Positions 1 through 64,000 of a stretch of DNA of 64,000 bases are shown here, piece by piece (positions within the stretch are counted from its first letter, which is position 1; every line of letters begins with the position of its first letter). The notes beneath the pieces were generated by a model. That model worked only from the letters and a program-made list of their open reading frames with translations, was not told the origin of the DNA and did not search any database. The stretch is from positions 12,455-76,454 of the forward strand of contig JAGMES010000004.1 of the NCBI GenBank assembly GCA_023128035.1, given 5' to 3'. The position numbers and the translations under genes were made by a program. The stretch comes from Halanaerobiales bacterium (lineage in GTDB: Bacteria > Bacillota_F > Halanaerobiia > DY22613).

Positions 1-2
1 CT

Positions 3-3000
3 ATCCGAATTTGTGATAATCAAGGGAATTTAGTTGATGACAATATAGTTGGTCATATTCAGGTTCGAGGCAAGACTGTTACTCCTGGATATTATAATGC
101 AGAGGAATTAACAACGGATGCGATGACTTCTGATGGCTGGTTTAAGACAGGTGATATTGGATTTTTAAGTAATGGAAGGCTTACTGCAGTTGATCGTGTA
201 AAAAATATTATTTTTGTTAAAGGTCAAAATTATTATCCTTATGATTTAGAACGTATAACTCATGAGGTAGATGGAATCGAGCCAGATCAGATTGGAATCT
301 GTGGTGTAAAGGATGAAAAAGAACATATTGAAAAAATTGTTGCATTTGTTCAACATTCAGATTCACTCACAAATTTTATCCTAATAGTTTTAAGTTTAAA
401 AAGATTTTTTAGCAAAAAAACAGGTTTAGAAATTGCTGAGGTAGTTCCTGTTTTATCTTTGTCTAAAACAGTTAGTGGTAAAATCCAAAGATTTAAATTA
501 GCTATACAATACAAAAATGGTCAATATGATTCTGTTCTTAAAGAACTAGATCATTTGTTGAATAAAGAGGTTATGAGTAGACACATTGATCTTCCAACCA
601 ATGAAATAGAAGAAAAAGTTATCAAGATATGTACCGAAATATTTAGAACAGAAAGAATTGGAGTTTATGATAATCTAATGGAGTTAGGTCTTAATTCGCT
701 TAAAATGACTTCTTTGATCTTAAGCATACATAAAGTATTTGATGTTGAATTAACACATAGTCAAATTGTGCAAAATGCAATAGTGAAAAAATTATCAGAA
801 TTAATCGAAAAATCAGATAAAAGCATTTATCGAACTATTCAAATAGTAGAAGAGAATGAATCGAGTAAGTATCTAGTTTCATCAGCACAAAAGAGAATCT
901 TTGCTTTAAATCAACTTAATCAAGATAGTACCAGTTACAATATTTCTTATATGATGGTTATAGAAGGAATGTTGGATGTCGAACGTTTAAAAAACGTATG
1001 TGATAAAATTGTCGAGAGACATGATTCGCTTAGAACATCATTTGAATTGCTTGATGGTCAACCAATATCGCATGTGCACAAAAATGTTAACTTTAAAGTA
1101 GAAGAATGGGAAGTAGAAGAGAATGAATTAGAAAAGGTAGCTACTCAATTTGTACGACCATTTGATTTAAGTAAGGCTCCATTATTTAGAGTTGGATTAG
1201 CAAAATATGCAGATAAGAAATACTTACTTATGTTTGATATGTACCATATTATCTCTGATGGAAGATCACTGGAGATTTTAATAGAGGAACTGATTCAGTT
1301 GTATAGTATGAATGATTTACCAGATGTAAAGATACAGTATAAGGATTATACAATGTGGGAGAAAAAATTCATTACTTCAAGTAGTTATAAAAAGCAGGAA
1401 GAGTATTGGTTAAATAACTTCACAGGAGAAATCCCGGTACTGAATATGCCAATAGATTATGTTGAAGGAGCAACTAATGGTGCAGGGCGTCCAGCAGTAA
1501 TAACCTATAAAGGAGATCAACTAAACTTTGAAATAGGAGAAGAGTTCACAGCAAAATTAAATAGTTTAGCTAAAAAGAATGGTGCGACGTTGTATATGGT
1601 GTTATTGGCTGCCTATAGTATCCTATTGTCAAAATACAGTGGACAGGAAGATATAATTGTTGGTTCCCCAATAGCAGGTAGACGTCATCAAGATTTAGAA
1701 AATATCATTGGTATGTTTGTTAATACATTGGCGATAAGAAACTTTCCAGTAGCAGAAAAAACATTTATAGAATTTTTAGTTGAGGTTAAAGATAGAGCAT
1801 TAAAGGCTTATGAAAATCAAGATTATCAATTTGAAATGTTGGTCGAAAAACTTAATCTTGAGAGAAATTTGAGTAGGAATCCACTTTTTGATATGATGTT
1901 TGTACTACAAAATATAGATCAAAAGGATATAGTAATTAATGATTTGCGGTTTAGACCAGTGGACTTTAAGAAAAATACCGCAAAGTTTGATATAGAACTT
2001 TCTGCATTTAAGAGAGATGGAGGACTTAGTTTTAACTTAGAATATAGTACAGAACTCTTTAAACACGAAACCATGGAACGCTTTAGTAAGCATTTTATTG
2101 AGATTGTTACAGGAATTATTGAAAATTCTGAGGTAAAGATTGCAGAATTAGATATGATCTCTAATGAAGAGAAAGAACAAATTTTATTTAAATTTAACGA
2201 TACAGATAAAGATTTTCCAGGATCAAAAACAATTTATCAACTTTTTGAGGAACAGGTTGAAAGAACACCTGAGCAGATTGCGGCAATTTTTAATGATGAG
2301 TATTTAACATATCAAGAGTTAAATCAGAAAGCCAATCAATTGGCCAGAGTTTTGCGTACTAAAGGTGTTAAAAATGATTATGTGGTTGGAATAATGTTAC
2401 ACCGTTCATTAGAAATGATCATAGGAATATTTGCAATTATGAAAGCTGGAGGAGCATATTTGCCGATTGCTCCAAAGTATCCAACAGAACGGATAGAGTT
2501 TATGTTAGAAGATAGTAATCAAAGAGTCCTCTTGACTAAAGGGAATTATAACGTAGATTTTAAATGCGATGGAGAAATACTCGATTTATCAGATGAAACT
2601 CTTTATTTAAGTGATATAGATAACTTGCCAATGATAAATGGTGTCAATGATCTGGCTTATGTAATCTATACTTCTGGTTCAACAGGTAAGCCGAAAGGGG
2701 TAATGATTGAGCATCAAGCTGTAGTGAACAGGATTACTTGGGAGCAAAGAAAATATCCTATAACCTCTGTTGATACAATCTTACAAAAAACACCATTTAC
2801 CTTTGACGTATCGGTTTGGGAACTTTTCTGGTGGTCGATAGCAGGAGCAAGAGTTTGTTTTCTTAAACAAGATGGAGAAAAAGAACCAGAAACAATAGTT
2901 GAAGCAATTGACAAGTATCAGATTACTATAATGCATTTTGTTCCATCTATGTTAACTGCATTTTTAAACTACATCGAAAACTTCCCAGATAAAATAGATA

Positions 3001-6000
3001 AAATAAGTAGCTTAAGAAAGGTTTTTGCTAGTGGTGAAGCATTAAAACCAACACAGGTTAAGAATTTTAATCATCTTTTAAATAAAGCAAATAAAACAAA
3101 ATTGTATAATTTATATGGGCCAACAGAGGCAACTGTAGAGGTTTCCTATTTTGAATGTTTACCTGAAAAGAATTTAGATATCATACCGATTGGTAAACCA
3201 ATTGATAATATCCAACTTTATATTTTAAATAAGGAAAATAAATTGCAACCGATTGGTGTTTGTGGAGAACTTCATATCGGTGGGATAGGTCTGGCTCGTG
3301 GTTATTTAAATAGAGATAAATTAACCAGAGAAAAATTTATCCCTAGCCCTTTCAATCATGGTAGAAGAATCTATAAAACTGGGGACTTAGCTCGCTGGTT
3401 ACCTGATGGAAATATCGAATATTTAGGAAGAATTGATCATCAGGTCAAAGTTAGAGGATTAAGAATTGAATTAGGTGAAATTGAGGCTAAATTATTGGAG
3501 CATGAGGACGTAAACGAGACTGTAGTTTTAGTAAAAGAAAACAGTGGAGATCAATTTATAGCTGCATATTTTACAGCGGAAAAAGAATTATCTAATAAAG
3601 AGCTTCAAGAGTATCTTTTAAAGAGTTTGCCAGATTATATGGTTCCATCTTATTTTGTGAAATTAGATTCTATTCCTCTAACTTCGAATGGCAAAGCAAA
3701 TAGAAAAGCATTATTAGATATTGAAATAAACACAAATATTTCTACAGAGTATGTAGCACCTACTACTGAAGCCGAAGAAAAATTGGTAGCAATTTTTTCA
3801 GAGGTATTATCTATAGAAAAGCTTGGTATCCATGACAATTTCTTTAAACTAGGAGGTCATTCCTTAAAGGCGATTGAACTGATTTCAAAAATATATAAAG
3901 AATTTAATGTATCACTGCAGGTAAAAGAAATTTTTAGTAGCCCAACGGCTCACCAGCTTGTTCAATATTTTTCTGAGAGAGAAGAAGAATTATATTTACC
4001 GATTGAGCGGGTAAAGGATAAAGATTATTATCCTGCATCTTCTGCGCAAAGACGGATCTTTGCTTTAAGGCAGTTAGATGATGGTATTACATATAATATG
4101 CCATTGATAAAGATAATTAAAGGTGATCTAAATCAGAACAATTTTAAAAGAGCTGTAGAAGAGGTTATAAAAAGGCATGATTCTTTCTGGATGTCATTTG
4201 ATTTAATGAATGGCGAAATAGTTCAAAGGCTTCAAAAAGATGCTGAATTTGAAGTTGGCGAGTTTGAAGTGAGTGAAGATCAGATTGAGAAGATAGTTTC
4301 AGAATTTGTTAGACCGTTTGATTTAAGTAAACCTCCTTTAGTGAGAGCTAATCTTATCAAATGTGCTGATAAGTATATATTTATGCTTGATATGCATCAT
4401 ATTATTTCAGATGGCAAGTCACTCCAAATATTTATTGATGAATTGATAGATGTATATTGTGGAAAAGAGTTAGCAAAATTAGATATTCAGTATGAAGATT
4501 ATGCAGTCTGGCAGGAGAATTTTTTGACCACAGAATTATATAAAAAACAGGAGCAACATTGGTTGGAGGCTTTTGCTGATGAGATACCGGCTTTAGCTAT
4601 GTCCACTGATTTCCCTAGACCGAAAGAAATGAGTTTTGAAGGTGAAATTTATCGTTTTGGATTAAATACAGAACTGGATGATCAATTATATGCGTTGACG
4701 AAAGAGAACGGTATAAGTTTATTTATGGTGCTGATGGCACTATATAATATTCTTCTGATGAAATACACATCTCAGGAAGATATAGTAGTAGGTACTGTTA
4801 CAGCTGGTAGAAATCATCCTGAACTACAAAATATCATAGGTATGTTCGTTAATACACTGGCAGTTAGGACTAAGCTATCAGGAGATAATAAGTTTATAGA
4901 GTTCTTAGAAGAGGTAAAGAAAAATCTATTAACTATCTATGAAAATCAGGATTATCAATTTGATATGTTAGTAGAGAAACTGGGATTGAAGAGGGATTTT
5001 AGCCGAAATCCTTTGTTTGATACCATGTTTGCTTTTGAAGAGAGAGGAAATTCAATTAGTAATTTTGAGAATATTACATTAGTTCCTTATGAATTGAAGA
5101 ATTATAAGGTAGCTAAATTTGATCTTTCTTTAATTGCTGTTGAAGTCGAAGATGGTCTGATTTTTGAGTTAGAATACAATACAGGTTTATTTAAAAAAGA
5201 AACTATTGAAAGATTAGCATCCCATTTTTCGAATATTATTAAAGAGATTGTTGCAAATCCTGAAATTTTGATTTCAGATATTGAAGTGATTTCTGAAAAA
5301 GAAAAACACCGACTGTTATTTGAGAATAATGATACTAAGACAAGTTATCCTCTTGAGTACACAATTCATCAGCTATTCGAAGAACAGGTTTCAATAACTC
5401 CTGATGAGGTTGCTGTTATTTTTGAAGATAAGAGGTTGACTTATTTAGAGTTAAGCCAGAAAGTAAATCAGTTAGCCAGAGTATTAAGGAATAAAGGTGT
5501 TGATAGTGATCAGATCGTCGGAATTATGGTTGAAAAGTCTCTGAAAATGGTAATTGGAATTATGGGTATTTTAAAAGCAGGTGGTGCTTATCTACCACTT
5601 GATCCAATGTATCCAAAAGAGAGAATCAGTTATATATTGAAAGATAGTGATATTCAGATCTTCTTAACACAGTTTCAATTTTGTGATCAGATGGAATGGG
5701 ATGGTGAAATTGTCGATTTAGAAGATGAGCGAATTTATCAGGGCCAGCCCCTAATCAAAAACATAAATCACCCTAATGATCTTGCCTATATATTATACAC
5801 ATCAGGTTCAACTGGATTACCCAAAGGGGTTATGGTTGAACATCAGAGTGTGGTAAATCTGGTCACCTGGTATAAAATTAAGTATAATCTAAAGGAAAAT
5901 CGAAATGTATTACAGTTGACAAATTATATATTTGATCCAAGTGTAGAACAGATATTTGGTACGTTGCTTTCTGGTGGAAGACTTTATCTGGCTAAAAAAG

Positions 6001-9000
6001 ATCTGATGAGCAATAAAGATCTGTTTATTAAGTATATCGAAGAAAATCAGATAAATATTGTTGACTTTATTCCGAGTGTATTAAATGAATTGCTGATTGA
6101 AAATCCAAAAGTTGATAGTATTAGCGCAATAATTTGTGGTGGTGAAAGACTTGATGATTCACTCAAAGATAAAATTATCGCAAAAGGTTATCAGCTCTAT
6201 AACCACTATGGTCCAACAGAGACTACGGTTGATGCGACAGTTGCAGAATGTAGTGAAGGAAAAACTGTAATCGGAAAACCGATTGCGAATACGCAGTGTT
6301 ATATTGTTGATAAATATAACAACTTATTGCCTGTAGATGTTGTGGGAGAATTGTGTATTTCCGGTGTTGGACTTGCACGTGGTTATTTAAACAGACCAAA
6401 ATTAACAGAAGCGAAATTTGTCCCGAACGTGTTTTGGCATAATCCTTTAATTAACGGAGAAAGAATGTATAAGACAGGCGATCTTGCTAGATGGTTGCCA
6501 GATGGAAATATTGAATTTTTGGGTAGGGTCGATAATCAAGTCAAAATTAGAGGTTTTAGAATCGAATTAGGCGAGATTGAGAATCATTTATTAAAGCATC
6601 AACAAGTGAAAGAAGTCGCTGTTATTGATAAGACAAGAACAGATGGTACCAAATATCTCTGTGCTTATATCGTTTCTAAAAAAGAAATGTCTGTAATTGA
6701 ATTAAGAGAATTTTTGGGTAGAGACTTACCTGAGTATATGATTCCATTCCATTTTGTAAGTTTAGAGAGTATGCCATTCACCTCAAATGGAAAAATTGAT
6801 CGCAAAGCATTACCTGAAGTTGAAGATAATATTCACTTAGGAGAAAATTTTGTTGAACCTGTAAATGAAACCGAAGAAAGGCTTGCAAAAATCTGGGCAA
6901 AAGTATTGGGAATTGAAAAAATTGGTGTTACGAATAAGTTCTTTGAGGTTGGTGGAGATTCAATAAAAATTATTCGCTTAAATAGTCTGATCAATCAGGA
7001 ATTTAATTCGGAATTGAATGTTACAGATTTATTTAACTATAGTACGATTCGTCAGATTGCCAAATTTTTTAGCACAGATCATTCTAAGAGAGAAGAAATG
7101 TATTTGAAACGATTAAGAAGTAAAAATACAAAGAAAAATATTTCCGATAAACATATTGATATTGCAGTTGTTGGAATGTCAGGACGTTTTCCTGGTGCGA
7201 ATGATTTAGATGAATTCTGGAGAAATTTAAGTTTTGGACAAGAATGGGTGCGTGACTTACCTAAGAGTAGAATAACTGAGTTAGAAGATATGATGGGTGA
7301 CTTTGGAAGAAAAGAGTTTGGCAAGGCTGGATACTTAGATAATGTCACACTATTTGAACCTGAGATTTTTGCATTAAGTCGTGAAGAGAGTAAATTTATT
7401 GATCCACAACAGAGATTACTTCTGGAATTAGTTGAGGAAGCTATCTTAGATGCTGGTTATAATCCAGAAAAATTAGCAGGAGAAAAGATGGGAGTATTGG
7501 TTGCTGAATCGGAAAATGAGTACACAAGAACCTTCAAAACTATTTCGCCAATGGCTTTTATAAACATCCCATCCGTTACAGGTGCAGGTCGGATTTCTTA
7601 TTTTTATAATTTCACGGGGCCAGCAGTAAATGTCGGCACTGCATGTTCATCAGCTTTAGTTGCATTATATTATGCTTGCCAGAGTTTGATCTTAAATGAA
7701 GTTGATGCAACACTTGTAGGTGGTGTTAATTTAAATATCTTCCCAATCATTCGTGATGATCAGGAAAAAGTACCGATTTTATCAATAAATCAACAAGTAC
7801 GTGCTTTTGATAAAGATGCAGATGGTACACTAGCTGGTGAAGGTGGAGGAGTACTGTTCATAAAAACTCTTGATAGCGCATTAGAGGATGGAGATTCAAT
7901 TTATGCCATTATCAAAGGATGGGCTATTAATAATGATGGTAATCGCTCTAATGGTATGAGTTCTCCAAGTGAAGAAGGCCAGGCAGATGTAGTATTAACA
8001 GCAATTGAAAAAGCAGAAATTGATCCTTTATCACTTTCATATATTGAAACCCATGGAACTGGAACGAAAATTGGTGATCCAATTGAATTCGCAGGCTTAA
8101 ATAAGGCCTTCAATAGCCTGGGATATAAAAGGCAAACTCTTGGTATCGGTTCATTAAAAACTAACATTGGACATCTTGATGGTGCCTCAGGGATTGCGAG
8201 TATGATCAAGACAATTTTAGCATTAAAAAACAGGAAGATTCCTGCCTCATTGAATTTTGACGAACCGAATCCTTTAATTAAATTTGAAAATTCATCAATC
8301 TATATCAATGATAGATTAACTGATTGGGAATCAGATACGGTCAGAAGAGCTGGAGTAACCTCTTTGGGTTTAATTGGAACAAATGCTCATATAGTTATCG
8401 AAGAGGTTCTCGAAAAATCTACTGTACTAAAAACAGAATCAGATGAACAATATTTAGATATCGTTCAATTATCAGCCCGAACTGCATATTCGTTGGAGCT
8501 GATGGTCAAAAAACTTAATAAATACTTAAGAAAGCATCCAACTTTGACTCTTGATGACATCGCATATACCTTAAATAATGGACGGAGGAGTTATAAACAT
8601 AAGTTTGTAACGATAGCAGAAAATACAGAAGATCTGATTAAAATATTGGATTCCTTTAATACTCAAAAATTAAAAGATGGAGAGAAATATTGGGTTTATC
8701 AGCAACCAAAGAAGACTAAACTAAGTCACGCTGCTTTTGTTATACCTGATTTTGTAGATGAAGCTTTAGAGATATATCAGGGATTAAATAGTGAACCAGT
8801 CTTTAAAAAGCACTATGATGAATATTTACAGAGTTTGTTGGATAAAGATTTGCATGATGTAGATATAAAAGATCCTAAGATTCAATTTACTATTAGTATG
8901 ATTGCCTATGCCAAAATGTTGGAAACATATGCTGGCAAACCTGATGAAATATTTGGTTTTGGTCTAGGAAAGATTGTTTCAGATTTCTTATCAGAGAAGA

Positions 9001-12000
9001 TATCTTTCACAGAATGTATAGCCAAAGTTAGAAACAATAACGAAAATAGATTTATATTAAAAGAAAATAATTTGCGTGAATTGGAGAGCGTTGTTATCGG
9101 TAGGGGAGTTAACTTACTGGCAGTCTTTTCTTTAAATCAGAGATTATCGAACGTGTTTGCTGATTTTTTTAGAAAAGAAAGACCTACACTTCTTTTATTA
9201 GAACCGAAAGTAGATATTTTTTACGCTGCGATTTTAGAAATGATGAAGAAGGGGTTGGAGATTAACTGGCAAGCTGTTTATAGAACTCAAAAGAGAAGAC
9301 GGCTTAACTTACCTGGATATGTATTTGACCGAAGAAGTTATTACTTACAAACAGAGACCAATCTATTTGATGCTGAAATTAAATCGGAGTTTTATAATGC
9401 GCATGTTAGCAAAGATTTGATTCAAGACCATTTACTTTCAATGTTACGAGATCTGCATATAGGCGAAAATTTCGAATTGACAGATAACTTAAGTGAATTG
9501 GAACTGGATTCAGTTGATATTTTGCAGTTTGTTGGCAAAGTAAAAAAGGCATATGGTATAGATGTTCCGATGAAGTTATTCTTTGAACAACTAAAAGTTG
9601 GAGAATTATTTAACATTATTGAAGCGTCAACTAAAGACTCAAAAGAGGAAAATCTGATTTTAATTCAACCACTTAAAGAATCTGCATATACGAGTACGTA
9701 TCCGATTACTTCAGCACAAAAACGATTATTGGTCATAAATGGTTTTGATAAAGATTCGATAAGTTACAATATCTATGGAGGTATAGTAATTGAGGGTGAA
9801 CTTGATCTAGAACGTTTTGAAAGAGCGATAAAAGGATTGGTACAGCGGCATGAAAGTTTTAGAACATCCTTTACCATAAGTAATGGCGAACCTGCACAAA
9901 AAATTCACCAAAATCTTGACTTTCAGATTGAATATATTCAAACAGAAGGTAAATATTTAGAAAAGACTGTAGACCAGTTTTTTACACCATTTGATTTAAG
10001 TGAAGCTCCTTTATTACGAGTAGGACTTGTAGAATATGATAAGAAATATCTTTTCCTCTTTAATATGCATCATATAATCTCAGATGGAACTTCGATGATA
10101 ATTTTCTTTAATGAATTTCAAATGTTATATCAAGGTGAACAATTAGAAGAGTTAAGAGTTCAGTATAAAGACTTTGCAGTTTGGCAAAATGAATATCTCA
10201 ATTCAGAGCAAGTAAAAAAACAGGAAGCATATTGGTTGGATACATTTGCAGGTGAGAACGCGATTTCAGTACTCAATCTGATGACAGATTATTCAAGACC
10301 ATTAAAACGGGATTATAAAGGAAAATCAGTACATTTTGAATTAAGTGAAGAATTATCAGTTAGTTTAAAAGAGTTCGTCAATGTGAACAATGTAACACTT
10401 TATATGGTACTTTTAGCGGCTTTGAATGTTTTACTACACAAATATACAGATCAAGAAGACATTATTATAGGTTCTCCAATAACAGGAAGACGCCATGCGG
10501 ATTTGGAAAAAATTATTGGCATGTTTGTTAACACTCTGGCAATGAGAAATGCTCCTGTTGCTGAAAAAACTTTTATTCAATTCTTAGCTGAAGTAAAGGA
10601 AAATGCTTTGAGAGCGTTTGATAATCAAGATTATCAGTTTGAAAAGCTGGTCACAAAACTGAATTTGGAGAGAGACTTAAGTCGGAATCCTCTGTTTGAT
10701 ATTATGTTTGTTTTACAAAATGATGGTAATGTCGGATTTGAAATGGATGATTTGAAGTGTAGTCTGTATGAGTTCGAAAGCAATATTGCACAATTTGATA
10801 TAACATTCGAAGGAGTGGAAATACAGGATCGACTGATTTTCAATATTTATTATGCTACTCAGCTTTACAAAGAGGAGACAATCAATCGAATTTGTAGAAA
10901 CTTTGCTAATCTGCTCAATGAGATTATTTTAAATCCCGAGTTGTCGATTTCAGAGTTTGAGATGATAACTGATGAAGAAAAGCAGCAGCTTTTAGTAGAT
11001 TTTAATGATACCAAAACAAACGATCCAAATGATCAGACAATTGTCCAACTCTTTGAAGCTCAGGTAGAGAGAACTCCTGAAAGAATAGCTGCGGTCTGTG
11101 AGGATGAGTGCTTAACCTATCGTGAATTGAATGAGCGTGCGAACCAGTTGGGACGGGTTTTGCGGAAACATGGGGCTGGCCCGGAAGAGTTAGTTGGAAT
11201 TATTGCAGAACCTTCTCTTGAGATGATTATCGGAATGCTGGCAATTGTCAAAGCTGGAGGAGCATATTTGCCAATTAATCCAGATTATCCAGAAGATCGG
11301 ATCGCCTATACCTTGAAGGATTCGCAAACGAAGATTTTATTGACCCAGCAAGTATTGTTAGAGCAGATTTCATTTACAGGTGAAATTATTCAAATTGATG
11401 ATTCTAAGATCTATATGGGTGATTCTTCTAATCTAAATCATCTGAATAAGCCTGACGATTTGCTTTATGTCATTTATACTTCAGGTTCTACCGGCAAGCC
11501 TAAAGGGGTTATGATTGAACATCAAAATCTTATTCCTTTGATAGTGAATGCTAGGTTGAAGTTTGACTTTAATGAAAATGATGTTTGGACAATGTTTCAC
11601 TCATTCTGTTTTGACTTTTCTGTTTGGGAGATGTATGGGCCATTGTTGTATGGTGGTAAAATGGTGGTAATTCCAAAATTGGCTGTAAAAAATCCAGCTG
11701 AATTTTTGAAAATATTGAAAAAGGAAAAAGTAACTGTAATAAATCAGACGCCAACCGCATTGTATAATCTATCTGCTGAGGAGATGAAAGATGAGACGAA
11801 AGAGCTGCAACTTCGCTATATTCTCTTTGGAGGAGAAGCGGCACAGCCAATTCATCTCAAAGCTTTCTATGAAAAATATCCAGAAACAAAGTTGATCAAT
11901 GTGTACGGAATTACTGAGACAACTGTTCTTGCTACATTTAAAGTGATTAGCACAGTTGAGATTAATACTAATCTTAGCAATATCGGTAAACCACTACCTG

Positions 12001-15000
12001 ATCTGAAAACATACCTATTTGATAAAAATATGCATCTCGTACCAATTGGTGCTCCAGGAGAAATTTGTATTGCAGGTTACGGAGTCTCGCAGGGATATTT
12101 GAACCGTCCAGCATTAACGGCTGAAAAATTTGTTCAAAATCCATATGTTCCAGATGAGCGTTTATATAGATCAGGGGATCTGGCTCGATTATTGCCAAAT
12201 GGAGAGATGGAGTATCTTGGACGAATCGATCATCAGGTAAACATCAGAGGATTTAGGATTGAATTGGGTGAGATTGAAAACCAACTGCTGCATCATCAAA
12301 TGGTTAAGGAAGCGGTTGTCATTGCGAGAAATGATGCTAAAGGTAATCAATATATATGTGCTTATCTGATTTTAGAAGGTGAGTTATCGATTGTTGAATT
12401 GAGAGAATATCTTTTAAAACAACTTCCAGAATATATGATCCCAGCTTACTTTATGCAATTAGATAAAATTCCAACGACATCGAATGGAAAGGTTGATCGA
12501 AAAGCATTACCAGAACCTATTGGAAATCTTAATACAGGAGTAAATTATGAAGCACCAAAGAATGAAGTTGAAACAAAACTGGCGAATATTTGGTCAGAGG
12601 TATTGGGAGTTAAAAATATTGGCATCAATAACAAATTTTTTGAAGTTGGAGGAGATTCTTTAAAGATCATTCGATTAACTGATCAGATCAACCATGAATT
12701 TAATAGTAACGTAACTGTCACAGACTTATTTAAATTCAGTACTATTCGAGAAATGTCATCATTACTAACTGATAGTTCTGATGAAAAGGCTTTGGATTCT
12801 GTAAATAATCTGGTCTTTAAAAATCACGTCAGTTTTAAGAATAGATCAATTGAAGGTACTTCTTATAAAGATGATGATATTGCAATCATCGGTATATCAG
12901 GAAGGTTCCCGGGTGCTGATAATTTAGAAGAGTTTTGGTCAAATTTAGCTTCTGGTAAAGATTTGATTCGCGATTTGCCTGAAAGTAGAATTGATGAATT
13001 AAATAAGATGCTTGGGGAAGCGAACCAGGGTAGATTTATGAAAGGTGGGCATTTAGATCATGTGACATTATTTGAACCAGAAATATTTGCTTTAAGTTAT
13101 GAAGAGAGTAAATATATTGATCCACAACATAGATTGCTTTTAGAATTAGTCGAAGAAGCAATTCTTGATAGTGGTTATGATCCTCTGAAGTTATCTGGTC
13201 AGAATATTGGTGTATTTTTAGCTATGGGTGAAAACGCATATACGCCATTTTTTAAGAGTCCATCACCAATGGCATTTGCTAATATGCCTACAGTATCAGG
13301 GGCTGGGCGTGTGGCTTATTTGTATAATTTCGCTGGCCCGGCGCTGAACATAGATACAGCCTGCTCATCATCTTTAGTGGCATTGCACAATGCCTGTCAG
13401 AGTTTAATCAGGGATGAAACAGATGCTATCTTAATCGGTGGTGTAAGTCTGGATATCTTCCCGGTTAAGATAGATGATATGGAGAAATTACCGATTATAT
13501 CTCATAGTCAACAGATACGGACTTTTGATAAAGATGCAGATGGTACTATTCTCGGTGAAGGTGGAGGAATTATCTTTATAAAACTGGTAAGCAAAGCGTT
13601 AGAAGATGGAGATCCAATTCATGCGATCATTAAGGGAAGTGCTATTAACAGTGATGGAAGACGTTCAAATGGAATGAGTTCACCAAGTGAGGATGGTCAG
13701 GCTGATGTGATTTTGAGTGCAGTGAAAAATGCTGATATCGATCCATTATCTATATCATATATTGAAACCCATGGGACAGGGACGAAAATTGGTGATCCGA
13801 TTGAAGTGGCAGGTATTAGTCAGGCATTAAACATATTGGGATATAAAAAGCAATCGGTTCCTATTGGATCATTAAAAACAAATATTGGACATCTTGATAA
13901 AGCTGCAGGAATTGCTAATGTAATTAAAGCAGTGCTATCCTTAAAAAATAAAAAAATTCCTGCTTCCTTACATTTTGATGAACCTAATCCTCTGATTCGT
14001 TTTGAAGATTCACCTGTATATGTAAATGATTGTTTGGCTGATTGGGAATCTGATACGGTCAGAAGAGTCGGGGTAACATCACTAGGCTTAATTGGAACCA
14101 ATGCACATGTCATTGTTGAGGAATTTTTAGAAGAAAAGAGAAGAGCATCAAAAGAACATCCAAATATCGTTAGAATATCTGCCAGAACCAGATATTCACT
14201 TGAAAATATGATGAAAAATCTGAGAGATTATTTGGTCTGTCATTCAGAGTTAACACTTGATGATATTGCGTACACTTTGAATCAGGGACGGAGAAGTTAT
14301 AAACATAATTTTATAGCGATTGTAGAAAATACGGATGATCTAATCAATATATTAAATGCATCTATTACAGAAAAATTGCAAACAAAAGAAAAATATTGGC
14401 TATACCAGCAATCAAAGAAGAAGGTACCGATTGTATCAGGATTTTTTATTCCGGATCTTGAAGATGTAGATTTAGCTCAATTTAAACTATTATCTGAAAA
14501 GCAGCCAGGCTTTAAGGAATATTACGATCAATCTATAAATGATCTGAATGATCAAACTGTAGCTTCTGACTTAGAAATTCAATACATCATAAACATGTAT
14601 TCATATGCAAAATTGATGGAGACTTATTCTGTCAAACCAGTGAAAGTTTTAGGAATAGGTCGGGGAATCATTATTGCAGATCTTATATCAGGAAAAATTA
14701 CACTTGAGGAATGTATAGAAAAAGTTAAAAATTATGCCAAAGCTGTACTGGCAGAGAAGAAAGTTAGTGAGATTGTTAATAAGTTTTTAGAAGAGAAAGT
14801 TAATTTCTTAATCGTTTTTGCTCCTGATTTGAGATTAACCAATTTGTTTACAGACCTTTGTGTAGCAGAAGAGAAACTAGGATTGTTAATATTAAAATCA
14901 GAAATATATTCGTTATATTGCGCACTTTCTGAGATGATTAAGGAAGGTTTAAATGTTGAGTGGGATAAGGTATATCATGGTCAGAATGTAAAACGATTGA

Positions 15001-18000
15001 ATTTACCAGGTTATGTCTTTGACCGGAAAAGTTTTTACTTAAAGTCAGAGATCAATACCCAACAGGATCTGTTTGATGATTTTGGATTGAATGAAGTGGC
15101 ATGTGAGAAAGTGTTAGATGCTGTGAACATGCACGAACAGGGAATTTGTCTGCTTTGTCCTGATAATCTTGGTATTGAACAATTTTTGGCACGCAAACAA
15201 AGTCAGGAAAACCATAATATTATTCAAATTCGCCCAGGAACAGAGTTTAAAAAGAACGATGAACGAAGCTATACGATTCGCCCTAATTGTGAAGAAGATT
15301 TTGAAGCCCTGTTTAAAGAACTTAGTCTGAACCAAAGGAGTAAGAAAATTGATACAAGGAAAGTAGATCACGCAGTAAATAAAGTAACTATACGAGATAA
15401 TTTATATACAATTTTACGTGATCTATATACGGGTGAAGATTTTGAGCTGACAGACTATATTAATGAACTAGATTTAGACTCGATTGATATCATGCAATTT
15501 ATTGGAAAAGTAAAGAAAGCATATAATGTAGATGTAAAGATGAGATTATTCTTTGAATCACTAACACTTAATGAATTATTTAATACTATTGAGAAGTTAG
15601 TGAAAGGTTCTGATGAAGAAGATCTAATTTCAGTACAACCAGCACAGGAGTATTATCCAGTATCTTCAGCCCAAAAACGTATGTTGGTTCTTAATCAATT
15701 GGATGATCAAACAACCAGTTATAATATCTCACTTGCGTTGACCATTGAGGGTAAGTTTGATAAAGAGGCCTTTGAGAATGCAATTTATAAATTGTTCAAA
15801 CGCCATGAAGCTTTTAGGACATCTTTTGCTTTTATTGATGGAGAAGCAGTACAAAAAATTCATCCTAATCTTGACTTTAAGATTGAATACATAAAAGCAG
15901 AAGAAAATGAACTTGATAAGATTACAGAAGAATTTTATAAACCGTTTGATTTAAGCAAAGCTCCTTTACTTAGAGTAGGGTTAGTTGAATATGCTGATAA
16001 ACATCTATTTATGATTGATATGCAACATATCATTTCCGATGGTTTTTCTATGGATATTTTCTTTACAGAGTTTATCAAGTTATATAATGGAGAAAAATTA
16101 GATGAATTGAGAATTCAGTATAAAGATTTTGCAATTTGGCATAATGGGTATCTTCAATCTGAAGAAATGAAGCAACAGCAAGCATATTGGTTAAATCTCT
16201 TTAAAGGTGAGATTCCAGTATTGAATGTTCCTATAGATTATCCAAGACCATTGGTAAGAGATTTAAAAGGAGATTTTGTATGGTTTGAGTTAAACGAGGA
16301 ATTAACAGCTCAGATTCATGAGCTTGCCAAATCAAGAGATATGAGCCTGTATATGCTATTATTATCAGCTTTCAATCTTTTACTCTATAAGTACACAGGT
16401 CAGGAAGATATTGTGATTGGTTCGCCAATTGCTGGTAGGCGTTATCCAGATGTAGAAAGGATTATTGGAATGTTTGTAAATACTCTAGTCATGCGAAATT
16501 ATCTAGCAGCGGAACAGACCTTTACTCAATTTATGAATCAAGTCAAGGAAAATACCTTACAAGCATTTGAAAATCAGGATTATCCATTTGAGATGCTAGT
16601 TGAAAGACTGAATCTGGAGCGGAATTTAAGTCATAATCCGTTGTTTGATGTGATGTTTGTTTTACAAAATGCTGTTGATTCTGAAATTAGCTCAAAAGAT
16701 TTAAAATTTTACATGTATGAATTTGCCTTAACAACTGCACTATTTGATCTAACTTTTGAAGGATATGAGATTGATGATCGGTTAGGTTTCAATATTCAAT
16801 ATGCTACACAACTCTTCAAAAAAGAGACAATTGAAAGAATGACAGAGCATTTTTGTAATATACTGAATGCAATCATTCAAAATCCTGAGTTACGTCTCTC
16901 AGAAATTAATATGATTTCGCCAGAGGGAAAATATCAGCTCACAATTGGCTTTAATGAGACCAATCAAGAATATCCGAAAGATAAAACGATTCAGCAGTTA
17001 TTTGAAGAGAATGTAGAAAAGAGGATAGATCAGATCGCGGTTATATTTGGAGAGAATCATTTAACATATGGAGAGTTAAATGAGAAGGCGAATCAACTTG
17101 CCAGAATATTGACAGAAAAAGGAGTTAAACCAGATAAGATTGTAGGTATCATGATGGAGTCCTCATTGGAAATGTTCATCGGGATTTTAGGTATTTTAAA
17201 AGCAGACGGAGCTTATTTGCCAATTGATCCAAAATATCCAATTAATAGAATAGAGTACATGTTATCAGATAGCAAAACGTCTATCTTATTAACACAATAT
17301 CATTTAGTAAATCAGATTAAATTTAGTGGTGAAATGATTTCAATTGATGCAGAAGAGTTATATAGAGGTGATATGAGAAATTTACCTAAGATTAGTACTG
17401 CGAAAGATCTAGCATATGTGATATATACTTCTGGATCGACAGGTAAGCCAAAGGGAGTAATGATTGAACATCACTCATTAGTCAATTTAGTTGTATGGTA
17501 TAATCATTGCTATAAAGTAACAGACTTAGATAGAAGCACCAAATATGCAGGATTTAGTTTCGATGCTTCTGTATTGGAAATATTCCCTTATATGATTACA
17601 GGATCAACAATTCATATTATTCCTGAGGAGATAAGATTGGATATCAATATGTTGAATGAGTATTTTGAAAACAATAGGATTACAATCAGCTTTTTACCTA
17701 CTCAGTTATGTGAACAGTTTATGAATGTTGATAACCAATCATTAAGATTGTTGCTTACAGGTGGAGATAAGCTAAGAAGTTATAAAAAGAGAAACTATCA
17801 AATTGTAAATATTTATGGGCCAGCTGAAAATACCGTAGCTACGACAAGTTTTGTAGTTGATAAAGACTATGCTAATATCCCGATTGGTAAACCGATAGCG
17901 AATACAAAAGTATATATATTGGATGCAGAAAATCATTTGCAACCGATAGGAATAGCAGGTGAGCTTTGTATTGTTGGAGATGGTTTAAGTAGAGGTTATC

Positions 18001-19445
18001 TAAATCATTCTAATTTAACAGAAGAAAAATTTGTCCTGAACATATATCAACCGGGTCGTAGAATGTATAGGACAGGAGATTTGGCGAGATGGCTAGCAGA
18101 TGGAAGTATTGAATTTTTGGGAAGGATAGACGATCAAGTTCAGATTAGAGGATTTAGAATTGAGTTAGGTGAGATAGAAAATCAACTTTTGAGTCATCCA
18201 AAGATTCGCAAAGCGGTAGTTATGGATAGGGAAGATACCAATAGAAACAAATATCTCTGTGCTTATATCGTTTCAGATGGAGAATTTAAGATAGCTGATT
18301 TAAGAAGATATCTAGGTAAAGAATTACCAGATTATATGATTCCTGCTCACTTTATCAGTTTAGATCAAATACCACTAACGCCGAATGGTAAGATTGATCG
18401 GCGAGCACTACCTAAACCAGATGTCAGTGTAAACATACGAACTGAATATGTGGCTCCTAAAACAGAAGTTGAAAAGAAGATGGCGGAAATATGGTCAGAG
18501 ATATTGGGAGTAGAACGAGTCGGGGTCAATGATAACTTCTTTGAATTAGGTGGACATTCTTTAACTGCAATCTCTGTTGTACAGAAAGTAAATGAAGATT
18601 TGGGTGTAGAACTACCATTACGAGAATTTATGAAAAATCCAAAGATATGTGAACTCGCTAGTTCTATCAGAGATTTTAAGAAGGTGTGTGTAGGTTATTT
18701 AGAGAAGGATGATAATCTGATATTATTAAAGACTGGTAATGATCAAACCAGACATCTCTTCCTGATTCATGATGGAAGTGGTGAAGTTGGAGGATATATC
18801 GACTTCTGTGAGCATATAATATCTGATTTCAACTATTGGGGAATTCGTGCAGATAGGTTAGAAGATTATCCAGCAGATGAATTGACAATTGAAGAGATTG
18901 CGCGAAAATATATAGAAAAGATCAGAGTGATTCAACCAGATGGGTCGTATTACATCGCTGGTTGGAGTTTGGGTGGTACTATCGCTTTTGAAATGATCAG
19001 TCAGTTAGAAGAGCTAGGGGAAGAAGTTGCATTTGGTGTTTTAATCGATACTTATCCACCAGAGTTGGATTCATGGGAAGAGATTGATGAAATTGCTGTT
19101 GGATCAGAAGAGGGAGATCTTGACGAGTTCAAAAATTCTATCCCTGTTGAAATAGCAAATGTAATACCGAATTTTGAGCACCTCAGTATTAAAAAAGTTA
19201 TCCACTATTTGAATGTTATTAGAATTTTATTCAATGCACGAGTGCATTATATCCCTACTAGAAAGATTGATACTCAGATTCACTTCTTTAAAGCAATTGC
19301 AACAGAGATGCCTAATCAAGATGAATGGAATCAATACTGTATTAGACCAATGAAAGTATATGAAATTGCTGGAGATCATTTTTCGATTTTTAGATCAGAG
19401 GAGGTAGTGGGTTTTGCTGAGGTGTTTGGGAAGATACTTAGGTAA
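3..19445 (+). CDS. Hybrid NRPS-PKS lipopeptide megasynthase, 5'-partial, terminal thioesterase
   Basis: The frame is open to the left edge, so the Met codon at 123 is internal. Domains by approximate base: fatty-acyl-AMP-ligase-type adenylation end (3-560; TGDIGF, GQNYYPYDLE), ACP (590-815; GLNSLKM), C (865-2150), A1 (2230-3720), PCP (3740-3990), C (4025-5320), A2 (5360-6820), PCP (6840-7070), KS1 (7155-8415; Cys in TACSSA, ETHGTGTK, NIGH), degenerate AT (8455-9350), ACP (9415-9635), C (9695-10970), A3 (11035-12520), PCP (12550-12770), KS2 (12875-14125), degenerate AT (14160-15050), KR structural remnant (15140-15335), ACP (15385-15610), C (15645-16910), A4 (16985-18420), PCP (18450-18680), TE (18715-19440; GWSLGG, GDHFSIF). 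By-eye specificity codes: A1 DVWHFSLVE (serine-like), A2 DPEDIGHVD (unassigned), A3 DFWNLGVVL (threonine-like), A4 DALFLGIVA (hydrophobic). No epimerase, active KR or DH is present. The C-terminal TE marks this as the last enzyme of its line, and a terminator follows. The product is inferred to be an acylated tetrapeptide with two malonyl-derived extensions. Confidence 0.95.
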   Translation: MRICDNQGNLVDDNIVGHIQVRGKTVTPGYYNAEELTTDAMTSDGWFKTGDIGFLSNGRLTAVDRVKNIIFVKGQNYYPYDLERITHEVDGIEPDQIGICGVKDEKEHIEKIVAFVQHSDSLTNFILIVLSLKRFFSKKTGLEIAEVVPVLSLSKTVSGKIQRFKLAIQYKNGQYDSVLKELDHLLNKEVMSRHIDLPTNEIEEKVIKICTEIFRTERIGVYDNLMELGLNSLKMTSLILSIHKVFDVELTHSQIVQNAIVKKLSELIEKSDKSIYRTIQIVEENESSKYLVSSAQKRIFALNQLNQDSTSYNISYMMVIEGMLDVERLKNVCDKIVERHDSLRTSFELLDGQPISHVHKNVNFKVEEWEVEENELEKVATQFVRPFDLSKAPLFRVGLAKYADKKYLLMFDMYHIISDGRSLEILIEELIQLYSMNDLPDVKIQYKDYTMWEKKFITSSSYKKQEEYWLNNFTGEIPVLNMPIDYVEGATNGAGRPAVITYKGDQLNFEIGEEFTAKLNSLAKKNGATLYMVLLAAYSILLSKYSGQEDIIVGSPIAGRRHQDLENIIGMFVNTLAIRNFPVAEKTFIEFLVEVKDRALKAYENQDYQFEMLVEKLNLERNLSRNPLFDMMFVLQNIDQKDIVINDLRFRPVDFKKNTAKFDIELSAFKRDGGLSFNLEYSTELFKHETMERFSKHFIEIVTGIIENSEVKIAELDMISNEEKEQILFKFNDTDKDFPGSKTIYQLFEEQVERTPEQIAAIFNDEYLTYQELNQKANQLARVLRTKGVKNDYVVGIMLHRSLEMIIGIFAIMKAGGAYLPIAPKYPTERIEFMLEDSNQRVLLTKGNYNVDFKCDGEILDLSDETLYLSDIDNLPMINGVNDLAYVIYTSGSTGKPKGVMIEHQAVVNRITWEQRKYPITSVDTILQKTPFTFDVSVWELFWWSIAGARVCFLKQDGEKEPETIVEAIDKYQITIMHFVPSMLTAFLNYIENFPDKIDKISSLRKVFASGEALKPTQVKNFNHLLNKANKTKLYNLYGPTEATVEVSYFECLPEKNLDIIPIGKPIDNIQLYILNKENKLQPIGVCGELHIGGIGLARGYLNRDKLTREKFIPSPFNHGRRIYKTGDLARWLPDGNIEYLGRIDHQVKVRGLRIELGEIEAKLLEHEDVNETVVLVKENSGDQFIAAYFTAEKELSNKELQEYLLKSLPDYMVPSYFVKLDSIPLTSNGKANRKALLDIEINTNISTEYVAPTTEAEEKLVAIFSEVLSIEKLGIHDNFFKLGGHSLKAIELISKIYKEFNVSLQVKEIFSSPTAHQLVQYFSEREEELYLPIERVKDKDYYPASSAQRRIFALRQLDDGITYNMPLIKIIKGDLNQNNFKRAVEEVIKRHDSFWMSFDLMNGEIVQRLQKDAEFEVGEFEVSEDQIEKIVSEFVRPFDLSKPPLVRANLIKCADKYIFMLDMHHIISDGKSLQIFIDELIDVYCGKELAKLDIQYEDYAVWQENFLTTELYKKQEQHWLEAFADEIPALAMSTDFPRPKEMSFEGEIYRFGLNTELDDQLYALTKENGISLFMVLMALYNILLMKYTSQEDIVVGTVTAGRNHPELQNIIGMFVNTLAVRTKLSGDNKFIEFLEEVKKNLLTIYENQDYQFDMLVEKLGLKRDFSRNPLFDTMFAFEERGNSISNFENITLVPYELKNYKVAKFDLSLIAVEVEDGLIFELEYNTGLFKKETIERLASHFSNIIKEIVANPEILISDIEVISEKEKHRLLFENNDTKTSYPLEYTIHQLFEEQVSITPDEVAVIFEDKRLTYLELSQKVNQLARVLRNKGVDSDQIVGIMVEKSLKMVIGIMGILKAGGAYLPLDPMYPKERISYILKDSDIQIFLTQFQFCDQMEWDGEIVDLEDERIYQGQPLIKNINHPNDLAYILYTSGSTGLPKGVMVEHQSVVNLVTWYKIKYNLKENRNVLQLTNYIFDPSVEQIFGTLLSGGRLYLAKKDLMSNKDLFIKYIEENQINIVDFIPSVLNELLIENPKVDSISAIICGGERLDDSLKDKIIAKGYQLYNHYGPTETTVDATVAECSEGKTVIGKPIANTQCYIVDKYNNLLPVDVVGELCISGVGLARGYLNRPKLTEAKFVPNVFWHNPLINGERMYKTGDLARWLPDGNIEFLGRVDNQVKIRGFRIELGEIENHLLKHQQVKEVAVIDKTRTDGTKYLCAYIVSKKEMSVIELREFLGRDLPEYMIPFHFVSLESMPFTSNGKIDRKALPEVEDNIHLGENFVEPVNETEERLAKIWAKVLGIEKIGVTNKFFEVGGDSIKIIRLNSLINQEFNSELNVTDLFNYSTIRQIAKFFSTDHSKREEMYLKRLRSKNTKKNISDKHIDIAVVGMSGRFPGANDLDEFWRNLSFGQEWVRDLPKSRITELEDMMGDFGRKEFGKAGYLDNVTLFEPEIFALSREESKFIDPQQRLLLELVEEAILDAGYNPEKLAGEKMGVLVAESENEYTRTFKTISPMAFINIPSVTGAGRISYFYNFTGPAVNVGTACSSALVALYYACQSLILNEVDATLVGGVNLNIFPIIRDDQEKVPILSINQQVRAFDKDADGTLAGEGGGVLFIKTLDSALEDGDSIYAIIKGWAINNDGNRSNGMSSPSEEGQADVVLTAIEKAEIDPLSLSYIETHGTGTKIGDPIEFAGLNKAFNSLGYKRQTLGIGSLKTNIGHLDGASGIASMIKTILALKNRKIPASLNFDEPNPLIKFENSSIYINDRLTDWESDTVRRAGVTSLGLIGTNAHIVIEEVLEKSTVLKTESDEQYLDIVQLSARTAYSLELMVKKLNKYLRKHPTLTLDDIAYTLNNGRRSYKHKFVTIAENTEDLIKILDSFNTQKLKDGEKYWVYQQPKKTKLSHAAFVIPDFVDEALEIYQGLNSEPVFKKHYDEYLQSLLDKDLHDVDIKDPKIQFTISMIAYAKMLETYAGKPDEIFGFGLGKIVSDFLSEKISFTECIAKVRNNNENRFILKENNLRELESVVIGRGVNLLAVFSLNQRLSNVFADFFRKERPTLLLLEPKVDIFYAAILEMMKKGLEINWQAVYRTQKRRRLNLPGYVFDRRSYYLQTETNLFDAEIKSEFYNAHVSKDLIQDHLLSMLRDLHIGENFELTDNLSELELDSVDILQFVGKVKKAYGIDVPMKLFFEQLKVGELFNIIEASTKDSKEENLILIQPLKESAYTSTYPITSAQKRLLVINGFDKDSISYNIYGGIVIEGELDLERFERAIKGLVQRHESFRTSFTISNGEPAQKIHQNLDFQIEYIQTEGKYLEKTVDQFFTPFDLSEAPLLRVGLVEYDKKYLFLFNMHHIISDGTSMIIFFNEFQMLYQGEQLEELRVQYKDFAVWQNEYLNSEQVKKQEAYWLDTFAGENAISVLNLMTDYSRPLKRDYKGKSVHFELSEELSVSLKEFVNVNNVTLYMVLLAALNVLLHKYTDQEDIIIGSPITGRRHADLEKIIGMFVNTLAMRNAPVAEKTFIQFLAEVKENALRAFDNQDYQFEKLVTKLNLERDLSRNPLFDIMFVLQNDGNVGFEMDDLKCSLYEFESNIAQFDITFEGVEIQDRLIFNIYYATQLYKEETINRICRNFANLLNEIILNPELSISEFEMITDEEKQQLLVDFNDTKTNDPNDQTIVQLFEAQVERTPERIAAVCEDECLTYRELNERANQLGRVLRKHGAGPEELVGIIAEPSLEMIIGMLAIVKAGGAYLPINPDYPEDRIAYTLKDSQTKILLTQQVLLEQISFTGEIIQIDDSKIYMGDSSNLNHLNKPDDLLYVIYTSGSTGKPKGVMIEHQNLIPLIVNARLKFDFNENDVWTMFHSFCFDFSVWEMYGPLLYGGKMVVIPKLAVKNPAEFLKILKKEKVTVINQTPTALYNLSAEEMKDETKELQLRYILFGGEAAQPIHLKAFYEKYPETKLINVYGITETTVLATFKVISTVEINTNLSNIGKPLPDLKTYLFDKNMHLVPIGAPGEICIAGYGVSQGYLNRPALTAEKFVQNPYVPDERLYRSGDLARLLPNGEMEYLGRIDHQVNIRGFRIELGEIENQLLHHQMVKEAVVIARNDAKGNQYICAYLILEGELSIVELREYLLKQLPEYMIPAYFMQLDKIPTTSNGKVDRKALPEPIGNLNTGVNYEAPKNEVETKLANIWSEVLGVKNIGINNKFFEVGGDSLKIIRLTDQINHEFNSNVTVTDLFKFSTIREMSSLLTDSSDEKALDSVNNLVFKNHVSFKNRSIEGTSYKDDDIAIIGISGRFPGADNLEEFWSNLASGKDLIRDLPESRIDELNKMLGEANQGRFMKGGHLDHVTLFEPEIFALSYEESKYIDPQHRLLLELVEEAILDSGYDPLKLSGQNIGVFLAMGENAYTPFFKSPSPMAFANMPTVSGAGRVAYLYNFAGPALNIDTACSSSLVALHNACQSLIRDETDAILIGGVSLDIFPVKIDDMEKLPIISHSQQIRTFDKDADGTILGEGGGIIFIKLVSKALEDGDPIHAIIKGSAINSDGRRSNGMSSPSEDGQADVILSAVKNADIDPLSISYIETHGTGTKIGDPIEVAGISQALNILGYKKQSVPIGSLKTNIGHLDKAAGIANVIKAVLSLKNKKIPASLHFDEPNPLIRFEDSPVYVNDCLADWESDTVRRVGVTSLGLIGTNAHVIVEEFLEEKRRASKEHPNIVRISARTRYSLENMMKNLRDYLVCHSELTLDDIAYTLNQGRRSYKHNFIAIVENTDDLINILNASITEKLQTKEKYWLYQQSKKKVPIVSGFFIPDLEDVDLAQFKLLSEKQPGFKEYYDQSINDLNDQTVASDLEIQYIINMYSYAKLMETYSVKPVKVLGIGRGIIIADLISGKITLEECIEKVKNYAKAVLAEKKVSEIVNKFLEEKVNFLIVFAPDLRLTNLFTDLCVAEEKLGLLILKSEIYSLYCALSEMIKEGLNVEWDKVYHGQNVKRLNLPGYVFDRKSFYLKSEINTQQDLFDDFGLNEVACEKVLDAVNMHEQGICLLCPDNLGIEQFLARKQSQENHNIIQIRPGTEFKKNDERSYTIRPNCEEDFEALFKELSLNQRSKKIDTRKVDHAVNKVTIRDNLYTILRDLYTGEDFELTDYINELDLDSIDIMQFIGKVKKAYNVDVKMRLFFESLTLNELFNTIEKLVKGSDEEDLISVQPAQEYYPVSSAQKRMLVLNQLDDQTTSYNISLALTIEGKFDKEAFENAIYKLFKRHEAFRTSFAFIDGEAVQKIHPNLDFKIEYIKAEENELDKITEEFYKPFDLSKAPLLRVGLVEYADKHLFMIDMQHIISDGFSMDIFFTEFIKLYNGEKLDELRIQYKDFAIWHNGYLQSEEMKQQQAYWLNLFKGEIPVLNVPIDYPRPLVRDLKGDFVWFELNEELTAQIHELAKSRDMSLYMLLLSAFNLLLYKYTGQEDIVIGSPIAGRRYPDVERIIGMFVNTLVMRNYLAAEQTFTQFMNQVKENTLQAFENQDYPFEMLVERLNLERNLSHNPLFDVMFVLQNAVDSEISSKDLKFYMYEFALTTALFDLTFEGYEIDDRLGFNIQYATQLFKKETIERMTEHFCNILNAIIQNPELRLSEINMISPEGKYQLTIGFNETNQEYPKDKTIQQLFEENVEKRIDQIAVIFGENHLTYGELNEKANQLARILTEKGVKPDKIVGIMMESSLEMFIGILGILKADGAYLPIDPKYPINRIEYMLSDSKTSILLTQYHLVNQIKFSGEMISIDAEELYRGDMRNLPKISTAKDLAYVIYTSGSTGKPKGVMIEHHSLVNLVVWYNHCYKVTDLDRSTKYAGFSFDASVLEIFPYMITGSTIHIIPEEIRLDINMLNEYFENNRITISFLPTQLCEQFMNVDNQSLRLLLTGGDKLRSYKKRNYQIVNIYGPAENTVATTSFVVDKDYANIPIGKPIANTKVYILDAENHLQPIGIAGELCIVGDGLSRGYLNHSNLTEEKFVLNIYQPGRRMYRTGDLARWLADGSIEFLGRIDDQVQIRGFRIELGEIENQLLSHPKIRKAVVMDREDTNRNKYLCAYIVSDGEFKIADLRRYLGKELPDYMIPAHFISLDQIPLTPNGKIDRRALPKPDVSVNIRTEYVAPKTEVEKKMAEIWSEILGVERVGVNDNFFELGGHSLTAISVVQKVNEDLGVELPLREFMKNPKICELASSIRDFKKVCVGYLEKDDNLILLKTGNDQTRHLFLIHDGSGEVGGYIDFCEHIISDFNYWGIRADRLEDYPADELTIEEIARKYIEKIRVIQPDGSYYIAGWSLGGTIAFEMISQLEELGEEVAFGVLIDTYPPELDSWEEIDEIAVGSEEGDLDEFKNSIPVEIANVIPNFEHLSIKKVIHYLNVIRILFNARVHYIPTRKIDTQIHFFKAIATEMPNQDEWNQYCIRPMKVYEIAGDHFSIFRSEEVVGFAEVFGKILR

Positions 19446-19485
19446 TTAAGAATTATATATAGGTAAAAATTAACAACTTCTAAAT

Positions 19486-19518
19486 AACCTGGCGATGTTA
19501 TTCGCCAGGTTTATTTTT
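19486..19518 (+). terminator. Rho-independent terminator of the NRPS-PKS gene
   Basis: A perfect 10-bp stem (AACCTGGCGA with TCGCCAGGTT) and a 6-nt loop are followed by a T-rich tail. It lies 40 nt after the stop codon and separates the assembly-line gene from the glutamate synthase operon. Confidence 0.9.
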
Positions 19519-19625
19519 TAGGTTTGTTCCTATCTCACCCTCAAACAATGGTTCTAGACAATACTGCGAAAATTGAGTAAATAATTTTTGCTATTTTTTT
19601 ACTAGTCTGTCTATTCCAATATCAC

Positions 19626-19654
19626 TTGATTATTACGTATCTTTACTGTATAAT
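19626..19654 (+). promoter_or_regulatory. Sigma-A-type promoter of the split glutamate synthase operon
   Basis: TTGATT and a perfect TATAAT are separated by exactly 17 bp. They lie about 60 nt upstream of the first start codon and downstream of the preceding terminator, so the operon should be transcribed independently of the NRPS gene. Confidence 0.75.
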
Positions 19655-19714
19655 TATTTAAATAACCCCCTATTTAATTCGCTAAAGTACTAAAGTATCG
19701 AGGAGGGAGCAGAA

Positions 19715-20818
19715 ATGAAAATACCATCAGGTTGTGCAATTGCTGGAATAATGGATACAACAGGAGCAAAGATAAATGGACAACAGATAAGAGAAATGAT
19801 CAAAGTTATGCATGAACGCTCAAATGGCTTAGGGGGAGGATTTGCGGGATATGGGATTTATCCTGAATATAAAGATTGTTATGCATTTCATATCATGGCA
19901 ATGACTAAAGAAAGTCAAAATACCTTAGAAGTAGAGCTTAGTAAAGATTTCACGATTGAGTTGAGTGAAGAAATACCGACAGTCCTGACAAAGAAGATTC
20001 AAAATTCTCCAATCCTTTGGAGATATTTTTTAACCTTAAAAGAAAATCACATAAAAAACCTTGATGAAGACGAAGAACAGATTACTGAGTTTGTAAAAAG
20101 CCGAGTATTAGAATGGAATCATGTATTAAAAGATTTATATATCGTTTCTTCGGGGAAAAACATGGGAGTCTTTAAAGGAGTGGGCTATCCTGAAGATTTA
20201 GCGGATTTTTATCAATTAGAGGAATATGATGGATATATTTGGACAGCACATGGTAGATTTCCGACGAATACACCAGGTTGGTGGGCTGGAGCACACCCAT
20301 TGGCATTGATGGATCTATCTGTCGTACACAATGGTGAAATATCATCATATGGAACAAATAAGCGTTTTCTTGAGATGAATAACTATTATTGTGATCTCAG
20401 GACTGATACTGAGGTTATTGCTTATATTATAGATCTTTTAAATAATAAACATAAGTTACCAATGGAATTGGTATATAAAGTTTTAGCTGCACCATTTTGG
20501 GCCAAAATCGATAAATCTGAAGATAGAGAACTTCTCACGGTTTTACGTAAAACTTATGAGAGTGCTCTATTAAATGGTCCTTTTAGTATTATTGTAGCAA
20601 ACCCTACTTCGATGGTTGGGTTTAATGATCGGATAAAACTTCGTCCAATGGTAGTAGGCTATAAGGGAAGCAAAGTGTATATGGCGAGTGAAGAAGCAGC
20701 TATAAGAGTTGTATGTCCAGAACCAGATAAATTTGCTTTTCCAAAAGCAGGAGAGGCAGTTATTGCTCATTTAGATCAAGAGGTAGCCAGGGTAGGAAAG
20801 AAGGTGATTAGCTTATGA
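19715..20818 (+). CDS. Glutamate synthase glutaminase domain protein (class II amidotransferase)
   Basis: This is the stand-alone amidotransferase part of a split glutamate synthase. It would release ammonia from glutamine for the FMN subunit encoded next. The likely nucleophile is Cys7 (GCAIAGIMDTTG), preceded by a six-residue stretch MKIPSG that must be removed to expose it as an N-terminal nucleophile. Class II motifs include GRFPTNTPG, the HNGE glutamine-binding segment and LRTDTEVIAY. At 367 residues it matches the N-terminal domain of bacterial GltB without the rest. A strong GAGGAGGG site lies 7 nt before ATG. The stop overlaps the next start by 4 nt, indicating translational coupling. 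Cytoplasmic. The substrate assignment follows from the neighbouring FMN and GXGXG proteins. Confidence 0.9.
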   Translation: MKIPSGCAIAGIMDTTGAKINGQQIREMIKVMHERSNGLGGGFAGYGIYPEYKDCYAFHIMAMTKESQNTLEVELSKDFTIELSEEIPTVLTKKIQNSPILWRYFLTLKENHIKNLDEDEEQITEFVKSRVLEWNHVLKDLYIVSSGKNMGVFKGVGYPEDLADFYQLEEYDGYIWTAHGRFPTNTPGWWAGAHPLALMDLSVVHNGEISSYGTNKRFLEMNNYYCDLRTDTEVIAYIIDLLNNKHKLPMELVYKVLAAPFWAKIDKSEDRELLTVLRKTYESALLNGPFSIIVANPTSMVGFNDRIKLRPMVVGYKGSKVYMASEEAAIRVVCPEPDKFAFPKAGEAVIAHLDQEVARVGKKVISL

Positions 20819-22326
20819 TGCGAAAAACTAGAGTTGCGGCTCAGTTTAAAATTAAAATTAATCGAAATCTATGTATTGATTGTCGTAAGTGTGTTAACGG
20901 ATGTGGATGGAGTGCAATTCGGTATGATGATCATAATCTAATTCCTGAAAATCATAAATGTGTAGGTTGTCACTACTGTGTCTACTCTTGTCCTACAGGG
21001 GCGATTTCTATTGAAAAGAATTCTTTAGCCTTTGCTGATCATGGTCATTGGACTCCATATTATATAGAAAATGTTTATCGTCAGGCGGAGCAGGGTGGAA
21101 TGCTCTTAGCTGGAACAAGTAATGATCGACCAGTGATTGATCTATGGAGTCATATGATTTTCGATGCTTGTCAGGTAACAAATCCACCGATTGATCCGAT
21201 TCGTGAGCCAATGGAATTAAGAACTTATCTTGGTCGAAAACCAGATAATATTAAAGTGGAAAAAGATAAAAGTGGCTATAAGCTACAGACAGAATTGTAT
21301 CCTAACCTGAAATTAGAAACTCCAATCCTATTTTCTGCGATGTCTTTTGGAGCAGTAAGCTTACCAGTTCATCAAGCTCTCGTAAAAGCTGCAAAAAATA
21401 TGGGAACCTTTATGAATTGTGGAGAAGGTGGCCTTCATGAGAGCCTTTATCCTTACAGTGATCAAGTAATTGTACAAGTAGCATCTGGGCGGTTTGGTGT
21501 TGACCAAAAGTATTTAAAAAATTGTGCTGCTATTGAGATTAAGATTGGGCAGGGAGCAAAACCTGGAATAGGTGGACATTTGCCTGGAGAGAAGGTAGGT
21601 CAGGAGATTTCCAAGACCAGAATGATTCCAGAGGGCACAGATGCTATTTCACCAGCTCCACATCATGATATTTATTCAATTGAAGATTTACGTCAGTTAA
21701 TCTATGCGTTGAAAGAGACAGTAGGTTATAAAGTACCTGTTGGAGTTAAAATCGCTACAGTAAATAATGTAGCCGCTATAGCTAGTGGTGTAGTTCGGGC
21801 TGGAGCAGATATCTTATATCTTGATGGTGGGCAGGGCGGAACTGGCGCAGCACCAACAGTGATTCGTAATAATATGGGAATGCCAATCGAAATTGCTCTA
21901 GCAGTAGTAGATGATCAATTGCGTAAAGAGGGAATTCGTCACCAGGCTTCAATTATTGCTGCTGGTGGATTTAGAGACAGTGGAGATGTTGCAAAAGCAA
22001 TTGCTTTAGGAGCAGATGCTGTCAGTATTGGTACAGCACCTTTGATTGCGATTGGATGCCATATGTGTAAAAAATGCTATACAGGCAACTGTTCTTGGGG
22101 AATTGCTACTCAAAGAGAAGATTTGGTAAGTCGATTGGATGTTGATTATGCTGAGGAGATGTTGACGAATTTAGTGCGAGCCTGGTCTTTAGAAATAAAA
22201 GAAATGCTTGGTGCGATGGGTCTAAATTCTATTGAAAGTTTACGTGGAAATAGGGAACGTTTAAGAGGAATTGGTCTGGATCAAAATACTTTAAATATAC
22301 TTGGAATTAAAGCAGCAGGTAATTGA
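20815..22326 (+). CDS. Glutamate synthase FMN-binding subunit with N-terminal ferredoxin domain
   Basis: This is the central synthase subunit, forming glutamate from 2-oxoglutarate and ammonia. Residues about 12-65 hold two [4Fe-4S] motifs (CIDCRKCVNGCG and CVGCHYCVYSCP). The FMN-binding TIM barrel follows (GAKPGIGGHLPGEKV, LDGGQGGTGAAPT, AAGGFRDSGDVAKAIALGAD). A cysteine set near residue 415 (CHMCKKCYTGNC) is the usual site of the third iron-sulfur cluster. Electrons presumably arrive from ferredoxin or a separate reductase, because no GltD-like NAD(P)H subunit is adjacent. It starts 4 nt inside the amidotransferase gene and ends just before the GXGXG gene. This split layout is typical of archaeal-type glutamate synthases also found in anaerobic bacteria. 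Confidence 0.93.
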   Translation: MMRKTRVAAQFKIKINRNLCIDCRKCVNGCGWSAIRYDDHNLIPENHKCVGCHYCVYSCPTGAISIEKNSLAFADHGHWTPYYIENVYRQAEQGGMLLAGTSNDRPVIDLWSHMIFDACQVTNPPIDPIREPMELRTYLGRKPDNIKVEKDKSGYKLQTELYPNLKLETPILFSAMSFGAVSLPVHQALVKAAKNMGTFMNCGEGGLHESLYPYSDQVIVQVASGRFGVDQKYLKNCAAIEIKIGQGAKPGIGGHLPGEKVGQEISKTRMIPEGTDAISPAPHHDIYSIEDLRQLIYALKETVGYKVPVGVKIATVNNVAAIASGVVRAGADILYLDGGQGGTGAAPTVIRNNMGMPIEIALAVVDDQLRKEGIRHQASIIAAGGFRDSGDVAKAIALGADAVSIGTAPLIAIGCHMCKKCYTGNCSWGIATQREDLVSRLDVDYAEEMLTNLVRAWSLEIKEMLGAMGLNSIESLRGNRERLRGIGLDQNTLNILGIKAAGN

Positions 22327-22349
22327 TATTTTTTTCAGGAGGTGAAAAG

Positions 22350-23078
22350 ATGTTTCAACTGGATGGAACGGAATTACATTATCGAAAATTAAATGAACAG
22401 ATTAAACTTTTGGCTCAAAAGATCGAAAATATTCAAATAGATAATGTGTCAGGGCAACCTTACATCGGAGCAGGCCTTACAGGTAAATTGCAACTAATCA
22501 TTAATGGAGTACCTGGAAATAATCTTGGTGTGTTTATGGATGGTGCAGAGATTTTTGTTCATGATAATGCACAGGATTTAATTGGAAATACTATGAATGA
22601 GGGAAAAATTGTTGTCCATGGTCACTGTGGGGATGTAATTGGATACGGGATGCGTGGTGGAGAGATTTATATCAGAGATCGGGCGGGTTATCGTGCTGGA
22701 ATTCATATGAAAGGCCATGAGGAAAAATTTCCTGTTATCGTGATTGGCGGTACTGTGGGAGATTTCACAGGTGAGTATATGGCTGGTGGGGTCATAATCG
22801 TTCTTGGACTTAATTCAGAGGAACCTCTTGTCGGAGATTACCTGGCTGTTGGTATGCATGGTGGTGCGATTTATCTTCGAGGTGAAATTGATGAAGAAAC
22901 GCTGGCCCCGGGTGTAGGAATTTTACCAATGGATGAAAAAGATTTATTTCTGCTAAGACGACATGTAAAAGAGTATTGCGCTCATTTTGGAGAAAATATG
23001 GAACAGATCATGGCAAAGAAATTTACGAAAATAGGGCCATTATCTCATAGGCCATATAAAAGATTATATTCATACTAA
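22350..23078 (+). CDS. Glutamate synthase GXGXG (alpha-3) domain protein
   Basis: This is the stand-alone C-terminal structural domain of glutamate synthase, a right-handed beta-helix with repeated glycine turns (for example NTMNEGKIVVHG, GYGMRGGEIYIRD and DFTGEYMAGGVIIVLG). It packs between the amidotransferase and FMN domains in the fused enzyme. The start is placed at ATG 22350 because AGGAGGTG ends 5 nt upstream. A longer frame from TTG 22323 would run through that ribosome binding site. It lies 23 nt after the FMN subunit gene and completes the three-gene operon. The same fold also occurs in formylmethanofuran dehydrogenase FwdC, but the neighbours settle the assignment. Confidence 0.9.
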   Translation: MFQLDGTELHYRKLNEQIKLLAQKIENIQIDNVSGQPYIGAGLTGKLQLIINGVPGNNLGVFMDGAEIFVHDNAQDLIGNTMNEGKIVVHGHCGDVIGYGMRGGEIYIRDRAGYRAGIHMKGHEEKFPVIVIGGTVGDFTGEYMAGGVIIVLGLNSEEPLVGDYLAVGMHGGAIYLRGEIDEETLAPGVGILPMDEKDLFLLRRHVKEYCAHFGENMEQIMAKKFTKIGPLSHRPYKRLYSY

Positions 23079-23085
23079 TTATTCT

Positions 23086-23112
23086 GCCTCTAGCTAAAAA
23101 CTGGAGGCTTTT
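23086..23112 (+). terminator. Terminator after the glutamate synthase operon
   Basis: GCCTCTAG pairs with CTGGAGGC (one G-U pair) around a 7-nt loop and is followed by TTTT. The stem is short and the T run weak, so termination may be partial. Confidence 0.6.
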
Positions 23113-23138
23113 CATATGGAATATTAAGCAAAAATCCT

Positions 23139-23168
23139 TTGTATTTTTAGAAAGGGCTTTCTTATAAA
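23139..23168 (+). promoter_or_regulatory. Possible promoter of the glycyl radical enzyme operon
   Basis: TTGTAT and TATAAA are 18 bp apart and lie just upstream of the activase gene, after the preceding terminator. Both boxes deviate from consensus, so the call is tentative. Confidence 0.4.
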
Positions 23169-23210
23169 ATGTAGAATTTAAGTAATAAGTCCAGAGTGAG
23201 GGGTGATCTT

Positions 23211-24113
23211 TTGAAGAAAGGAAGTATATTTAACATTCAAAGATATTCAGTACATGATGGCCCAGGTATTCGTACTACAATTTTCCTAAAAGGATGTCCT
23301 TTAAGCTGTTGGTGGTGTCATAATCCTGAAAGTCAATCGAGTAAATTAGAACGTGTATTTAGACAAGAACAGTGTATCGGGTGTGGAACTTGTATTAAAA
23401 TCTGTGCAAATAAAGCTATTGTATTGATAGATGGAAAAGCAAGTATAAATGATGCTAGCTGTTCTTTGTGTGGTGAGTGTGTACACTTTTGTCCTGTTAA
23501 TGCAGTAGAAATGATGGGTAAAATAGTAACCGTAGAAGATGTAATGAAGGAGATCAAAAAAGATGTGATATTCTTTGATGAATCAGGGGGAGGGGTAACT
23601 TTCTCAGGAGGCGAACCATTAGTGCAAAATGAATTTCTGTATGACCTTTTGGATCGTTGTAAACAAGAGGAGATTCATACGACAGTTGATACATCTGGAT
23701 ATATTTCCTGGGAAAAGTTGAATCAAATTGCATCTAGAACAGATTTGTTCTTATATGATATTAAATTAATGGATAATGAAAAACATAAAAAATATATCGG
23801 AGTTTCTAATGTCCTGATCTTAGAGAATTTGAAAAAGCTATCTGAGAGCGATAAAAAAATCTTTGCACGAATCCCTGCTATACCCGGAATCAATGATGAT
23901 GACGAAAACATCATAAAAACAGGAGAATTTTTATCAAAATTGAAGATTGATCAGGTAAATCTTTTACCATATCATAATATTGGTATTGATAAGTATAAGA
24001 AATTAGGAATGACATATAAGGTGCAAAATGTAAAAGTCCCATCAGATGAAAAAATGAATCAGCTATCGGAAATCTTGAAGAGGATGGGATTGAATGTAAA
24101 AATAGGAGGTTGA
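23211..24113 (+). CDS. hypE: Glycyl radical enzyme activase (radical SAM), partner of the dehydratase
   Basis: This enzyme uses S-adenosylmethionine and an iron-sulfur cluster to place the glycyl radical on the adjacent dehydratase. It has the activase radical SAM motif GCPLSCWWC near the N-terminus. Two inserted [4Fe-4S] ferredoxin motifs follow (CIGCGTCIKIC and CSLCGECVHFC), and then the GGVTFSGGEPL SAM-binding segment. TTG at 23211 is chosen because the GAGGGGTGAT site sits just upstream; a GTG start at 23196 would overlap that site. It precedes the dehydratase gene by 4 nt, so the two are surely co-transcribed. The symbol follows the hydroxyproline dehydratase activase, is unrelated to hydrogenase maturation HypE, and depends on the partner assignment. 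Confidence 0.85.
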   Translation: MKKGSIFNIQRYSVHDGPGIRTTIFLKGCPLSCWWCHNPESQSSKLERVFRQEQCIGCGTCIKICANKAIVLIDGKASINDASCSLCGECVHFCPVNAVEMMGKIVTVEDVMKEIKKDVIFFDESGGGVTFSGGEPLVQNEFLYDLLDRCKQEEIHTTVDTSGYISWEKLNQIASRTDLFLYDIKLMDNEKHKKYIGVSNVLILENLKKLSESDKKIFARIPAIPGINDDDENIIKTGEFLSKLKIDQVNLLPYHNIGIDKYKKLGMTYKVQNVKVPSDEKMNQLSEILKRMGLNVKIGG

Positions 24114-24117
24114 TTTT

Positions 24118-26478
24118 ATGAACGAAAGAGTCCGAAAATTAAGAGAACAAAGTTTAGAATCTATACCACATATAACAATAGAACGTGCGAAATTGTTGAC
24201 TGAAGCCTATAAAAAATATGAAGGAACAGTTTCGATTTCCGTACTTCGCGCTTTAGCTTTTAAACATGTGATGGAAAACAAAACGATTTGTATCAATGAA
24301 GGTGAATTGATCGTTGGCGAAAGAGGAGAAGAACCTCAATCTACACCTACATATCCGGAATTATGTTCTCATAGTATTCAAGATTTAGAAATCATCAATG
24401 AACGGGAGAAAATCTCATTTGCAGTAAGCGAGGAAGTAAAAAGAGTTCAAGAAATGGAGATCATTCCATTTTGGCAGAAGAGATCAATTCGGGAAAGAAT
24501 CTTTAAAGAGATGACTAAAGAATGGAAAGAATGCTATGCTGCGGGTATCTTTACTGAGTTTATGGAGCAAAGAGCACCTGGTCATACGGTTGCTGATGAC
24601 AAAATTTATCAAAAAGGTTTTTTGGATTTTAAGAAAGATATAGATCAGGAATTACAAAATATTGATTATATAAATGATGAAAAAGCTTATGAAAAACAAG
24701 AAGAACTTAAAGCCATGAGTATTTGTGCAGATGCAATCATCAGATTTGGAGAACGCCATGCTGAAAAAGCTAAAGAGATGGCAGAGAAAGAAGAAAATTT
24801 AGTACGCAAACAAGAACTTTTAAAAATTTCTGAAGTCTGTTCTCATGTACCAGCAAATAAACCTAGAAACTTTCATGAGGCATTACAGATGTATTGGTTT
24901 GTTCATCTTGGCGTAATAACTGAATTAAATACATGGGATTCATTTAATCCAGGCAGACTTGATCAGCATCTATATCCTTTTTATAAAAACGAGATTGAAG
25001 ATGGAACTTTAATTGATGATAAAGCAAAGGAATTATTGCAATGCTTTTGGGTGAAGTTTAACAATCAACCTGCTCCACCAAAGGTAGGTACAACTTTGCT
25101 TGAGAGTGGAACATATACCGATTTTGCAAATATCAATAGCGGTGGCTTAAAGAAAGATGGTTCTAATGGGGTGAATGATGTAACATATTTGGTTCTTGAT
25201 GTAATTGATGAAATGAGACTATTGCAACCAAGTTCTAATATTCAATTAAGCAGAAAAAATCCTGATAGATTCTTAAAAAAGGCAATTAAAATCGTCAGAA
25301 AGGGTTGGGGCCAGCCTTCAATCTTCAACGCTGATACAGTTATTGAAGAGATGTTAAGACAGGGTAAATCTATAGAAGATGCCAGATGTGGGGGTACTAG
25401 TGGATGTGTTGAAACAGGAGCCTTTGGGAAAGAAAGTTATATACTAACTGGATATTTTAATCTGGTTAAAGTATTAGAGATCACTTTACATAATGGAATT
25501 GACCCATGTTCAGGTAAAATGCTAGGAATTAAAACAGGTGATCCAGCAGATTTTCTTAATTTTGAAGAGTTACTTGATGCATACAAGAAACAGCTTTATC
25601 ATTTTATTGAAATAAAAATGAGAGGAAATAATATAATTGAAAAATTATATGCTAAGTATATGCCAGCACCATTTCTTTCGATTATCATTGATGACTGTAT
25701 TAAAAAAGGTCAGGATTACAATAGTGGTGGCGCAAGGTATAATACAAATTACATTCAAGGAGTTGGGATTGGGAGTATCACAGATAGTTTGACTGCATTA
25801 AAGTATCATGTTTTTGATAAGAAAAGCTTAAGTATGCAACAACTATTAAAGATAATGGAAAACAATTTTGAAGACAACGAACATATTCGACAATTATTAT
25901 TAAATAATACTCCGAAGTTTGGAAATGATGATGACTATGCAGATAGTATTATGACTACAGTTTTCGAAGCCTTTTATGATGAAGTTAATGGTCGAAAGAA
26001 TTTAAAAGGTGGTCATTATCGGATAAATATGCTTCCAACAACATGCCATGTTTATTTTGGATCAGTGATCAATGCTACTCCAGATGGAAGAAAAGCGAGC
26101 CTCCCACTTTCTGAAGGTATTTCACCAGTTCAGGGAGCGGATCGATTGGGGCCAACGGCTGTAATTAAGTCAGTTTCTAAGATGGATCAGATAAAGACTG
26201 GAGGGACACTATTGAATCAGAAGTTTACTCCTGAATTATTGAAAGATGATGAAGGGATTAATAATGTAGCACACTTAGTAAGGGCATATTTTAAACTTGA
26301 TGGACATCATATACAGTTTAATGTTGTCGATGCTGAAACTCTCAGAGATGCACAAAGAGAACCAGAAAAGTATAGAGATTTGATTGTTCGTGTAGCAGGA
26401 TATAGTGACTATTTTAATAATCTTAATAAAGACTTACAGGATGAAATAATTAATAGAACAGAATATAAATGTTTTTGA
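24118..26478 (+). CDS. hypD: Glycyl radical dehydratase, probably trans-4-hydroxy-L-proline dehydratase
   Basis: At 786 residues it has the size of the glycyl radical dehydratase family. The thiyl cysteine is Cys430 with Glu432 (GGTSGCVETG), and the glycyl radical site is Gly761 (VRVAGYSDYF). From memory, active-site residues of Clostridioides difficile HypD are F152, H160, D278, S334, C434, E436, T645 and G765. Residues F148, H156, D274, S330, C430, E432, T641 and G761 occur here at a constant offset of four. That supports conversion of trans-4-hydroxy-L-proline to pyrroline-5-carboxylate over pyruvate formate-lyase, choline lyase or glycerol dehydratase. The name clashes with hydrogenase maturation HypD. 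The activase gene lies immediately upstream. No pyrroline-5-carboxylate reductase is adjacent, so the second step must be encoded elsewhere. The enzyme is oxygen-sensitive, fitting an anaerobe. Confidence 0.8.
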   Translation: MNERVRKLREQSLESIPHITIERAKLLTEAYKKYEGTVSISVLRALAFKHVMENKTICINEGELIVGERGEEPQSTPTYPELCSHSIQDLEIINEREKISFAVSEEVKRVQEMEIIPFWQKRSIRERIFKEMTKEWKECYAAGIFTEFMEQRAPGHTVADDKIYQKGFLDFKKDIDQELQNIDYINDEKAYEKQEELKAMSICADAIIRFGERHAEKAKEMAEKEENLVRKQELLKISEVCSHVPANKPRNFHEALQMYWFVHLGVITELNTWDSFNPGRLDQHLYPFYKNEIEDGTLIDDKAKELLQCFWVKFNNQPAPPKVGTTLLESGTYTDFANINSGGLKKDGSNGVNDVTYLVLDVIDEMRLLQPSSNIQLSRKNPDRFLKKAIKIVRKGWGQPSIFNADTVIEEMLRQGKSIEDARCGGTSGCVETGAFGKESYILTGYFNLVKVLEITLHNGIDPCSGKMLGIKTGDPADFLNFEELLDAYKKQLYHFIEIKMRGNNIIEKLYAKYMPAPFLSIIIDDCIKKGQDYNSGGARYNTNYIQGVGIGSITDSLTALKYHVFDKKSLSMQQLLKIMENNFEDNEHIRQLLLNNTPKFGNDDDYADSIMTTVFEAFYDEVNGRKNLKGGHYRINMLPTTCHVYFGSVINATPDGRKASLPLSEGISPVQGADRLGPTAVIKSVSKMDQIKTGGTLLNQKFTPELLKDDEGINNVAHLVRAYFKLDGHHIQFNVVDAETLRDAQREPEKYRDLIVRVAGYSDYFNNLNKDLQDEIINRTEYKCF

Positions 26479-26492
26479 AGGGAAGAATTACA

Positions 26493-26594
26493 GTGAAACT
26501 AGAGATTTTTGTAAATTTTCCAGTATTTGAAACTGAACGATTAATTCTTCTGAAAGGCGTTAAGATTGGAGGAGTCTTTATTGCAAAAAAATAA
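26493..26594 (+). pseudogene. Remnant of a GNAT acetyltransferase N-terminus
   Basis: A GTG-initiated frame of 33 codons contains FPVFETERLILLK, the classical first strand of GNAT acetyltransferases. It then runs into unrelated sequence and a stop, without the acetyl-CoA-binding loop. The remnant overlaps the ribosome binding site and start of the next gene, so it is a deletion scar and not a functional enzyme. Confidence 0.55.
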
Positions 26595-27693
26595 TAAATT
26601 TATCACCATAGAAGCAACAAATGATTATAGATTGATAGCAGTCAGTGACATACATGGAGCAGCGCATTTAATTAATCAACTGCTAGATAAAGTGAGATTG
26701 CAAGAAAAGGACTATCTTGTGGTAGTAGGAGATTCAATTGAAAGAGGAAAATATAATGTAGAGATGATTGACTTTTTAAAAGAGCTTTCCAAAAGAGAAA
26801 ATACTTTTATTTTATCTGGAAATTGGGAAGAAAGTTTGTTAGACGTTCTCTTATCAGAGAATAAAGCTGATATTTTGCTTAATTATAGTAAATCTGTTTC
26901 ATATCCGAGTACTTTGAAGGTATGGGCAGAACGATTAGGAATTGATCTATTCGATGTTGAAGATTCGAAGACTTTTCAAAAACGACTCGTTAATAGCTAT
27001 AAAGAGGATATTGAGTTCTTAAATTCTTTTCCACTAGCATTAGAATTAGATAATTTTATCTTTGTCCATGCAGGTATAGATAATATTAAAAATTGGAAGG
27101 ATTCTGATCCTGAAGTATTGTTATCATGTCCAGAGTTTTTAAATAAAAAGCACTGTATTGATAAATATGTTGTTGTTGGACATTGGCCTACTTCAAATTA
27201 TCGAAATAACAGTATAAATAGTGACATTATTATTGATGAGGATAAAAAAATAATTTCTTTAGATGGAGGTTATGGAGTTAAGTCTACTGGTCAGCTTAAT
27301 GCTTTGATTATCGAGAAAAATGGTGATGAGTATAAGTTTTTAACTGAATCTATTGATGATTTAAAATTATATAAAGTACAAGAGACTCAAAATATTCAAG
27401 ATAATTCAAATGTAAAAGTTAGTTGGCAGGATAATGCAATTGAAGTATTAAAAAAGAAAAATGAGTTTTCGCTTTGTAGAAAAGTTAGTACTAATGAAAA
27501 ACTTTTAATAAAAAATGAATTTATAAAAAAGAAAGGTGAAGGTTATATTTGTAACGATGATTATGTATCTTTATTTTTGAATGTAAAAGAAGGCGAGATA
27601 GTTAAAGTAGTAGATTATTATGGTCAATATGCTTTAGCCAAATATGAGAATGAATTTGGATGGATTCATAAGAATAAGCTTATTAGTTTGTAA
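26581..27693 (+). CDS. Metallophosphoesterase (PPP/ApaH-like) with C-terminal SH3-like domain
   Basis: Residues about 10-240 form a calcineurin-like phosphoesterase with metal-binding motifs SDIHG, GDSIERG (family consensus GDxxDRG), SGNWEE (consensus GNHE) and FVHAGID. The usual histidine of GNHE is Trp here, which may weaken activity or change substrate. The last 65 residues look like a bacterial SH3-type domain (KEGEIVKVVDYYGQYALAKY, ending FGWIHKNKL). TTG 26581 is preferred because GGAGGAG ends 6 nt upstream; the in-frame TTG at 26566 precedes that site. The substrate could be a phosphoprotein or a dinucleotide polyphosphate. It is likely transcribed alone and is followed by a hairpin terminator. 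Confidence 0.7.
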   Translation: MQKNNKFITIEATNDYRLIAVSDIHGAAHLINQLLDKVRLQEKDYLVVVGDSIERGKYNVEMIDFLKELSKRENTFILSGNWEESLLDVLLSENKADILLNYSKSVSYPSTLKVWAERLGIDLFDVEDSKTFQKRLVNSYKEDIEFLNSFPLALELDNFIFVHAGIDNIKNWKDSDPEVLLSCPEFLNKKHCIDKYVVVGHWPTSNYRNNSINSDIIIDEDKKIISLDGGYGVKSTGQLNALIIEKNGDEYKFLTESIDDLKLYKVQETQNIQDNSNVKVSWQDNAIEVLKKKNEFSLCRKVSTNEKLLIKNEFIKKKGEGYICNDDYVSLFLNVKEGEIVKVVDYYGQYALAKYENEFGWIHKNKLISL

Positions 27694-27704
27694 TAAAAGA
27701 TTTA

Positions 27705-27732
27705 AAAGGACTTCTGTATACAGAAGTCCTTT
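27705..27732. terminator. Perfect hairpin, probable bidirectional terminator
   Basis: AAAGGACTTCTG and CAGAAGTCCTTT form a 12-bp perfect stem with a TATA loop. Almost the same stem occurs at 36723-36748, and in both places a polysaccharide deacetylase remnant on the opposite strand comes next. Confidence 0.75.
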
Positions 27733-27758
27733 ATTAGTTACATGCTATGAAATTAGTA

Positions 27759-27872
27759 TTACTTATAAGGTAGCACGTTTAATAAGTTATCTACAGTAAC
27801 AAAATTATAACCGAGGATTTTTAGTGTCTAGATTAATTCAGGTAGCACGTTTACTGTAGTGGCAAAATTTTG
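27759..27872 (-). pseudogene. C-terminal remnant of a polysaccharide deacetylase
   Basis: Read on the minus strand, this translates to a tail matching the end of the longer remnant at 36759-37160 (TVNVLPELI, stop, TLKILGYNFVTVDNLLN against TVNALPELIETLKILG and so on). An internal TAG replaces Glu. Only about 38 codons survive. The adjacent hairpin is shared with the other copy, so a gene plus its terminator was duplicated and both copies later decayed. Confidence 0.6.
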
Positions 27873-27955
27873 TTCTGTATATCAAATAAAAGAATAAAGG
27901 AAAATAAGTTTTTTTGTTGAAAAAGAACAGAAAGAACTTAAAGGAGGTTTCGAGA

Positions 27956-29005
27956 ATGAGGTACTTACGATATGCATGTATTATGATTTTTATACTCATA
28001 AACATTCTTACAAACGTAGTTTTAGCTGAAGATTTATCTGAAAACATAGATTCTAATATGGTAAAAAAAGTAAAGCCATTAGCTCTAAAAGAAGGAGACA
28101 CAGTAGGCCTTGTTGCATTAGCGTCCCCTGTAGATAAGGAAAGTCTGGAAAAAGGTATAGAATATCTTCGCGAAGCCGGGTATAATGTTTTGATTGGAGA
28201 ACATGTTTGCGAAAGAAATGGCTATTTAGCAGGTGCTGACGAATCAAGAGCTGAAGATTTACATAATATGTTTATGAATGAGGATGTAAAAGCAATTTTT
28301 TGTGTAAGAGGAGGTTATGGATCTGCCAGAATAATTAAGTACCTTGATTTTGATTTAATAAAAAATAATCCAAAAATTTTTATGGGATATAGTGATATTA
28401 CTTTTTTATTGAATGCTATTTATCAAAAAACAGGTTTAATAACTTTTCATGGTCCAATGGTTGCATCTGATATGAGTCGAATGGATAGTAAATCATATAA
28501 TGCTCAGGCAATGGATAATATTATTGTGAAGACTACGGAATTGCCTGAAATTAGCTGGCATTCATCAGTAGAATCTCTATTTATTAAAGAAGGGTTAGGT
28601 ATAGGTGAATTGGCTGGCGGAAATCTTTCGATAATTATCTCATCTATTGGTACGCCTTATGAAATAGATACAAAAGGAAAAATTCTTTTTCTTGAAGAAG
28701 TTGGAGAACCTACTTATCGCATAGATCGTATGTTAAATCAATTAAAAATGACTGGAAAATTAGATGAGATTGCAGGTTTGGTTTTTGGGGAATCAGTAAA
28801 TTGTAATCCTAGATATGCAGGTGAACTTACACTTTTAGATCTTGTCAAAAGTTATACTGAAGATTTAAATGTTCCAGTTTTATTTGGAGTGCCATTAGGT
28901 CATGGATTTAACAAAGCAACACTTCCAATTGGAGCAGAAGTTTTACTGGATTCTGAGACAGGTTTATTTTTATTGGGAGCGCCAGTCACTATTTATGAAC
29001 GTTAG
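27956..29005 (+). CDS. Exported LD-carboxypeptidase (peptidase family S66)
   Basis: Family S66 enzymes trim the terminal D-alanine from murein tetrapeptides. A signal peptide occupies about residues 1-24 (hydrophobic stretch ending VVLA). S66 motifs follow: GDTVGLVALASPVD, CVRGGYGSARII, nucleophile Ser146 in GYSDITF, the catalytic Glu region LEEVGEPTYRIDRML and the His in LGHGFNKATLPIG. ATG 27956 is chosen because AAGGAGG lies 8 nt upstream and a signal peptide follows directly; the frame extends to 27914 but that part lacks its own site. Most family members such as LdcA are cytoplasmic, so an exported form suggests wall remodelling outside the membrane. Confidence 0.85.
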   Translation: MRYLRYACIMIFILINILTNVVLAEDLSENIDSNMVKKVKPLALKEGDTVGLVALASPVDKESLEKGIEYLREAGYNVLIGEHVCERNGYLAGADESRAEDLHNMFMNEDVKAIFCVRGGYGSARIIKYLDFDLIKNNPKIFMGYSDITFLLNAIYQKTGLITFHGPMVASDMSRMDSKSYNAQAMDNIIVKTTELPEISWHSSVESLFIKEGLGIGELAGGNLSIIISSIGTPYEIDTKGKILFLEEVGEPTYRIDRMLNQLKMTGKLDEIAGLVFGESVNCNPRYAGELTLLDLVKSYTEDLNVPVLFGVPLGHGFNKATLPIGAEVLLDSETGLFLLGAPVTIYER

Positions 29006-29071
29006 AAAATTTAGAAAAACTAAATTTATAGAAATATAGTTAATTTAAACTTAGCTAATAATGGAGATTAT

Positions 29072-29102
29072 AACCTGAAATACGATGTGTTTCAGGTTTA
29101 GT
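29072..29102 (+). terminator. Terminator after the LD-carboxypeptidase gene
   Basis: AACCTGAAA pairs perfectly with TTTCAGGTT around a 9-nt loop, followed by a mixed T-rich tail. The rest of the gap to 29291 holds only short open frames with no recognisable similarity. Confidence 0.7.
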
Positions 29103-29291
29103 TATTTCTATAATTAAAGAAGATGGGAATTCATCTATCTAAAAATGTTGTTTAAAGGAAGGTAAAAGTAGAAACTTGGCGAAGTACAAGATACTATAGA
29201 GGTTGAAGATGGTAATGAAATAGGAGAAAATATTCTTGGTGGATTAGAAAAGCAGAATCTTTTAAGCTTTTAATTTGATAGGGGAAATGTC

Positions 29292-29470
29292 ATGTATGGT
29301 GATTTTCTTTATCAATTAAAAGGTATACATATACCTTATTTCGAAGAAAGTTTTTTTGTGTTTCATTATCTAAAGGTTTAGATAGTTTAAGCTTTTTTGC
29401 GAAGATAGGTCGGAAAAATTTGTATGAATCTATTCGAGATTATTTCTACTATATTATCGGAAAGGAATGA
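29292..29470 (+). pseudogene. Frame-broken small gene of unknown family
   Basis: An ATG with an AGGGGA site 6 nt upstream opens a 29-codon frame (start MYGDFLYQLKGIHIPYF). It is continued, after a shift near 29350-29370, by another frame ending KNLYESIRDYFYYIIGKE before TGA. The two pieces together read like one protein of about 60 residues broken by a frameshift in a T run. The family is not recognised. Confidence 0.3.
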
Positions 29471-29476
29471 TAAATA

Positions 29477-30301
29477 GTGAAAAAAAATTCTGTCACAAAA
29501 ATCGTCAAGGAAGATAGTAATTTTCAATATTTTGAAGTAATCAAAAGAAACAGAAACAAAAGGCATAAATATAGAAAGTTTTTCATAGAGGGTGTAAAAA
29601 ATATTAATGAAGCAATTAGAAATGACTGGGAGATAAGTTCTTTCCTTTATTCTGAAGGTCTGAGGTTATCAGATTGGGCAAACGATTTATTAAAAAATGT
29701 TAAAGCAGATGCAATATATGAGCTTTCCAAAAATTTAATGGACAAATTAAGTGATAAGGAAAATACTTCGGAATTAATAGCTATTGTCAAAATGAAAGAT
29801 GATGATGCAAATAGAATAAAATTAACAGAAAATCCTTTTATAGTGGTTTTTGATAGACCCTCTAATAAAGGAAACTTAGGAACCATTATCCGGTCTTGTG
29901 ATGCATTCGAATGTAATGGATTAATAATTACGGGTCATGCTGTTGATTTATATAGTCCAGAAACAATGGTCTCATCAGTAGGTTCATTTTTTAGTCTGCC
30001 TACTTTAAGATTGCCATCTTATAAGGAAGTATATGCTTGGATTCAAACATTCCAAACGCGATATCCTGATCTTCAAATCGTCGGAACCAGTGCTAAAGGT
30101 GATTGTTATATTGATCAGTGTGACTTCTCAAGACCTACAATATTACTAATTGGAAATGAAACAATGGGTCTTAGTAGGAATTATTCAGAATTGAGTGATT
30201 CCATGATTAAAATTCCAATTGGTGGATATGCTTCCTCTTTAAATGTATCTTGTGCTGTATCAATAGTGTTATATGAAATTAAAAGACAAAGGTATCTATA
30301 A
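29477..30301 (+). CDS. TrmH/SpoU-family RNA 2'-O-methyltransferase
   Basis: This is a 274-residue SPOUT enzyme predicted to methylate a ribose 2'-hydroxyl in rRNA or tRNA using S-adenosylmethionine. Residues about 10-100 form the substrate-binding N-terminal domain (FFIEGVKNINEAI). The knotted catalytic domain carries motif 1 NLGTIIRSCDAF, motif 2 LLIGNETMGLS and motif 3 IPIGGYASSLNVSCA, all intact. The catalytic Asn and Arg and the SAM-pocket glycines are present. GTG 29477 follows AAAGGAATG. The exact RNA target cannot be told from sequence. It stands alone between decayed genes. Confidence 0.85.
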   Translation: MKKNSVTKIVKEDSNFQYFEVIKRNRNKRHKYRKFFIEGVKNINEAIRNDWEISSFLYSEGLRLSDWANDLLKNVKADAIYELSKNLMDKLSDKENTSELIAIVKMKDDDANRIKLTENPFIVVFDRPSNKGNLGTIIRSCDAFECNGLIITGHAVDLYSPETMVSSVGSFFSLPTLRLPSYKEVYAWIQTFQTRYPDLQIVGTSAKGDCYIDQCDFSRPTILLIGNETMGLSRNYSELSDSMIKIPIGGYASSLNVSCAVSIVLYEIKRQRYL

Positions 30302-30333
30302 AAAATAAAAAGTGAAGAAGGAGCGAAGGTCAG

Positions 30334-30414
30334 TTGGGAAAAGAATTCGAGATTATCTTTTATGGCTTATATAAGATATTTTTTAAAATTAGCATTAGAG
30401 AGCAAATTAATTAA
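30334..30414 (+). other. Short open frame, possible remnant of a CYTH-type protein start
   Basis: TTG begins a 26-codon frame starting MGKEFEIIFYGLYK, loosely like the first strand of CYTH/class IV cyclase proteins, before TAA. GAAGGAG lies upstream. The similarity is weak and the piece is too short for a firm call. Confidence 0.2.
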
Positions 30415-30426
30415 GGGAGAATACAT

Positions 30427-30903
30427 ATGGATAAATTAACATTCACTGTTGATGAAGCTATTGAATTTGCTAAAAGAGGAGAAATTGAAGAATGGGTTCA
30501 CTTATTTTTAAATTCTGTTGGAGATAATGTACCTTTTTCAGAAGGGCTAAAACTTCTCTAAAGAAGTTGGATAGACCCTCTATTGATTGAGCTTGATAAA
30601 TTAGAAAGATGTTGCGGGCCAGAACCTGAAATGAAGTATGTTGATTCAGTTGAAAACTGGGAAAAACATATAAGTTGGTTTCAAAAACTCATTTGTGATG
30701 GATGGGATATGGCACCATTAATTGTGGAGAATATTGAAGGTAAACTAATTATAAGTGATGGCAACCATCGTTGGGAGGCTATGAAAAGAGAGAACTTCGA
30801 AAAATGCTGGGTCATAATTTGGGATAGCGATAGTGAAGATAATCTCCAGAAGTATGAAGAGTATTTAACGACAGTTCAGAAGGGGAATCTCTCTCCTCTA
30901 TAG
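30427..30903 (+). pseudogene. ParB/Srx-fold-like protein gene interrupted by an in-frame stop
   Basis: An ATG at 30427 with an AAGGGAG site opens a frame that reads 44 codons to TAA at 30559-30561. It then continues in the same frame without another break to 30903. The downstream part carries ISDGNHRWEAMK, resembling the DGxHR motif of ParB/sulfiredoxin-like domains. The joined product would be about 158 residues. A restart at TTG 30583 would give 106 residues but has no good ribosome binding site. The last codons overlap a repeat shared with 40514-40537, so the native C-terminus may also be replaced. Pseudogene is the simplest reading; stop read-through or a sequencing error are alternatives. 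Confidence 0.6.
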
Positions 30904-30991
30904 GTGGGGGTAAAAGTCTTACAATAATTTCAAAAGGAGACCACTTCTTGAAGGTGCAATCACCTTCTTTTAGGTGCAATCTCCTTCTGAA

Positions 30992-31042
30992 GTCGTTAAA
31001 CTTAAGAAATAATAACTTCGTTATTATTTCGACTTTAACGAC
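30992..31042. repeat. REP-like palindromic unit
   Basis: Outer arms GTCGTTAAA and TTTAACGAC are perfect complements. An inner 11-bp perfect stem (GAAATAATAAC with GTTATTATTTC) closes on a 3-nt loop. A diverged relative lies at 43150-43195, and pieces of the outer arms recur at 40514-40555. Two smaller hairpins built on GAAGGTG/CACCTTC lie just upstream at about 30950-30990. Confidence 0.7.
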
Positions 31043-31047
31043 ATTTT

Positions 31048-31163
31048 GAATAGAATAGCAAAGTTTTATTAATGGAGCCTGGATATATAATTTCAGGTTC
31101 TTTTTTATATCTTGATTTTGTAATTGACTAAAACGATAACCTGTAACCTCAACTGAGAAAGTT
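31048..31163. repeat. Direct repeat copy A with embedded terminator
   Basis: This segment is nearly identical to 33302-33433. Shared blocks include GAATAGAATAGCAAAG and AACGATAACCTGTAACCTC. It contains GAGCCTG paired with CAGGTTC followed by six T residues at 31075-31106, a plausible terminator. The two copies bracket the vanY-like gene and its divergent neighbour. Confidence 0.8.
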
Positions 31164-31205
31164 TAGGATCAATTGGGGCAGACTATTTTAGTTCACATTA
31201 ATCTA

Positions 31206-32015
31206 TTAACTAAAGTCTCTCATACGTTCTTCGAAAGTAATATTTTTTTGAGTAATTTCTTGAGCAACTTTTATTCCAACATATCGAAGATGCCATGGTT
31301 CATAAACATAACCTGTAATCTCTTCTTTTCCATTTGGATATCGAATAATAAATCCGAAGTTTGGGGCATTTTTTGCTAACCAAATTCCTTCAGGTGTATT
31401 GCCAAAGGCTTGATGTAGTCTATATCCCATATTTGGACTTGAAATATCAATTGCAAGTCCGGTTTGATGTTCACTTTGTCCAGGATAAGCACTTGTCTTA
31501 TTGGCTACTTCTTTACCGAGTTTTCGTGCTTTATAATCGAAGATTTGTTTTTGTCTGTGATAGGAACGATATGCTGATACGCCAACAAGATTGAAATTAT
31601 CTTCTTTTGCTTTTTTGAATAAGTTCTCTATCGCTTGAGCTGCTTCTTTTCTCATCAATTTTTTTGGTAAATCTTCTTTAAATGAAAAGGGGATATTTGG
31701 CTTAACTAAGTTTTCTGGTATATAATCTGCTGGTAAACTATGCTCTTTATTGACTAATACTAAAACTCCTTTTACGTCAGTCTCTTTTTTTATATCGTTT
31801 TTAGGGTTATCAGGTTTTTCTAAGTTGTCATTTTTAAGAGATTCTTTTGTTTGAGATTGATCTGATTGGTTATGGTTCATTTCTGTAGAGGTTTCTTTAA
31901 TTTTATTCGCTTTCCAGAAAGTGATTTTTGAAAAATCGTTTTCTACATCTGTATAAGCAATGATACTGGTTATTAAGACTATTATTAAAAATAAAAAGTA
32001 AAATAATCGTTTCAT
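31206..32015 (-). CDS. D-alanyl-D-alanine carboxypeptidase, VanY/M15B type
   Basis: A membrane-anchored zinc DD-carboxypeptidase that would trim D-alanine from muropeptide stems outside the cell. Residues 1-20 form a signal anchor (KRLFYFLFLIIVLITS). A low-complexity Asn/Lys/Glu-rich linker follows, then the M15 catalytic domain with zinc motif SEHQTGLAID and the EPWHLRYVG motif holding the catalytic Glu and the last His. The start is set at ATG 32013-32015 because GGAGGAG lies about 8 nt upstream; a longer frame to 32090 lacks a site and would bury the signal anchor. It is divergent from the next gene across about 215 bp. No van resistance regulators are nearby, so a housekeeping cell-wall role is likelier than glycopeptide resistance. 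Confidence 0.9.
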   Translation of the reverse strand: MKRLFYFLFLIIVLITSIIAYTDVENDFSKITFWKANKIKETSTEMNHNQSDQSQTKESLKNDNLEKPDNPKNDIKKETDVKGVLVLVNKEHSLPADYIPENLVKPNIPFSFKEDLPKKLMRKEAAQAIENLFKKAKEDNFNLVGVSAYRSYHRQKQIFDYKARKLGKEVANKTSAYPGQSEHQTGLAIDISSPNMGYRLHQAFGNTPEGIWLAKNAPNFGFIIRYPNGKEEITGYVYEPWHLRYVGIKVAQEITQKNITFEERMRDFS

Positions 32016-32230
32016 GATTTTTGCTCCTCCTTTAGTTTCAGTTATATAGTTCAGTGGAAGTAACTTATAATAGTTATCAATTCTCTTCAAAAATTATAAC
32101 ATTTGTTTTATAAAAAGCCAAGGTGTATTATATGGTAATAAAAAAATATGTTTAGTACAATTTTTTTTGAAACTTTTTGTGAAGTTATACGTCTAAAAAG
32201 ATAAATATAAAAAATACAGGAGTGATCGAA

Positions 32231-33178
32231 ATGATTAAAAAAACATTTTTAGCAATCTTAATTCTTTCTATTATTATCATCCCAACTGTCTGGGCAGAGC
32301 AAGCAACAACTGTTGAAAGTAGTTCTGTTAAACAGGAAATATCGTATAGTATTCCTGAAAATACGATTGGTATTGAAGGAATCATTAAAGAAATTAGAAA
32401 AGATATGGATAAAGTTATTGTTCTCGTAGAAGGTCAGAGATTAAATGATGAAGGGTATGATCAAGTCAAGTTAGTAATTCATGATGATACACAAATTATT
32501 AATGAAAAAGATAATGCAGAATTGAGTTATGGAGATTTTAAAGAAGGTATGGTTATCAAAGGTTTTTATGGGCCAGCAGTTACCAGAAGTTTACCACCAA
32601 TGGGAGTAGCAAAATTAGTATTAGTACAGGAAAGAAAAATTCCAGAGGAAATATATACCTATGGAACAATTGGACAAATCAGAGAGGTTAAAGGTGGAAT
32701 AATGGTGGATATCATAAATGAAGCAGGTGAAAATGAAATTAATTTGGTCATTAGTGATAGAACTATTATAACTGATCAATCAGGATTAGAATTATCAAAG
32801 GATGAACTGAAGGAAGGTTTAAAGATTAAAGCAAGCTATGGGCCAGCTGTTACTGCGAGTTTGCCTCCTATAGGAACAGCGAACTCAGTAGTAGTAGAGG
32901 AACAAAAGATTCCAGAGGAAATATATACTTATGGAACAATTGGACAAATCAGAGAGGTTAAAGGTGGAATAATGATTCATATTATAAATGACGCAGGTGA
33001 AAATGAAATTAATCTGGTTATCAGTGATAGAACTGTTATAACTGATCAATCAGGATTAGAATTATCAAAGGATGAATTGAAGGAAGGTTTAAAGATTAAA
33101 GCAAGTTATGGGCCAGCCGTTACGATGAGTTTACCTCCAATCGGAAATGCAGATAAAATTATTATAATTGCAGAATAA
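32231..33178 (+). CDS. Exported protein with three tandem about-90-residue repeats
   Basis: A signal peptide (residues about 1-21, cleavage likely after VWA) is followed by three copies of a beta-rich unit of about 90 residues. Each unit ends in a segment like YGPAVTxSLPPIG. Unit 1 is diverged, while units 2 and 3 are almost identical. No catalytic motif was recognised. The repeats may form small beta-barrel domains, perhaps binding ligand or wall, but no function can be given. ATG 32231 is selected because an AGGAGTGAT site lies upstream and a clean signal peptide follows. The gene is monocistronic and is followed at 33329-33360 by the terminator inside direct repeat B. Confidence 0.7.
   Translation: MIKKTFLAILILSIIIIPTVWAEQATTVESSSVKQEISYSIPENTIGIEGIIKEIRKDMDKVIVLVEGQRLNDEGYDQVKLVIHDDTQIINEKDNAELSYGDFKEGMVIKGFYGPAVTRSLPPMGVAKLVLVQERKIPEEIYTYGTIGQIREVKGGIMVDIINEAGENEINLVISDRTIITDQSGLELSKDELKEGLKIKASYGPAVTASLPPIGTANSVVVEEQKIPEEIYTYGTIGQIREVKGGIMIHIINDAGENEINLVISDRTVITDQSGLELSKDELKEGLKIKASYGPAVTMSLPPIGNADKIIIIAE
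32639..33178 (+). repeat. 270-bp tandem coding duplication
   Basis: Two 270-bp units (32639-32908 and 32909-33178) are near-identical at DNA level, including silent positions. The exact 90-codon period keeps the frame. This indicates recent duplication or ongoing gene conversion within the gene. Confidence 0.85.
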
Positions 33179-33301
33179 ATTTTCTGGAATAATTTGTTTA
33201 ATATTTACTTTTATCTGTATCATCGAAGCATGGCGATTGGTCAAGTATTAAGTCCACGAATTGGTTGCAACTTTAGCATATCATCGCAATGCTAGTTTAT
33301 A

Positions 33302-33433
33302 GAATAGAATAGCAAAGTTTTATTAATGGAGCCTGGATATATAATTTCAGGTTCTTTTTTATATCTCAATTTTGTAATTGATCTAAGTATATAGCATTAA
33401 ACGATAACCTGTAACCTCAACTGCAAAAGGTTG
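33302..33433. repeat. Direct repeat copy B with embedded terminator
   Basis: Second copy of the element at 31048-31163, with a small insertion (about 13 nt) near 33390. The hairpin GAGCCTG/CAGGTTC plus T run (33329-33360) can terminate the repeat-protein gene. The upstream part of this gap (33179-33300) holds only an imperfect hairpin. Confidence 0.8.
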
Positions 33434-33484
33434 ATTAATAAAAAAATCATCTTTTTCATAATTCCTGAAGGAGAAAATTTCTTT

Positions 33485-33589
33485 ATGTCTAAATACAGAA
33501 TAGAACATTTTGGGATGGTTTATTATGTGATCGATGATTTAAGTATTTAGAAAGTAACAGATGAAACGGCAAAGAAAGCTTTAGTATAG
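33485..33589 (+). pseudogene. Short frame with internal stop, family unknown
   Basis: ATG opens a frame (MSKYRIEHFGMVYYVIDDLS) that meets TAG at 33548 and then continues in frame for 12 codons (KVTDETAKKALV) to a second TAG. It looks like a small degraded gene. Nothing identifies it. Confidence 0.3.
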
Positions 33590-33602
33590 AGGAGGAAAAA
33601 AT

Positions 33603-36600
33603 ATGGATTCTATTAAATTAGTTGAATATGATCATTCAATGTCTAAAAAGTTGACTGATATGTGGAATAAAAGTGGTGATAATTGGGGAGGATTTGATTC
33701 TGTTTTAACCGAAGAGACGGTCATAAATGAACAGGAAAATTCTATTGATATGCATGTATATCTTGCAATGGTTGGAGAAGAAGTGGTTGGGTATTGTAGT
33801 CTTTCTGAGTATCGTGAGGATGAAGGGAGTCTATATATACCACTTCTAAATGTGATACCAGATTATCATGGCAAAAAAGTTGGAAAAACTTTGATGTTAA
33901 AAGTATTGGAGAGAACGATAGAATTGGGATGGCCGAGGTTGGATCTTTATACCTGGCCCGGGAATACAAAGGCTGTGCCTCTCTATAAAAAGTGTGGCTT
34001 TTTCTGGGAAAAGAGAGATGATGTAACCCATCTTATGAATTTTATTCCTGCAGCTTTACAGACAGAAGCTGTGGCTGACTATTTTAAAACTGCCCATTGG
34101 TATGATGATTCAAAGAGGATTATTAAAATACAACCAGATGGGAAATCTGAAAATGACTTTGATTTTTTTGAATACTCATGGGAAAAGAATGATCAGACTC
34201 TTAGGATGGAATTTGAAAAGAGGGGAAGGGGTCTTAGACTTATCGAGACTGATGATTATCTGATCAGTGCCCGGATTGATAACCAGAATCTTGTCTTTGG
34301 TAGAAAGTATAAAGTTTATTATGAGATTATCAATAAATCAGGTAAGTTTTTAAATGTATCAATCAAGGGAAGGGATGACAAAAATATTAACTTTGATTTT
34401 GAAAAGGCTGTAGATGTTATTGATCGAGAGCTTTTGGAAGGCGAATTTTATATAAATGAAGTTGAAGAAGAATCAAGTATTTGGCGGACACAGCCAGGGG
34501 TACCTGCTGATATTTTCATCAATGGGAAACATGCATATTTTAAACTTGGAATAGTTCCAAAATTTCCTGCAAAATTATCTTTAACTATCCCAGATCAAGA
34601 ATGTTATAGACAAGTTTCACTTGAGCTTTATCTGGATATTGAGAATAACTTTGATGAAGATGCAGTCTTCAAATTTAAATTACATGGAACAGAAAATATT
34701 ACCTTATATCAGAGAAGTTTTGAAATTTCTTTGAAGGCAAAAGAAAAAGATTCAATTCAAGTACCTTATATGTTGGAAGATTTCTTCTTTTTCTCTGAGA
34801 CGATACCTATAACAGTTGAGTTAAAAAATGGTGAAGTCATTCAATTTACCAAAAAGCTTGGTACTGCTTTTAAAGGGCGTACCGGTATGTTTGGAGGAGA
34901 AACAGAAGAATGTTGGATGATCTGCAACGGTGATTATACAGTTGAGTTAAACAAGAGGAATAATCGGCGTTCTATATTAACCTATGGAATGGGTGAGGCT
35001 GATGTTATCGTATTACCTTATCCAAGAATAGGTAAGCCATTTTCAGCTGAGTTTTCAAAGAAAAAACCTTATCAGGTGGAATATTTCCGTGACTATGATG
35101 AGATGGTTTTAAAGGCTCGATATAGTTCAGATGATTTTAAAGATATAGAGCTTGTAAGTGTATCAAAGCTTTATGCCAGTGGTATAGTGGAAAATTATTA
35201 TGAGATTTGTAATCACTCTGATAATGAAACCCCTAAGGAAATTTTTTTGACTGATAATTGTTTTTGTAGGTTATATCGAAGTTTCATACCTTATGATGGT
35301 GATATAGTCGAAGCTGGTAATCTTAGTTACCCAGAACATTGGAAAAGTAGTAAAATAACAGAAAATTGGATTTTTGCAAAAGGTGAGCGCATAACTAAGG
35401 GATTTTGCTGGTCAAAAGATCAACATATCAAGATAAATGAGGATACCTTTTTTATCGAGCATGCTTTTGGTAAGTTGTCAAAAAGCGAATGGAAAAAAAC
35501 AGAGCCAATCTATATAGCTTTAGGAACATTTACAGACTGGCAGGAGTTTAGAGGATTTGCTTTAGGAAAGTATGATAATCAAGATCTATCAACAAAGGAT
35601 GGTTTTGAGTTTCTTGTAAACGATGGTAATCCTTTTGTTAAGAAAAAATTTAAAGTAAAGATTAAAGAACGTAAAAATGTATACTTTAATGGAGATTTGA
35701 TTCTGAGCTCAAAGACTGGATTATTTGAATCACTTCATCAGAGCTATAAGCCTACAGAAGAGAAACAAGAAGCTGAATTTGTGGTAACGTTGGATCAAGA
35801 TACACGAATGGATGGTTTACAATTGGATGTAGATTTTTCTGCAGTTTATTTTTCTAAAAAAGCATATGTTTTTAAAATGACTGAAGATGAAATAAAAAAG
35901 ACAATGTTAGAGGAAAGTGGGTTTGAAGTGTTTTCTGTAGATAATGGGGTATTGACAATAAAAGCTGCTCCATCTTTTAATAATTCTCTTTATTCTCTAA
36001 ATTATCGGATGGGAACAGAACATCAGGAGTGGCTTGATTCATCATTTCCTGAACTTGGCCCAAGATCCTGGTTTAATCCCTGGATTGGGGGAATTAGTGG
36101 AATCCCGCTTGATTTAACAGCAAATTCTGTAATGCAGGAAAAACGGACTGGTGAGTTTGTAGAAATACAGGATAATTTTGAAAATAGATGGATGGGGATA
36201 AAATTAAAATTGAAAATAGAAAAGCATAAAGGGTATCAGGGATTGGAATTTAATCAATATTTCTTAATGTTACCCGGTCTGCCGATTCTATGCTATACCG
36301 TAGAGATTATACAAAATACCGGTTCATTTATAAAAGATATGAGTTTTCGGACTGATTGCTTTTTTAAGCCTGACCAGGAAGTTCAAAATAGCTGGTTTAT
36401 CACAGAAAATCTTTCTGGTGAATTGATTAAATATAAAGCAGGAAAAATTAGACATGATATAGGTACATATTCACCACTGTTATTTGGATCTGAAAATCAT
36501 GAGATAAAACTTTTAATGTATGCAGGAGATCACCCTCTGCCTTTGATTGGATTTGCTAATCGAGTTGATAATGCAGGATTTTTTAAACAAAATATTACTT

Positions 36601-36704
36601 TGAAAAATAAAGAATCTTTATTTACCTCACCAATGTTTTTGGTTTATACGGAAGAATACTTATCAGAAGAATTATTAAAAGGTTTAAAAAGTATAAAATT
36701 TTAA
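33603..36704 (+). CDS. GNAT acetyltransferase fused to a large uncharacterised beta-rich region
   Basis: Residues about 1-150 are a GNAT domain: YHGKKVGKTL is the acetyl-CoA pyrophosphate-binding loop (89-98) and NTKAVPLYKKCGF the C-terminal motif (121-133). The remaining 880 residues have no motif I recognise. They include a stretch with immunoglobulin-like character (about 335-420, LELYLDIENNFDEDAVF) and a late aromatic-rich region (about 790-960, WFNPWIGGISGIP). There is no signal peptide, so it should be cytoplasmic. ATG 33603 has a GGAGG site 8 nt upstream. It is flanked by repeats and pseudogenes but is itself fully open, so it is under selection. The long C-terminal part may bind or modify a carbohydrate-like substrate; this is only a guess from its composition. 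Confidence 0.7.
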   Translation: MDSIKLVEYDHSMSKKLTDMWNKSGDNWGGFDSVLTEETVINEQENSIDMHVYLAMVGEEVVGYCSLSEYREDEGSLYIPLLNVIPDYHGKKVGKTLMLKVLERTIELGWPRLDLYTWPGNTKAVPLYKKCGFFWEKRDDVTHLMNFIPAALQTEAVADYFKTAHWYDDSKRIIKIQPDGKSENDFDFFEYSWEKNDQTLRMEFEKRGRGLRLIETDDYLISARIDNQNLVFGRKYKVYYEIINKSGKFLNVSIKGRDDKNINFDFEKAVDVIDRELLEGEFYINEVEEESSIWRTQPGVPADIFINGKHAYFKLGIVPKFPAKLSLTIPDQECYRQVSLELYLDIENNFDEDAVFKFKLHGTENITLYQRSFEISLKAKEKDSIQVPYMLEDFFFFSETIPITVELKNGEVIQFTKKLGTAFKGRTGMFGGETEECWMICNGDYTVELNKRNNRRSILTYGMGEADVIVLPYPRIGKPFSAEFSKKKPYQVEYFRDYDEMVLKARYSSDDFKDIELVSVSKLYASGIVENYYEICNHSDNETPKEIFLTDNCFCRLYRSFIPYDGDIVEAGNLSYPEHWKSSKITENWIFAKGERITKGFCWSKDQHIKINEDTFFIEHAFGKLSKSEWKKTEPIYIALGTFTDWQEFRGFALGKYDNQDLSTKDGFEFLVNDGNPFVKKKFKVKIKERKNVYFNGDLILSSKTGLFESLHQSYKPTEEKQEAEFVVTLDQDTRMDGLQLDVDFSAVYFSKKAYVFKMTEDEIKKTMLEESGFEVFSVDNGVLTIKAAPSFNNSLYSLNYRMGTEHQEWLDSSFPELGPRSWFNPWIGGISGIPLDLTANSVMQEKRTGEFVEIQDNFENRWMGIKLKLKIEKHKGYQGLEFNQYFLMLPGLPILCYTVEIIQNTGSFIKDMSFRTDCFFKPDQEVQNSWFITENLSGELIKYKAGKIRHDIGTYSPLLFGSENHEIKLLMYAGDHPLPLIGFANRVDNAGFFKQNITLKNKESLFTSPMFLVYTEEYLSEELLKGLKSIKF

Positions 36705-36722
36705 AAACGTAACTAAGCAAAA

Positions 36723-36748
36723 GGACTTCTGGTGAAATTCAGAAGTCC
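36723..36748. terminator. Hairpin terminator between GNAT fusion gene and deacetylase remnant
   Basis: GGACTTCTG pairs with CAGAAGTCC around an 8-nt loop, with CTT and T-rich flanks. It can serve both strands and is homologous to the hairpin at 27705-27732. Confidence 0.65.
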
Positions 36749-36758
36749 CTTCATTTTG

Positions 36759-37160
36759 TTAAGATTTATAAGCTGGAACGTTTAACAAGTTATTTACAGT
36801 AACAAACTTATATCCGAGAATCTTTAGTGTTTCAATTAATTCTGGAAGAGCATTTACTGTATTAGTATAACTAAGATCTGTTCCACTTCCGGAATGAAAG
36901 AGTAGAATAGATCCATTTTTAACATCTGGTAAAGTGTTAATCAATATTTGATCTACATCTCTATCACGTCAATCAACAGAATCAACAGACCAATTAATCA
37001 CTTTATAGTCCATTTCTTTTAATTGCTTAACATTTTCAAGAGAAACACTTCCATAAGGCGGACGTATTAACGCAGTTTTTAAGCCAGTAATTTTTTCAAG
37101 AATCTGCTCAGTGTAAATTGCATCAGGACCATCATCAAAGGTTAAAGCAATTTTGTTGGA
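36759..37160 (-). pseudogene. Polysaccharide deacetylase (NodB-type) pseudogene
   Basis: The minus strand reads KIALTFDDGPDAIYTEQILE, the first NodB motif with catalytic Asp-Asp. It then jumps directly to RPPYGSVSLENVKQL, the later motif, so the middle of the domain with the metal-binding histidines (HSxxH) is deleted. Further on, TGA stands in place of the expected Trp codon in DSVDW. The C-terminal third (GSILLFHSGSG onward) is open to its stop at 36759-36761. The N-terminal export region is also absent. The gene cannot make an active peptidoglycan or chitin deacetylase. Confidence 0.85.
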
Positions 37161-37170
37161 ACAGTAATTT

Positions 37171-37335
37171 TTGCAGAAAGCTCGTTATGATATAGAGAAT
37201 GAAGTACCTATTGCTGAAGTTGACTTTGCAAAAATATTATAAGATGATGATACAATTGAAAAGATTGCACAGATTGTAGGATCTCATAGTAAAAGTGCCG
37301 GCATTCCCTGTCGGAGAAAGGTTTAAGGATTTGAT
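37171..37335 (+). pseudogene. Decayed coding fragment of unknown family
   Basis: The frame reads ARYDIENEVPIAEVDFAKIL to TAA at 37240, then continues in frame DDDTIEKIAQIVGSHSK before a shift. The amino-acid composition looks protein-coding but the stop and shift show decay. Not identified. Confidence 0.35.
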
Positions 37336-37340
37336 AAATT

Positions 37341-37697
37341 TTGAATGAGAGTAATACTAATGAAGATATATATAATGTCGATGATATTTTTGAAATAGAA
37401 GTAAATAATTCGACATATGACTTGGTTTACGATTCGGGTTGTTTTCATCATTTACCACCTCACCAAAGATTAAAGTATCTAGATCTTTTATCTAAAGCTT
37501 TAAAGTCAAACGGATTTTTTGGTTTAACCTGTTTTGCACCTGGGGGTGGGTCAGATATTTCAGATTGGGAAGTTTATAGAAAAAATAGTCTTCAGGGAGG
37601 TTTATCTTATACAGAAGAAAAACTCAAAAAAATATTTTCTAAAAATTTTGAGGTTATAGAATTTCGTAAGATGAAAGAAATTCAACAATTTACTTAA
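37341..37697 (+). pseudogene. SAM-dependent methyltransferase fragment
   Basis: The 118 residues correspond to the C-terminal half of a class I methyltransferase (YDLVYDSGCFHHLPPHQR, then LSKALKSNGFFGLTCF). The N-terminal glycine-rich SAM-binding loop is missing, and the end is also shorter than usual for such proteins. The TTG start has no convincing ribosome binding site. A truncated remnant is therefore much likelier than an active enzyme. Confidence 0.65.
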
Positions 37698-37716
37698 TAA
37701 ATAAAAACTATTAATA

Positions 37717-37745
37717 TTGATAATTCAGTATATTTATGGTATAAT
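37717..37745 (+). promoter_or_regulatory. Sigma-A-type promoter of the radical SAM peptide cassette
   Basis: TTGATA and TATAAT are 17 bp apart, a near-consensus promoter about 80 nt before the first radical SAM gene. It gives the cassette its own transcription unit inside a zone of decayed genes. Confidence 0.75.
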
Positions 37746-37827
37746 AAATGTGCGGTATATTTTTTAATAAAAATTTACAATAAGTAAAATTATAAGCTCA
37801 CTGAGACACAAATAAAGGAGGCGTTGT

Positions 37828-39144
37828 ATGAACCTAAAGCCATCTTATTACAATCATTTGGCCAAATTAAATAATGGAAAAGTAGTGTTATTCAATTTTT
37901 TGACTGGTAACTTAAAAGAAATTGACGAAGCGGATATTGATAAACTCAAATTCATCTTTGAAAATTGCAATAAAAACTTTGATGGGTATTCTGAAAACTT
38001 AAAAAAAGAATTGATCAACGATTTGTATTTAGTTCCAGAAGATGCGAATGAATTAGATATAGTTCGTATTCGAAACTTATCGACAAGATATGATAATCTA
38101 ATTTATAACCTCGTACTCATGCCGACATTAGATTGCAACTTTTCTTGTAAATATTGTTATGAATCTAAAGAGCAAATTTTTATGAGTGAAGATGTGAAAA
38201 TAGGTATTATTAATTGGGCTACAAAAATTGCAAGAGTGAGTAAGCGTTTTGTAATCAATTGGTTTGGTGGAGAGCCATTATTAGATTTTTCTATCATTGA
38301 AGAGATAAATAGTAGTATAAAAAATATTTGTACAGAAAATAGATGCTTTTTTATTTCTGATATAACTACAAATGGATATCTTTTGACAGATGAGATTTTG
38401 AGTAAAGTCGATAATTTAAATATTACTAGTTTTCAAATTACTGTGGATGGGCCACCAGAAATACATAATAAATATCGTCCGTTAGAAAATGGTGAAGGAA
38501 CATTTGATATAGTTTATAAAAATATATTGAAAATTTTAGATCAAACACGAGCTAATGTTGCTCTAAGAGTGAATGTTGATCAAAATAACTTTGATAAGAT
38601 ACCAGATTTTTTAAATATGATACCTAAAAAATATCGCACACCAAGGCTGATGATCGTATTTAAAGATATCTTTTCTGATCCTAGTGGCAAAACAGGCAGA
38701 GAATCTGAAATAGATCAGAACCGAATAAACACTTATAAAAAAATGAAGCAACTATATCACTATGGTATGGAACAAGGGTTCAATGTTTTCTTACCCACAT
38801 TTAGTATCCGTGATCATCATTGTAATAGTGGGTCAAAGAACTATTTTATTGTTCATCCAACTGGGGATTTGTACAGATGTACTGTTGAATTTGCAACAGG
38901 AAAAAGTATAGGGAAATTATTTAAAGATGGCTCATTAGATATAGATAGCTATGCAACTTCTAAATGGTTATCTTATATTCCTGGAGATGATGAAAAATGT
39001 GCAAAATGTAAATTTTTACCTTTATGCCAGGGTGGATGCAGATATAATAGAATGATGGGTAAACTACCTTGTTCGCTTGAATCTACTGATATCGATGGAG
39101 TAATCGAGTTATATTATTTATCTAAAACTCATTCACAAAGGTAG
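37828..39144 (+). CDS. Radical SAM/SPASM peptide maturase
   Basis: Residues about 1-90 form an N-terminal region (YYNHLAKLNNGKVVLFN) of the sort seen in maturases of ribosomal peptides, where it contacts the precursor. The radical SAM core has CNFSCKYCYE, FGGEPLLD and later ITVDGPPEIHNKYR. The C-terminal SPASM region carries auxiliary-cluster cysteines (YRCTVEF, EKCAKCKFLPLCQGGCRY and a final Cys in GKLPCSLE). Such enzymes form thioether or carbon-carbon crosslinks in small peptides. ATG follows AAAGGAGGCG by 7 nt. The candidate precursor gene starts 113 nt after its stop and a second SPASM protein follows. No transporter or protease is adjacent. Confidence 0.88.
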   Translation: MNLKPSYYNHLAKLNNGKVVLFNFLTGNLKEIDEADIDKLKFIFENCNKNFDGYSENLKKELINDLYLVPEDANELDIVRIRNLSTRYDNLIYNLVLMPTLDCNFSCKYCYESKEQIFMSEDVKIGIINWATKIARVSKRFVINWFGGEPLLDFSIIEEINSSIKNICTENRCFFISDITTNGYLLTDEILSKVDNLNITSFQITVDGPPEIHNKYRPLENGEGTFDIVYKNILKILDQTRANVALRVNVDQNNFDKIPDFLNMIPKKYRTPRLMIVFKDIFSDPSGKTGRESEIDQNRINTYKKMKQLYHYGMEQGFNVFLPTFSIRDHHCNSGSKNYFIVHPTGDLYRCTVEFATGKSIGKLFKDGSLDIDSYATSKWLSYIPGDDEKCAKCKFLPLCQGGCRYNRMMGKLPCSLESTDIDGVIELYYLSKTHSQR

Positions 39145-39167
39145 AAAAATTAATTTGTTTATAATTT

Positions 39168-39384
39168 TGAAGCGGGGAAGAAAACATAAGCTTTATAAAA
39201 TGAAAACTTTAAGTTTTTATGGTTTAACTAAATTTTTAAACAAAGGAGGTGTATAGCATGTTAAATAACTTATGGGATCTTGACAATTATTCTTGGGATG
39301 ATATGGACGTACCTCCAATTAAAGTGTACTGTTGCCCAGACGCAATAGATTTTGATAATTAATTAGTATATTCTCCCCGCTTCA
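39168..39384. repeat. 11-bp inverted repeat bracketing the precursor gene
   Basis: TGAAGCGGGGA (39168-39178) and its exact complement TCCCCGCTTCA (39374-39384) flank the 34-codon gene at about 90 and 12 nt. GC-rich arms are unusual in this AT-rich DNA. In RNA they could close a stem around the precursor mRNA and stabilise or segment it. Confidence 0.6.
39258..39362 (+). CDS. Candidate 34-residue RiPP precursor peptide
   Basis: A short frame too small for ordinary gene finding starts at ATG 39258, 6 nt after an excellent AAAGGAGGTG site. The peptide begins MLNNLWDLDNYSWDD and ends KVYCCPDAIDFDN. It is acidic and rich in aromatic residues (Trp6, Tyr11, Trp13, Tyr24) with a Cys25-Cys26 pair and a Pro19-Pro20 pair. 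It lies exactly between two radical SAM/SPASM genes, the classic layout for a modified ribosomal peptide. Likely crosslink sites are the aromatic residues or the vicinal cysteines. No leader cleavage motif such as Gly-Gly is visible. The function as precursor is inferred from the site, the length and the neighbours. Confidence 0.75.
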   Translation: MLNNLWDLDNYSWDDMDVPPIKVYCCPDAIDFDN

Positions 39385-39406
39385 TTTACTAAAAGGAGGA
39401 AAAATA

Positions 39407-40447
39407 ATGAAATATAAACCCAAATTTGGTATTTGGGAATTAACTAATGCCTGTAATGCAAAATGTCTTCACTGTGGATCTCAGTCAGGAAAATGCCGTG
39501 ATAATGAATTGACTTTAGAAGAAGTATTGAGAGTATGTGATGAACTGAAAGAAACAGGATGTGAACGTATTACTTTAATGGGGGGAGAATTTTTTTTAAG
39601 CCCTCATTGGGAAGCAGTTTGCAAAAGATTAGTTGAGAACAATATAAGGGTAGCACCTCTAACAAATGGATTATTATTAAACGAGAAGAATATTATGAAA
39701 CTAAAAGAATTAGGTATAGATAGATTAGGAATAAGTATAGATGGATTGGAAGAAACTCACAATTATTTAAGAGGTGTTCCAAATCTCTTTAGTAGATTAA
39801 TAGAAAATTTAAAGAAAGCTCAAAGCAAAGGTTTTAAAATTGCAATTATTACTGCAGTGTCTGCAGTGAATCTTAATCAATTACCTGAATTATATAAGTT
39901 TATCAAAGAATTAGGAATCCGAGTTTGGCAAGTTCAAATTGTTGAGGACGTAGGAAACGCTAATCAAAATTCAGAACTACATCTAACATTGGAAGATGTT
40001 TATAAATTAGCGAAATATGTTGCCAAGTTTCGCCGAGAAGATAATGATATGAAAATATTACTTGGTGATAATGTAGGCTTTTATACTACCTTTGAACCAT
40101 TAATAAGAGATAATCCGTTTACAGGTTGTGCTGCCGGAAGACAAGTTGTGGGTATAACTGCAAATGGTGATATTCGTGGATGTCTTTCTGTTTATGGTGA
40201 TAAAGAAAATATAGAAGGAAATATTAGGGAACGTTCATTTAAAGATATTTGGGAAGATCCGAATTTATTTACTGTTTATCGTAATCGAACAGTTGATAAG
40301 TTAACTGGTTTTTGTGCAGAATGTAAGTATAATAATCTTTGTCGTGCGGGATGTTCATCATTAGCATATTCACTGACTGGAAAATTTTATGAGAATCCTT
40401 TCTGTTTACATAAATATGAAGTCGAAAATGGTTTGAATTCACAATGA
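39407..40447 (+). CDS. Second radical SAM/SPASM protein of the peptide cassette
   Basis: A 346-residue radical SAM protein with CNAKCLHCGS as the cluster motif at residues about 16-25, MGGEFFLSP as the SAM-binding GGE motif, and a SPASM C-terminus (RGCLSVYGD, FCAECKYNNLCRAGC, PFCLHKYE). It belongs to a different branch from the first maturase: it lacks the long N-terminal region and resembles PqqE/AlbA-like SPASM proteins in outline. AAAAGGAGGA lies 7 nt before ATG. It starts 44 nt after the precursor stop and ends the operon before a terminator. Two maturases with one precursor suggest two successive modifications, or one modification enzyme with a partner. Confidence 0.88.
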   Translation: MKYKPKFGIWELTNACNAKCLHCGSQSGKCRDNELTLEEVLRVCDELKETGCERITLMGGEFFLSPHWEAVCKRLVENNIRVAPLTNGLLLNEKNIMKLKELGIDRLGISIDGLEETHNYLRGVPNLFSRLIENLKKAQSKGFKIAIITAVSAVNLNQLPELYKFIKELGIRVWQVQIVEDVGNANQNSELHLTLEDVYKLAKYVAKFRREDNDMKILLGDNVGFYTTFEPLIRDNPFTGCAAGRQVVGITANGDIRGCLSVYGDKENIEGNIRERSFKDIWEDPNLFTVYRNRTVDKLTGFCAECKYNNLCRAGCSSLAYSLTGKFYENPFCLHKYEVENGLNSQ

Positions 40448-40478
40448 TTTTCTATAAATATAAATAGTATTTTAATAT

Positions 40479-40510
40479 CCCTCATAAATCGTTAGATTTA
40501 GAGGGCTTTT
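40479..40510 (+). terminator. Terminator of the radical SAM peptide operon
   Basis: CCCTCATAAATC and GATTTAGAGGG form a stem with one bulge around GTTA, followed by CTTTT. It closes the cassette opened by the promoter at 37717. Confidence 0.75.
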
Positions 40511-40513
40511 ATA

Positions 40514-40555
40514 TTTAACGACATTTCAGAAGGGGAAGTCCCCCTCGACTTTAAA
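40514..40555. repeat. Partial palindromic repeat unit
   Basis: Begins TTTAACGACATTTCAGAAG, like the end of the ParB-like pseudogene (from 30868), contains a GGGGA/TCCCC hairpin and ends CGACTTTAAA. These pieces are shared with the units at 30992-31042 and 43150-43195. Confidence 0.5.
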
Positions 40556-40797
40556 TAAAATACCTATGTTTTGGGATTGGGAGTATAAGATGAAGTTGTA
40601 TTATTATTATTGTGTAAGTGTTATAATAAAAGGAATAATAAGTAGTTAAACTAATATATAATGTATATTTTAGTAACTTTTTTAGAAGAAAGAAAGGTAA
40701 ATATTAGGTATTATTAATTGTTATTGTAAGTGGGAAGGTTGATGTGATTTAGGGTTTGAAATTTTTGGCAAGATCAAATTTAAAGGGGGTTGTTATA
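40556..40797. other. Intergenic AT-rich DNA without recognised genes
   Basis: No frame with a ribosome binding site was seen here. A TATAAT-like box near 40630 has no well-spaced upstream partner. The AAAGGGGG site at the right end belongs to the next gene. Confidence 0.5.
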
Positions 40798-42175
40798 TGC
40801 GTAAAAAAAATTATTAGGCTGTTCTCTGTTTGTATTGCTGATATTACTCATAACAGGGTGTACTCCACTTATCCAATACAGTCTACAAATTACTATTGAA
40901 GGTAATGGACAAGTAATTCCTGCAAGTGGTAGTTTTCTTATGGGTACTTCCGTTCATTTAATAGCTACACCAGACGAAAATTGGGAGTTTGAGAATTGGA
41001 GTGGTGATATTACTGGGACAAATCCAAGCGCTGCAATTATTATGGATTCCAACAAGGTAATAAAAGCAAAATTTAGACCTGCTCAAGCTTTAACTACAGC
41101 AAGAAATTCAACCGTTGAAAAAATAGATATTATTAATATGGATGCATGTTTAATGCAAATGATAGAAGTTGCATACGAATGGAAAAACGAGGTTGACTAT
41201 CTGGTAGGCTCTGAACAAACAGTACCTGGTGATGGGAATGATTATACTTCGTTATTAGAGGCACTTAACGATGATCCATATATGAGTAAAGTGGATTTAG
41301 TCAATACTTTAGTTGATACTTTCAATGATTATTATTCCATATATGGATATGATGATGAAACTTATTCAGCACTTAATCTGGGTGATTCTTTTAATACCTT
41401 GATTTCAGCTTTTACCACTTTCGCTACCGCATTAAATAATACACCTTCGATGCAAGAGGTATATAACGCCAGGAATGATTCAGTTTACTTTGAGGATATA
41501 TCTGTGATTGATTTAGGCAGTTTTGCAGATGGTTTGTTATTATATTCTACTGATAGCACAGTTACTGATGCTGCTCAATATTTAAAACAAGCTCTAGATC
41601 AAGCTATCATTAATCATCAAGAAACCTTTGAAGATACAGTTTATGGATTAGCGATATTATTGCTATCCTATGAAGAATGGTCTGAATACTCAGAGTATGA
41701 AAATTTAATGTTGGCAGAAGACACTGATTGGGATGAGTTTATTGAACGTTTTGCAGAGTACACAGAACAGCCAACTTTCTCAAGTATTCTTTCATTTTCT
41801 GTTACTTGGTCCTCTGATGATTGTGACCTGGGTATTGTAGAACCTGATGGGAGTGTTTTTGATGTAGCAGATGAAGAAAGTCCAAATGGGGTTTTTTTAG
41901 AGGATATGATGGACGGTGGAACAGAATCGTGGTCACTCAAAAGTAACCCTGATGAAGGCGAATATAGTGCGAAAGTATATAGTTGGGATTATATTGGAAA
42001 TATTTATTTTACAATTAAGACTGCTAGCCAAGAATTTGTGTATGAAGAGTACATTACTCCAGATGAAATAATCAGTTTTTCAGGTGTAGTTGTTGAAAAC
42101 AGTACTAGTAATATTCAAATAAAGATTAAGATTGAGAAATTTGCTAATAAAGAAGTTAGAACAAAGAATAATTAA
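40798..42175 (+). pseudogene. Lipoprotein with InlB-like repeat and truncated clostripain (C11) domain, frameshifted
   Basis: ATG 40798 follows AAAGGGGG by 8 nt and begins MRKK. A run of eight A residues (40803-40810) then throws the frame into TAG. With nine A residues the frame would read a lipoprotein signal ending LLITGC and join the 446-codon frame open from 40835 to 42175. Residues about 15-80 resemble a bacterial InlB-B-type repeat (GHG-free; WSGDITGTNPSA). After this comes NMDACLMQMIEVAYEW, matching the catalytic-Cys segment of clostripain peptidases, and VGSEQTVPGDGNDY. The preceding half of C11, with the catalytic His, is absent. The C-terminal part looks like a beta-sandwich. The gene could be a decayed protease, or be expressed by slippage as a non-proteolytic lipoprotein. 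Confidence 0.65.
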
Positions 42176-42203
42176 ACTGAGTCATTTATGAAAGGAGTTA
42201 TAT

Positions 42204-42665
42204 ATGAAGTACAGAATATTTTTGCTTATAATTATTATTCTTTTAATCAATCCTCTAATTGCAAAAGCCGAATTATCTATCTATGACGCCTTAGAGTTGG
42301 GGGAAAAACTAGAATTATTCGACTTTGTAGCAGCTATAAAAATGGACGAGCGTTGGGTACTTAAAGCATATAATCTTGATAATTTAGAAGAAAGTGAATT
42401 ACATATTAACTCAGAGACAGGGATTGTTGAGTATTCAATGAATATAACACCAAAAGATATCGTTATTGGAGAAAATACATATGGATATGCGGGGAATATC
42501 TATCAATACAGTGAAAATTTTTATTTAACAGACTTATGCTATAATTGTCTGAAAATTTATCGTCACAATTCTAAATATTTTAAGATGAAGAACGCTATTT
42601 TTATTCATAATCTCGAGGGATTTGTTGCGTATTATATGTATACTGGCCCTGGAGTAACAAAATAA
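42204..42665 (+). CDS. Small exported protein of unknown function
   Basis: Residues 1-22 form a clear signal peptide (KYRIFLLIIIILLI, cleavage after AKA). The mature part of about 130 residues has alternating hydrophobic pattern and aromatic residues, with a Cys-Tyr-Asn-Cys pair (LCYNCLKI) that could form a disulfide or bind a metal. No family was recognised. AAAGGAG lies 8 nt before ATG, and the start is 28 nt after the clostripain-like frame. A strong terminator follows, so the two genes were probably one operon. Confidence 0.6.
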   Translation: MKYRIFLLIIIILLINPLIAKAELSIYDALELGEKLELFDFVAAIKMDERWVLKAYNLDNLEESELHINSETGIVEYSMNITPKDIVIGENTYGYAGNIYQYSENFYLTDLCYNCLKIYRHNSKYFKMKNAIFIHNLEGFVAYYMYTGPGVTK

Positions 42666-42674
42666 TCAAATTTG

Positions 42675-42711
42675 AGCTGATATAGATGTTTTATCTATAT
42701 CAGCTTTTTTT
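42675..42711 (+). terminator. Strong rho-independent terminator
   Basis: A 13-bp perfect stem (AGCTGATATAGAT with its complement), 5-nt loop and seven T residues follow the small exported protein gene. Confidence 0.95.
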
Positions 42712-42755
42712 AGGAAAGGGTTACCTTTGTGGAAACAAGGATTAGAAAAATAGTA

Positions 42756-43040
42756 TCAAAAGTTTGAGATTTTTTCACGATAGATTTTCATCGCTTTGTG
42801 CATGAATTCTGCTAAACCAGTTTTTCTTTTTTCAAAATATGCCTCAAAACGACTATCATCCACATATAAATCTGCAAAACCATTATAGATTTGAGAAGTA
42901 CAAGTATAAAATCTGTCATTTATATATTTGTGATGTTGCTCTATCAAAGCCTGAACCTCAGAATCAGAAGGATCTACTTCTTTTTTGTACTCTTCAATTC
43001 TAGACTCATCAAAACCTTCAAACATTTCTTTTTTACTCAT
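42756..43040 (-). CDS. TipAS-like antibiotic-recognition domain, internally shortened
   Basis: The 94 residues start KEMFEGFDES and continue VDPSDSEVQALIEQHHKYI, FYTCTSQIYNGFADLYVDD and GLAEFMHKAMKIY, all typical of the TipAS domain that follows a MerR-type DNA-binding head in TipA/Mta regulators. The head is absent. The helices between KEMFEGFD and DPSDSEVQ (about 40 residues in complete domains) are also missing, although the frame is kept. A GAGAGGGG site lies before ATG 43038-43040. Either a recently shortened pseudogene or a minimal ligand-binding protein. The TipAS domain family binds thiopeptide antibiotics. Confidence 0.6.
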   Translation of the reverse strand: MSKKEMFEGFDESRIEEYKKEVDPSDSEVQALIEQHHKYINDRFYTCTSQIYNGFADLYVDDSRFEAYFEKRKTGLAEFMHKAMKIYREKISNF

Positions 43041-43149
43041 ATTTATACCCCTCTCTGTATAATTAATAGTTTTTTAGAAAAATTTATGTAATAATAAAGT
43101 GAAGGATTTATAGCAATTTTGACGAAATAAAAAGCAGAGAGTTAGGGAA

Positions 43150-43195
43150 GTTGTTAAACTTAAGATGCAATAACGTAGTTATTACATCGACTTTA
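43150..43195. repeat. Diverged REP-like palindromic unit
   Basis: GTTGTTAAACTTAAGA and TCGACTTTAA match the unit at 30992-31042. The inner stem ATGCAATAAC/GTTATTACAT has one mismatch around GTA. Only one outer arm remains intact. Confidence 0.6.
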
Positions 43196-43208
43196 ATTTA
43201 GAAAGAAT

Positions 43209-43352
43209 GTGCTAGAGTTGATAGAATTAAAGGGTAAATATAACACAGCAAAAGTTTATACTGACAATATTGAACAGGGAGCAATCTCTCAAATTATTGA
43301 GCTATGCAATCAAGAATTTGTTCAAGGAAGTAGCATAAAAATAATGGGTTAG
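43209..43352 (+). pseudogene. rtcB: N-terminal fragment of RNA ligase RtcB
   Basis: GTG opens a 47-codon frame reading LIELKGKYNTAKVYTDNIE and then ISQIIELCNQEFVQGSSIKI, MG, stop. This matches the start of RtcB-type RNA ligases up to the point where the metal-binding PDxHxG motif should follow. Everything after it, including the guanylylation histidine, is gone. A non-functional fragment. Confidence 0.6.
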
Positions 43353-43572
43353 CATCATTTTTTTACTTAGAAAAGAAAAGTATTTTGATAAATTAAGTAT
43401 GTATTTTCTCTTTAGTAATCAAAATTAGGTATAAAGGTACAAGGAAATATATCATGGATGTTTAATTTAAATCATATATAGGTATTATTTATCACAAATA
43501 AGTATAAACTTATACTATATAGTGGTAATTAGTGAGATTTGTATTACTGCGATGTGGAGGGGAGTCACAGGA

Positions 43573-44622
43573 ATGAGGTTAGTCACTGTAAACGATATTA
43601 CGTCAGAGATGACTTTAGCGAAACCAATTTATTATAATGATCGAATTTTGCTAAATATAAATTGTATAGATCTATTTAAGTATAGGAAAAGGTTAATAGA
43701 TTTTGGCATTAATTATGTCTATGTAAATGATGAACTATCAGAAGGAATTGAAATAAAGGATATTATTAAAGATGAAACTAGACAAAAAAGCAAAAAAATC
43801 ATTAAAGAAACATTAAATAATATATCTTTTATAACTGAAACTAAGATAGCAAACATTCAAAATGTTGTTCACGAAATGGTTGATGAGATTACACAGAGTG
43901 ATGATATTATAGTTAATCTAGTTGATATCAAGACATATGATTCCTATACTTTTTCTCATTCAGTAAATGTGACTGTTTTATCACTAATATTAGGAAAAGC
44001 ACTGTATTATACCAGAGAGCAATTAATTAAACTAGGAACTGGTGCATTATTACATGATTTTGGTAAAACGCTGATTCCAGTGGAAGTATTAAATAAGCCA
44101 GATAAACTTACAGATGAAGAGTATGAAATTGTTAAGGAACATTCGAGATTAGGGTATGAGCATCTAAAAGATAATTACTTTATTAGTCCTCTATCTAGAG
44201 CTGTTATTTTATCTCATCATGAGAAAATTGATGGTACAGGATACCCGAAGGGACTAAAAAGAGATGAAATTCATGACTTTGCAAAGATAGTAGCAATTAC
44301 TGATGTTTTTGATTCGTTAAATAGCGATCGTGTATATCGAAAAAGGTGGCCTACATTTAAAACAGTGAATTTTATACTCTCAAATGTAGATTCTCATTTT
44401 GAAAAATATTTAGTAACTAAATTTTTGAAGCATATAGCTGTGTATCCAAACGGTACATTTGTAACTTTGAGCAATGGACAAAAGGCAATCGTAAAAAGTC
44501 AAAACAAAAATTTCCCCACAAAACCTATTGTAAAAATCATTCAGGGTAAAGATGGTACGAAGTTGTCTTTTACAGTTAATTTACTAGATGAGTCGGATTA
44601 TTTTATTATTGCTTCTCAATAA
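43573..44622 (+). CDS. HD-GYP domain protein, putative cyclic-di-GMP phosphodiesterase (copy 1)
   Basis: A 349-residue cytoplasmic protein with an N-terminal DUF3391-like region (residues 1-110) and a C-terminal HD-GYP domain. Metal and active-site motifs are present: HDFGK (His161-Asp162), the HHEK pair and GTGYP (221-225), followed by DVFDSLNSDRVYRKRW. Family members hydrolyse cyclic di-GMP to pGpG or GMP. ATG 43573 is chosen over the upstream GTG-type frame because a GGAGGGGAG site precedes it and the paralogue downstream begins at the same residue (MRLV). No receiver or membrane segment is present. Interplay with the tandem copy is likely. Confidence 0.88.
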   Translation: MRLVTVNDITSEMTLAKPIYYNDRILLNINCIDLFKYRKRLIDFGINYVYVNDELSEGIEIKDIIKDETRQKSKKIIKETLNNISFITETKIANIQNVVHEMVDEITQSDDIIVNLVDIKTYDSYTFSHSVNVTVLSLILGKALYYTREQLIKLGTGALLHDFGKTLIPVEVLNKPDKLTDEEYEIVKEHSRLGYEHLKDNYFISPLSRAVILSHHEKIDGTGYPKGLKRDEIHDFAKIVAITDVFDSLNSDRVYRKRWPTFKTVNFILSNVDSHFEKYLVTKFLKHIAVYPNGTFVTLSNGQKAIVKSQNKNFPTKPIVKIIQGKDGTKLSFTVNLLDESDYFIIASQ

Positions 44623-44853
44623 GGAAAAACATTATAGTGAGTGGAGTTTACTTTGCAAAAGCATTATTGATATTACCTTTTCATGAACTTTAAATGGTAT
44701 TACGGAAGTTAATTATGGTTTAATTAATGCTTCTTGAAGGTTTATGGCAATAATTGTTGAATAACTAAAATAGGACTTTATGATAATATTAAATAAATTT
44801 CCGTAAAGATATATTTAGATGGGTAATGTACATGAGGAGGGGAGTTCAGAGGG

Positions 44854-45933
44854 ATGAGGTTAGTCAGTTTAAACGATATCACTTTAGAGATGACTTTAGC
44901 GAAACCAATTTATTATAATGATCGAATTTTGTTAAATATAGATTGTAAAGATATATCTAAATATAGGGAAAGATTGATAGAATTTGGAATTAATTATGTC
45001 TACATAAATGATGAATTATCAGAAGGTATTGCAATTGAGGATATTATTAAAGATGAGACTAGACAAAAAAGCAAAAAAATTATTAAAGATACATTAAATT
45101 CTAGACTAAATAATATATTCTATATAACTGAAACCCAAGTTGCTAATATTCAAAATGTGGTTTACGATATGGTTGATGAAATTTCTCAGAGTGATGAGGT
45201 AATAGTTAATCTTTTGGATATAAAGGCATATGATTCTTACACATTTTCCCATTCGGTAAATGTAACTGTTTTATCACTAATATTAGGAAAGGCTTTGTAT
45301 TACACTAGAGAGCAATTAATTAAATTAGGTATTGGTGCATTATTACATGATTTTGGTAAAACGATGATTCCTCTGGAAATATTAAATAAGCCGGATAAAC
45401 TTACAGATGAAGAGTTTGAAATTGTTAAGGAACATTCGCGGTTAGGGTATGAGCGACTAAAAGATCAAACGTTAATTAGTCCTCTATCTAGAGCGGTTAT
45501 TTTATCTCATCATGAAAAAGTTGATGGTACAGGTTATCCGAAGGGACTTAAAAATGATGAAATTCATGATTATGCAAAGATAGTCGCGATTGCAGACGTT
45601 TTTGATTCTTTAAATAGTGATCGTGTATATCGAAAAAGGTGGCCTACATATAAGATAGTGGATTTTATTCTCTCAAATGTTGATAAACATTTTGAGAAAC
45701 AGTTCGTAAATAAATTTTTAAAGTACATCGCTGTGTATCCGAATGGTACTTTTGTTACATTGAGTAATGGGCAAAAGGCAATTGTACAAAAGCAAAATAA
45801 AAACTGTCCTACAAAACCTATTGTAAAAATCATTCAGGATATGGATGGTAGGAAGATGTCACAAACAGTTAATTTAATGGATCAGTTAGATCTTGTGGTT
45901 GTTATTTCACATGAGGGCGAATCATATAATTGA
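44854..45933 (+). CDS. HD-GYP domain protein, putative cyclic-di-GMP phosphodiesterase (copy 2)
   Basis: A close paralogue of the preceding gene with the same layout: MRLVSLNDITLEMTLAKPIY at the start, then HDFGK, HHEKVDGTGYPKGL and SDRVYRKRW in the HD-GYP domain. It carries a short insertion around residue 88 (LNSRLNN against LNN) and a C-terminal extension. All metal ligands seem intact in both copies. A GGAGGGGAG site lies upstream of ATG, in a leader similar to that of copy 1, so the duplication included the start region. The 230-bp gap has no other gene. A long perfect terminator follows. Confidence 0.88.
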   Translation: MRLVSLNDITLEMTLAKPIYYNDRILLNIDCKDISKYRERLIEFGINYVYINDELSEGIAIEDIIKDETRQKSKKIIKDTLNSRLNNIFYITETQVANIQNVVYDMVDEISQSDEVIVNLLDIKAYDSYTFSHSVNVTVLSLILGKALYYTREQLIKLGIGALLHDFGKTMIPLEILNKPDKLTDEEFEIVKEHSRLGYERLKDQTLISPLSRAVILSHHEKVDGTGYPKGLKNDEIHDYAKIVAIADVFDSLNSDRVYRKRWPTYKIVDFILSNVDKHFEKQFVNKFLKYIAVYPNGTFVTLSNGQKAIVQKQNKNCPTKPIVKIIQDMDGRKMSQTVNLMDQLDLVVVISHEGESYN

Positions 45934-45940
45934 TTATGAA

Positions 45941-45981
45941 ATCTAAAAAGCGTCACTCGTAAAGGGTGACGCTTTTTAGAT
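45941..45981. terminator. Sixteen-base-pair perfect terminator hairpin
   Basis: ATCTAAAAAGCGTCAC and its exact complement flank a 9-nt loop. A-rich and T-rich ends let it work for both strands, closing the HD-GYP gene and possibly the minus-strand remnant to its right. Confidence 0.9.
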
Positions 45982-45985
45982 ATTA

Positions 45986-46086
45986 TTATGCATCAATGTT
46001 GTTTTTTCCTATTTCTTCATATGCTAGAGCATCACATATTGCAGGATCATTAATAAGTTTTTCGAGTAAAAAGGAAAAAATATTTA
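45986..46086 (-). pseudogene. C-terminal coding remnant on the minus strand, unidentified
   Basis: The minus strand reads LLEKLINDPAICDALAYEEI followed by GKNNIDA and stop, with the bidirectional terminator immediately after. No start or upstream portion remains. The family is not recognised. Confidence 0.3.
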
Positions 46087-46119
46087 AGTGTAGAAATATA
46101 ACTAATAGAAAAGAATTAA

Positions 46120-46349
46120 TCGAGGGGGAAGAAAATGATTTATTTAATTTTATCTATTTTTTGATAAGTTTATTTTATATAATAAAGGAAAGGAAAAAAG
46201 TAACTATACAGGAGTTGACGGTGGGGCTTTTAGTTGGAATTCCGAATCTCTTTTCTTCATTCTTTTTAATTCTTGCTTTAAACTCAGTCAAAACCGCTAT
46301 TGCCTTTCCTGTTTTTAGTGCTGGAACTATAGTTTTGATTAATATTTAG
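46120..46349 (+). pseudogene. Remnant of an EamA/DMT-family transporter
   Basis: The last 55 codons encode VGLLVGIPNLFSSFFLILAL and AIAFPVFSAGTIVLI, which look like membrane segments near the end of EamA-type drug/metabolite transporters. The usual ten-helix protein is reduced to about two or three helices. The frame upstream contains terminator and minus-strand remnant sequence. The stop lies just before the ribosome binding site of the next gene. Confidence 0.5.
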
Positions 46350-46360
46350 GAGGGATTACT

Positions 46361-47731
46361 ATTAGGAAGTCATATATAATATTTTTGATCATGTTATTAT
46401 TTCTTTTTTCTTCACAGCAGGTTAGTTCGCAAAATAAAAAAATAAGGCGGGAATTTTTACTATATTGCGAGCTTGACGATGAAAAAATAGTAAATTTAAA
46501 TAATTTTATTGAAGTTGCTGAGGAAAAATCGAATTCAATAACAATAATGGCTGTTGGAGATATTATGATGCATTTACCACAGGTAAAGTCAGGATTAACC
46601 GATGATGGATATGATTTTAATTACTTTTTTCAGTATGTTAAACCGATTTTTACTGAGGCCGATTTTGTAATTGGAAATTTGGAAACAACTTTCGCCGGGC
46701 CAGCTCGTACCTTCACTGGCTACCCAGCATTTAACTCTCCCGATGAACTGGCCATTGCTTTAAAAGAGTCGGGATTTAATATTATTACAACAGCAAACAA
46801 TCATTCGCTTGACAAAGGGGAATCAGGTCTTTTACGTACATTAGATCAGCTTGATTTGCTTGGGTTAGCCCATACAGGAACTTTCCGCACACAAGAGGAA
46901 CAGACTGAAATATGCGTGGTTGAGAAAAATGGTATTTCTATGGCTGTATTAGCCTATACATATGGAACTAATGTACCGATTTCAGAGGGTAAAGGGTATT
47001 TAGTCAACGTAATAGATTTACATAAAATGAAAACAGAGATTGATAAAGCTCATCAAATTGGTGTGGATTTAGTTTTAGTATCTGTTCACTTTGGTGAGGA
47101 GTATCAAAGGAGACCGAATAAAAAACAACATATGATAGTTGACTATCTATTTTCGTGTGGAGTAGATTTGATAATTGGTAGCCATCCTCATGTTTTGCAA
47201 CCTTACAAAATTTATGAGTGGTTTACTGCAATGGGAGAACCCAGAAAAGGTGTTGTTAGTTATTCACTGGGAAACTTCATTTCTAACCAGAGAACATTTC
47301 CTCGAAATTTTGGAGGCATTCTTTCTGTAGAGATTGAAAAAAACGATAAAAAAACTGAGATTAAAGAAGTAGGATTTATTCAGACTTATGTATATAGATA
47401 TTATAACATGGACAAACATTTTTATCGAGTATTGCCTATGAAAGACTTTCTTGATTCCAAAGATTTGTGGAAATTGGAAGAAGCAGATTATCAATTATTT
47501 AAAAAACAATACGAAGAAATTAATCAACAGGTGTCTTCTTTATTGGGTGACTCGCGAACTTCTTTTGAGCTTTGTGATATTTATACGATAAAAGCAGGAG
47601 ATAATCTCTACAATATAGCTAAGAATTTTAATACCACAGTAATGAAAATAACTGAGGTTAATCCTTATATTATTCCTCAGCGATTACAGATCGGGGAAAT
47701 GATTTATGTGCCAAAACGCACTACAGATTAG
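46361..47731 (+). CDS. Exported CapA-like metallophosphatase domain protein with C-terminal LysM
   Basis: Residues about 50-300 are a CapA/PGA-synthesis-type domain of the calcineurin-like superfamily (MAVGDIMMH, GNLETTFAGP, TANNHSLDKGESG, IIGSHPHVLQPY, YSLGNFISNQ). The last 45 residues are a LysM wall-binding domain (YTIKAGDNLYNIAKNFN). An ATT start at 46361 is proposed: AGGAGGG lies 6 nt before it and translation gives a full signal peptide beginning RKSYIIFLIMLLFLF. Starting at TTG 46385 or ATG 46391 would remove the positive residues and leave no ribosome binding site. The role may be in polyglutamate or cell-wall polymer metabolism on the outer surface; no other cap genes are adjacent. 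Confidence 0.8.
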   Translation: MRKSYIIFLIMLLFLFSSQQVSSQNKKIRREFLLYCELDDEKIVNLNNFIEVAEEKSNSITIMAVGDIMMHLPQVKSGLTDDGYDFNYFFQYVKPIFTEADFVIGNLETTFAGPARTFTGYPAFNSPDELAIALKESGFNIITTANNHSLDKGESGLLRTLDQLDLLGLAHTGTFRTQEEQTEICVVEKNGISMAVLAYTYGTNVPISEGKGYLVNVIDLHKMKTEIDKAHQIGVDLVLVSVHFGEEYQRRPNKKQHMIVDYLFSCGVDLIIGSHPHVLQPYKIYEWFTAMGEPRKGVVSYSLGNFISNQRTFPRNFGGILSVEIEKNDKKTEIKEVGFIQTYVYRYYNMDKHFYRVLPMKDFLDSKDLWKLEEADYQLFKKQYEEINQQVSSLLGDSRTSFELCDIYTIKAGDNLYNIAKNFNTTVMKITEVNPYIIPQRLQIGEMIYVPKRTTD

Positions 47732-47811
47732 AAATTTTCATTTATTAGTCATTAGTTAATACTTATTAGTCACTACTGATTTCTATACTTTCGTATTCTA
47801 AGTTTATGCAT

Positions 47812-47961
47812 TGGCATGTACTTAAAATTGGTGACGCCTAAGTCAGCTTGATCTCAAATATATTTAAGTATTGATAAATTTCATACTAAATATAGTTTAG
47901 CTAAATAACATTAAGCTTACACGAGCTGACTTTTGAAGGAACGTTTTTTAAGTACATGCCA
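47812..47961 (-). repeat. Hairpin element, copy 1 (possible structured RNA or mobile repeat)
   Basis: A 150-bp element bounded by 16-bp perfect inverted repeats (TGGCATGTACTTAAAA at the left). Read on the minus strand, it shares ACGTTCCTTCAAAAGTCAGC near one end and GACTTAGGCGTC near the other with the copy at 54782-54957. The terminal stems of the two copies differ at three positions on both sides, keeping the pairing. No coding potential seen. Confidence 0.75.
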
Positions 47962-48017
47962 TCCTTCAAACAATAGCAAACCTAACATGAAACGAAGCAA
48001 AGAGTTAAGCCGAGTTG

Positions 48018-48518
48018 TTATTGCGAGTTATACATCCCGTGACTTTGCATGTAGTTAAAGATACCTTCTCCATGTTGCTGTTCTTCTTTTTGAATATGAT
48101 TTAATACCTGGCGAACTGCTGAATTGGTGCATTCAAAAATGGCAATATTGTAAGCCCCTGAAATATACTTTTCCGACATTAGAAGGTCACTACAAAGTGC
48201 TGCATCATTTTGATTTAGAGTTCCACCTGTTGATTGCATCTGAGTTTGCATATTGCCTTGAACTTGTGACATTTGTTGACCTGAACCTTGTGTTTGGCTT
48301 TGGGACTGATTCATCTGCGGAATTTGGCCACTTAAAATTTGATTAATAGTATTCAAGTGTTGCTGTTCTTGGGAAGCATAGTTTGTAAATAACTGTTTTA
48401 ATTCTTGGTCTTGAGTTAGAAGAGCATAGTTAGAGTACTTTTGGATACATAGTTCTTCGTGACTTTTTTGATCATGTAAAAGCATTTTTTCTTTTTGATT
48501 AAGATTTAATGTTGTCAA
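48018..48518 (-). CDS. CotF-like spore coat protein
   Basis: A 166-residue, mostly helical protein of the CotF/coat family. An N-terminal helical pair (KEKMLLHDQKSHEELCIQKY, QELKQLFTNYASQEQQHL) is followed by a Gln/Ser/Met-rich linker (about residues 70-100) and a second pair (CSDLLMSEKYISGAYNIAIF, VRQVLNHIQKEEQQHGEGI). TTG 48516-48518 is taken as the start because AAGGAGGTGG ends 5 nt before it; the longer GTG frame to 48536 runs through the site. Such proteins sit in the spore coat, or fold like ferritin-type bundles. It supports a sporulating host. Monocistronic and divergent from the SDR gene. Confidence 0.85.
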   Translation of the reverse strand: MTTLNLNQKEKMLLHDQKSHEELCIQKYSNYALLTQDQELKQLFTNYASQEQQHLNTINQILSGQIPQMNQSQSQTQGSGQQMSQVQGNMQTQMQSTGGTLNQNDAALCSDLLMSEKYISGAYNIAIFECTNSAVRQVLNHIQKEEQQHGEGIFNYMQSHGMYNSQ

Positions 48519-48643
48519 TATATCCACCTCCTTCACTTATGTTTCCCCTTAAACGAATAATTTATTATCATAGCTAATTATAAAATAACTTTTATGAACA
48601 TAGATTTGAAAGAGAAAAATATTTTAGCGATCGGAGGTAAAAT

Positions 48644-49624
48644 ATGATTGCGGTTACAGGATCAACAGGTCATATTGGAAATGTTTTGGTTAGGGAACTC
48701 TTAAAACAAGAAGAGGAGGTACGGATAGTTATACCTCCATTTGAGAAAACAGCAAATTTAAAAGATTTAGATGTTGAAAAAGTTATTGGTGATGTAAGAG
48801 ATGTTGATAGTTTGTTGCGAGCTTTTGATGGAGTTGATGTAGTCTATCATTTGGCCGGGATAGTATCAATTTTACCAGGGAAAAGTAAACTACTAGATGA
48901 TGTGAATGTAAAAGGAACAAATAACGTGATTCAAGCGTGCTTAAAATCGGGAGTTCGTCGATTGATTTATACAAGTTCGGTTCACGCTTTTGTTGAACCA
49001 CCAGATGGGGTAGTAATTGATGAAAGTCAACAGTTTGATCCTGAAAAAGTATTTGGAGAATATGCTAAGTCAAAAGCACGAGCGACTTTGGAAGTATTTA
49101 GAGGTATACAAGCTGGACTTGACATTGTAATAGTATTTCCAACAGGAGTTATTGGCCCATATGATTATAAACCTTCTGAAATGGGCCAACTTATTAAAGA
49201 TTTCGCTCAAAAGAAAGTAAAAGCTTATATCAGCGGAGCGTACAATTTTGTTGATGTCCGGGATGTGGCAAAAGGTCTTATTTTAAGTTGTAAAAAAGGA
49301 TGTTGTGGTGAAGGCTATATCCTATCAGGTTCAAGAATTACTGTTAAAGAATTAATTTTATTGATAGAAGATATAACAGGAATTAAAACACCAACTATTA
49401 AAATACCGACCTGGTTAGCGAAAACACTTGCAATTTTTACTCCTTTATATTATAATTTAACCAATATGCCGCCACGATTTACCTCTTATTCAATACGTGT
49501 CCTACATTCTAATTCTATGATCAGTTGTGAAAAGGCATCTCGCGAATTAGGTTATTCTTCTCGACCTATTAGAGAAACCATTGCAGATAGCTTAAAGTGG
49601 TTTAGAGAAACAGGGAGATTGTAA
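48644..49624 (+). CDS. NAD(P)-dependent epimerase/dehydratase, extended SDR
   Basis: A 326-residue extended short-chain dehydrogenase with the nucleotide-binding TGSTGHIG loop at residues 5-12, HLAG, and the YAKSK catalytic Tyr-Lys pair preceded by TSSVHAF. The outline resembles dihydroflavonol reductase/3-beta-HSD-like members that reduce ketones on varied small molecules. The natural substrate is unknown. CGGAGGTAA lies 8 nt before ATG. It is followed 63 nt later by the DUF212 gene and may be co-transcribed with it. Confidence 0.8.
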   Translation: MIAVTGSTGHIGNVLVRELLKQEEEVRIVIPPFEKTANLKDLDVEKVIGDVRDVDSLLRAFDGVDVVYHLAGIVSILPGKSKLLDDVNVKGTNNVIQACLKSGVRRLIYTSSVHAFVEPPDGVVIDESQQFDPEKVFGEYAKSKARATLEVFRGIQAGLDIVIVFPTGVIGPYDYKPSEMGQLIKDFAQKKVKAYISGAYNFVDVRDVAKGLILSCKKGCCGEGYILSGSRITVKELILLIEDITGIKTPTIKIPTWLAKTLAIFTPLYYNLTNMPPRFTSYSIRVLHSNSMISCEKASRELGYSSRPIRETIADSLKWFRETGRL

Positions 49625-49687
49625 AATATAAAATTAGTTATAATGCTCTTCTATAGTAGTTCCAGATTTGTTAAAGGATGTGTTTTA

Positions 49688-50101
49688 ATGCATACAATAA
49701 CTATATCACTATCTGCTTTAATGCTTGCTCAAGTTCTTAAAATATTTACGATACGACCAATGTCGATTGCACATATTATGAAATCTGGTGGAATGCCTAG
49801 TTCTCACTCAGCAGCAGTTACATCTTTGGCAACTACAATTGGGTTTAAATATGGTTTTGCTTCAGATTTATTTGCTATTGTAACAGTATTTGCTTTGATA
49901 ATTATGTATGATGCAACTGGAGTAAGAAGAGCGGTCGGTGAACAAGCTAAGATTTTAAATCGGATTGTTGATGAGATCAGTACCGGACAAGATCCGGAGA
50001 TGATTTTTAAAGAATTAAAAGAATTCATCGGACATACTCCTGTTGAAGTATTTGGAGGTGCGTTTTTGGGGATAGCAATATCCTTGGTATGTAACTCATA
50101 A
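49688..50101 (+). CDS. Divergent PAP2 family (DUF212/YuiD) membrane protein
   Basis: A 137-residue integral membrane protein with the family signature IMKSGGMPSSHSAAVTSL and DATGVRRAVGEQAKILN, corresponding to degenerate PAP2 phosphatase motifs. There are about four hydrophobic segments. The end (EFIGHTPVEVFGGAFLGI) is typical too. ATG 49688 is chosen because AAAGGATG precedes it and the protein then begins with the first helix; the frame open from 49643 is longer but lacks a site. Function in the family is undefined, perhaps lipid phosphate metabolism. Confidence 0.85.
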   Translation: MHTITISLSALMLAQVLKIFTIRPMSIAHIMKSGGMPSSHSAAVTSLATTIGFKYGFASDLFAIVTVFALIIMYDATGVRRAVGEQAKILNRIVDEISTGQDPEMIFKELKEFIGHTPVEVFGGAFLGIAISLVCNS

Positions 50102-50142
50102 TCAATAATTTTTTTTTACATATCCAATAACTATTATAAAAT

Positions 50143-50186
50143 AAAAAGAAAAGAGGTCGAAAATAATTTCGACCTCTTTTCTTTTT
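50143..50186. terminator. Bidirectional terminator between DUF212 and subtilisin genes
   Basis: Twenty-bp perfect arms (starting AAAAAGAAAAGAGGTCG) with an ATAA loop. A-rich and T-rich ends serve both converging genes. Confidence 0.95.
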
Positions 50187-50197
50187 AATATTAAAGA

Positions 50198-51379
50198 TTA
50201 ATAATTTATAGCTTCCCAAACGTCGATTTCACCTGCACCTTGCAGACCCCACTCTAAGCCGAGATCATGGGCGGTATTCATTAGAGCTGTTTTAACTTGA
50301 TCAGGTGTCCAGCTTGGATTAGCTTGAAGAATCAGAGCAACCGCACCAGCTACATTTGGAGTAGCCATAGAAGTACCGGAATAAGCTACCCAACCTGTAG
50401 TGTTAGCTTCACAGGAGAGGATTCCAACACCAGGAGCACAAAAATCTGGCTTTAAATCGCCATATTTTGTTGGCCCGCGACTGGAGAAACGAGCGATTTC
50501 ATCATCTGTCCAGGTAATTGTATTTTTATCATCAGCAGCACCAACAGTAATGATAGTAGGCTCAATACCTGGGGAGTCAATACTTCTAGGTCTTGGACCA
50601 CTGTTTCCAGCAGCAATGCAGGATACTACACCATCATTGATCCATGCATTTTTTAGAGCAACACACAAAGGATCATCTTCAGGAGCAGAAGTAGCTCTTC
50701 CGCCTAAGGACATGGAGATAACATCTGCACCTTGTTGTATAGCCCACTCTATACCTGCAATGATATCGGAGTCATATCCTATTCCTTTGTCATTTAAAAC
50801 TTTTACTCCTATAAGATTGCAATCAGGAGCAATACCACGATTAGTGGTATCATGGCTACCTACGATACCTGCACAATGAGTTCCGTGACCATTATCATCA
50901 TAAGGAGTAGTTTGGCCATTGATAGTATCATACCAGGCAACTACTCGACCAGCAAGAGCAGGATGAGAACCATCGATTCCAGTGTCGAGAACTGCAACTT
51001 TAACATCTTGACCAGTATAACCAGCACTCCAAGCGTTAGGAGCAAAAACGGTAGGAGCGGCATAAATTAATGTGGCTTCCTTTTGGTTATCAGCACTGAT
51101 GAAAGCAACATTAGGATTATGGGATAATCCTTCGATGGCAGCAGATGGGAAAGTACCTGCAAAACCATTGAAAATTTTGAATTCGTTCTTAACTGTACCA
51201 TTTAAAGCATGAGGATTCATTCTGGCACTATCAACTAATCTAACGATTACTCTTACATGAGGTTTGTAGGTAATTTCATCAGCAACGGTTTGATCCATTT
51301 TGCCATTATTACCGGCAAACGCCATGCCTGTGATACTTAATATCAGTACTAAAACTAACAGAAAACTAAGTTTTTTCAT
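50198..51379 (-). CDS. Secreted subtilisin-like serine protease (S8)
   Basis: A 393-residue secreted protease precursor. The signal peptide spans about residues 1-22 (LSFLLVLVLILSITG). A propeptide of inhibitor I9 type follows (residues about 38-100, KPHVRVIVRLVD). The catalytic triad is Asp132 (AVLDTGID), His165 (NGHGTHCAG) and Ser337 (SGTSMATPNVAGA), with Asn259 of the oxyanion hole in AAGNSGP. All are present, so it should be active after export and self-processing. ATG 51379 follows an AAAAGGGGG site. It has its own promoter at 51500-51528 and ends at a shared bidirectional terminator. It probably supplies peptides by degrading extracellular protein. Confidence 0.93.
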   Translation of the reverse strand: MKKLSFLLVLVLILSITGMAFAGNNGKMDQTVADEITYKPHVRVIVRLVDSARMNPHALNGTVKNEFKIFNGFAGTFPSAAIEGLSHNPNVAFISADNQKEATLIYAAPTVFAPNAWSAGYTGQDVKVAVLDTGIDGSHPALAGRVVAWYDTINGQTTPYDDNGHGTHCAGIVGSHDTTNRGIAPDCNLIGVKVLNDKGIGYDSDIIAGIEWAIQQGADVISMSLGGRATSAPEDDPLCVALKNAWINDGVVSCIAAGNSGPRPRSIDSPGIEPTIITVGAADDKNTITWTDDEIARFSSRGPTKYGDLKPDFCAPGVGILSCEANTTGWVAYSGTSMATPNVAGAVALILQANPSWTPDQVKTALMNTAHDLGLEWGLQGAGEIDVWEAINY

Positions 51380-51787
51380 TCTTAAATTAGCCCCCTTTTA
51401 AAGTATACATTTTTTTCTGCAGAATAACTTTTGAATCGTTTTTTTAAATGCGCGCGATCATTTAAAATGCATATGTCTGCAAACAATATGCTTGATAATA
51501 TTATACAATAACTCTTGTAAAAAGTCAATAATTGTAAATTTATAAACGTTAGATAAATAATATAAATTAACAAATTATATTCTACAAACATGAAATTTAA
51601 GAATCTTAAATTTTAAAGAGATTTATGTCTTTTTTAGTGCCTAATAATATTTGTCTTCACAGTTTAAGAATTCCCTAAATATGAAGGGAATTAGTTAAAA
51701 ATGGCGAATATTTTAATTGTAGCTATAAAATATGAGTATAATAGTAAAATAAAGACTTGTTTGTACTTTACGAAAGGGAGAATGATG
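51380..51787. other. Intergenic region between divergent protease genes
   Basis: Holds the minus-strand promoter above and an about 120-nt leader with a short GCGCGC-containing patch near 51450. The right part carries the ribosome binding site of the aminopeptidase gene. Nothing else recognised. Confidence 0.5.
51500..51528 (-). promoter_or_regulatory. Sigma-A-type promoter of the subtilisin gene
   Basis: On the minus strand TTGACT and a perfect TATAAT lie 17 bp apart, about 120 nt upstream of the start codon. The match is close to consensus. Confidence 0.8.
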
Positions 51788-52828
51788 ATGAAAACTAAAA
51801 TTAACCGTGAGTATCTTTTGAAAATTTTAGAAGATTTATTACGCACACCTAGTCCGAGTGGGTTTTGCCATCAGATTATGGAGAAAGTTGAGTTAGAAGC
51901 CAAAAACTTAGGCTATGATTTTGAGATGATTAAAAAAGGTTGTGGTGTGATTACAGTCCCTGGTAAAAACGATGACTACACCGTGGGATTATCTGCACAT
52001 GTAGATACTTTAGGTGGAATGGTGCGTTCTATCAAAGGTTCTGGTCACCTTCGCTTTACTTCTATTGGTGGTTATATGATGTCCACAGTTGAAGGTGAGT
52101 ACTGTAAGATTCACACTAGAGATGGACGGATTTATGAAGGCACTGTTCTAACTACCAAACCTTCGGTTCATGTTTTCACTGATGCACAGGAGCAGAAACG
52201 AGAAGAAGCTAATATGGAAATTCGAATCGATGAGATAGTGAAATCAAAAGAAGATGTAGAGAATTTGGGAATTCAAGTTGGTGATTTTATCTCCTTTGAC
52301 CCTCGCACAGTAATCAAGGAAAATGGATTTATCAAATCACGACATTTAGATGACAAGGCAGGCGTTGCTATTCTTTTTGGGTTGTTAGAAATGATAAAAC
52401 GCCAAGAAGTAACTCCTCTTCATACTATTAAGATTCTCATTTCCACATATGAAGAGGTAGGACATGGTGCAGCTTATATTCCTGATGACATCAATGAGTT
52501 TTTAGCTGTAGATATGGGCGCTATGGGTGATGACCTTTCTTGTACAGAGCAGGATGTTTCAATTTGTGCAAAAGATTCGTCTGGTCCATATGATTATCAT
52601 ATGGTGAGTAGATTGATTGAATTAGCTAAAGAAAATAAATTGAATTATGCAATCGATATTTATCCTCGTTATGGCTCTGATGTTTCAGCAGCTTTACATG
52701 GTGGAAATAATATTCGTGGCGCGTTAATTGGCCCGGGTGTTCATGCCTCACATGGTCAAGAACGTACGCATCTTGATGGACTTTTAAACTCTATTACTCT
52801 TTTGGCAGCTTATATTCAGGAGCAATAG
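51788..52828 (+). CDS. M42-family metalloaminopeptidase
   Basis: A cytoplasmic two-metal aminopeptidase that forms large tetrahedral complexes in known members and trims peptides. Motifs are complete: AHVDTLGG (first His and Asp), RHLDDKAG (bridging Asp), STYEEVGHG (catalytic Glu pair), VDMGAMG and HASHGQERTH (last His). Three ATG codons lie in a row at 51782, 51785 and 51788. The last is preferred for a 7-nt spacing from AAAGGGAG. The next gene begins 2 nt after its stop. Together with the secreted subtilisin transcribed the other way, it suggests protein and peptide use as nutrients. Confidence 0.9.
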   Translation: MKTKINREYLLKILEDLLRTPSPSGFCHQIMEKVELEAKNLGYDFEMIKKGCGVITVPGKNDDYTVGLSAHVDTLGGMVRSIKGSGHLRFTSIGGYMMSTVEGEYCKIHTRDGRIYEGTVLTTKPSVHVFTDAQEQKREEANMEIRIDEIVKSKEDVENLGIQVGDFISFDPRTVIKENGFIKSRHLDDKAGVAILFGLLEMIKRQEVTPLHTIKILISTYEEVGHGAAYIPDDINEFLAVDMGAMGDDLSCTEQDVSICAKDSSGPYDYHMVSRLIELAKENKLNYAIDIYPRYGSDVSAALHGGNNIRGALIGPGVHASHGQERTHLDGLLNSITLLAAYIQEQ

Positions 52829-52830
52829 TT

Positions 52831-53370
52831 ATGGGACATTGGGATGAACATTTAGCTATTCAAACATTTATTAATGACCTAACATCTGATTTAAATCTTC
52901 CATGGCTAAATGAGGATGTGACCGCTTTTTTGATGGGGATTGCCCAACATGAAATTTATGATCTAGTTGTTAATGAGCGACCAATTCAGGTGAATCGAAT
53001 TGATTTTAAAAACATTGATTTGTTTAAAGAAGAGATGCCTTCTATATATCTTAATCTTGTAGGTATAGGCATTGCTTTTTGGAAGACTTTTAAAAGATAT
53101 AATGAAGAAAAAGATAAAGATAAATTACGTCACCGTCTCCTAGGTCTTTTAGGAGCGGTGACTCCTGATATTTTAGAAGGTCTTCGTTTAATTCTTCTTC
53201 CTAACGGTTTGAAAGCATGGGAACAGGGGAATGCTAGTAGTTTCCACATTAATCAGAAAAATTGGAAATACCCTATTGATACATTTAATGATCCTGAAAA
53301 AGATTTAAAACGTAGAGAATTGATGCAGAATCTGACTTTATCTATAGAATTATTTAAAATTCGTTTTTGA
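52831..53370 (+). CDS. Uncharacterised protein translationally coupled to the M42 peptidase
   Basis: A 179-residue soluble protein beginning MGHWDEHLAIQTFINDL. The middle segment HRLLGLLGAVTPDILEG resembles the C-terminal helix region of some membrane-bound hydrolase-like or zinc-dependent PLC-like families, but no firm match can be made. Its ATG starts 2 nt after the peptidase stop with no own strong ribosome binding site, so translation likely depends on coupling. It could assist or regulate the peptidase, as inferred only from position. Confidence 0.65.
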   Translation: MGHWDEHLAIQTFINDLTSDLNLPWLNEDVTAFLMGIAQHEIYDLVVNERPIQVNRIDFKNIDLFKEEMPSIYLNLVGIGIAFWKTFKRYNEEKDKDKLRHRLLGLLGAVTPDILEGLRLILLPNGLKAWEQGNASSFHINQKNWKYPIDTFNDPEKDLKRRELMQNLTLSIELFKIRF

Positions 53371-53435
53371 GCAGGATTTTTTTAAAAAAATATTTCCATA
53401 AAATAACACGTAAAAAACAAATTAGAAATTTTGTC

Positions 53436-53464
53436 TTGAAAAATATACTTTTAAAGTGTATAAT
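53436..53464 (+). promoter_or_regulatory. Sigma-A-type promoter of the MFS transporter gene
   Basis: TTGAAA and TATAAT are separated by 17 bp, about 60 nt before the transporter start. Confidence 0.75.
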
Positions 53465-53524
53465 AAATGTATAAGTTTATGTAATTCTGAATATATTTTT
53501 TTGAGGAAGGATAGGGTGATATAG

Positions 53525-54763
53525 ATGAAGGGGGTGCAATTTCAGGGACTTAAAGGATTTTCGATAGACTATTGGCTATTGATTACTGGTGATTTTGTAT
53601 CTAAGATGGGTAGTAATATTTTTGGTTGGGCCATTTCTTTATATATACTTAAGAGCACTGGATCATCCATGGCCTTAGGATTTACTTTAGCTTTAATGAC
53701 ATTACCTCCTGTATTAATAAGCACAATCGGAGGAGTTTATGTAGATAGATATTCCAAAAAAATGTTTATTGTAGGAACAGATATAATACGGGGTATTCTA
53801 TTTATGATTTTTGCTTACCTATCATGGAAGAATAATTTAACTCCAACTTTAATTTACATATTTGTATTTGTTGAAGGAATTTTTAAAGCAATATTTAGAC
53901 CTGCGGTATTTGCTGCAATGCCTTTGCTAGTAAAAGGTGAAAAAATTCTTCAAGCGAAGGCTTTTAATCAATCGATGACAAATCTATCAATAATGAGTAC
54001 TCCTATTTTAGCGAGTATTTTTTTTAGAAAATATGGTATCTTTGTAATCAGTCTTGTGAATGCATTTTCATTTATCTTTTCAGCCATTTCAGAAATGTTT
54101 ATTCACATTCCTGAAAAAAAATTAGCAAAAGGTGAAAAAGTATATGTCAAGCGAGATTTAAAAGAGAGTTTTCAAATTTTATCACAACTGAAAGTGCTTT
54201 TTGTAATAACAGTCATGTTAGCGTTTACAAATTTAATTTCTGTTCCGTTGAATATGACTTTGCCCATGTCTTTGATACAGGGTTCGTTGAGATTAGGTGA
54301 AACAGAATGGGGAATTTTTAGAACCATATTTGTAATGGGTGGATTTTGCGGAGCAACTTTCAATACTTTCTTCAAGACACGTTGGACTACCTATAAAAGC
54401 ATCTTTATCGGTATGGTAATTCATGGAGTGATATATGCTGGAATGGGTGCGACAGTTAATTTCTATCTGATTTTAATTATCTCTTTTCTAAATGGTCTGG
54501 TTACTAGTATAGTTAATATAAACTTAAGTACTTTAACAACCCGTATTTCTCCTAGAGAACATTTAGGCAAGATTTCAGGACTAACTAGCGCCATTTCTAA
54601 TTTCTTCAATCCGGTTAGTTATATTTTAGGATCTTTTATTGCAGAGATTATCGGAGTTAGGAGAGTTTATATCTTATTTGGTTGGCTTTATGTTGCAGTT
54701 GTTATTTTATTTTTAGGAAGACAGAGTATCCAGAGAGAAGCACAGAGAACAGTTAATTTTTAG
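53525..54763 (+). CDS. Major facilitator superfamily exporter (MFS_3 / EntS-like)
   Basis: A 412-residue protein with about 12 hydrophobic segments. The loop GGVYVDRYSKKMFIVGTD after the second helix is the MFS motif A, and the first helix region LLITGDFVSKMGSNIFGWA resembles the enterobactin exporter/macrolide efflux group. Such proteins expel small hydrophobic molecules by proton antiport. ATG 53525 is preceded by GGATAGGGTGAT. The gene is monocistronic with its own promoter, and a hairpin element follows. The substrate is unknown; it is 34 kb from the lipopeptide gene, so a link is not supported. Confidence 0.85.
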   Translation: MKGVQFQGLKGFSIDYWLLITGDFVSKMGSNIFGWAISLYILKSTGSSMALGFTLALMTLPPVLISTIGGVYVDRYSKKMFIVGTDIIRGILFMIFAYLSWKNNLTPTLIYIFVFVEGIFKAIFRPAVFAAMPLLVKGEKILQAKAFNQSMTNLSIMSTPILASIFFRKYGIFVISLVNAFSFIFSAISEMFIHIPEKKLAKGEKVYVKRDLKESFQILSQLKVLFVITVMLAFTNLISVPLNMTLPMSLIQGSLRLGETEWGIFRTIFVMGGFCGATFNTFFKTRWTTYKSIFIGMVIHGVIYAGMGATVNFYLILIISFLNGLVTSIVNINLSTLTTRISPREHLGKISGLTSAISNFFNPVSYILGSFIAEIIGVRRVYILFGWLYVAVVILFLGRQSIQREAQRTVNF

Positions 54764-54781
54764 TTAATCATTATTCGTGTG

Positions 54782-54957
54782 AACACTGTTTGATGGTAAA
54801 TACTTAAAAAACGTTCCTTCAAAAGTCAGCTCTGCGTAAGCTTATTTAGTTTATGAGAAATTGGTTTAAGTGTTAGGCTTATCGGTAAAGAAAATTTTCT
54901 GAATTCGATCTGACTTAGGCGTCTCTTATTTTTAAGTATTTACCATCAAACAGTGTT
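54782..54957 (+). repeat. Hairpin element, copy 2 (possible structured RNA or mobile repeat)
   Basis: A 176-bp element with 29-bp perfect inverted ends (left end begins AACACTGTTTGATGG). Conserved blocks ACGTTCCTTCAAAAGTCAGC (54811 onward) and GACTTAGGCGTC (54912 onward) match copy 1 at 47812-47961 in reverse orientation. It begins 19 nt after the MFS stop codon, so it may also end that transcript. No open frame of note inside. Confidence 0.8.
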
Positions 54958-55077
54958 AAACTTCATCTGGAAAGTTGAATAAGTAAAAAAAATTTAAAAA
55001 GCAGGGTAAATGATCTTAGATGGAGAAATAATAAAGTTAAACACTATTGATAAATACGTATAGGAGGCATCAATTCA

Positions 55078-55359
55078 GTGGGAAAATTGCGTAATATTTC
55101 ATTATTATTTCGGTATCTAAATGATCAGAAAATTTCTGTTTGGTCAAAATTGTTGTTTTCTCTGCCACTTCTTTATTTTATTTCTCCTATTGATCTTTTT
55201 CCCGATATCTTTTTTCCGTTTGGCTATTTAGAAGATATTGGAGTTTTAATTTTTGGATGGCAAATGATCAAAAAAGAGTTAGAAAAATATAGAATGGGTT
55301 CTGCTCCAAAAAAAGATAATGTAGTGAATCTGAATAGGGATGATTATAAGGTAGAATAA
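55078..55359 (+). CDS. DUF1232 (YkvA-like) small membrane protein
   Basis: A 93-residue protein with the DUF1232 core LLYFISPIDLFPDIFFPFGY and LEDIGVLIFGWQMIKKEL, predicted to sit in or on the membrane. GTG 55078 follows AGGAGGCATC. The function of the family is unknown. It stands just upstream of addB but is separated from it by a terminator. Confidence 0.85.
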   Translation: MGKLRNISLLFRYLNDQKISVWSKLLFSLPLLYFISPIDLFPDIFFPFGYLEDIGVLIFGWQMIKKELEKYRMGSAPKKDNVVNLNRDDYKVE

Positions 55360-55393
55360 TCAATGACCTTATTTGGAATACAAACGGTATTGT

Positions 55394-55422
55394 AAAAAGA
55401 TCTTTTTCTAAAAGGTCTTTTT
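55394..55422 (+). terminator. Terminator or attenuator before addB
   Basis: AAAAAGATCTTTT pairs with AAAAGGTCTTTTT (one G-U pair) around a short loop. It lies between the YkvA-like gene and the addB ribosome binding site. Confidence 0.7.
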
Positions 55423-55447
55423 ATCTTTTAATAGGGGAGGATAGAAA

Positions 55448-58400
55448 ATGGAAAAAATTTTATATGGTTCTGTTTTATGTTCTGGTAGAAGTAAATTGAT
55501 TGAAGCATGTACAACACGCATTGATCTTAATGGGGTTAGGTTTGCCTATTTAGTGCCGACTTATCAATTACAAAAAGAAATTGAAAGTGCTTTAATTAAT
55601 TATAGATATTTTAACAACCAGACCAAGTATCAGGGTCATTTGGCTTTACATCAACCACAGATTTTTCTTTTTGATGGTTTTGTTAATGAGATGTTGAAAG
55701 ATTGGATGGAATATCAAAAACCTATCTCTTCATATCAACAAAAGATAATCTTAAAATCTGTAGCTTGTAATCTTTTTGATTCAGGACGTTTATCTGAGTT
55801 AGGTGAGATGCTTAAATATGATGGATTTTATGTAAGTTTACTTCAATGGCTAACAGAAGTTAGAGGAGCAGGTCAGACTCCAGAAAGTTGGTTGAAAATT
55901 TACGCTGATTCAAAAAAAGAGTGTGAGTTAGGTTATATATTTAAAGGATATAATGATTTTCTCATACAGCATGAACTAGTGGATCAGGAGACAAATTATG
56001 AATGCTTAATCCAGGGGATTGAAAAAACTTCATTAGAAAGAAATAATGATCTCTTGTCATCTATAGATCTTGTGGTAGTGGATGGCTTTTCTAAGTTAAA
56101 TCATCTTCAAGTTAGATTAATTAAAACGCTTATTTCTGCAGGTAAAGAGGTCATACTTCATACTTTTTTAGAAGAAGATAGGAATGAGTTATTTTTATCA
56201 GTTTCTAAAATGATTGATCGTTTAAAAGAAGAGTCTTTAGATACTGATTGGAACTGGGAAGTTGAAAAGTTAAAAGAATTAGAAACTGAGATTCGTAAAA
56301 ATACTTTAAATCATCTGTGTTTAAATCTTTTTAATCTTGATGCCAGACAAATTGATGGAGATGACTCAATAACAATTATGTATACTCCAGATGAATATCA
56401 AGAGGTCGAAGCTATTGGGCGACAGATAAAACAGATGCTCTTGAAGGATAATATAATGAATATAAAGTTAGATGAGATTGCAATTGTTTTTAGAGATGTT
56501 AAATATTATCATCCAATTGTTGAAGAAATTTTTAGGGACTTAGAGATTCCATATCAGATATCGTTAGGTAATTTATTGAGCCAAACACCTTTATTTAAAT
56601 TAATCCTTAAAATTTATAATATTTTTACTAATGACTGGTCAACAGAGAATGTAACTGAAGTTATGAATTCTCAATATCTAAAAATTGAGAATACTAGTGA
56701 TTTAGATATTAAACAAACTTTTTTTGAAAAACTTTCTTTACTAGCAAAGTCTCAGAGCTTTTATGACCATAGTGAGAGATTGCTGGAGTTTTTGGCGTTT
56801 TATAATCTAGATGAACAGGTTTTGAAAACCAACGATCATCAAGTTTTACGACGCGATTTGTTGAGTTTAGAACGTCTTCAGCAATTATTATCTGAGATGA
56901 TTAAGTTTGGAGATTTATTGAATAGTGATAAGATTTCACAAAATAACTGGTCATATCAGGAGTTTATTAAAATATTAATGGAGGCAGCGCAGGAGATTGA
57001 AATTCCAGAAGTAGATCTCAAAATTGATGCAGTGCAAATCATGACTTCATCACAGAGCCGTGGTCGTAAGTTTAAATATGTGTATATTTCAGGTTTGTTA
57101 GAAGGGGATTTTCCTAGGTATGGACAAAGAGATTGGCTCTTTACTCCTGAAGAAAGAAAAAAATTATTAGAGCGCGGGATTTACTTTAAACAGTGGTATG
57201 AACAGATGGAAGAAGAAGGGCGTTTTTTCCTGGAGGCTATTAGTACTGCTTCAGAAAGATTGATTCTTACCTGTCCAACCTTTGAGCATCAAGCATCTTC
57301 ATTTATTAAAGAAGTATTAAACCTTTTTAGCGAAGATACCATAAATCAGGAAAATGTGACTATAGGAGAAAAAATAAAGGTAGATGAAGATTATGTACCA
57401 TTGACTGAATGGGAACGAGAAGAATACTGTTTAAAAAATGTTGTGGTGGATGATATGCTAAAAAGAGATATTTCTGAAGATCGCTTCTTTGATCTTTATC
57501 AAAGAAGTCAAATGATTAAGTCGCGAGAAGGAACAGTATTTACTGAATTTGATGGGATTTTAAAAAGTGATGATGTTATTAAGCGATTGCAGAAAGCTTT
57601 TCATTCTGAACGGGTTTATAGTATCAGTCAACTCAATGGTTATGCTAATTGTCCTTTTCAATTTTTCTGTAGTAGAATTTTAGATTTGGAAGAGATGGAA
57701 GAACCAAAGTCGAGGTTGGAGGCTCTTGATTTAGGTAATTTATATCATCAGATATTATTTCTCTTTTTTAGAGATTTTCCAGGTTGGGAAAAAGAGCCAT
57801 TGGAAGAAAGTTTGGAACGTTTAGAAAGACTTGTAAATGAGGTAATGGCTAACTTTGTGCCAGGTATGAGTTTACCAAATGGGCTGATGATACAGTATCA
57901 GGAGGAGATATTAAAGAAACTACAACGAATTATTTCTTATGAGTATGAGGATGCCGCCAAACTGGAGTATCAGATGACCCCGAAATACTTGGAAGCGAGT
58001 TTTGGTTTAAATCAAGATTATCAGGAAGATGAAACATTAAATGTTGCAAATCCTTTAGAGATTCGTTATTTGGAGAATGATGGTTCTGAGAAGATTATTA
58101 AGTTTAAAGGAAAGATTGATAGGATTGATGAGAGTCAAGATGGTAAGTATCTTGTTTTATATGATTATAAGCTTGGGACTCGAGAGGGATTTGCAGAAAT
58201 TGAAGAAGGAATTGATTTGCAATTACCCATTTATATAAAATCTGCTTCTCACCTATGTGGTGAAGAAAAAATTGTATTAGGAGCAGGGTATTTTGCTTTG
58301 AATAAATGTGATCGGAAAGCGGGGATTTGGAGGGATTTGTGTCAAGATTTGATTCCAGTAGGAAAACGGAGTAAATCTTGTCTTACTGATGATGATTGGG

Positions 58401-58591
58401 AAGATGTGATGGCAAAAGTAGATGAATATATTATTGATTATATAAATAAGATACGTGCGGGGGAATTTCCTGTAAATCCAAAAAAATGTCAGGATTATTG
58501 TAAGTTTAAGAAAATATGTCGCTACGAAAGTTCCAGAATTCGCCGAATGATGACTGAGAGAAGTAATGGGGGTGATTTGGATGGGATTTAA
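55448..58591 (+). CDS. addB: ATP-dependent helicase-nuclease subunit AddB
   Basis: AddB pairs with AddA to resect double-strand breaks for recombination. Its 1047 residues include a helicase-like N-terminal part without a true Walker A (SVLCSGRSKLIEACTTR replaces the GxxGSGKT loop). A C-terminal PD-(D/E)xK nuclease is present (KGKIDRIDE, VLYDYKLGTREG, QLPIYI). Iron-sulfur staple cysteines are seen in YANCPFQFFCSRIL and near the end in KKCQDYCKFKKICRYE. ATG 55448 is preceded by AGGGGAGGAT. The stop overlaps the start of addA by 11 nt. The loss of the Walker A suggests AddB here is purely structural and nucleolytic, with AddA the only motor. Confidence 0.93.
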   Translation: MEKILYGSVLCSGRSKLIEACTTRIDLNGVRFAYLVPTYQLQKEIESALINYRYFNNQTKYQGHLALHQPQIFLFDGFVNEMLKDWMEYQKPISSYQQKIILKSVACNLFDSGRLSELGEMLKYDGFYVSLLQWLTEVRGAGQTPESWLKIYADSKKECELGYIFKGYNDFLIQHELVDQETNYECLIQGIEKTSLERNNDLLSSIDLVVVDGFSKLNHLQVRLIKTLISAGKEVILHTFLEEDRNELFLSVSKMIDRLKEESLDTDWNWEVEKLKELETEIRKNTLNHLCLNLFNLDARQIDGDDSITIMYTPDEYQEVEAIGRQIKQMLLKDNIMNIKLDEIAIVFRDVKYYHPIVEEIFRDLEIPYQISLGNLLSQTPLFKLILKIYNIFTNDWSTENVTEVMNSQYLKIENTSDLDIKQTFFEKLSLLAKSQSFYDHSERLLEFLAFYNLDEQVLKTNDHQVLRRDLLSLERLQQLLSEMIKFGDLLNSDKISQNNWSYQEFIKILMEAAQEIEIPEVDLKIDAVQIMTSSQSRGRKFKYVYISGLLEGDFPRYGQRDWLFTPEERKKLLERGIYFKQWYEQMEEEGRFFLEAISTASERLILTCPTFEHQASSFIKEVLNLFSEDTINQENVTIGEKIKVDEDYVPLTEWEREEYCLKNVVVDDMLKRDISEDRFFDLYQRSQMIKSREGTVFTEFDGILKSDDVIKRLQKAFHSERVYSISQLNGYANCPFQFFCSRILDLEEMEEPKSRLEALDLGNLYHQILFLFFRDFPGWEKEPLEESLERLERLVNEVMANFVPGMSLPNGLMIQYQEEILKKLQRIISYEYEDAAKLEYQMTPKYLEASFGLNQDYQEDETLNVANPLEIRYLENDGSEKIIKFKGKIDRIDESQDGKYLVLYDYKLGTREGFAEIEEGIDLQLPIYIKSASHLCGEEKIVLGAGYFALNKCDRKAGIWRDLCQDLIPVGKRSKSCLTDDDWEDVMAKVDEYIIDYINKIRAGEFPVNPKKCQDYCKFKKICRYESSRIRRMMTERSNGGDLDGI

Positions 58592-61500
58592 ACCAACTTC
58601 AGCGCAAAAAGAAGCAATTGAGACTACAGATCAGTGTATAGTTTTATCAGCAGGTGCAGGTTCCGGTAAGACAGGGGTGCTAACTCAACGTTATCTTCAC
58701 CTAATCAGTCATAGATTGGCAAATGTTGATGAAATATTAGCGATAACTTTTACTAACAAAGCTGCTGGTGAAATGAAAGAACGTATTTTAAAAGAGGTAA
58801 ATAGACGAGCTATTGAAGCTGATATATATGAAGAGAAAGATTTTTGGAGAAATGTGAAAGAGGATTTGAATCTGGCCCAGATTAGTACTTTCCATAGTTT
58901 TTGTGGTCAAATTTTGCGACAAAACCCATTAGAGGTGGGAGTAGATCCTTTTTTCAGGATATTTGATGAAATCGAAGCAGATGAAATTTTGGATGAAACG
59001 ATTGAAGAGATTTTTCTTAAAGGGTTGGATAAAGGTGAGTTAAGTGTGATTACTCTTGTTCGGGAGTTTGGTATCTATGCTATAAATGATCTTTTGAAAA
59101 ATGCTTATATAAACAGTCGCCCAACGAATTTAGATCAGTTAGCTGATAAAACTTTAAAACTTTTAAGTAAGAGTAGTCAAGTATTAGAATTACTAAAGAC
59201 TGAAATCTGTGATCTTGTAGAAGAGTTACTTCAGATCAATCATTCAGAAAAACTTGCAAAGGGTACTAAAACAAAGATGGACGAATTGGAGAAAAACTGG
59301 CCTCATTTAGAATCTTCAATTCGTGAGATTAATTTTTTGACAGACAAGAATAGAAAATCACTAATAAAATTAACAGAAATTTTAAAAGGTAGGTTGGCGA
59401 AATCAGTTAGCTCACAAGTAAAGAGAATCAAAGAGATCGTTGAGGAAGAGTTGAATCAATATCTTGCAGATTTGCGAGGATTAGAATTGATCCCATCTTT
59501 GGTTGAGGTTATAAAAAAAATAGATGAAAATTATTTGGAAAAGAAACGAAGACTCAATGGAATGGATTTTGCTGATTTAGAGAGAATGACGATTCAGCTT
59601 TTAAAAAATAATTCTAAGATATGTACCAGTTATCGTGAAAAGTTTAAATTTATAATGGTTGATGAATTTCAGGATACTAATCCGACACAGGAAAAATTGG
59701 TGCGCCTCCTTGTGGGAGGTTCTCTAGATGCAGCTATACAAGGGAATCAGTTATTCATTGTTGGCGATCCTAAACAATCAATCTATCGATTCCGTGGGGC
59801 TGATGTTACTGTTTTTAAGGGGCTCAAAAAAGAGATTAGCAAGATTGGTAAAGATATTTTGTTGGACGTGAATTTTAGGAGTAGGGGTAAGATTATTGAT
59901 TTCGTGAATCATTTTTTTGAGAAGATATTTGGGACTAATGAAAACAATCGTTATGATATGAACTATCAACCATCATATTCGATTCGACGTGGTGATCCAG
60001 ATGATTCATGTGTGGAATTCATGATTTTAGATAAATCCCAATTAGAAGAGAATACAAATGCTAGAGAAGAAGAGGCAAAATACCTAGCACATCGTATTCA
60101 GAAGATGGTTATTTCTGAAGAAAGATTGGTCTATGAGGGTGGAAAAGAGAGTGGAAGAAAAGTCTCTTATGGTGATATATGCGTTCTTTTTCAAGCATTG
60201 ACTGATGTTAAGATTTATGAAGAAGCACTTCAAAAAAAACACATTCCTTATTCTGTAGTGAAAGGTAGAGGTTTTTTTGATCGGCAGGAAGTTCAAGATG
60301 TAATGAATTTCCTAAAAATCGTGGATAACCCTAAGCGAGAGATTGAATGGGTTGGAGTATTACGTTCTCCTTTTTGTGGGTTGAGTGATGAAGATTTAGC
60401 GTTACTTTTAACAAAGGATTTCAAAATAGATCAGTTGATAGAAAAATTAGAGAAAAATGATGAGTTAGGTGAGGAATTAATTGGGTGGTCATCTGCTTCT
60501 GCAAAGATGATGAGTTTTTTTGAAGTGTACAAAAGTATCAGAGAAAATCGAGAGAAGAAGGCCATCTCTTCTTTGATTATTGAAATTTTATCAAAAACAG
60601 GTTATCGGCAATTGATGGTGACACACACTTATGGAGATTTGATTCGGGCCAACTTAAATAAATTCACCTCTATGGCTCGGCAATATGAGAAAGATTCTTT
60701 TTCATCATTATATGGTTTTATCAAACATATTGATATGATGGAAGAAAAAGAAGTGAGGGAAGGTATGGCAGAGATTCCAGGCCAGAATGATTGTGTTCAG
60801 CTCATGTCTATCCATCAATCTAAAGGGTTGGAGTTTCCTATTGTGATCTTACCAGATGTAGGTCGTCAATTGATCAATCCTACTAATTTTCCAGCGATCT
60901 TTTTTGATCCTGAGTTAGGATTAGGACTTAGGGTAAGGGATCCTTTGACTGATAAGTCGATAAAAACATCTCTGTCAACTCTTATCTGGGAAGAGGAAAA
61001 ACGCCGTGAATTATCTGAACGGAAAAGACTCTTTTATGTAGCAGCGACTAGGGCTAGAGATTATCTCATCATCAGCGGCGCCTTCAAAGATTTTAAAACA
61101 GGTGAGATCGATGAAGGAAAAAATTGGTTAGATTGGATAGCACAAGTTTTTGATTTAAGTAAACCTGATGAAGTTCCTGAAGAATTATTCTACGGGAAAG
61201 AACAGCATCGAATTTGTGTTAATCCACAAATAGAAGAGCTGATCCTGGAAGAAATGATTTTAGAAAAAACTACCTCAGCTCAAGAGATGGTAGAGTATGA
61301 AACTTTGAGTGAGATGTATCAAAATTTAAAGGTTCCATCTATCACTCCTCAGAGAAAGAATGGATATTACGAATTTAGTCCAACAGCATTGATGACATAT
61401 GAGAAGTGTCCGCGCTGGTATTATCATCGTTTTGTTGAAAAGATGCCTTTTAGTATTGCTAATCCTCTTGATAGATTGACTGTAAAAGATAATAACTTAC

Positions 61501-62171
61501 TTCAGGGGGCGGAGAGGGGAACATTGGTTCATTTTCTCTGCGAAAAAGCTCGGAATATCGAAGAGGTACCAGAAATTTTGCAGAAAGGTGTTCGGCAATT
61601 GGGATTTAATGTGGCTGGCCCAGATGCTCTAGCAAATATATTAGCAGATATCCAACCATTGATGAATAATTATTTTCAGCATGAAAATGATCTATACCAT
61701 ATGCTTGAGACTAAAGAAATTAAAGAAAAACGAGAATTATCATTTTATCTAATTTTAGATCAGTCTCTTATCCGGGGCATAATTGACCGTGTTATTATTT
61801 CGGAAGATGAAGTTATTATATTTGACTATAAAACTAATCAGATTACAGAGGATGAAATAGAAAAAGAGAGTAAAAAATATTTGCTTCAGATGGAAGTATA
61901 TGCTTTAGCAATTTACCATTTAACGGGGATAGAGAGGGTTCAGTGTAAACTATATTTTCTTGAACCTGATCGTTATTGGGATTTTCAATTTGATTTAAAA
62001 GAATTGCTAGAGATACAACAAAAACTTTCGAAACTTACAGATGAAATCATTCAAGCAGAATGTAATGTTGCTGTAACTGGAACCTATGAAAAATTTGCAT
62101 GTGCAGCAGAACCTGATGACTGCTCTCGTCATTTATATTGTTCCTACCAAAGATTATGTGAAAATTTTTAG
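58581..62171 (+). CDS. addA: ATP-dependent helicase-nuclease subunit AddA
   Basis: The UvrD-type motor and nuclease subunit. Helicase motifs are complete: AGAGSGKTGVL (Walker A), ITFTNKAAGEMK (Ia), VDEFQDTNPTQ (Walker B), VGDPKQSIYRFRGAD (III), SIHQSKGLEFPIV (V) and LFYVAATRARDYLI (VI). The C-terminal nuclease has GIIDRVIISEDEVIIFDYKT and QMEVYALAI. Additional cysteines occur in YEKCPRWYYHRF and, at the very end, in CAAEPDDCSRHLYC with a later Cys, a spacing compatible with an iron-sulfur staple. ATG 58581 is chosen for GGGGGTGAT just upstream; the frame also allows 58566. The start lies inside addB, so the pair is translationally coupled. Confidence 0.94.
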   Translation: MGFKPTSAQKEAIETTDQCIVLSAGAGSGKTGVLTQRYLHLISHRLANVDEILAITFTNKAAGEMKERILKEVNRRAIEADIYEEKDFWRNVKEDLNLAQISTFHSFCGQILRQNPLEVGVDPFFRIFDEIEADEILDETIEEIFLKGLDKGELSVITLVREFGIYAINDLLKNAYINSRPTNLDQLADKTLKLLSKSSQVLELLKTEICDLVEELLQINHSEKLAKGTKTKMDELEKNWPHLESSIREINFLTDKNRKSLIKLTEILKGRLAKSVSSQVKRIKEIVEEELNQYLADLRGLELIPSLVEVIKKIDENYLEKKRRLNGMDFADLERMTIQLLKNNSKICTSYREKFKFIMVDEFQDTNPTQEKLVRLLVGGSLDAAIQGNQLFIVGDPKQSIYRFRGADVTVFKGLKKEISKIGKDILLDVNFRSRGKIIDFVNHFFEKIFGTNENNRYDMNYQPSYSIRRGDPDDSCVEFMILDKSQLEENTNAREEEAKYLAHRIQKMVISEERLVYEGGKESGRKVSYGDICVLFQALTDVKIYEEALQKKHIPYSVVKGRGFFDRQEVQDVMNFLKIVDNPKREIEWVGVLRSPFCGLSDEDLALLLTKDFKIDQLIEKLEKNDELGEELIGWSSASAKMMSFFEVYKSIRENREKKAISSLIIEILSKTGYRQLMVTHTYGDLIRANLNKFTSMARQYEKDSFSSLYGFIKHIDMMEEKEVREGMAEIPGQNDCVQLMSIHQSKGLEFPIVILPDVGRQLINPTNFPAIFFDPELGLGLRVRDPLTDKSIKTSLSTLIWEEEKRRELSERKRLFYVAATRARDYLIISGAFKDFKTGEIDEGKNWLDWIAQVFDLSKPDEVPEELFYGKEQHRICVNPQIEELILEEMILEKTTSAQEMVEYETLSEMYQNLKVPSITPQRKNGYYEFSPTALMTYEKCPRWYYHRFVEKMPFSIANPLDRLTVKDNNLLQGAERGTLVHFLCEKARNIEEVPEILQKGVRQLGFNVAGPDALANILADIQPLMNNYFQHENDLYHMLETKEIKEKRELSFYLILDQSLIRGIIDRVIISEDEVIIFDYKTNQITEDEIEKESKKYLLQMEVYALAIYHLTGIERVQCKLYFLEPDRYWDFQFDLKELLEIQQKLSKLTDEIIQAECNVAVTGTYEKFACAAEPDDCSRHLYCSYQRLCENF

Positions 62172-62244
62172 AAAGGAATTTGTGTAAATAGGGCGAAATA
62201 TATAAGATAATGTGTATTTTATTTGCGTGATAGGAGGGTTAAAA

Positions 62245-63858
62245 GTGAAAAGGAAATTGATTTTTTATCTGTCTATACTGTTGCTACTTATTTTAATGTT
62301 TGGATATAGTATTTCAGTATTTGGTGTTAGTCCATCTCAGCTTTTGCGTTCAAAATTTATTTTGTTATCTGCCAATTTATTTCAAGCTTTACATGGTGAA
62401 GTGGCTACTAATAATTTGGGTCTTTTACCAATGATGAATGTAAATGGTGAAGAAGGTTCATTGGCTGAACATCTTCAAAAAGAGATGGAAGAAGTAATAG
62501 CAATATATCCATCATTGTATTTAATTCCATCTGAACATGTTAAAGTTGTCTGGGATGAACTTTTAAAAGAAAATCTTTCGGAAAAAGAGCTTTTTCAAAA
62601 GATCGGCGAAAAATTAGGAATTTCAGCTTTAGTTATGTCAAGTTTAGTAACTCATTCTGATGTTTACTCGGTAAATGTGATGGTTGTTTTCACCGAGACT
62701 GGGAATAAAAAAAATATAAAAACAATTACTTTGGATCGAAATACAATTGATCAAATTCCGTTAGGTGAAGCCCGGACCATTACAGTAACAAACGAAACTC
62801 CTTTGTTAGATACAACTACCACAAATACTGATTCACAAGACTTATCAGAAAATAGTGAGGACAATCCTGAAGTAATGGCTGAATCTAAGGTAGAAGATGA
62901 TAAAACAAAAGATATTAAGACTCCTTCTTCTGAAAATGGGATAAATATAGAAGATTCATATAATCCTGATGATTATGATGTCTCCTTGAATTTGGTAGAT
63001 CAAAGTCCTCTCATGAATAACTTGCTTTTAGGTTTTGATATAGGGGATTTAGATGGTGATGAAAAGCTTGAAGTTGTTTATAGTGCTGGAATGAATATTC
63101 AGGTAAGAAGTTTAGAAAGTTATGCAGTACAATGGATTTATGAAGACTTTTTACCTCTTTCAAATGATCATAAACTGATTGCTGTTGATTTAGATGGTGA
63201 TTTTAAGGATGAAGTTATTGCTCATGGAAATCTCTTAGAAGTAGTGAATATTAACCCTTATGAGGATGAGTTAATAAGTATACAACCTCGTTTTCTTTCC
63301 AGACCTGTATCATTACATGGTTCTAGAGGTATTACATTATTTAATAAGGATTCAATTTATATTGTAAATTATCAAGGGCTAGTTGTGAAAACCTATTATT
63401 TAGGAGAGGGTTATGGCAAAAGGTTTATTTTTGCTGATTTAGAAGGTGATGGCACAGAAGAGTTGATTACCACTATGGATGGTGAAGATGAAGGTGCTAC
63501 AATTCAAATTTTTGAAGTAGATGAGACACTTAAAGATCCTGTGACATTACCTGATCCATATGGTTTTGCCATGCATGCTATGGATTTAAACCAGAATAAA
63601 AGACCAGAGATTTATCTGAGAAGAAATTTCTTTGATGGTGATAAGTTTTTGTATAGTAAAATCTATGTACTGGAAAGTGAGAATGATGAACTTAAGTTGA
63701 TTTATGAAAGTCCAAAACTGGACTATTTTGTAGTAGATTTTGCATCTTATCCCAAGAAAAAGCCGAATCGTCTTGTTGTTGGTGGTATGTATCTAAATCA
63801 TAAGAAACAGTCAATCAACCAGATTAAAAGCAAACTATTCTTTTACAATTTAGATTAG
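62245..63858 (+). CDS. Exported protein with FG-GAP-like beta-propeller repeats
   Basis: A 537-residue secreted or membrane-tethered protein. Residues about 1-27 form the signal peptide (KRKLIFYLSILLLLILMFGY). A domain of about 150 residues follows, then a Thr/Asp/Glu-rich linker (about 185-240) and a repeat region with calcium-binding-like DGDxxxE/D motifs typical of FG-GAP/VCBS propellers (DIGDLDGDEKLEVVY, AVDLDGDFKDEVIA, FADLEGDGTEELIT, MDLNQNKRPEIY). GTG 62245 follows AGGAGGG. The role may be adhesion or surface binding; nothing specific can be said. It lies 73 nt after addA. Confidence 0.75.
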   Translation: MKRKLIFYLSILLLLILMFGYSISVFGVSPSQLLRSKFILLSANLFQALHGEVATNNLGLLPMMNVNGEEGSLAEHLQKEMEEVIAIYPSLYLIPSEHVKVVWDELLKENLSEKELFQKIGEKLGISALVMSSLVTHSDVYSVNVMVVFTETGNKKNIKTITLDRNTIDQIPLGEARTITVTNETPLLDTTTTNTDSQDLSENSEDNPEVMAESKVEDDKTKDIKTPSSENGINIEDSYNPDDYDVSLNLVDQSPLMNNLLLGFDIGDLDGDEKLEVVYSAGMNIQVRSLESYAVQWIYEDFLPLSNDHKLIAVDLDGDFKDEVIAHGNLLEVVNINPYEDELISIQPRFLSRPVSLHGSRGITLFNKDSIYIVNYQGLVVKTYYLGEGYGKRFIFADLEGDGTEELITTMDGEDEGATIQIFEVDETLKDPVTLPDPYGFAMHAMDLNQNKRPEIYLRRNFFDGDKFLYSKIYVLESENDELKLIYESPKLDYFVVDFASYPKKKPNRLVVGGMYLNHKKQSINQIKSKLFFYNLD

Positions 63859-63886
63859 GACGTGGTAAGGTATTATTCGGTATAGT

Positions 63887-64000
63887 ATGATTTTGCTTAT
63901 TTTCTTAATTATTCTTTTGCTAAAAGATTCTTCCTCAACGCGCTCGCGCGCACCCTGGAAAGATTTGAAGGCATATTGGCTTTTATCTTTTGAGTTAAGA
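63887..64000 (+). CDS. Start of a membrane protein gene, truncated by the window edge
   Basis: ATG opens a frame of 38 codons running off the right edge. It starts MILLIFLIILLLK, a hydrophobic segment, followed by a basic stretch and WKDLKAYWLLSFEL. No clear ribosome binding site lies upstream, so the true start may differ. Bases 63939-63951 are dense in CG dinucleotides, unlike the surrounding DNA. Confidence 0.4.
   Translation, partial: MILLIFLIILLLKDSSSTRSRAPWKDLKAYWLLSFELR

What the first reader, a model, noticed from the sequence alone, without database searches (positions are those of the whole stretch)
37717..40510. Undescribed-looking RiPP cassette: two radical SAM/SPASM enzymes around a 34-codon precursor
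Seen: a promoter, a SPASM maturase, a 34-codon frame with AAAGGAGGTG 6 nt before ATG, a second SPASM enzyme from a different branch, and a terminator form one complete unit. The peptide is acidic, has two Trp, two Tyr, a Cys-Cys pair and no Gly-Gly leader site. Known: SPASM enzymes next to tiny genes make sactipeptides, ranthipeptides or aromatic cyclophanes. Inferred: crosslinks involve Trp6/Tyr11/Trp13 or Cys25/Cys26. It resembles no precursor class I can name. There is no exporter or protease, so the product may act inside the cell or be cleaved by a general protease.
Basis: partly seen in the sequence, partly recalled or inferred. Interest (0 to 1): 0.88.

Follow-up and report, generated by a model that had tools for sequence, protein, structure and literature searches.

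The report
Tiny-peptide cassette with two radical enzymes
A bacterium related to Halothermothrix carries a real but undescribed-looking gene cassette in which two iron-sulfur radical enzymes probably remodel a 34-residue peptide, one likely by cutting a tyrosine out of the backbone, and a relative carries seven such cassettes whose peptide genes sit inside a conserved messenger-RNA stem.

Summary
In detail: SPASM enzyme A (37828-39144), a 34-codon gene (39258-39362) and SPASM enzyme B (39407-40447), with promoter and terminator. It is conserved: a Halothermothrix MAG has seven close B genes, each near one to four homologous 28-41-codon genes (16 in all), plus one orphan, under purifying selection.

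B belongs to a radical-SAM superclade several of whose branches sit beside X-Tyr-[Gly/Ala/Met] substrates: PlpX-type nif11 'spliceotides', DUF1843/GDL proteins, an NHLP-leader peptide. All 22 precursors have Tyr followed by Gly, Cys, Met or Ser in the core, here K-V-Tyr24-Cys-Cys-Pro. I propose that B is splicease-like and excises tyramine at Tyr24. A has a CteB-like RRE fold and was seen only with K-x-Tyr-Cys-x-Pro precursors, so it probably acts on Cys25/Cys26.

A second, unreported feature: in all eight cassettes read, precursor gene(s) are enclosed by an 11-19-nt inverted repeat that covaries and favours G-U pairs, consistent with an mRNA stem that frees or protects the precursor message (one further two-gene unit is not significant).

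New variant of a known kind. The RiPP claim is strong; the chemistry and the stem's role are inferred.

The parts
37717..37745 (+). extended -10 sigma-70-type promoter
   Evidence: TTGATA-17-TATAAT, 11 of 12 consensus positions, TG before -10
37828..39144 (+). enzyme A: RRE + radical SAM + SPASM maturase, new subfamily near Clo7bot/TIGR04463/CefB
   Evidence: homologues P0002-P0011 at 58-79%; AF2 mean pLDDT 90
37828..38097 (+). N-terminal RRE-like domain of A (residues 1-90)
39168..39178 (+). 5' arm of the precursor-enclosing stem, TGAAGCGGGGA
   Evidence: 11/11 complementary to 39374-39384; 0 of 300 shuffles reach its score
39242..39251 (+). Shine-Dalgarno AAAGGAGGTG of the precursor gene
39258..39362 (+). 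precursor peptide gene, 34 codons
   Evidence: homologues and P0242; pS/pN > 1 in 12 of 12 chosen comparisons, 3 of them with the window
39273..39296 (+). conserved block W6-D-L8..Y11.W13, proposed recognition element
   Evidence: W[NDE]L in 22 of 22 precursors
39324..39338 (+). core site V23-Tyr24-Cys25-Cys26-Pro27; proposed excision at Tyr24 and Cys modification
   Evidence: Y[GCMSA] in 22 of 22 cores against a mean of 6.4 and a maximum of 12 in 2000 shuffles
39374..39384 (+). 3' arm of the precursor-enclosing stem, TCCCCGCTTCA
39391..39399 (+). Shine-Dalgarno AAAAGGAGG of gene B
39407..40447 (+). enzyme B: RRE-free radical SAM/SPASM protein of the splicease-like superclade
   Evidence: TIGR03913 246 bits and TIGR04103 220 bits, both below cut-off; tree; shared W68 and W174-Q-x-Q
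40479..40505 (+). intrinsic terminator stem-loop with one bulge
   Evidence: -13.2 kcal/mol, z -4.07

Best explanation
This is a RiPP operon (shown by conservation and selection). The 34-residue peptide has almost no leader: the W6-[N/D]-L8..[Y]11.[W]13 block probably serves as the recognition element (inferred). [quoted passage not shown] Unlike PlpX it has no adjacent RRE protein and would accept Cys, Met or Ser as well as Gly after the Tyr. Enzyme A, which has its own RRE-like domain and was seen only with K-x-Tyr-Cys-x-Pro precursors, probably installs a thioether at Cys25 or Cys26 (inferred). The precursor ORF lies in the loop of a long-range mRNA stem. The stem probably allows the precursor message to be cut out or protected, as the long stems around pre-rRNAs do, giving more precursor than enzyme (structure supported by covariation, role inferred).
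For: Linkage: 7 of 7 close B genes of the Halothermothrix MAG have precursors. Profile A3 gives 17 matches in that genome, 16 beside B genes; the other 58 genomes of its class give 2 weak matches in 2 genomes (E 0.003 and 0.009). Profile A4, from precursors not of that MAG, gives 7 hits with E at or below 1.1e-6, all beside B. Selection: pS/pN 1.9 to 9.2 in 12 of 12 comparisons. Clade: B is monophyletic (100/99) and sister to a group (97/89) with several branches beside X-Y-[G/A/M] substrates: nif11 precursors at 20 of 21 TIGR04103 loci over the cut-off, DUF1843 proteins 11 of 11 in four related records, Gastranaerophilales L010-L012, L062/L063. The B homologue of L007 (55%) has an NHLP-leader precursor with FWNLD and SAYGG. 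W68, Q175 and Q177 are conserved in 21 B rows and 15 YG-associated rows and absent from 6 of 6 comparison rows. Splicease chemistry: passages of PMC10533398 and PMC11002830. Stem: 9 of 10 units at or below 1 of 300 shuffles; orphan L082 0 of 500; 8 units in one register 98% paired, 4 of 40320 permutations as good, the true one included.
Against: The window's site is Y-C, not the Y-G of known spliceases. B scores far below the TIGR04103 and TIGR03913 cut-offs and branches outside both; the rooting rests on long outgroup branches that the tool warns about. No RRE protein lies beside B, whereas PlpX was characterised with PlpY. Not every branch of the superclade shows an X-Y-G substrate: none was evident at the 5 sub-cut-off TIGR04103 loci, at two of seven plasmid records fetched (Agathobacter, Tropicibacter), or at most of 20 distant loci (clear in L011, arguable in L045). 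Tyr11-Ser12 of the window's block also fits Y[GCMSA]; I counted only the core. The thioether is inferred from neighbouring families. One of ten bracket units (L001 c/d) is not significant (77 of 300), and in three of ten another locus's 3' arm pairs better than the own one. No expression or mass data exist.
Confidence: 0.5

Rival explanations
1. B (and perhaps A) makes aromatic cyclophane or ether crosslinks in the N-terminal W6-D-L8..Y11.W13 block; the Tyr24 motif is incidental.
Confidence: 0.17
2. B does act on Tyr24 but by another reaction, for example Tyr-derived crosslinking, Cbeta cleavage or oxidation, not tyramine excision.
For: Only PlpX has shown chemistry in the passages I saw; B is outside its equivalog; the residue after Tyr is Cys, Met or Ser in 16 of 22 precursors.
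Against: The branches with recognisable substrates share X-Y-[small/Met], and B shares W68 and WQxQ with the TIGR04103 enzymes, which favours one ancestral reaction.
Confidence: 0.22
3. The bracketing inverted repeats are DNA elements (invertible-cassette ends or terminal repeats of a mobile precursor cassette), not an mRNA stem.
For: They flank the precursor gene(s) closely, and the number of precursors inside varies from one to four.
Against: Arms differ between loci yet pair within a locus (mean score within 16.0, between 9.8). Of 10 non-Watson-Crick cells 8 are G-T in the sense strand, 1 A-C and 1 A-A, which DNA repeats do not predict. Imperfect arms in L003 and L082 argue against site-specific inversion.
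Confidence: 0.12
4. The 34-codon frame is spurious and the cassette is only two unrelated radical-SAM genes.
For: Small ORFs are common in AT-rich DNA (one search lists dozens).
Against: Conserved linkage, purifying selection and an independent profile search.
Confidence: 0.01

Closest known systems
Spliceotides: PlpX/PlpY splicease and PlpA precursors (IPR026482, which I recall to be TIGR04103)
   Same: Same radical-SAM/SPASM superclade; X-Tyr-[Gly] type site in the core; the B homologue of L007 sits beside an NHLP-leader precursor, as PlpX sits beside nif11/nitrile-hydratase-like ones.
   Different: B is a separate deep branch far below the TIGR04103 cut-off; 28-41-residue precursors without nif11/NHLP leader; no adjacent RRE; Y followed by C, M, S or G; a second SPASM enzyme or a B12 radical-SAM protein in some cassettes; precursor-enclosing stem.
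GDL-motif/DUF1843 systems (TIGR03913)
   Same: B's best NCBIfam match; neighbours carry X-Y-[G/A/M] near the N terminus, so Met after Tyr is shared with L003-type precursors.
   Different: Putative substrates are 54-70-residue DUF1843 proteins, not acidic mini-peptides; the enzyme is longer (about 475-520 aa).
Clo7bot, TIGR04463 and CefB maturases; ranthipeptide synthases CteB and PapB
   Same: A matches these families best and has the CteB-like RRE + radical SAM + SPASM build; the model names of two of them speak of Cys-rich targets.
   Different: A is far below every cut-off (252 against 600 bits for Clo7bot); its peptides have only one or two Cys.
Long-range processing stems around pre-rRNA (recalled)
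   Same: A segment is enclosed as the loop of a long helix.
   Different: Here the loop is a peptide ORF in an mRNA; no processing has been shown.

Membership tests
RiPP biosynthetic cassette (general) | small ORF conserved beside homologous modifying enzymes | tested here: met
   7 of 7 close B genes in G001 have precursors; independent profile A4
RiPP biosynthetic cassette (general) | precursor under selection as a protein | tested here: met
   pS/pN 1.9 to 9.2 in 12 of 12 chosen comparisons of 14-33 codons; 1.1 to 17.5 in 4 of 4 core comparisons with few sites
PlpX-type splicease (TIGR04103) | equivalog score above the curated cut-off | tested here: not met
   220 bits against 725
PlpX-type splicease (TIGR04103) | X-Tyr-Gly site in the core | tested here: not met
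   window has V-Y-C; Y-G occurs in the L002, L004 and L005 precursors; Y-[GCMS] in 22 of 22
PlpX-type splicease (TIGR04103) | nif11/NHLP-type leader on the precursor | tested here: not met
   none in the window; the precursor beside the B homologue of L007 has one, NF038399 40.6 bits against 40
PlpX-type splicease (TIGR04103) | RRE protein next to the enzyme | tested here: not met
   no separate ORF for one between or beside A and B; in G001 the PqqD hits over the cut-off lie away from the seven B loci; A carries its own RRE-like fold
PlpX-type splicease (TIGR04103) | kinship and shared enzyme motifs | tested here: inconclusive
   same superclade as TIGR04103 and GDL in a 70-row tree; W68, Q175, Q177 shared; but B is sister to the other branches, not nested in TIGR04103
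PlpX-type splicease (TIGR04103) | tyramine excision, about -135 Da | not testable with these tools
   needs mass spectrometry
Ranthipeptide synthase (CteB/PapB) for A | RRE + radical SAM + SPASM fold | tested here: met
Ranthipeptide synthase (CteB/PapB) for A | family score above cut-off | tested here: not met
   PapB 119 against 340, SCIFF 94 against 425, Clo7bot 252 against 600
Ranthipeptide synthase (CteB/PapB) for A | Cys thioether in product | not testable with these tools
   only correlation of A with Y-C precursors
Cyclophane-forming SPASM systems | aromatic-X-X crosslink motif modified | tested here: inconclusive
   W-[NDE]-L block is conserved but may be recognition only

The most novel reading that the evidence does not exclude
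A previously undescribed RiPP family: almost leaderless 28-41-residue precursors, expressed from mRNA segments enclosed by a covarying processing stem like those around rRNAs, are matured by an RRE-free splicease-like enzyme that removes tyramine at X-Tyr-[Cys/Met/Ser/Gly]. Interchangeable second enzymes (an RRE-SPASM Cys modifier or a B12 radical-SAM protein) diversify the product into acidic alpha-ketoamide peptides that could act as protease inhibitors, with seven cassettes in one genome.
Probability: 0.35. Interest if true: 0.85.

Novelty: new variant of a known kind. Interest (0 to 1): 0.72.

Why it matters
If B excises tyramine before Cys, Met or Ser with no RRE and almost no leader, it would widen the splicease rule as I read it (X-Tyr-Gly, RRE partner, long leader) and offer a compact tool for putting reactive ketoamides into peptides. 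Pairing it with a Cys-acting SPASM enzyme could give a new bond combination. The precursor-enclosing stem is an expression device that I know from no other RiPP operon (one literature search, listing only), and it makes a testable claim about how a cell makes more precursor than enzyme from one transcript. The seven parallel cassettes of one genome also form a natural series for reading enzyme specificity.

Tried and rejected
Viral contigs: 19 pattern matches, no relative. Rfam on 37100-40900: no match up to E 0.1. Pfam and NCBIfam on the precursor: nothing. Plasmids: no close B, best rows about 37%. A PDB sequence search with the B profile found no protein named as a splicease; best SkfB and PqqE.

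Literature, listings unless said otherwise: Halanaerobiales + radical SAM + RiPP, 0 papers; cyclophane and genome mining, 2; 'splicease', 11 papers, 7 listed; two of PlpX/PlpY/tyramine, 8, 7 listed; two of spliceotide, rSAM, precursor, 596, 20 listed; TIGR04103/IPR026482, 1; DUF1843, 3; TigE, 0; ketoamide, 49, 12 listed; inverted repeat + precursor, 61, 8 listed. None of the listed titles showed this cassette or stem. I read passages of PMC10533398 and PMC11002830 and term-searched PMC9062424 without hits; no paper was read whole. A paper on widespread spliceases that I recall (Chem 2022) is not held, so part of the X-Y-G distribution, DUF1843 included, may be in print.

Considered and dropped: the bracket as an occluder of B's ribosome site (in L002 the 3' arm ends 105 nt before B); the Peptidase_C11 gene downstream as a leader protease (no such gene among the 20 MAG neighbours scanned); the bracket as a general feature of nif11 precursors (12 control units and L007 show none). 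The SAR324 label of L007 may be a binning error. The first L082 test used misplaced flanks and was repeated correctly.

Selections and dropped rows: the genome scan is pattern-based (two peptide patterns), so absence elsewhere is soft; one search names one more Halanaerobiales MAG protein (P0133, 62%). The tree used 70 rows, 21 of them B proteins. The A-B distance test used 8 of the 11 closest A proteins; P0005, P0007 and P0008 had no B with an equal contig length. Three of the six comparison rows are TIGR04133-like (by my label, not scanned) and fall, on a long branch, inside the superclade. The registered stem count left out L003c, which shares its 3' arm with L003abc, L001 c/d, and the window and L001 a/b arms, which are of another register. 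Stem flank limits were set after one search had shown the repeats. The Y[GCMSA] set was chosen after seeing the peptides, and the core was taken to begin nine residues after the Trp.
Full report
WHAT IS THERE. The window holds one compact operon: promoter 37717-37745, enzyme A 37828-39144, a 34-codon gene 39258-39362, enzyme B 39407-40447 and a terminator 40479-40505 that folds with z -4.07 (the consensus scan does not list it, probably because of one bulge). The peptide has no family match. The host is a relative of the class that holds Halothermothrix: the window's UvrD/PD-(D/E)XK helicase-nuclease is 58% identical over nearly its whole length to that of one genome of the class (G152) and 49% to that of the Halothermothrix MAG (G001); the longest matches of the others listed are at 38% or less. 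G152 has no close B and no precursor hit with profile A3.

THE SMALL GENE IS REAL. Homologues of B at 51-84% identity form a tight family of 67 listed proteins, after which identity drops to 43%. A pattern-based scan of 84,980 species genomes found loci of that closeness in two genomes: a Halothermothrix MAG (seven loci, L001-L006 and L008) and one contig binned as SAR324 (L007); one more Halanaerobiales MAG is named among the proteins (P0133). All seven MAG loci carry one to four small genes of 28-41 codons that begin M[LIV][ND] and have W[NDE]L one or two residues later, 16 in all; a profile finds one more, an orphan downstream of an NRPS-like ORF (my reading of that ORF; L082). The same profile over the 59 genomes of the class gives 17 matches in that genome and two weak ones (E 0.003 and 0.009) elsewhere. 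Since that profile contained MAG sequences, I repeated it with five precursors not taken from the MAG (A4): 11 matches in G001, seven with E at or below 1.1e-6, all beside B genes (the L001, L004, L005 and L006 cassettes), and four weak ones (E 0.08 to 0.67) beside the others; G152 and G002 give one chance-level match each (E 0.44, 0.32). Synonymous change exceeds nonsynonymous change in 12 of 12 gap-free comparisons of 14-33 codons that I chose (ratio 1.9 to 9.2) and in 4 of 4 core comparisons of the window with L001, one of which is only 1.1.

ANATOMY OF THE PRECURSORS. Twenty-two precursors (window, 16 beside MAG B genes, L082, and four from the protein search) all have W[NDE]L near the N terminus, a negative net charge and a Tyr followed by Gly, Cys, Met or Ser in the core: Y[GCMSA] in 22 of 22, against a mean of 6.4 and a maximum of 12 in 2000 shuffles of the same cores. 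The 22 are not independent, the residue set was chosen after seeing them, and the window's Tyr11-Ser12, outside the core, fits it too. Cores fall into types: C-Y-G (L002), Y-M-P-x-E (L003, L082), Y-M-P (L008), P-Y-G (L004, L005), P-Y-S-A-A-T (L006 and three metagenome peptides), and K-[VLIA]-Y-C-[CTA]-P (window, four in L001, P0242). The last type is the only one seen with enzyme A: 6 of 6 against 0 of 16, of which three have no known context. For P0242 the link to an A gene rests on an equal contig length (90,939). G001 has one close A, beside the L001 B gene. L004, L006 and L008 instead have a B12-binding radical-SAM protein (PF02310 + PF04055); L002, L003 and L005 have B alone. Near L005, L006 and L008 there are ABC-transporter or FtsX-like genes about 1.6-6 kb away on the opposite strand, one beside an M1-peptidase-like protein; the neighbours scanned at L001-L004 have none (20 ORFs in all).

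WHAT B IS. B's best NCBIfam models are TIGR03913 (GDL motif, 246 bits, cut-off 592) and TIGR04103 (nif11 maturase 3, 220 bits, cut-off 725), so it is a member of neither. In a 70-row tree B is monophyletic (100/99) and sister to a group of the other branches (97/89), rooted by three long rows. I then asked what those branches act on. Twenty of 386 sampled genomes of the phylum of L017 (Cyanobacteria by its record title) have TIGR04103 enzymes over the cut-off; at 20 of the 21 loci a nif11-type precursor with an X-Y-G site such as QPLYGV lies within the 1.5-kb flanks. [quoted passage not shown] None was evident at the five sub-cut-off loci. Of seven plasmid records fetched, four (three of them Azospirillum) have 11 DUF1843 genes beside the enzyme, 11 of 11 with X-Y-[G/A/M] near the N terminus, one (Nostoc) has a nif11 X-Y-G precursor, and two (Agathobacter, Tropicibacter) have no clear site. 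Gastranaerophilales neighbours carry TKYGVYF and TLYGVQ, and L062/L063 carry LAYGVPI and MYYGIKYPEP. Among 20 distant loci scanned a site is clear in L011, arguable in L045 and not evident in the rest. The closest bridge is L007: B homologue at 55%, followed by a precursor with an NHLP leader (NF038399, 40.6 bits, cut-off 40) and a core with FWNLDVDN and SAYGG, thus both the W-N-L block and an X-Y-G site. W68 and W174-Q175-x-Q177 of B are at least 95% conserved in 21 B rows and 15 YG-associated rows, and W68, Q175 and Q177 are absent from 6 of 6 comparison rows. Hence the proposal that B is splicease-like and acts at V23-Tyr24-Cys25. It differs from PlpX in having no leader of that type, no RRE beside it (PqqD-type hits over the cut-off in G001 lie away from the B loci) and a broader residue after Tyr.

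A STEM AROUND THE PRECURSOR. In each of the eight cassettes an inverted repeat encloses precursor gene(s): 5' arm 26-79 nt before the first start codon, 3' arm 11-61 nt after the last stop and before the next gene. In the window it is 39168-39178/39374-39384, 11 of 11. Scores are at or below 1 of 300 shuffles in 9 of 10 units (L001 c/d fails, 77 of 300); arms pair within a locus (mean 16.0) better than between loci (9.8), the own 3' arm ranking first in 7 of 10, second in 2 and third in 1. The orphan L082, not part, shows it too (0 of 500). In eight units of one register 98% of cells pair; pair 9 occurs as G-C, T-A, A-T and C-G; of 10 non-Watson-Crick cells 8 are G-T, 1 A-C and 1 A-A; 4 of 40320 arrangements of the 3' arms do as well, the true one included. 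Twelve nif11 precursor units and L007 show nothing of the kind. The covariation and the preference for G-T in the sense strand point to a stem in the mRNA. Its role (cutting out or protecting the precursor message) is my inference.

VERDICT. Its crosslink guess is less likely than Tyr-centred splicing plus a Cys modification, and the enclosing stem is an extra finding. The whole is a new variant of a known kind: it probably works like a spliceotide system with a second SPASM enzyme but fails several membership tests of that family.

Noticed in passing
L004, L006, L008 (about 8230-9990): B12-binding radical-SAM proteins of about 490 aa stand in for enzyme A beside B in three MAG cassettes; possible C-methylating or other partner of the splicease-like enzyme.
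   Followed up: partly
L082, minus strand (peptide MINKWNLENLSYESATEPPYMDYMPSEPPYDEHFNIA): Orphan precursor with its own stem, not near any of the seven B genes and a few hundred bases downstream of an NRPS-like ORF (my reading of the ORF); perhaps served in trans.
   Followed up: partly
L007 8557-14227: Contig binned as SAR324 with B, an NHLP-leader precursor (FWNLD, SAYGG, CSGCGGW tail), an HxsB-like enzyme (357 bits, cut-off 370) and two more radical-SAM genes in a row.
   Followed up: partly
L132, L136, L139, L140: DUF1843 proteins beside GDL-type or related enzymes carry X-Y-M and X-Y-A as well as X-Y-G near the N terminus, suggesting that such enzymes may tolerate residues other than Gly after Tyr.
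   Followed up: partly
L063 (G349) and L062: GG-leader and nif11-like precursors with MYYGIKYPEP, DYGV and AYGV beside B-like enzymes of 508-510 aa; another apparent spliceotide branch.
   Followed up: no
window 40835-42175: Lipoprotein-like ORF with a Peptidase_C11 (clostripain family) domain and an InlB-type repeat just downstream of the cassette; its start lies by an A-run and is unclear.
   Followed up: no
window 36706-37697: Possible remnants upstream of the cassette: a deacetylase-like fragment on the minus strand (my reading, not searched) and a short methyltransferase-like ORF (hits below cut-off), suggesting that the cassette sits in a rearranged spot.
   Followed up: no
window 123-19445: A single 6440-aa ORF that reads like an NRPS/PKS (my reading, not searched).
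   Followed up: no
window 43522-44622 and 44854-45933: Two tandem paralogous HD-domain (HD_5) ORFs of about 360 aa.
   Followed up: no
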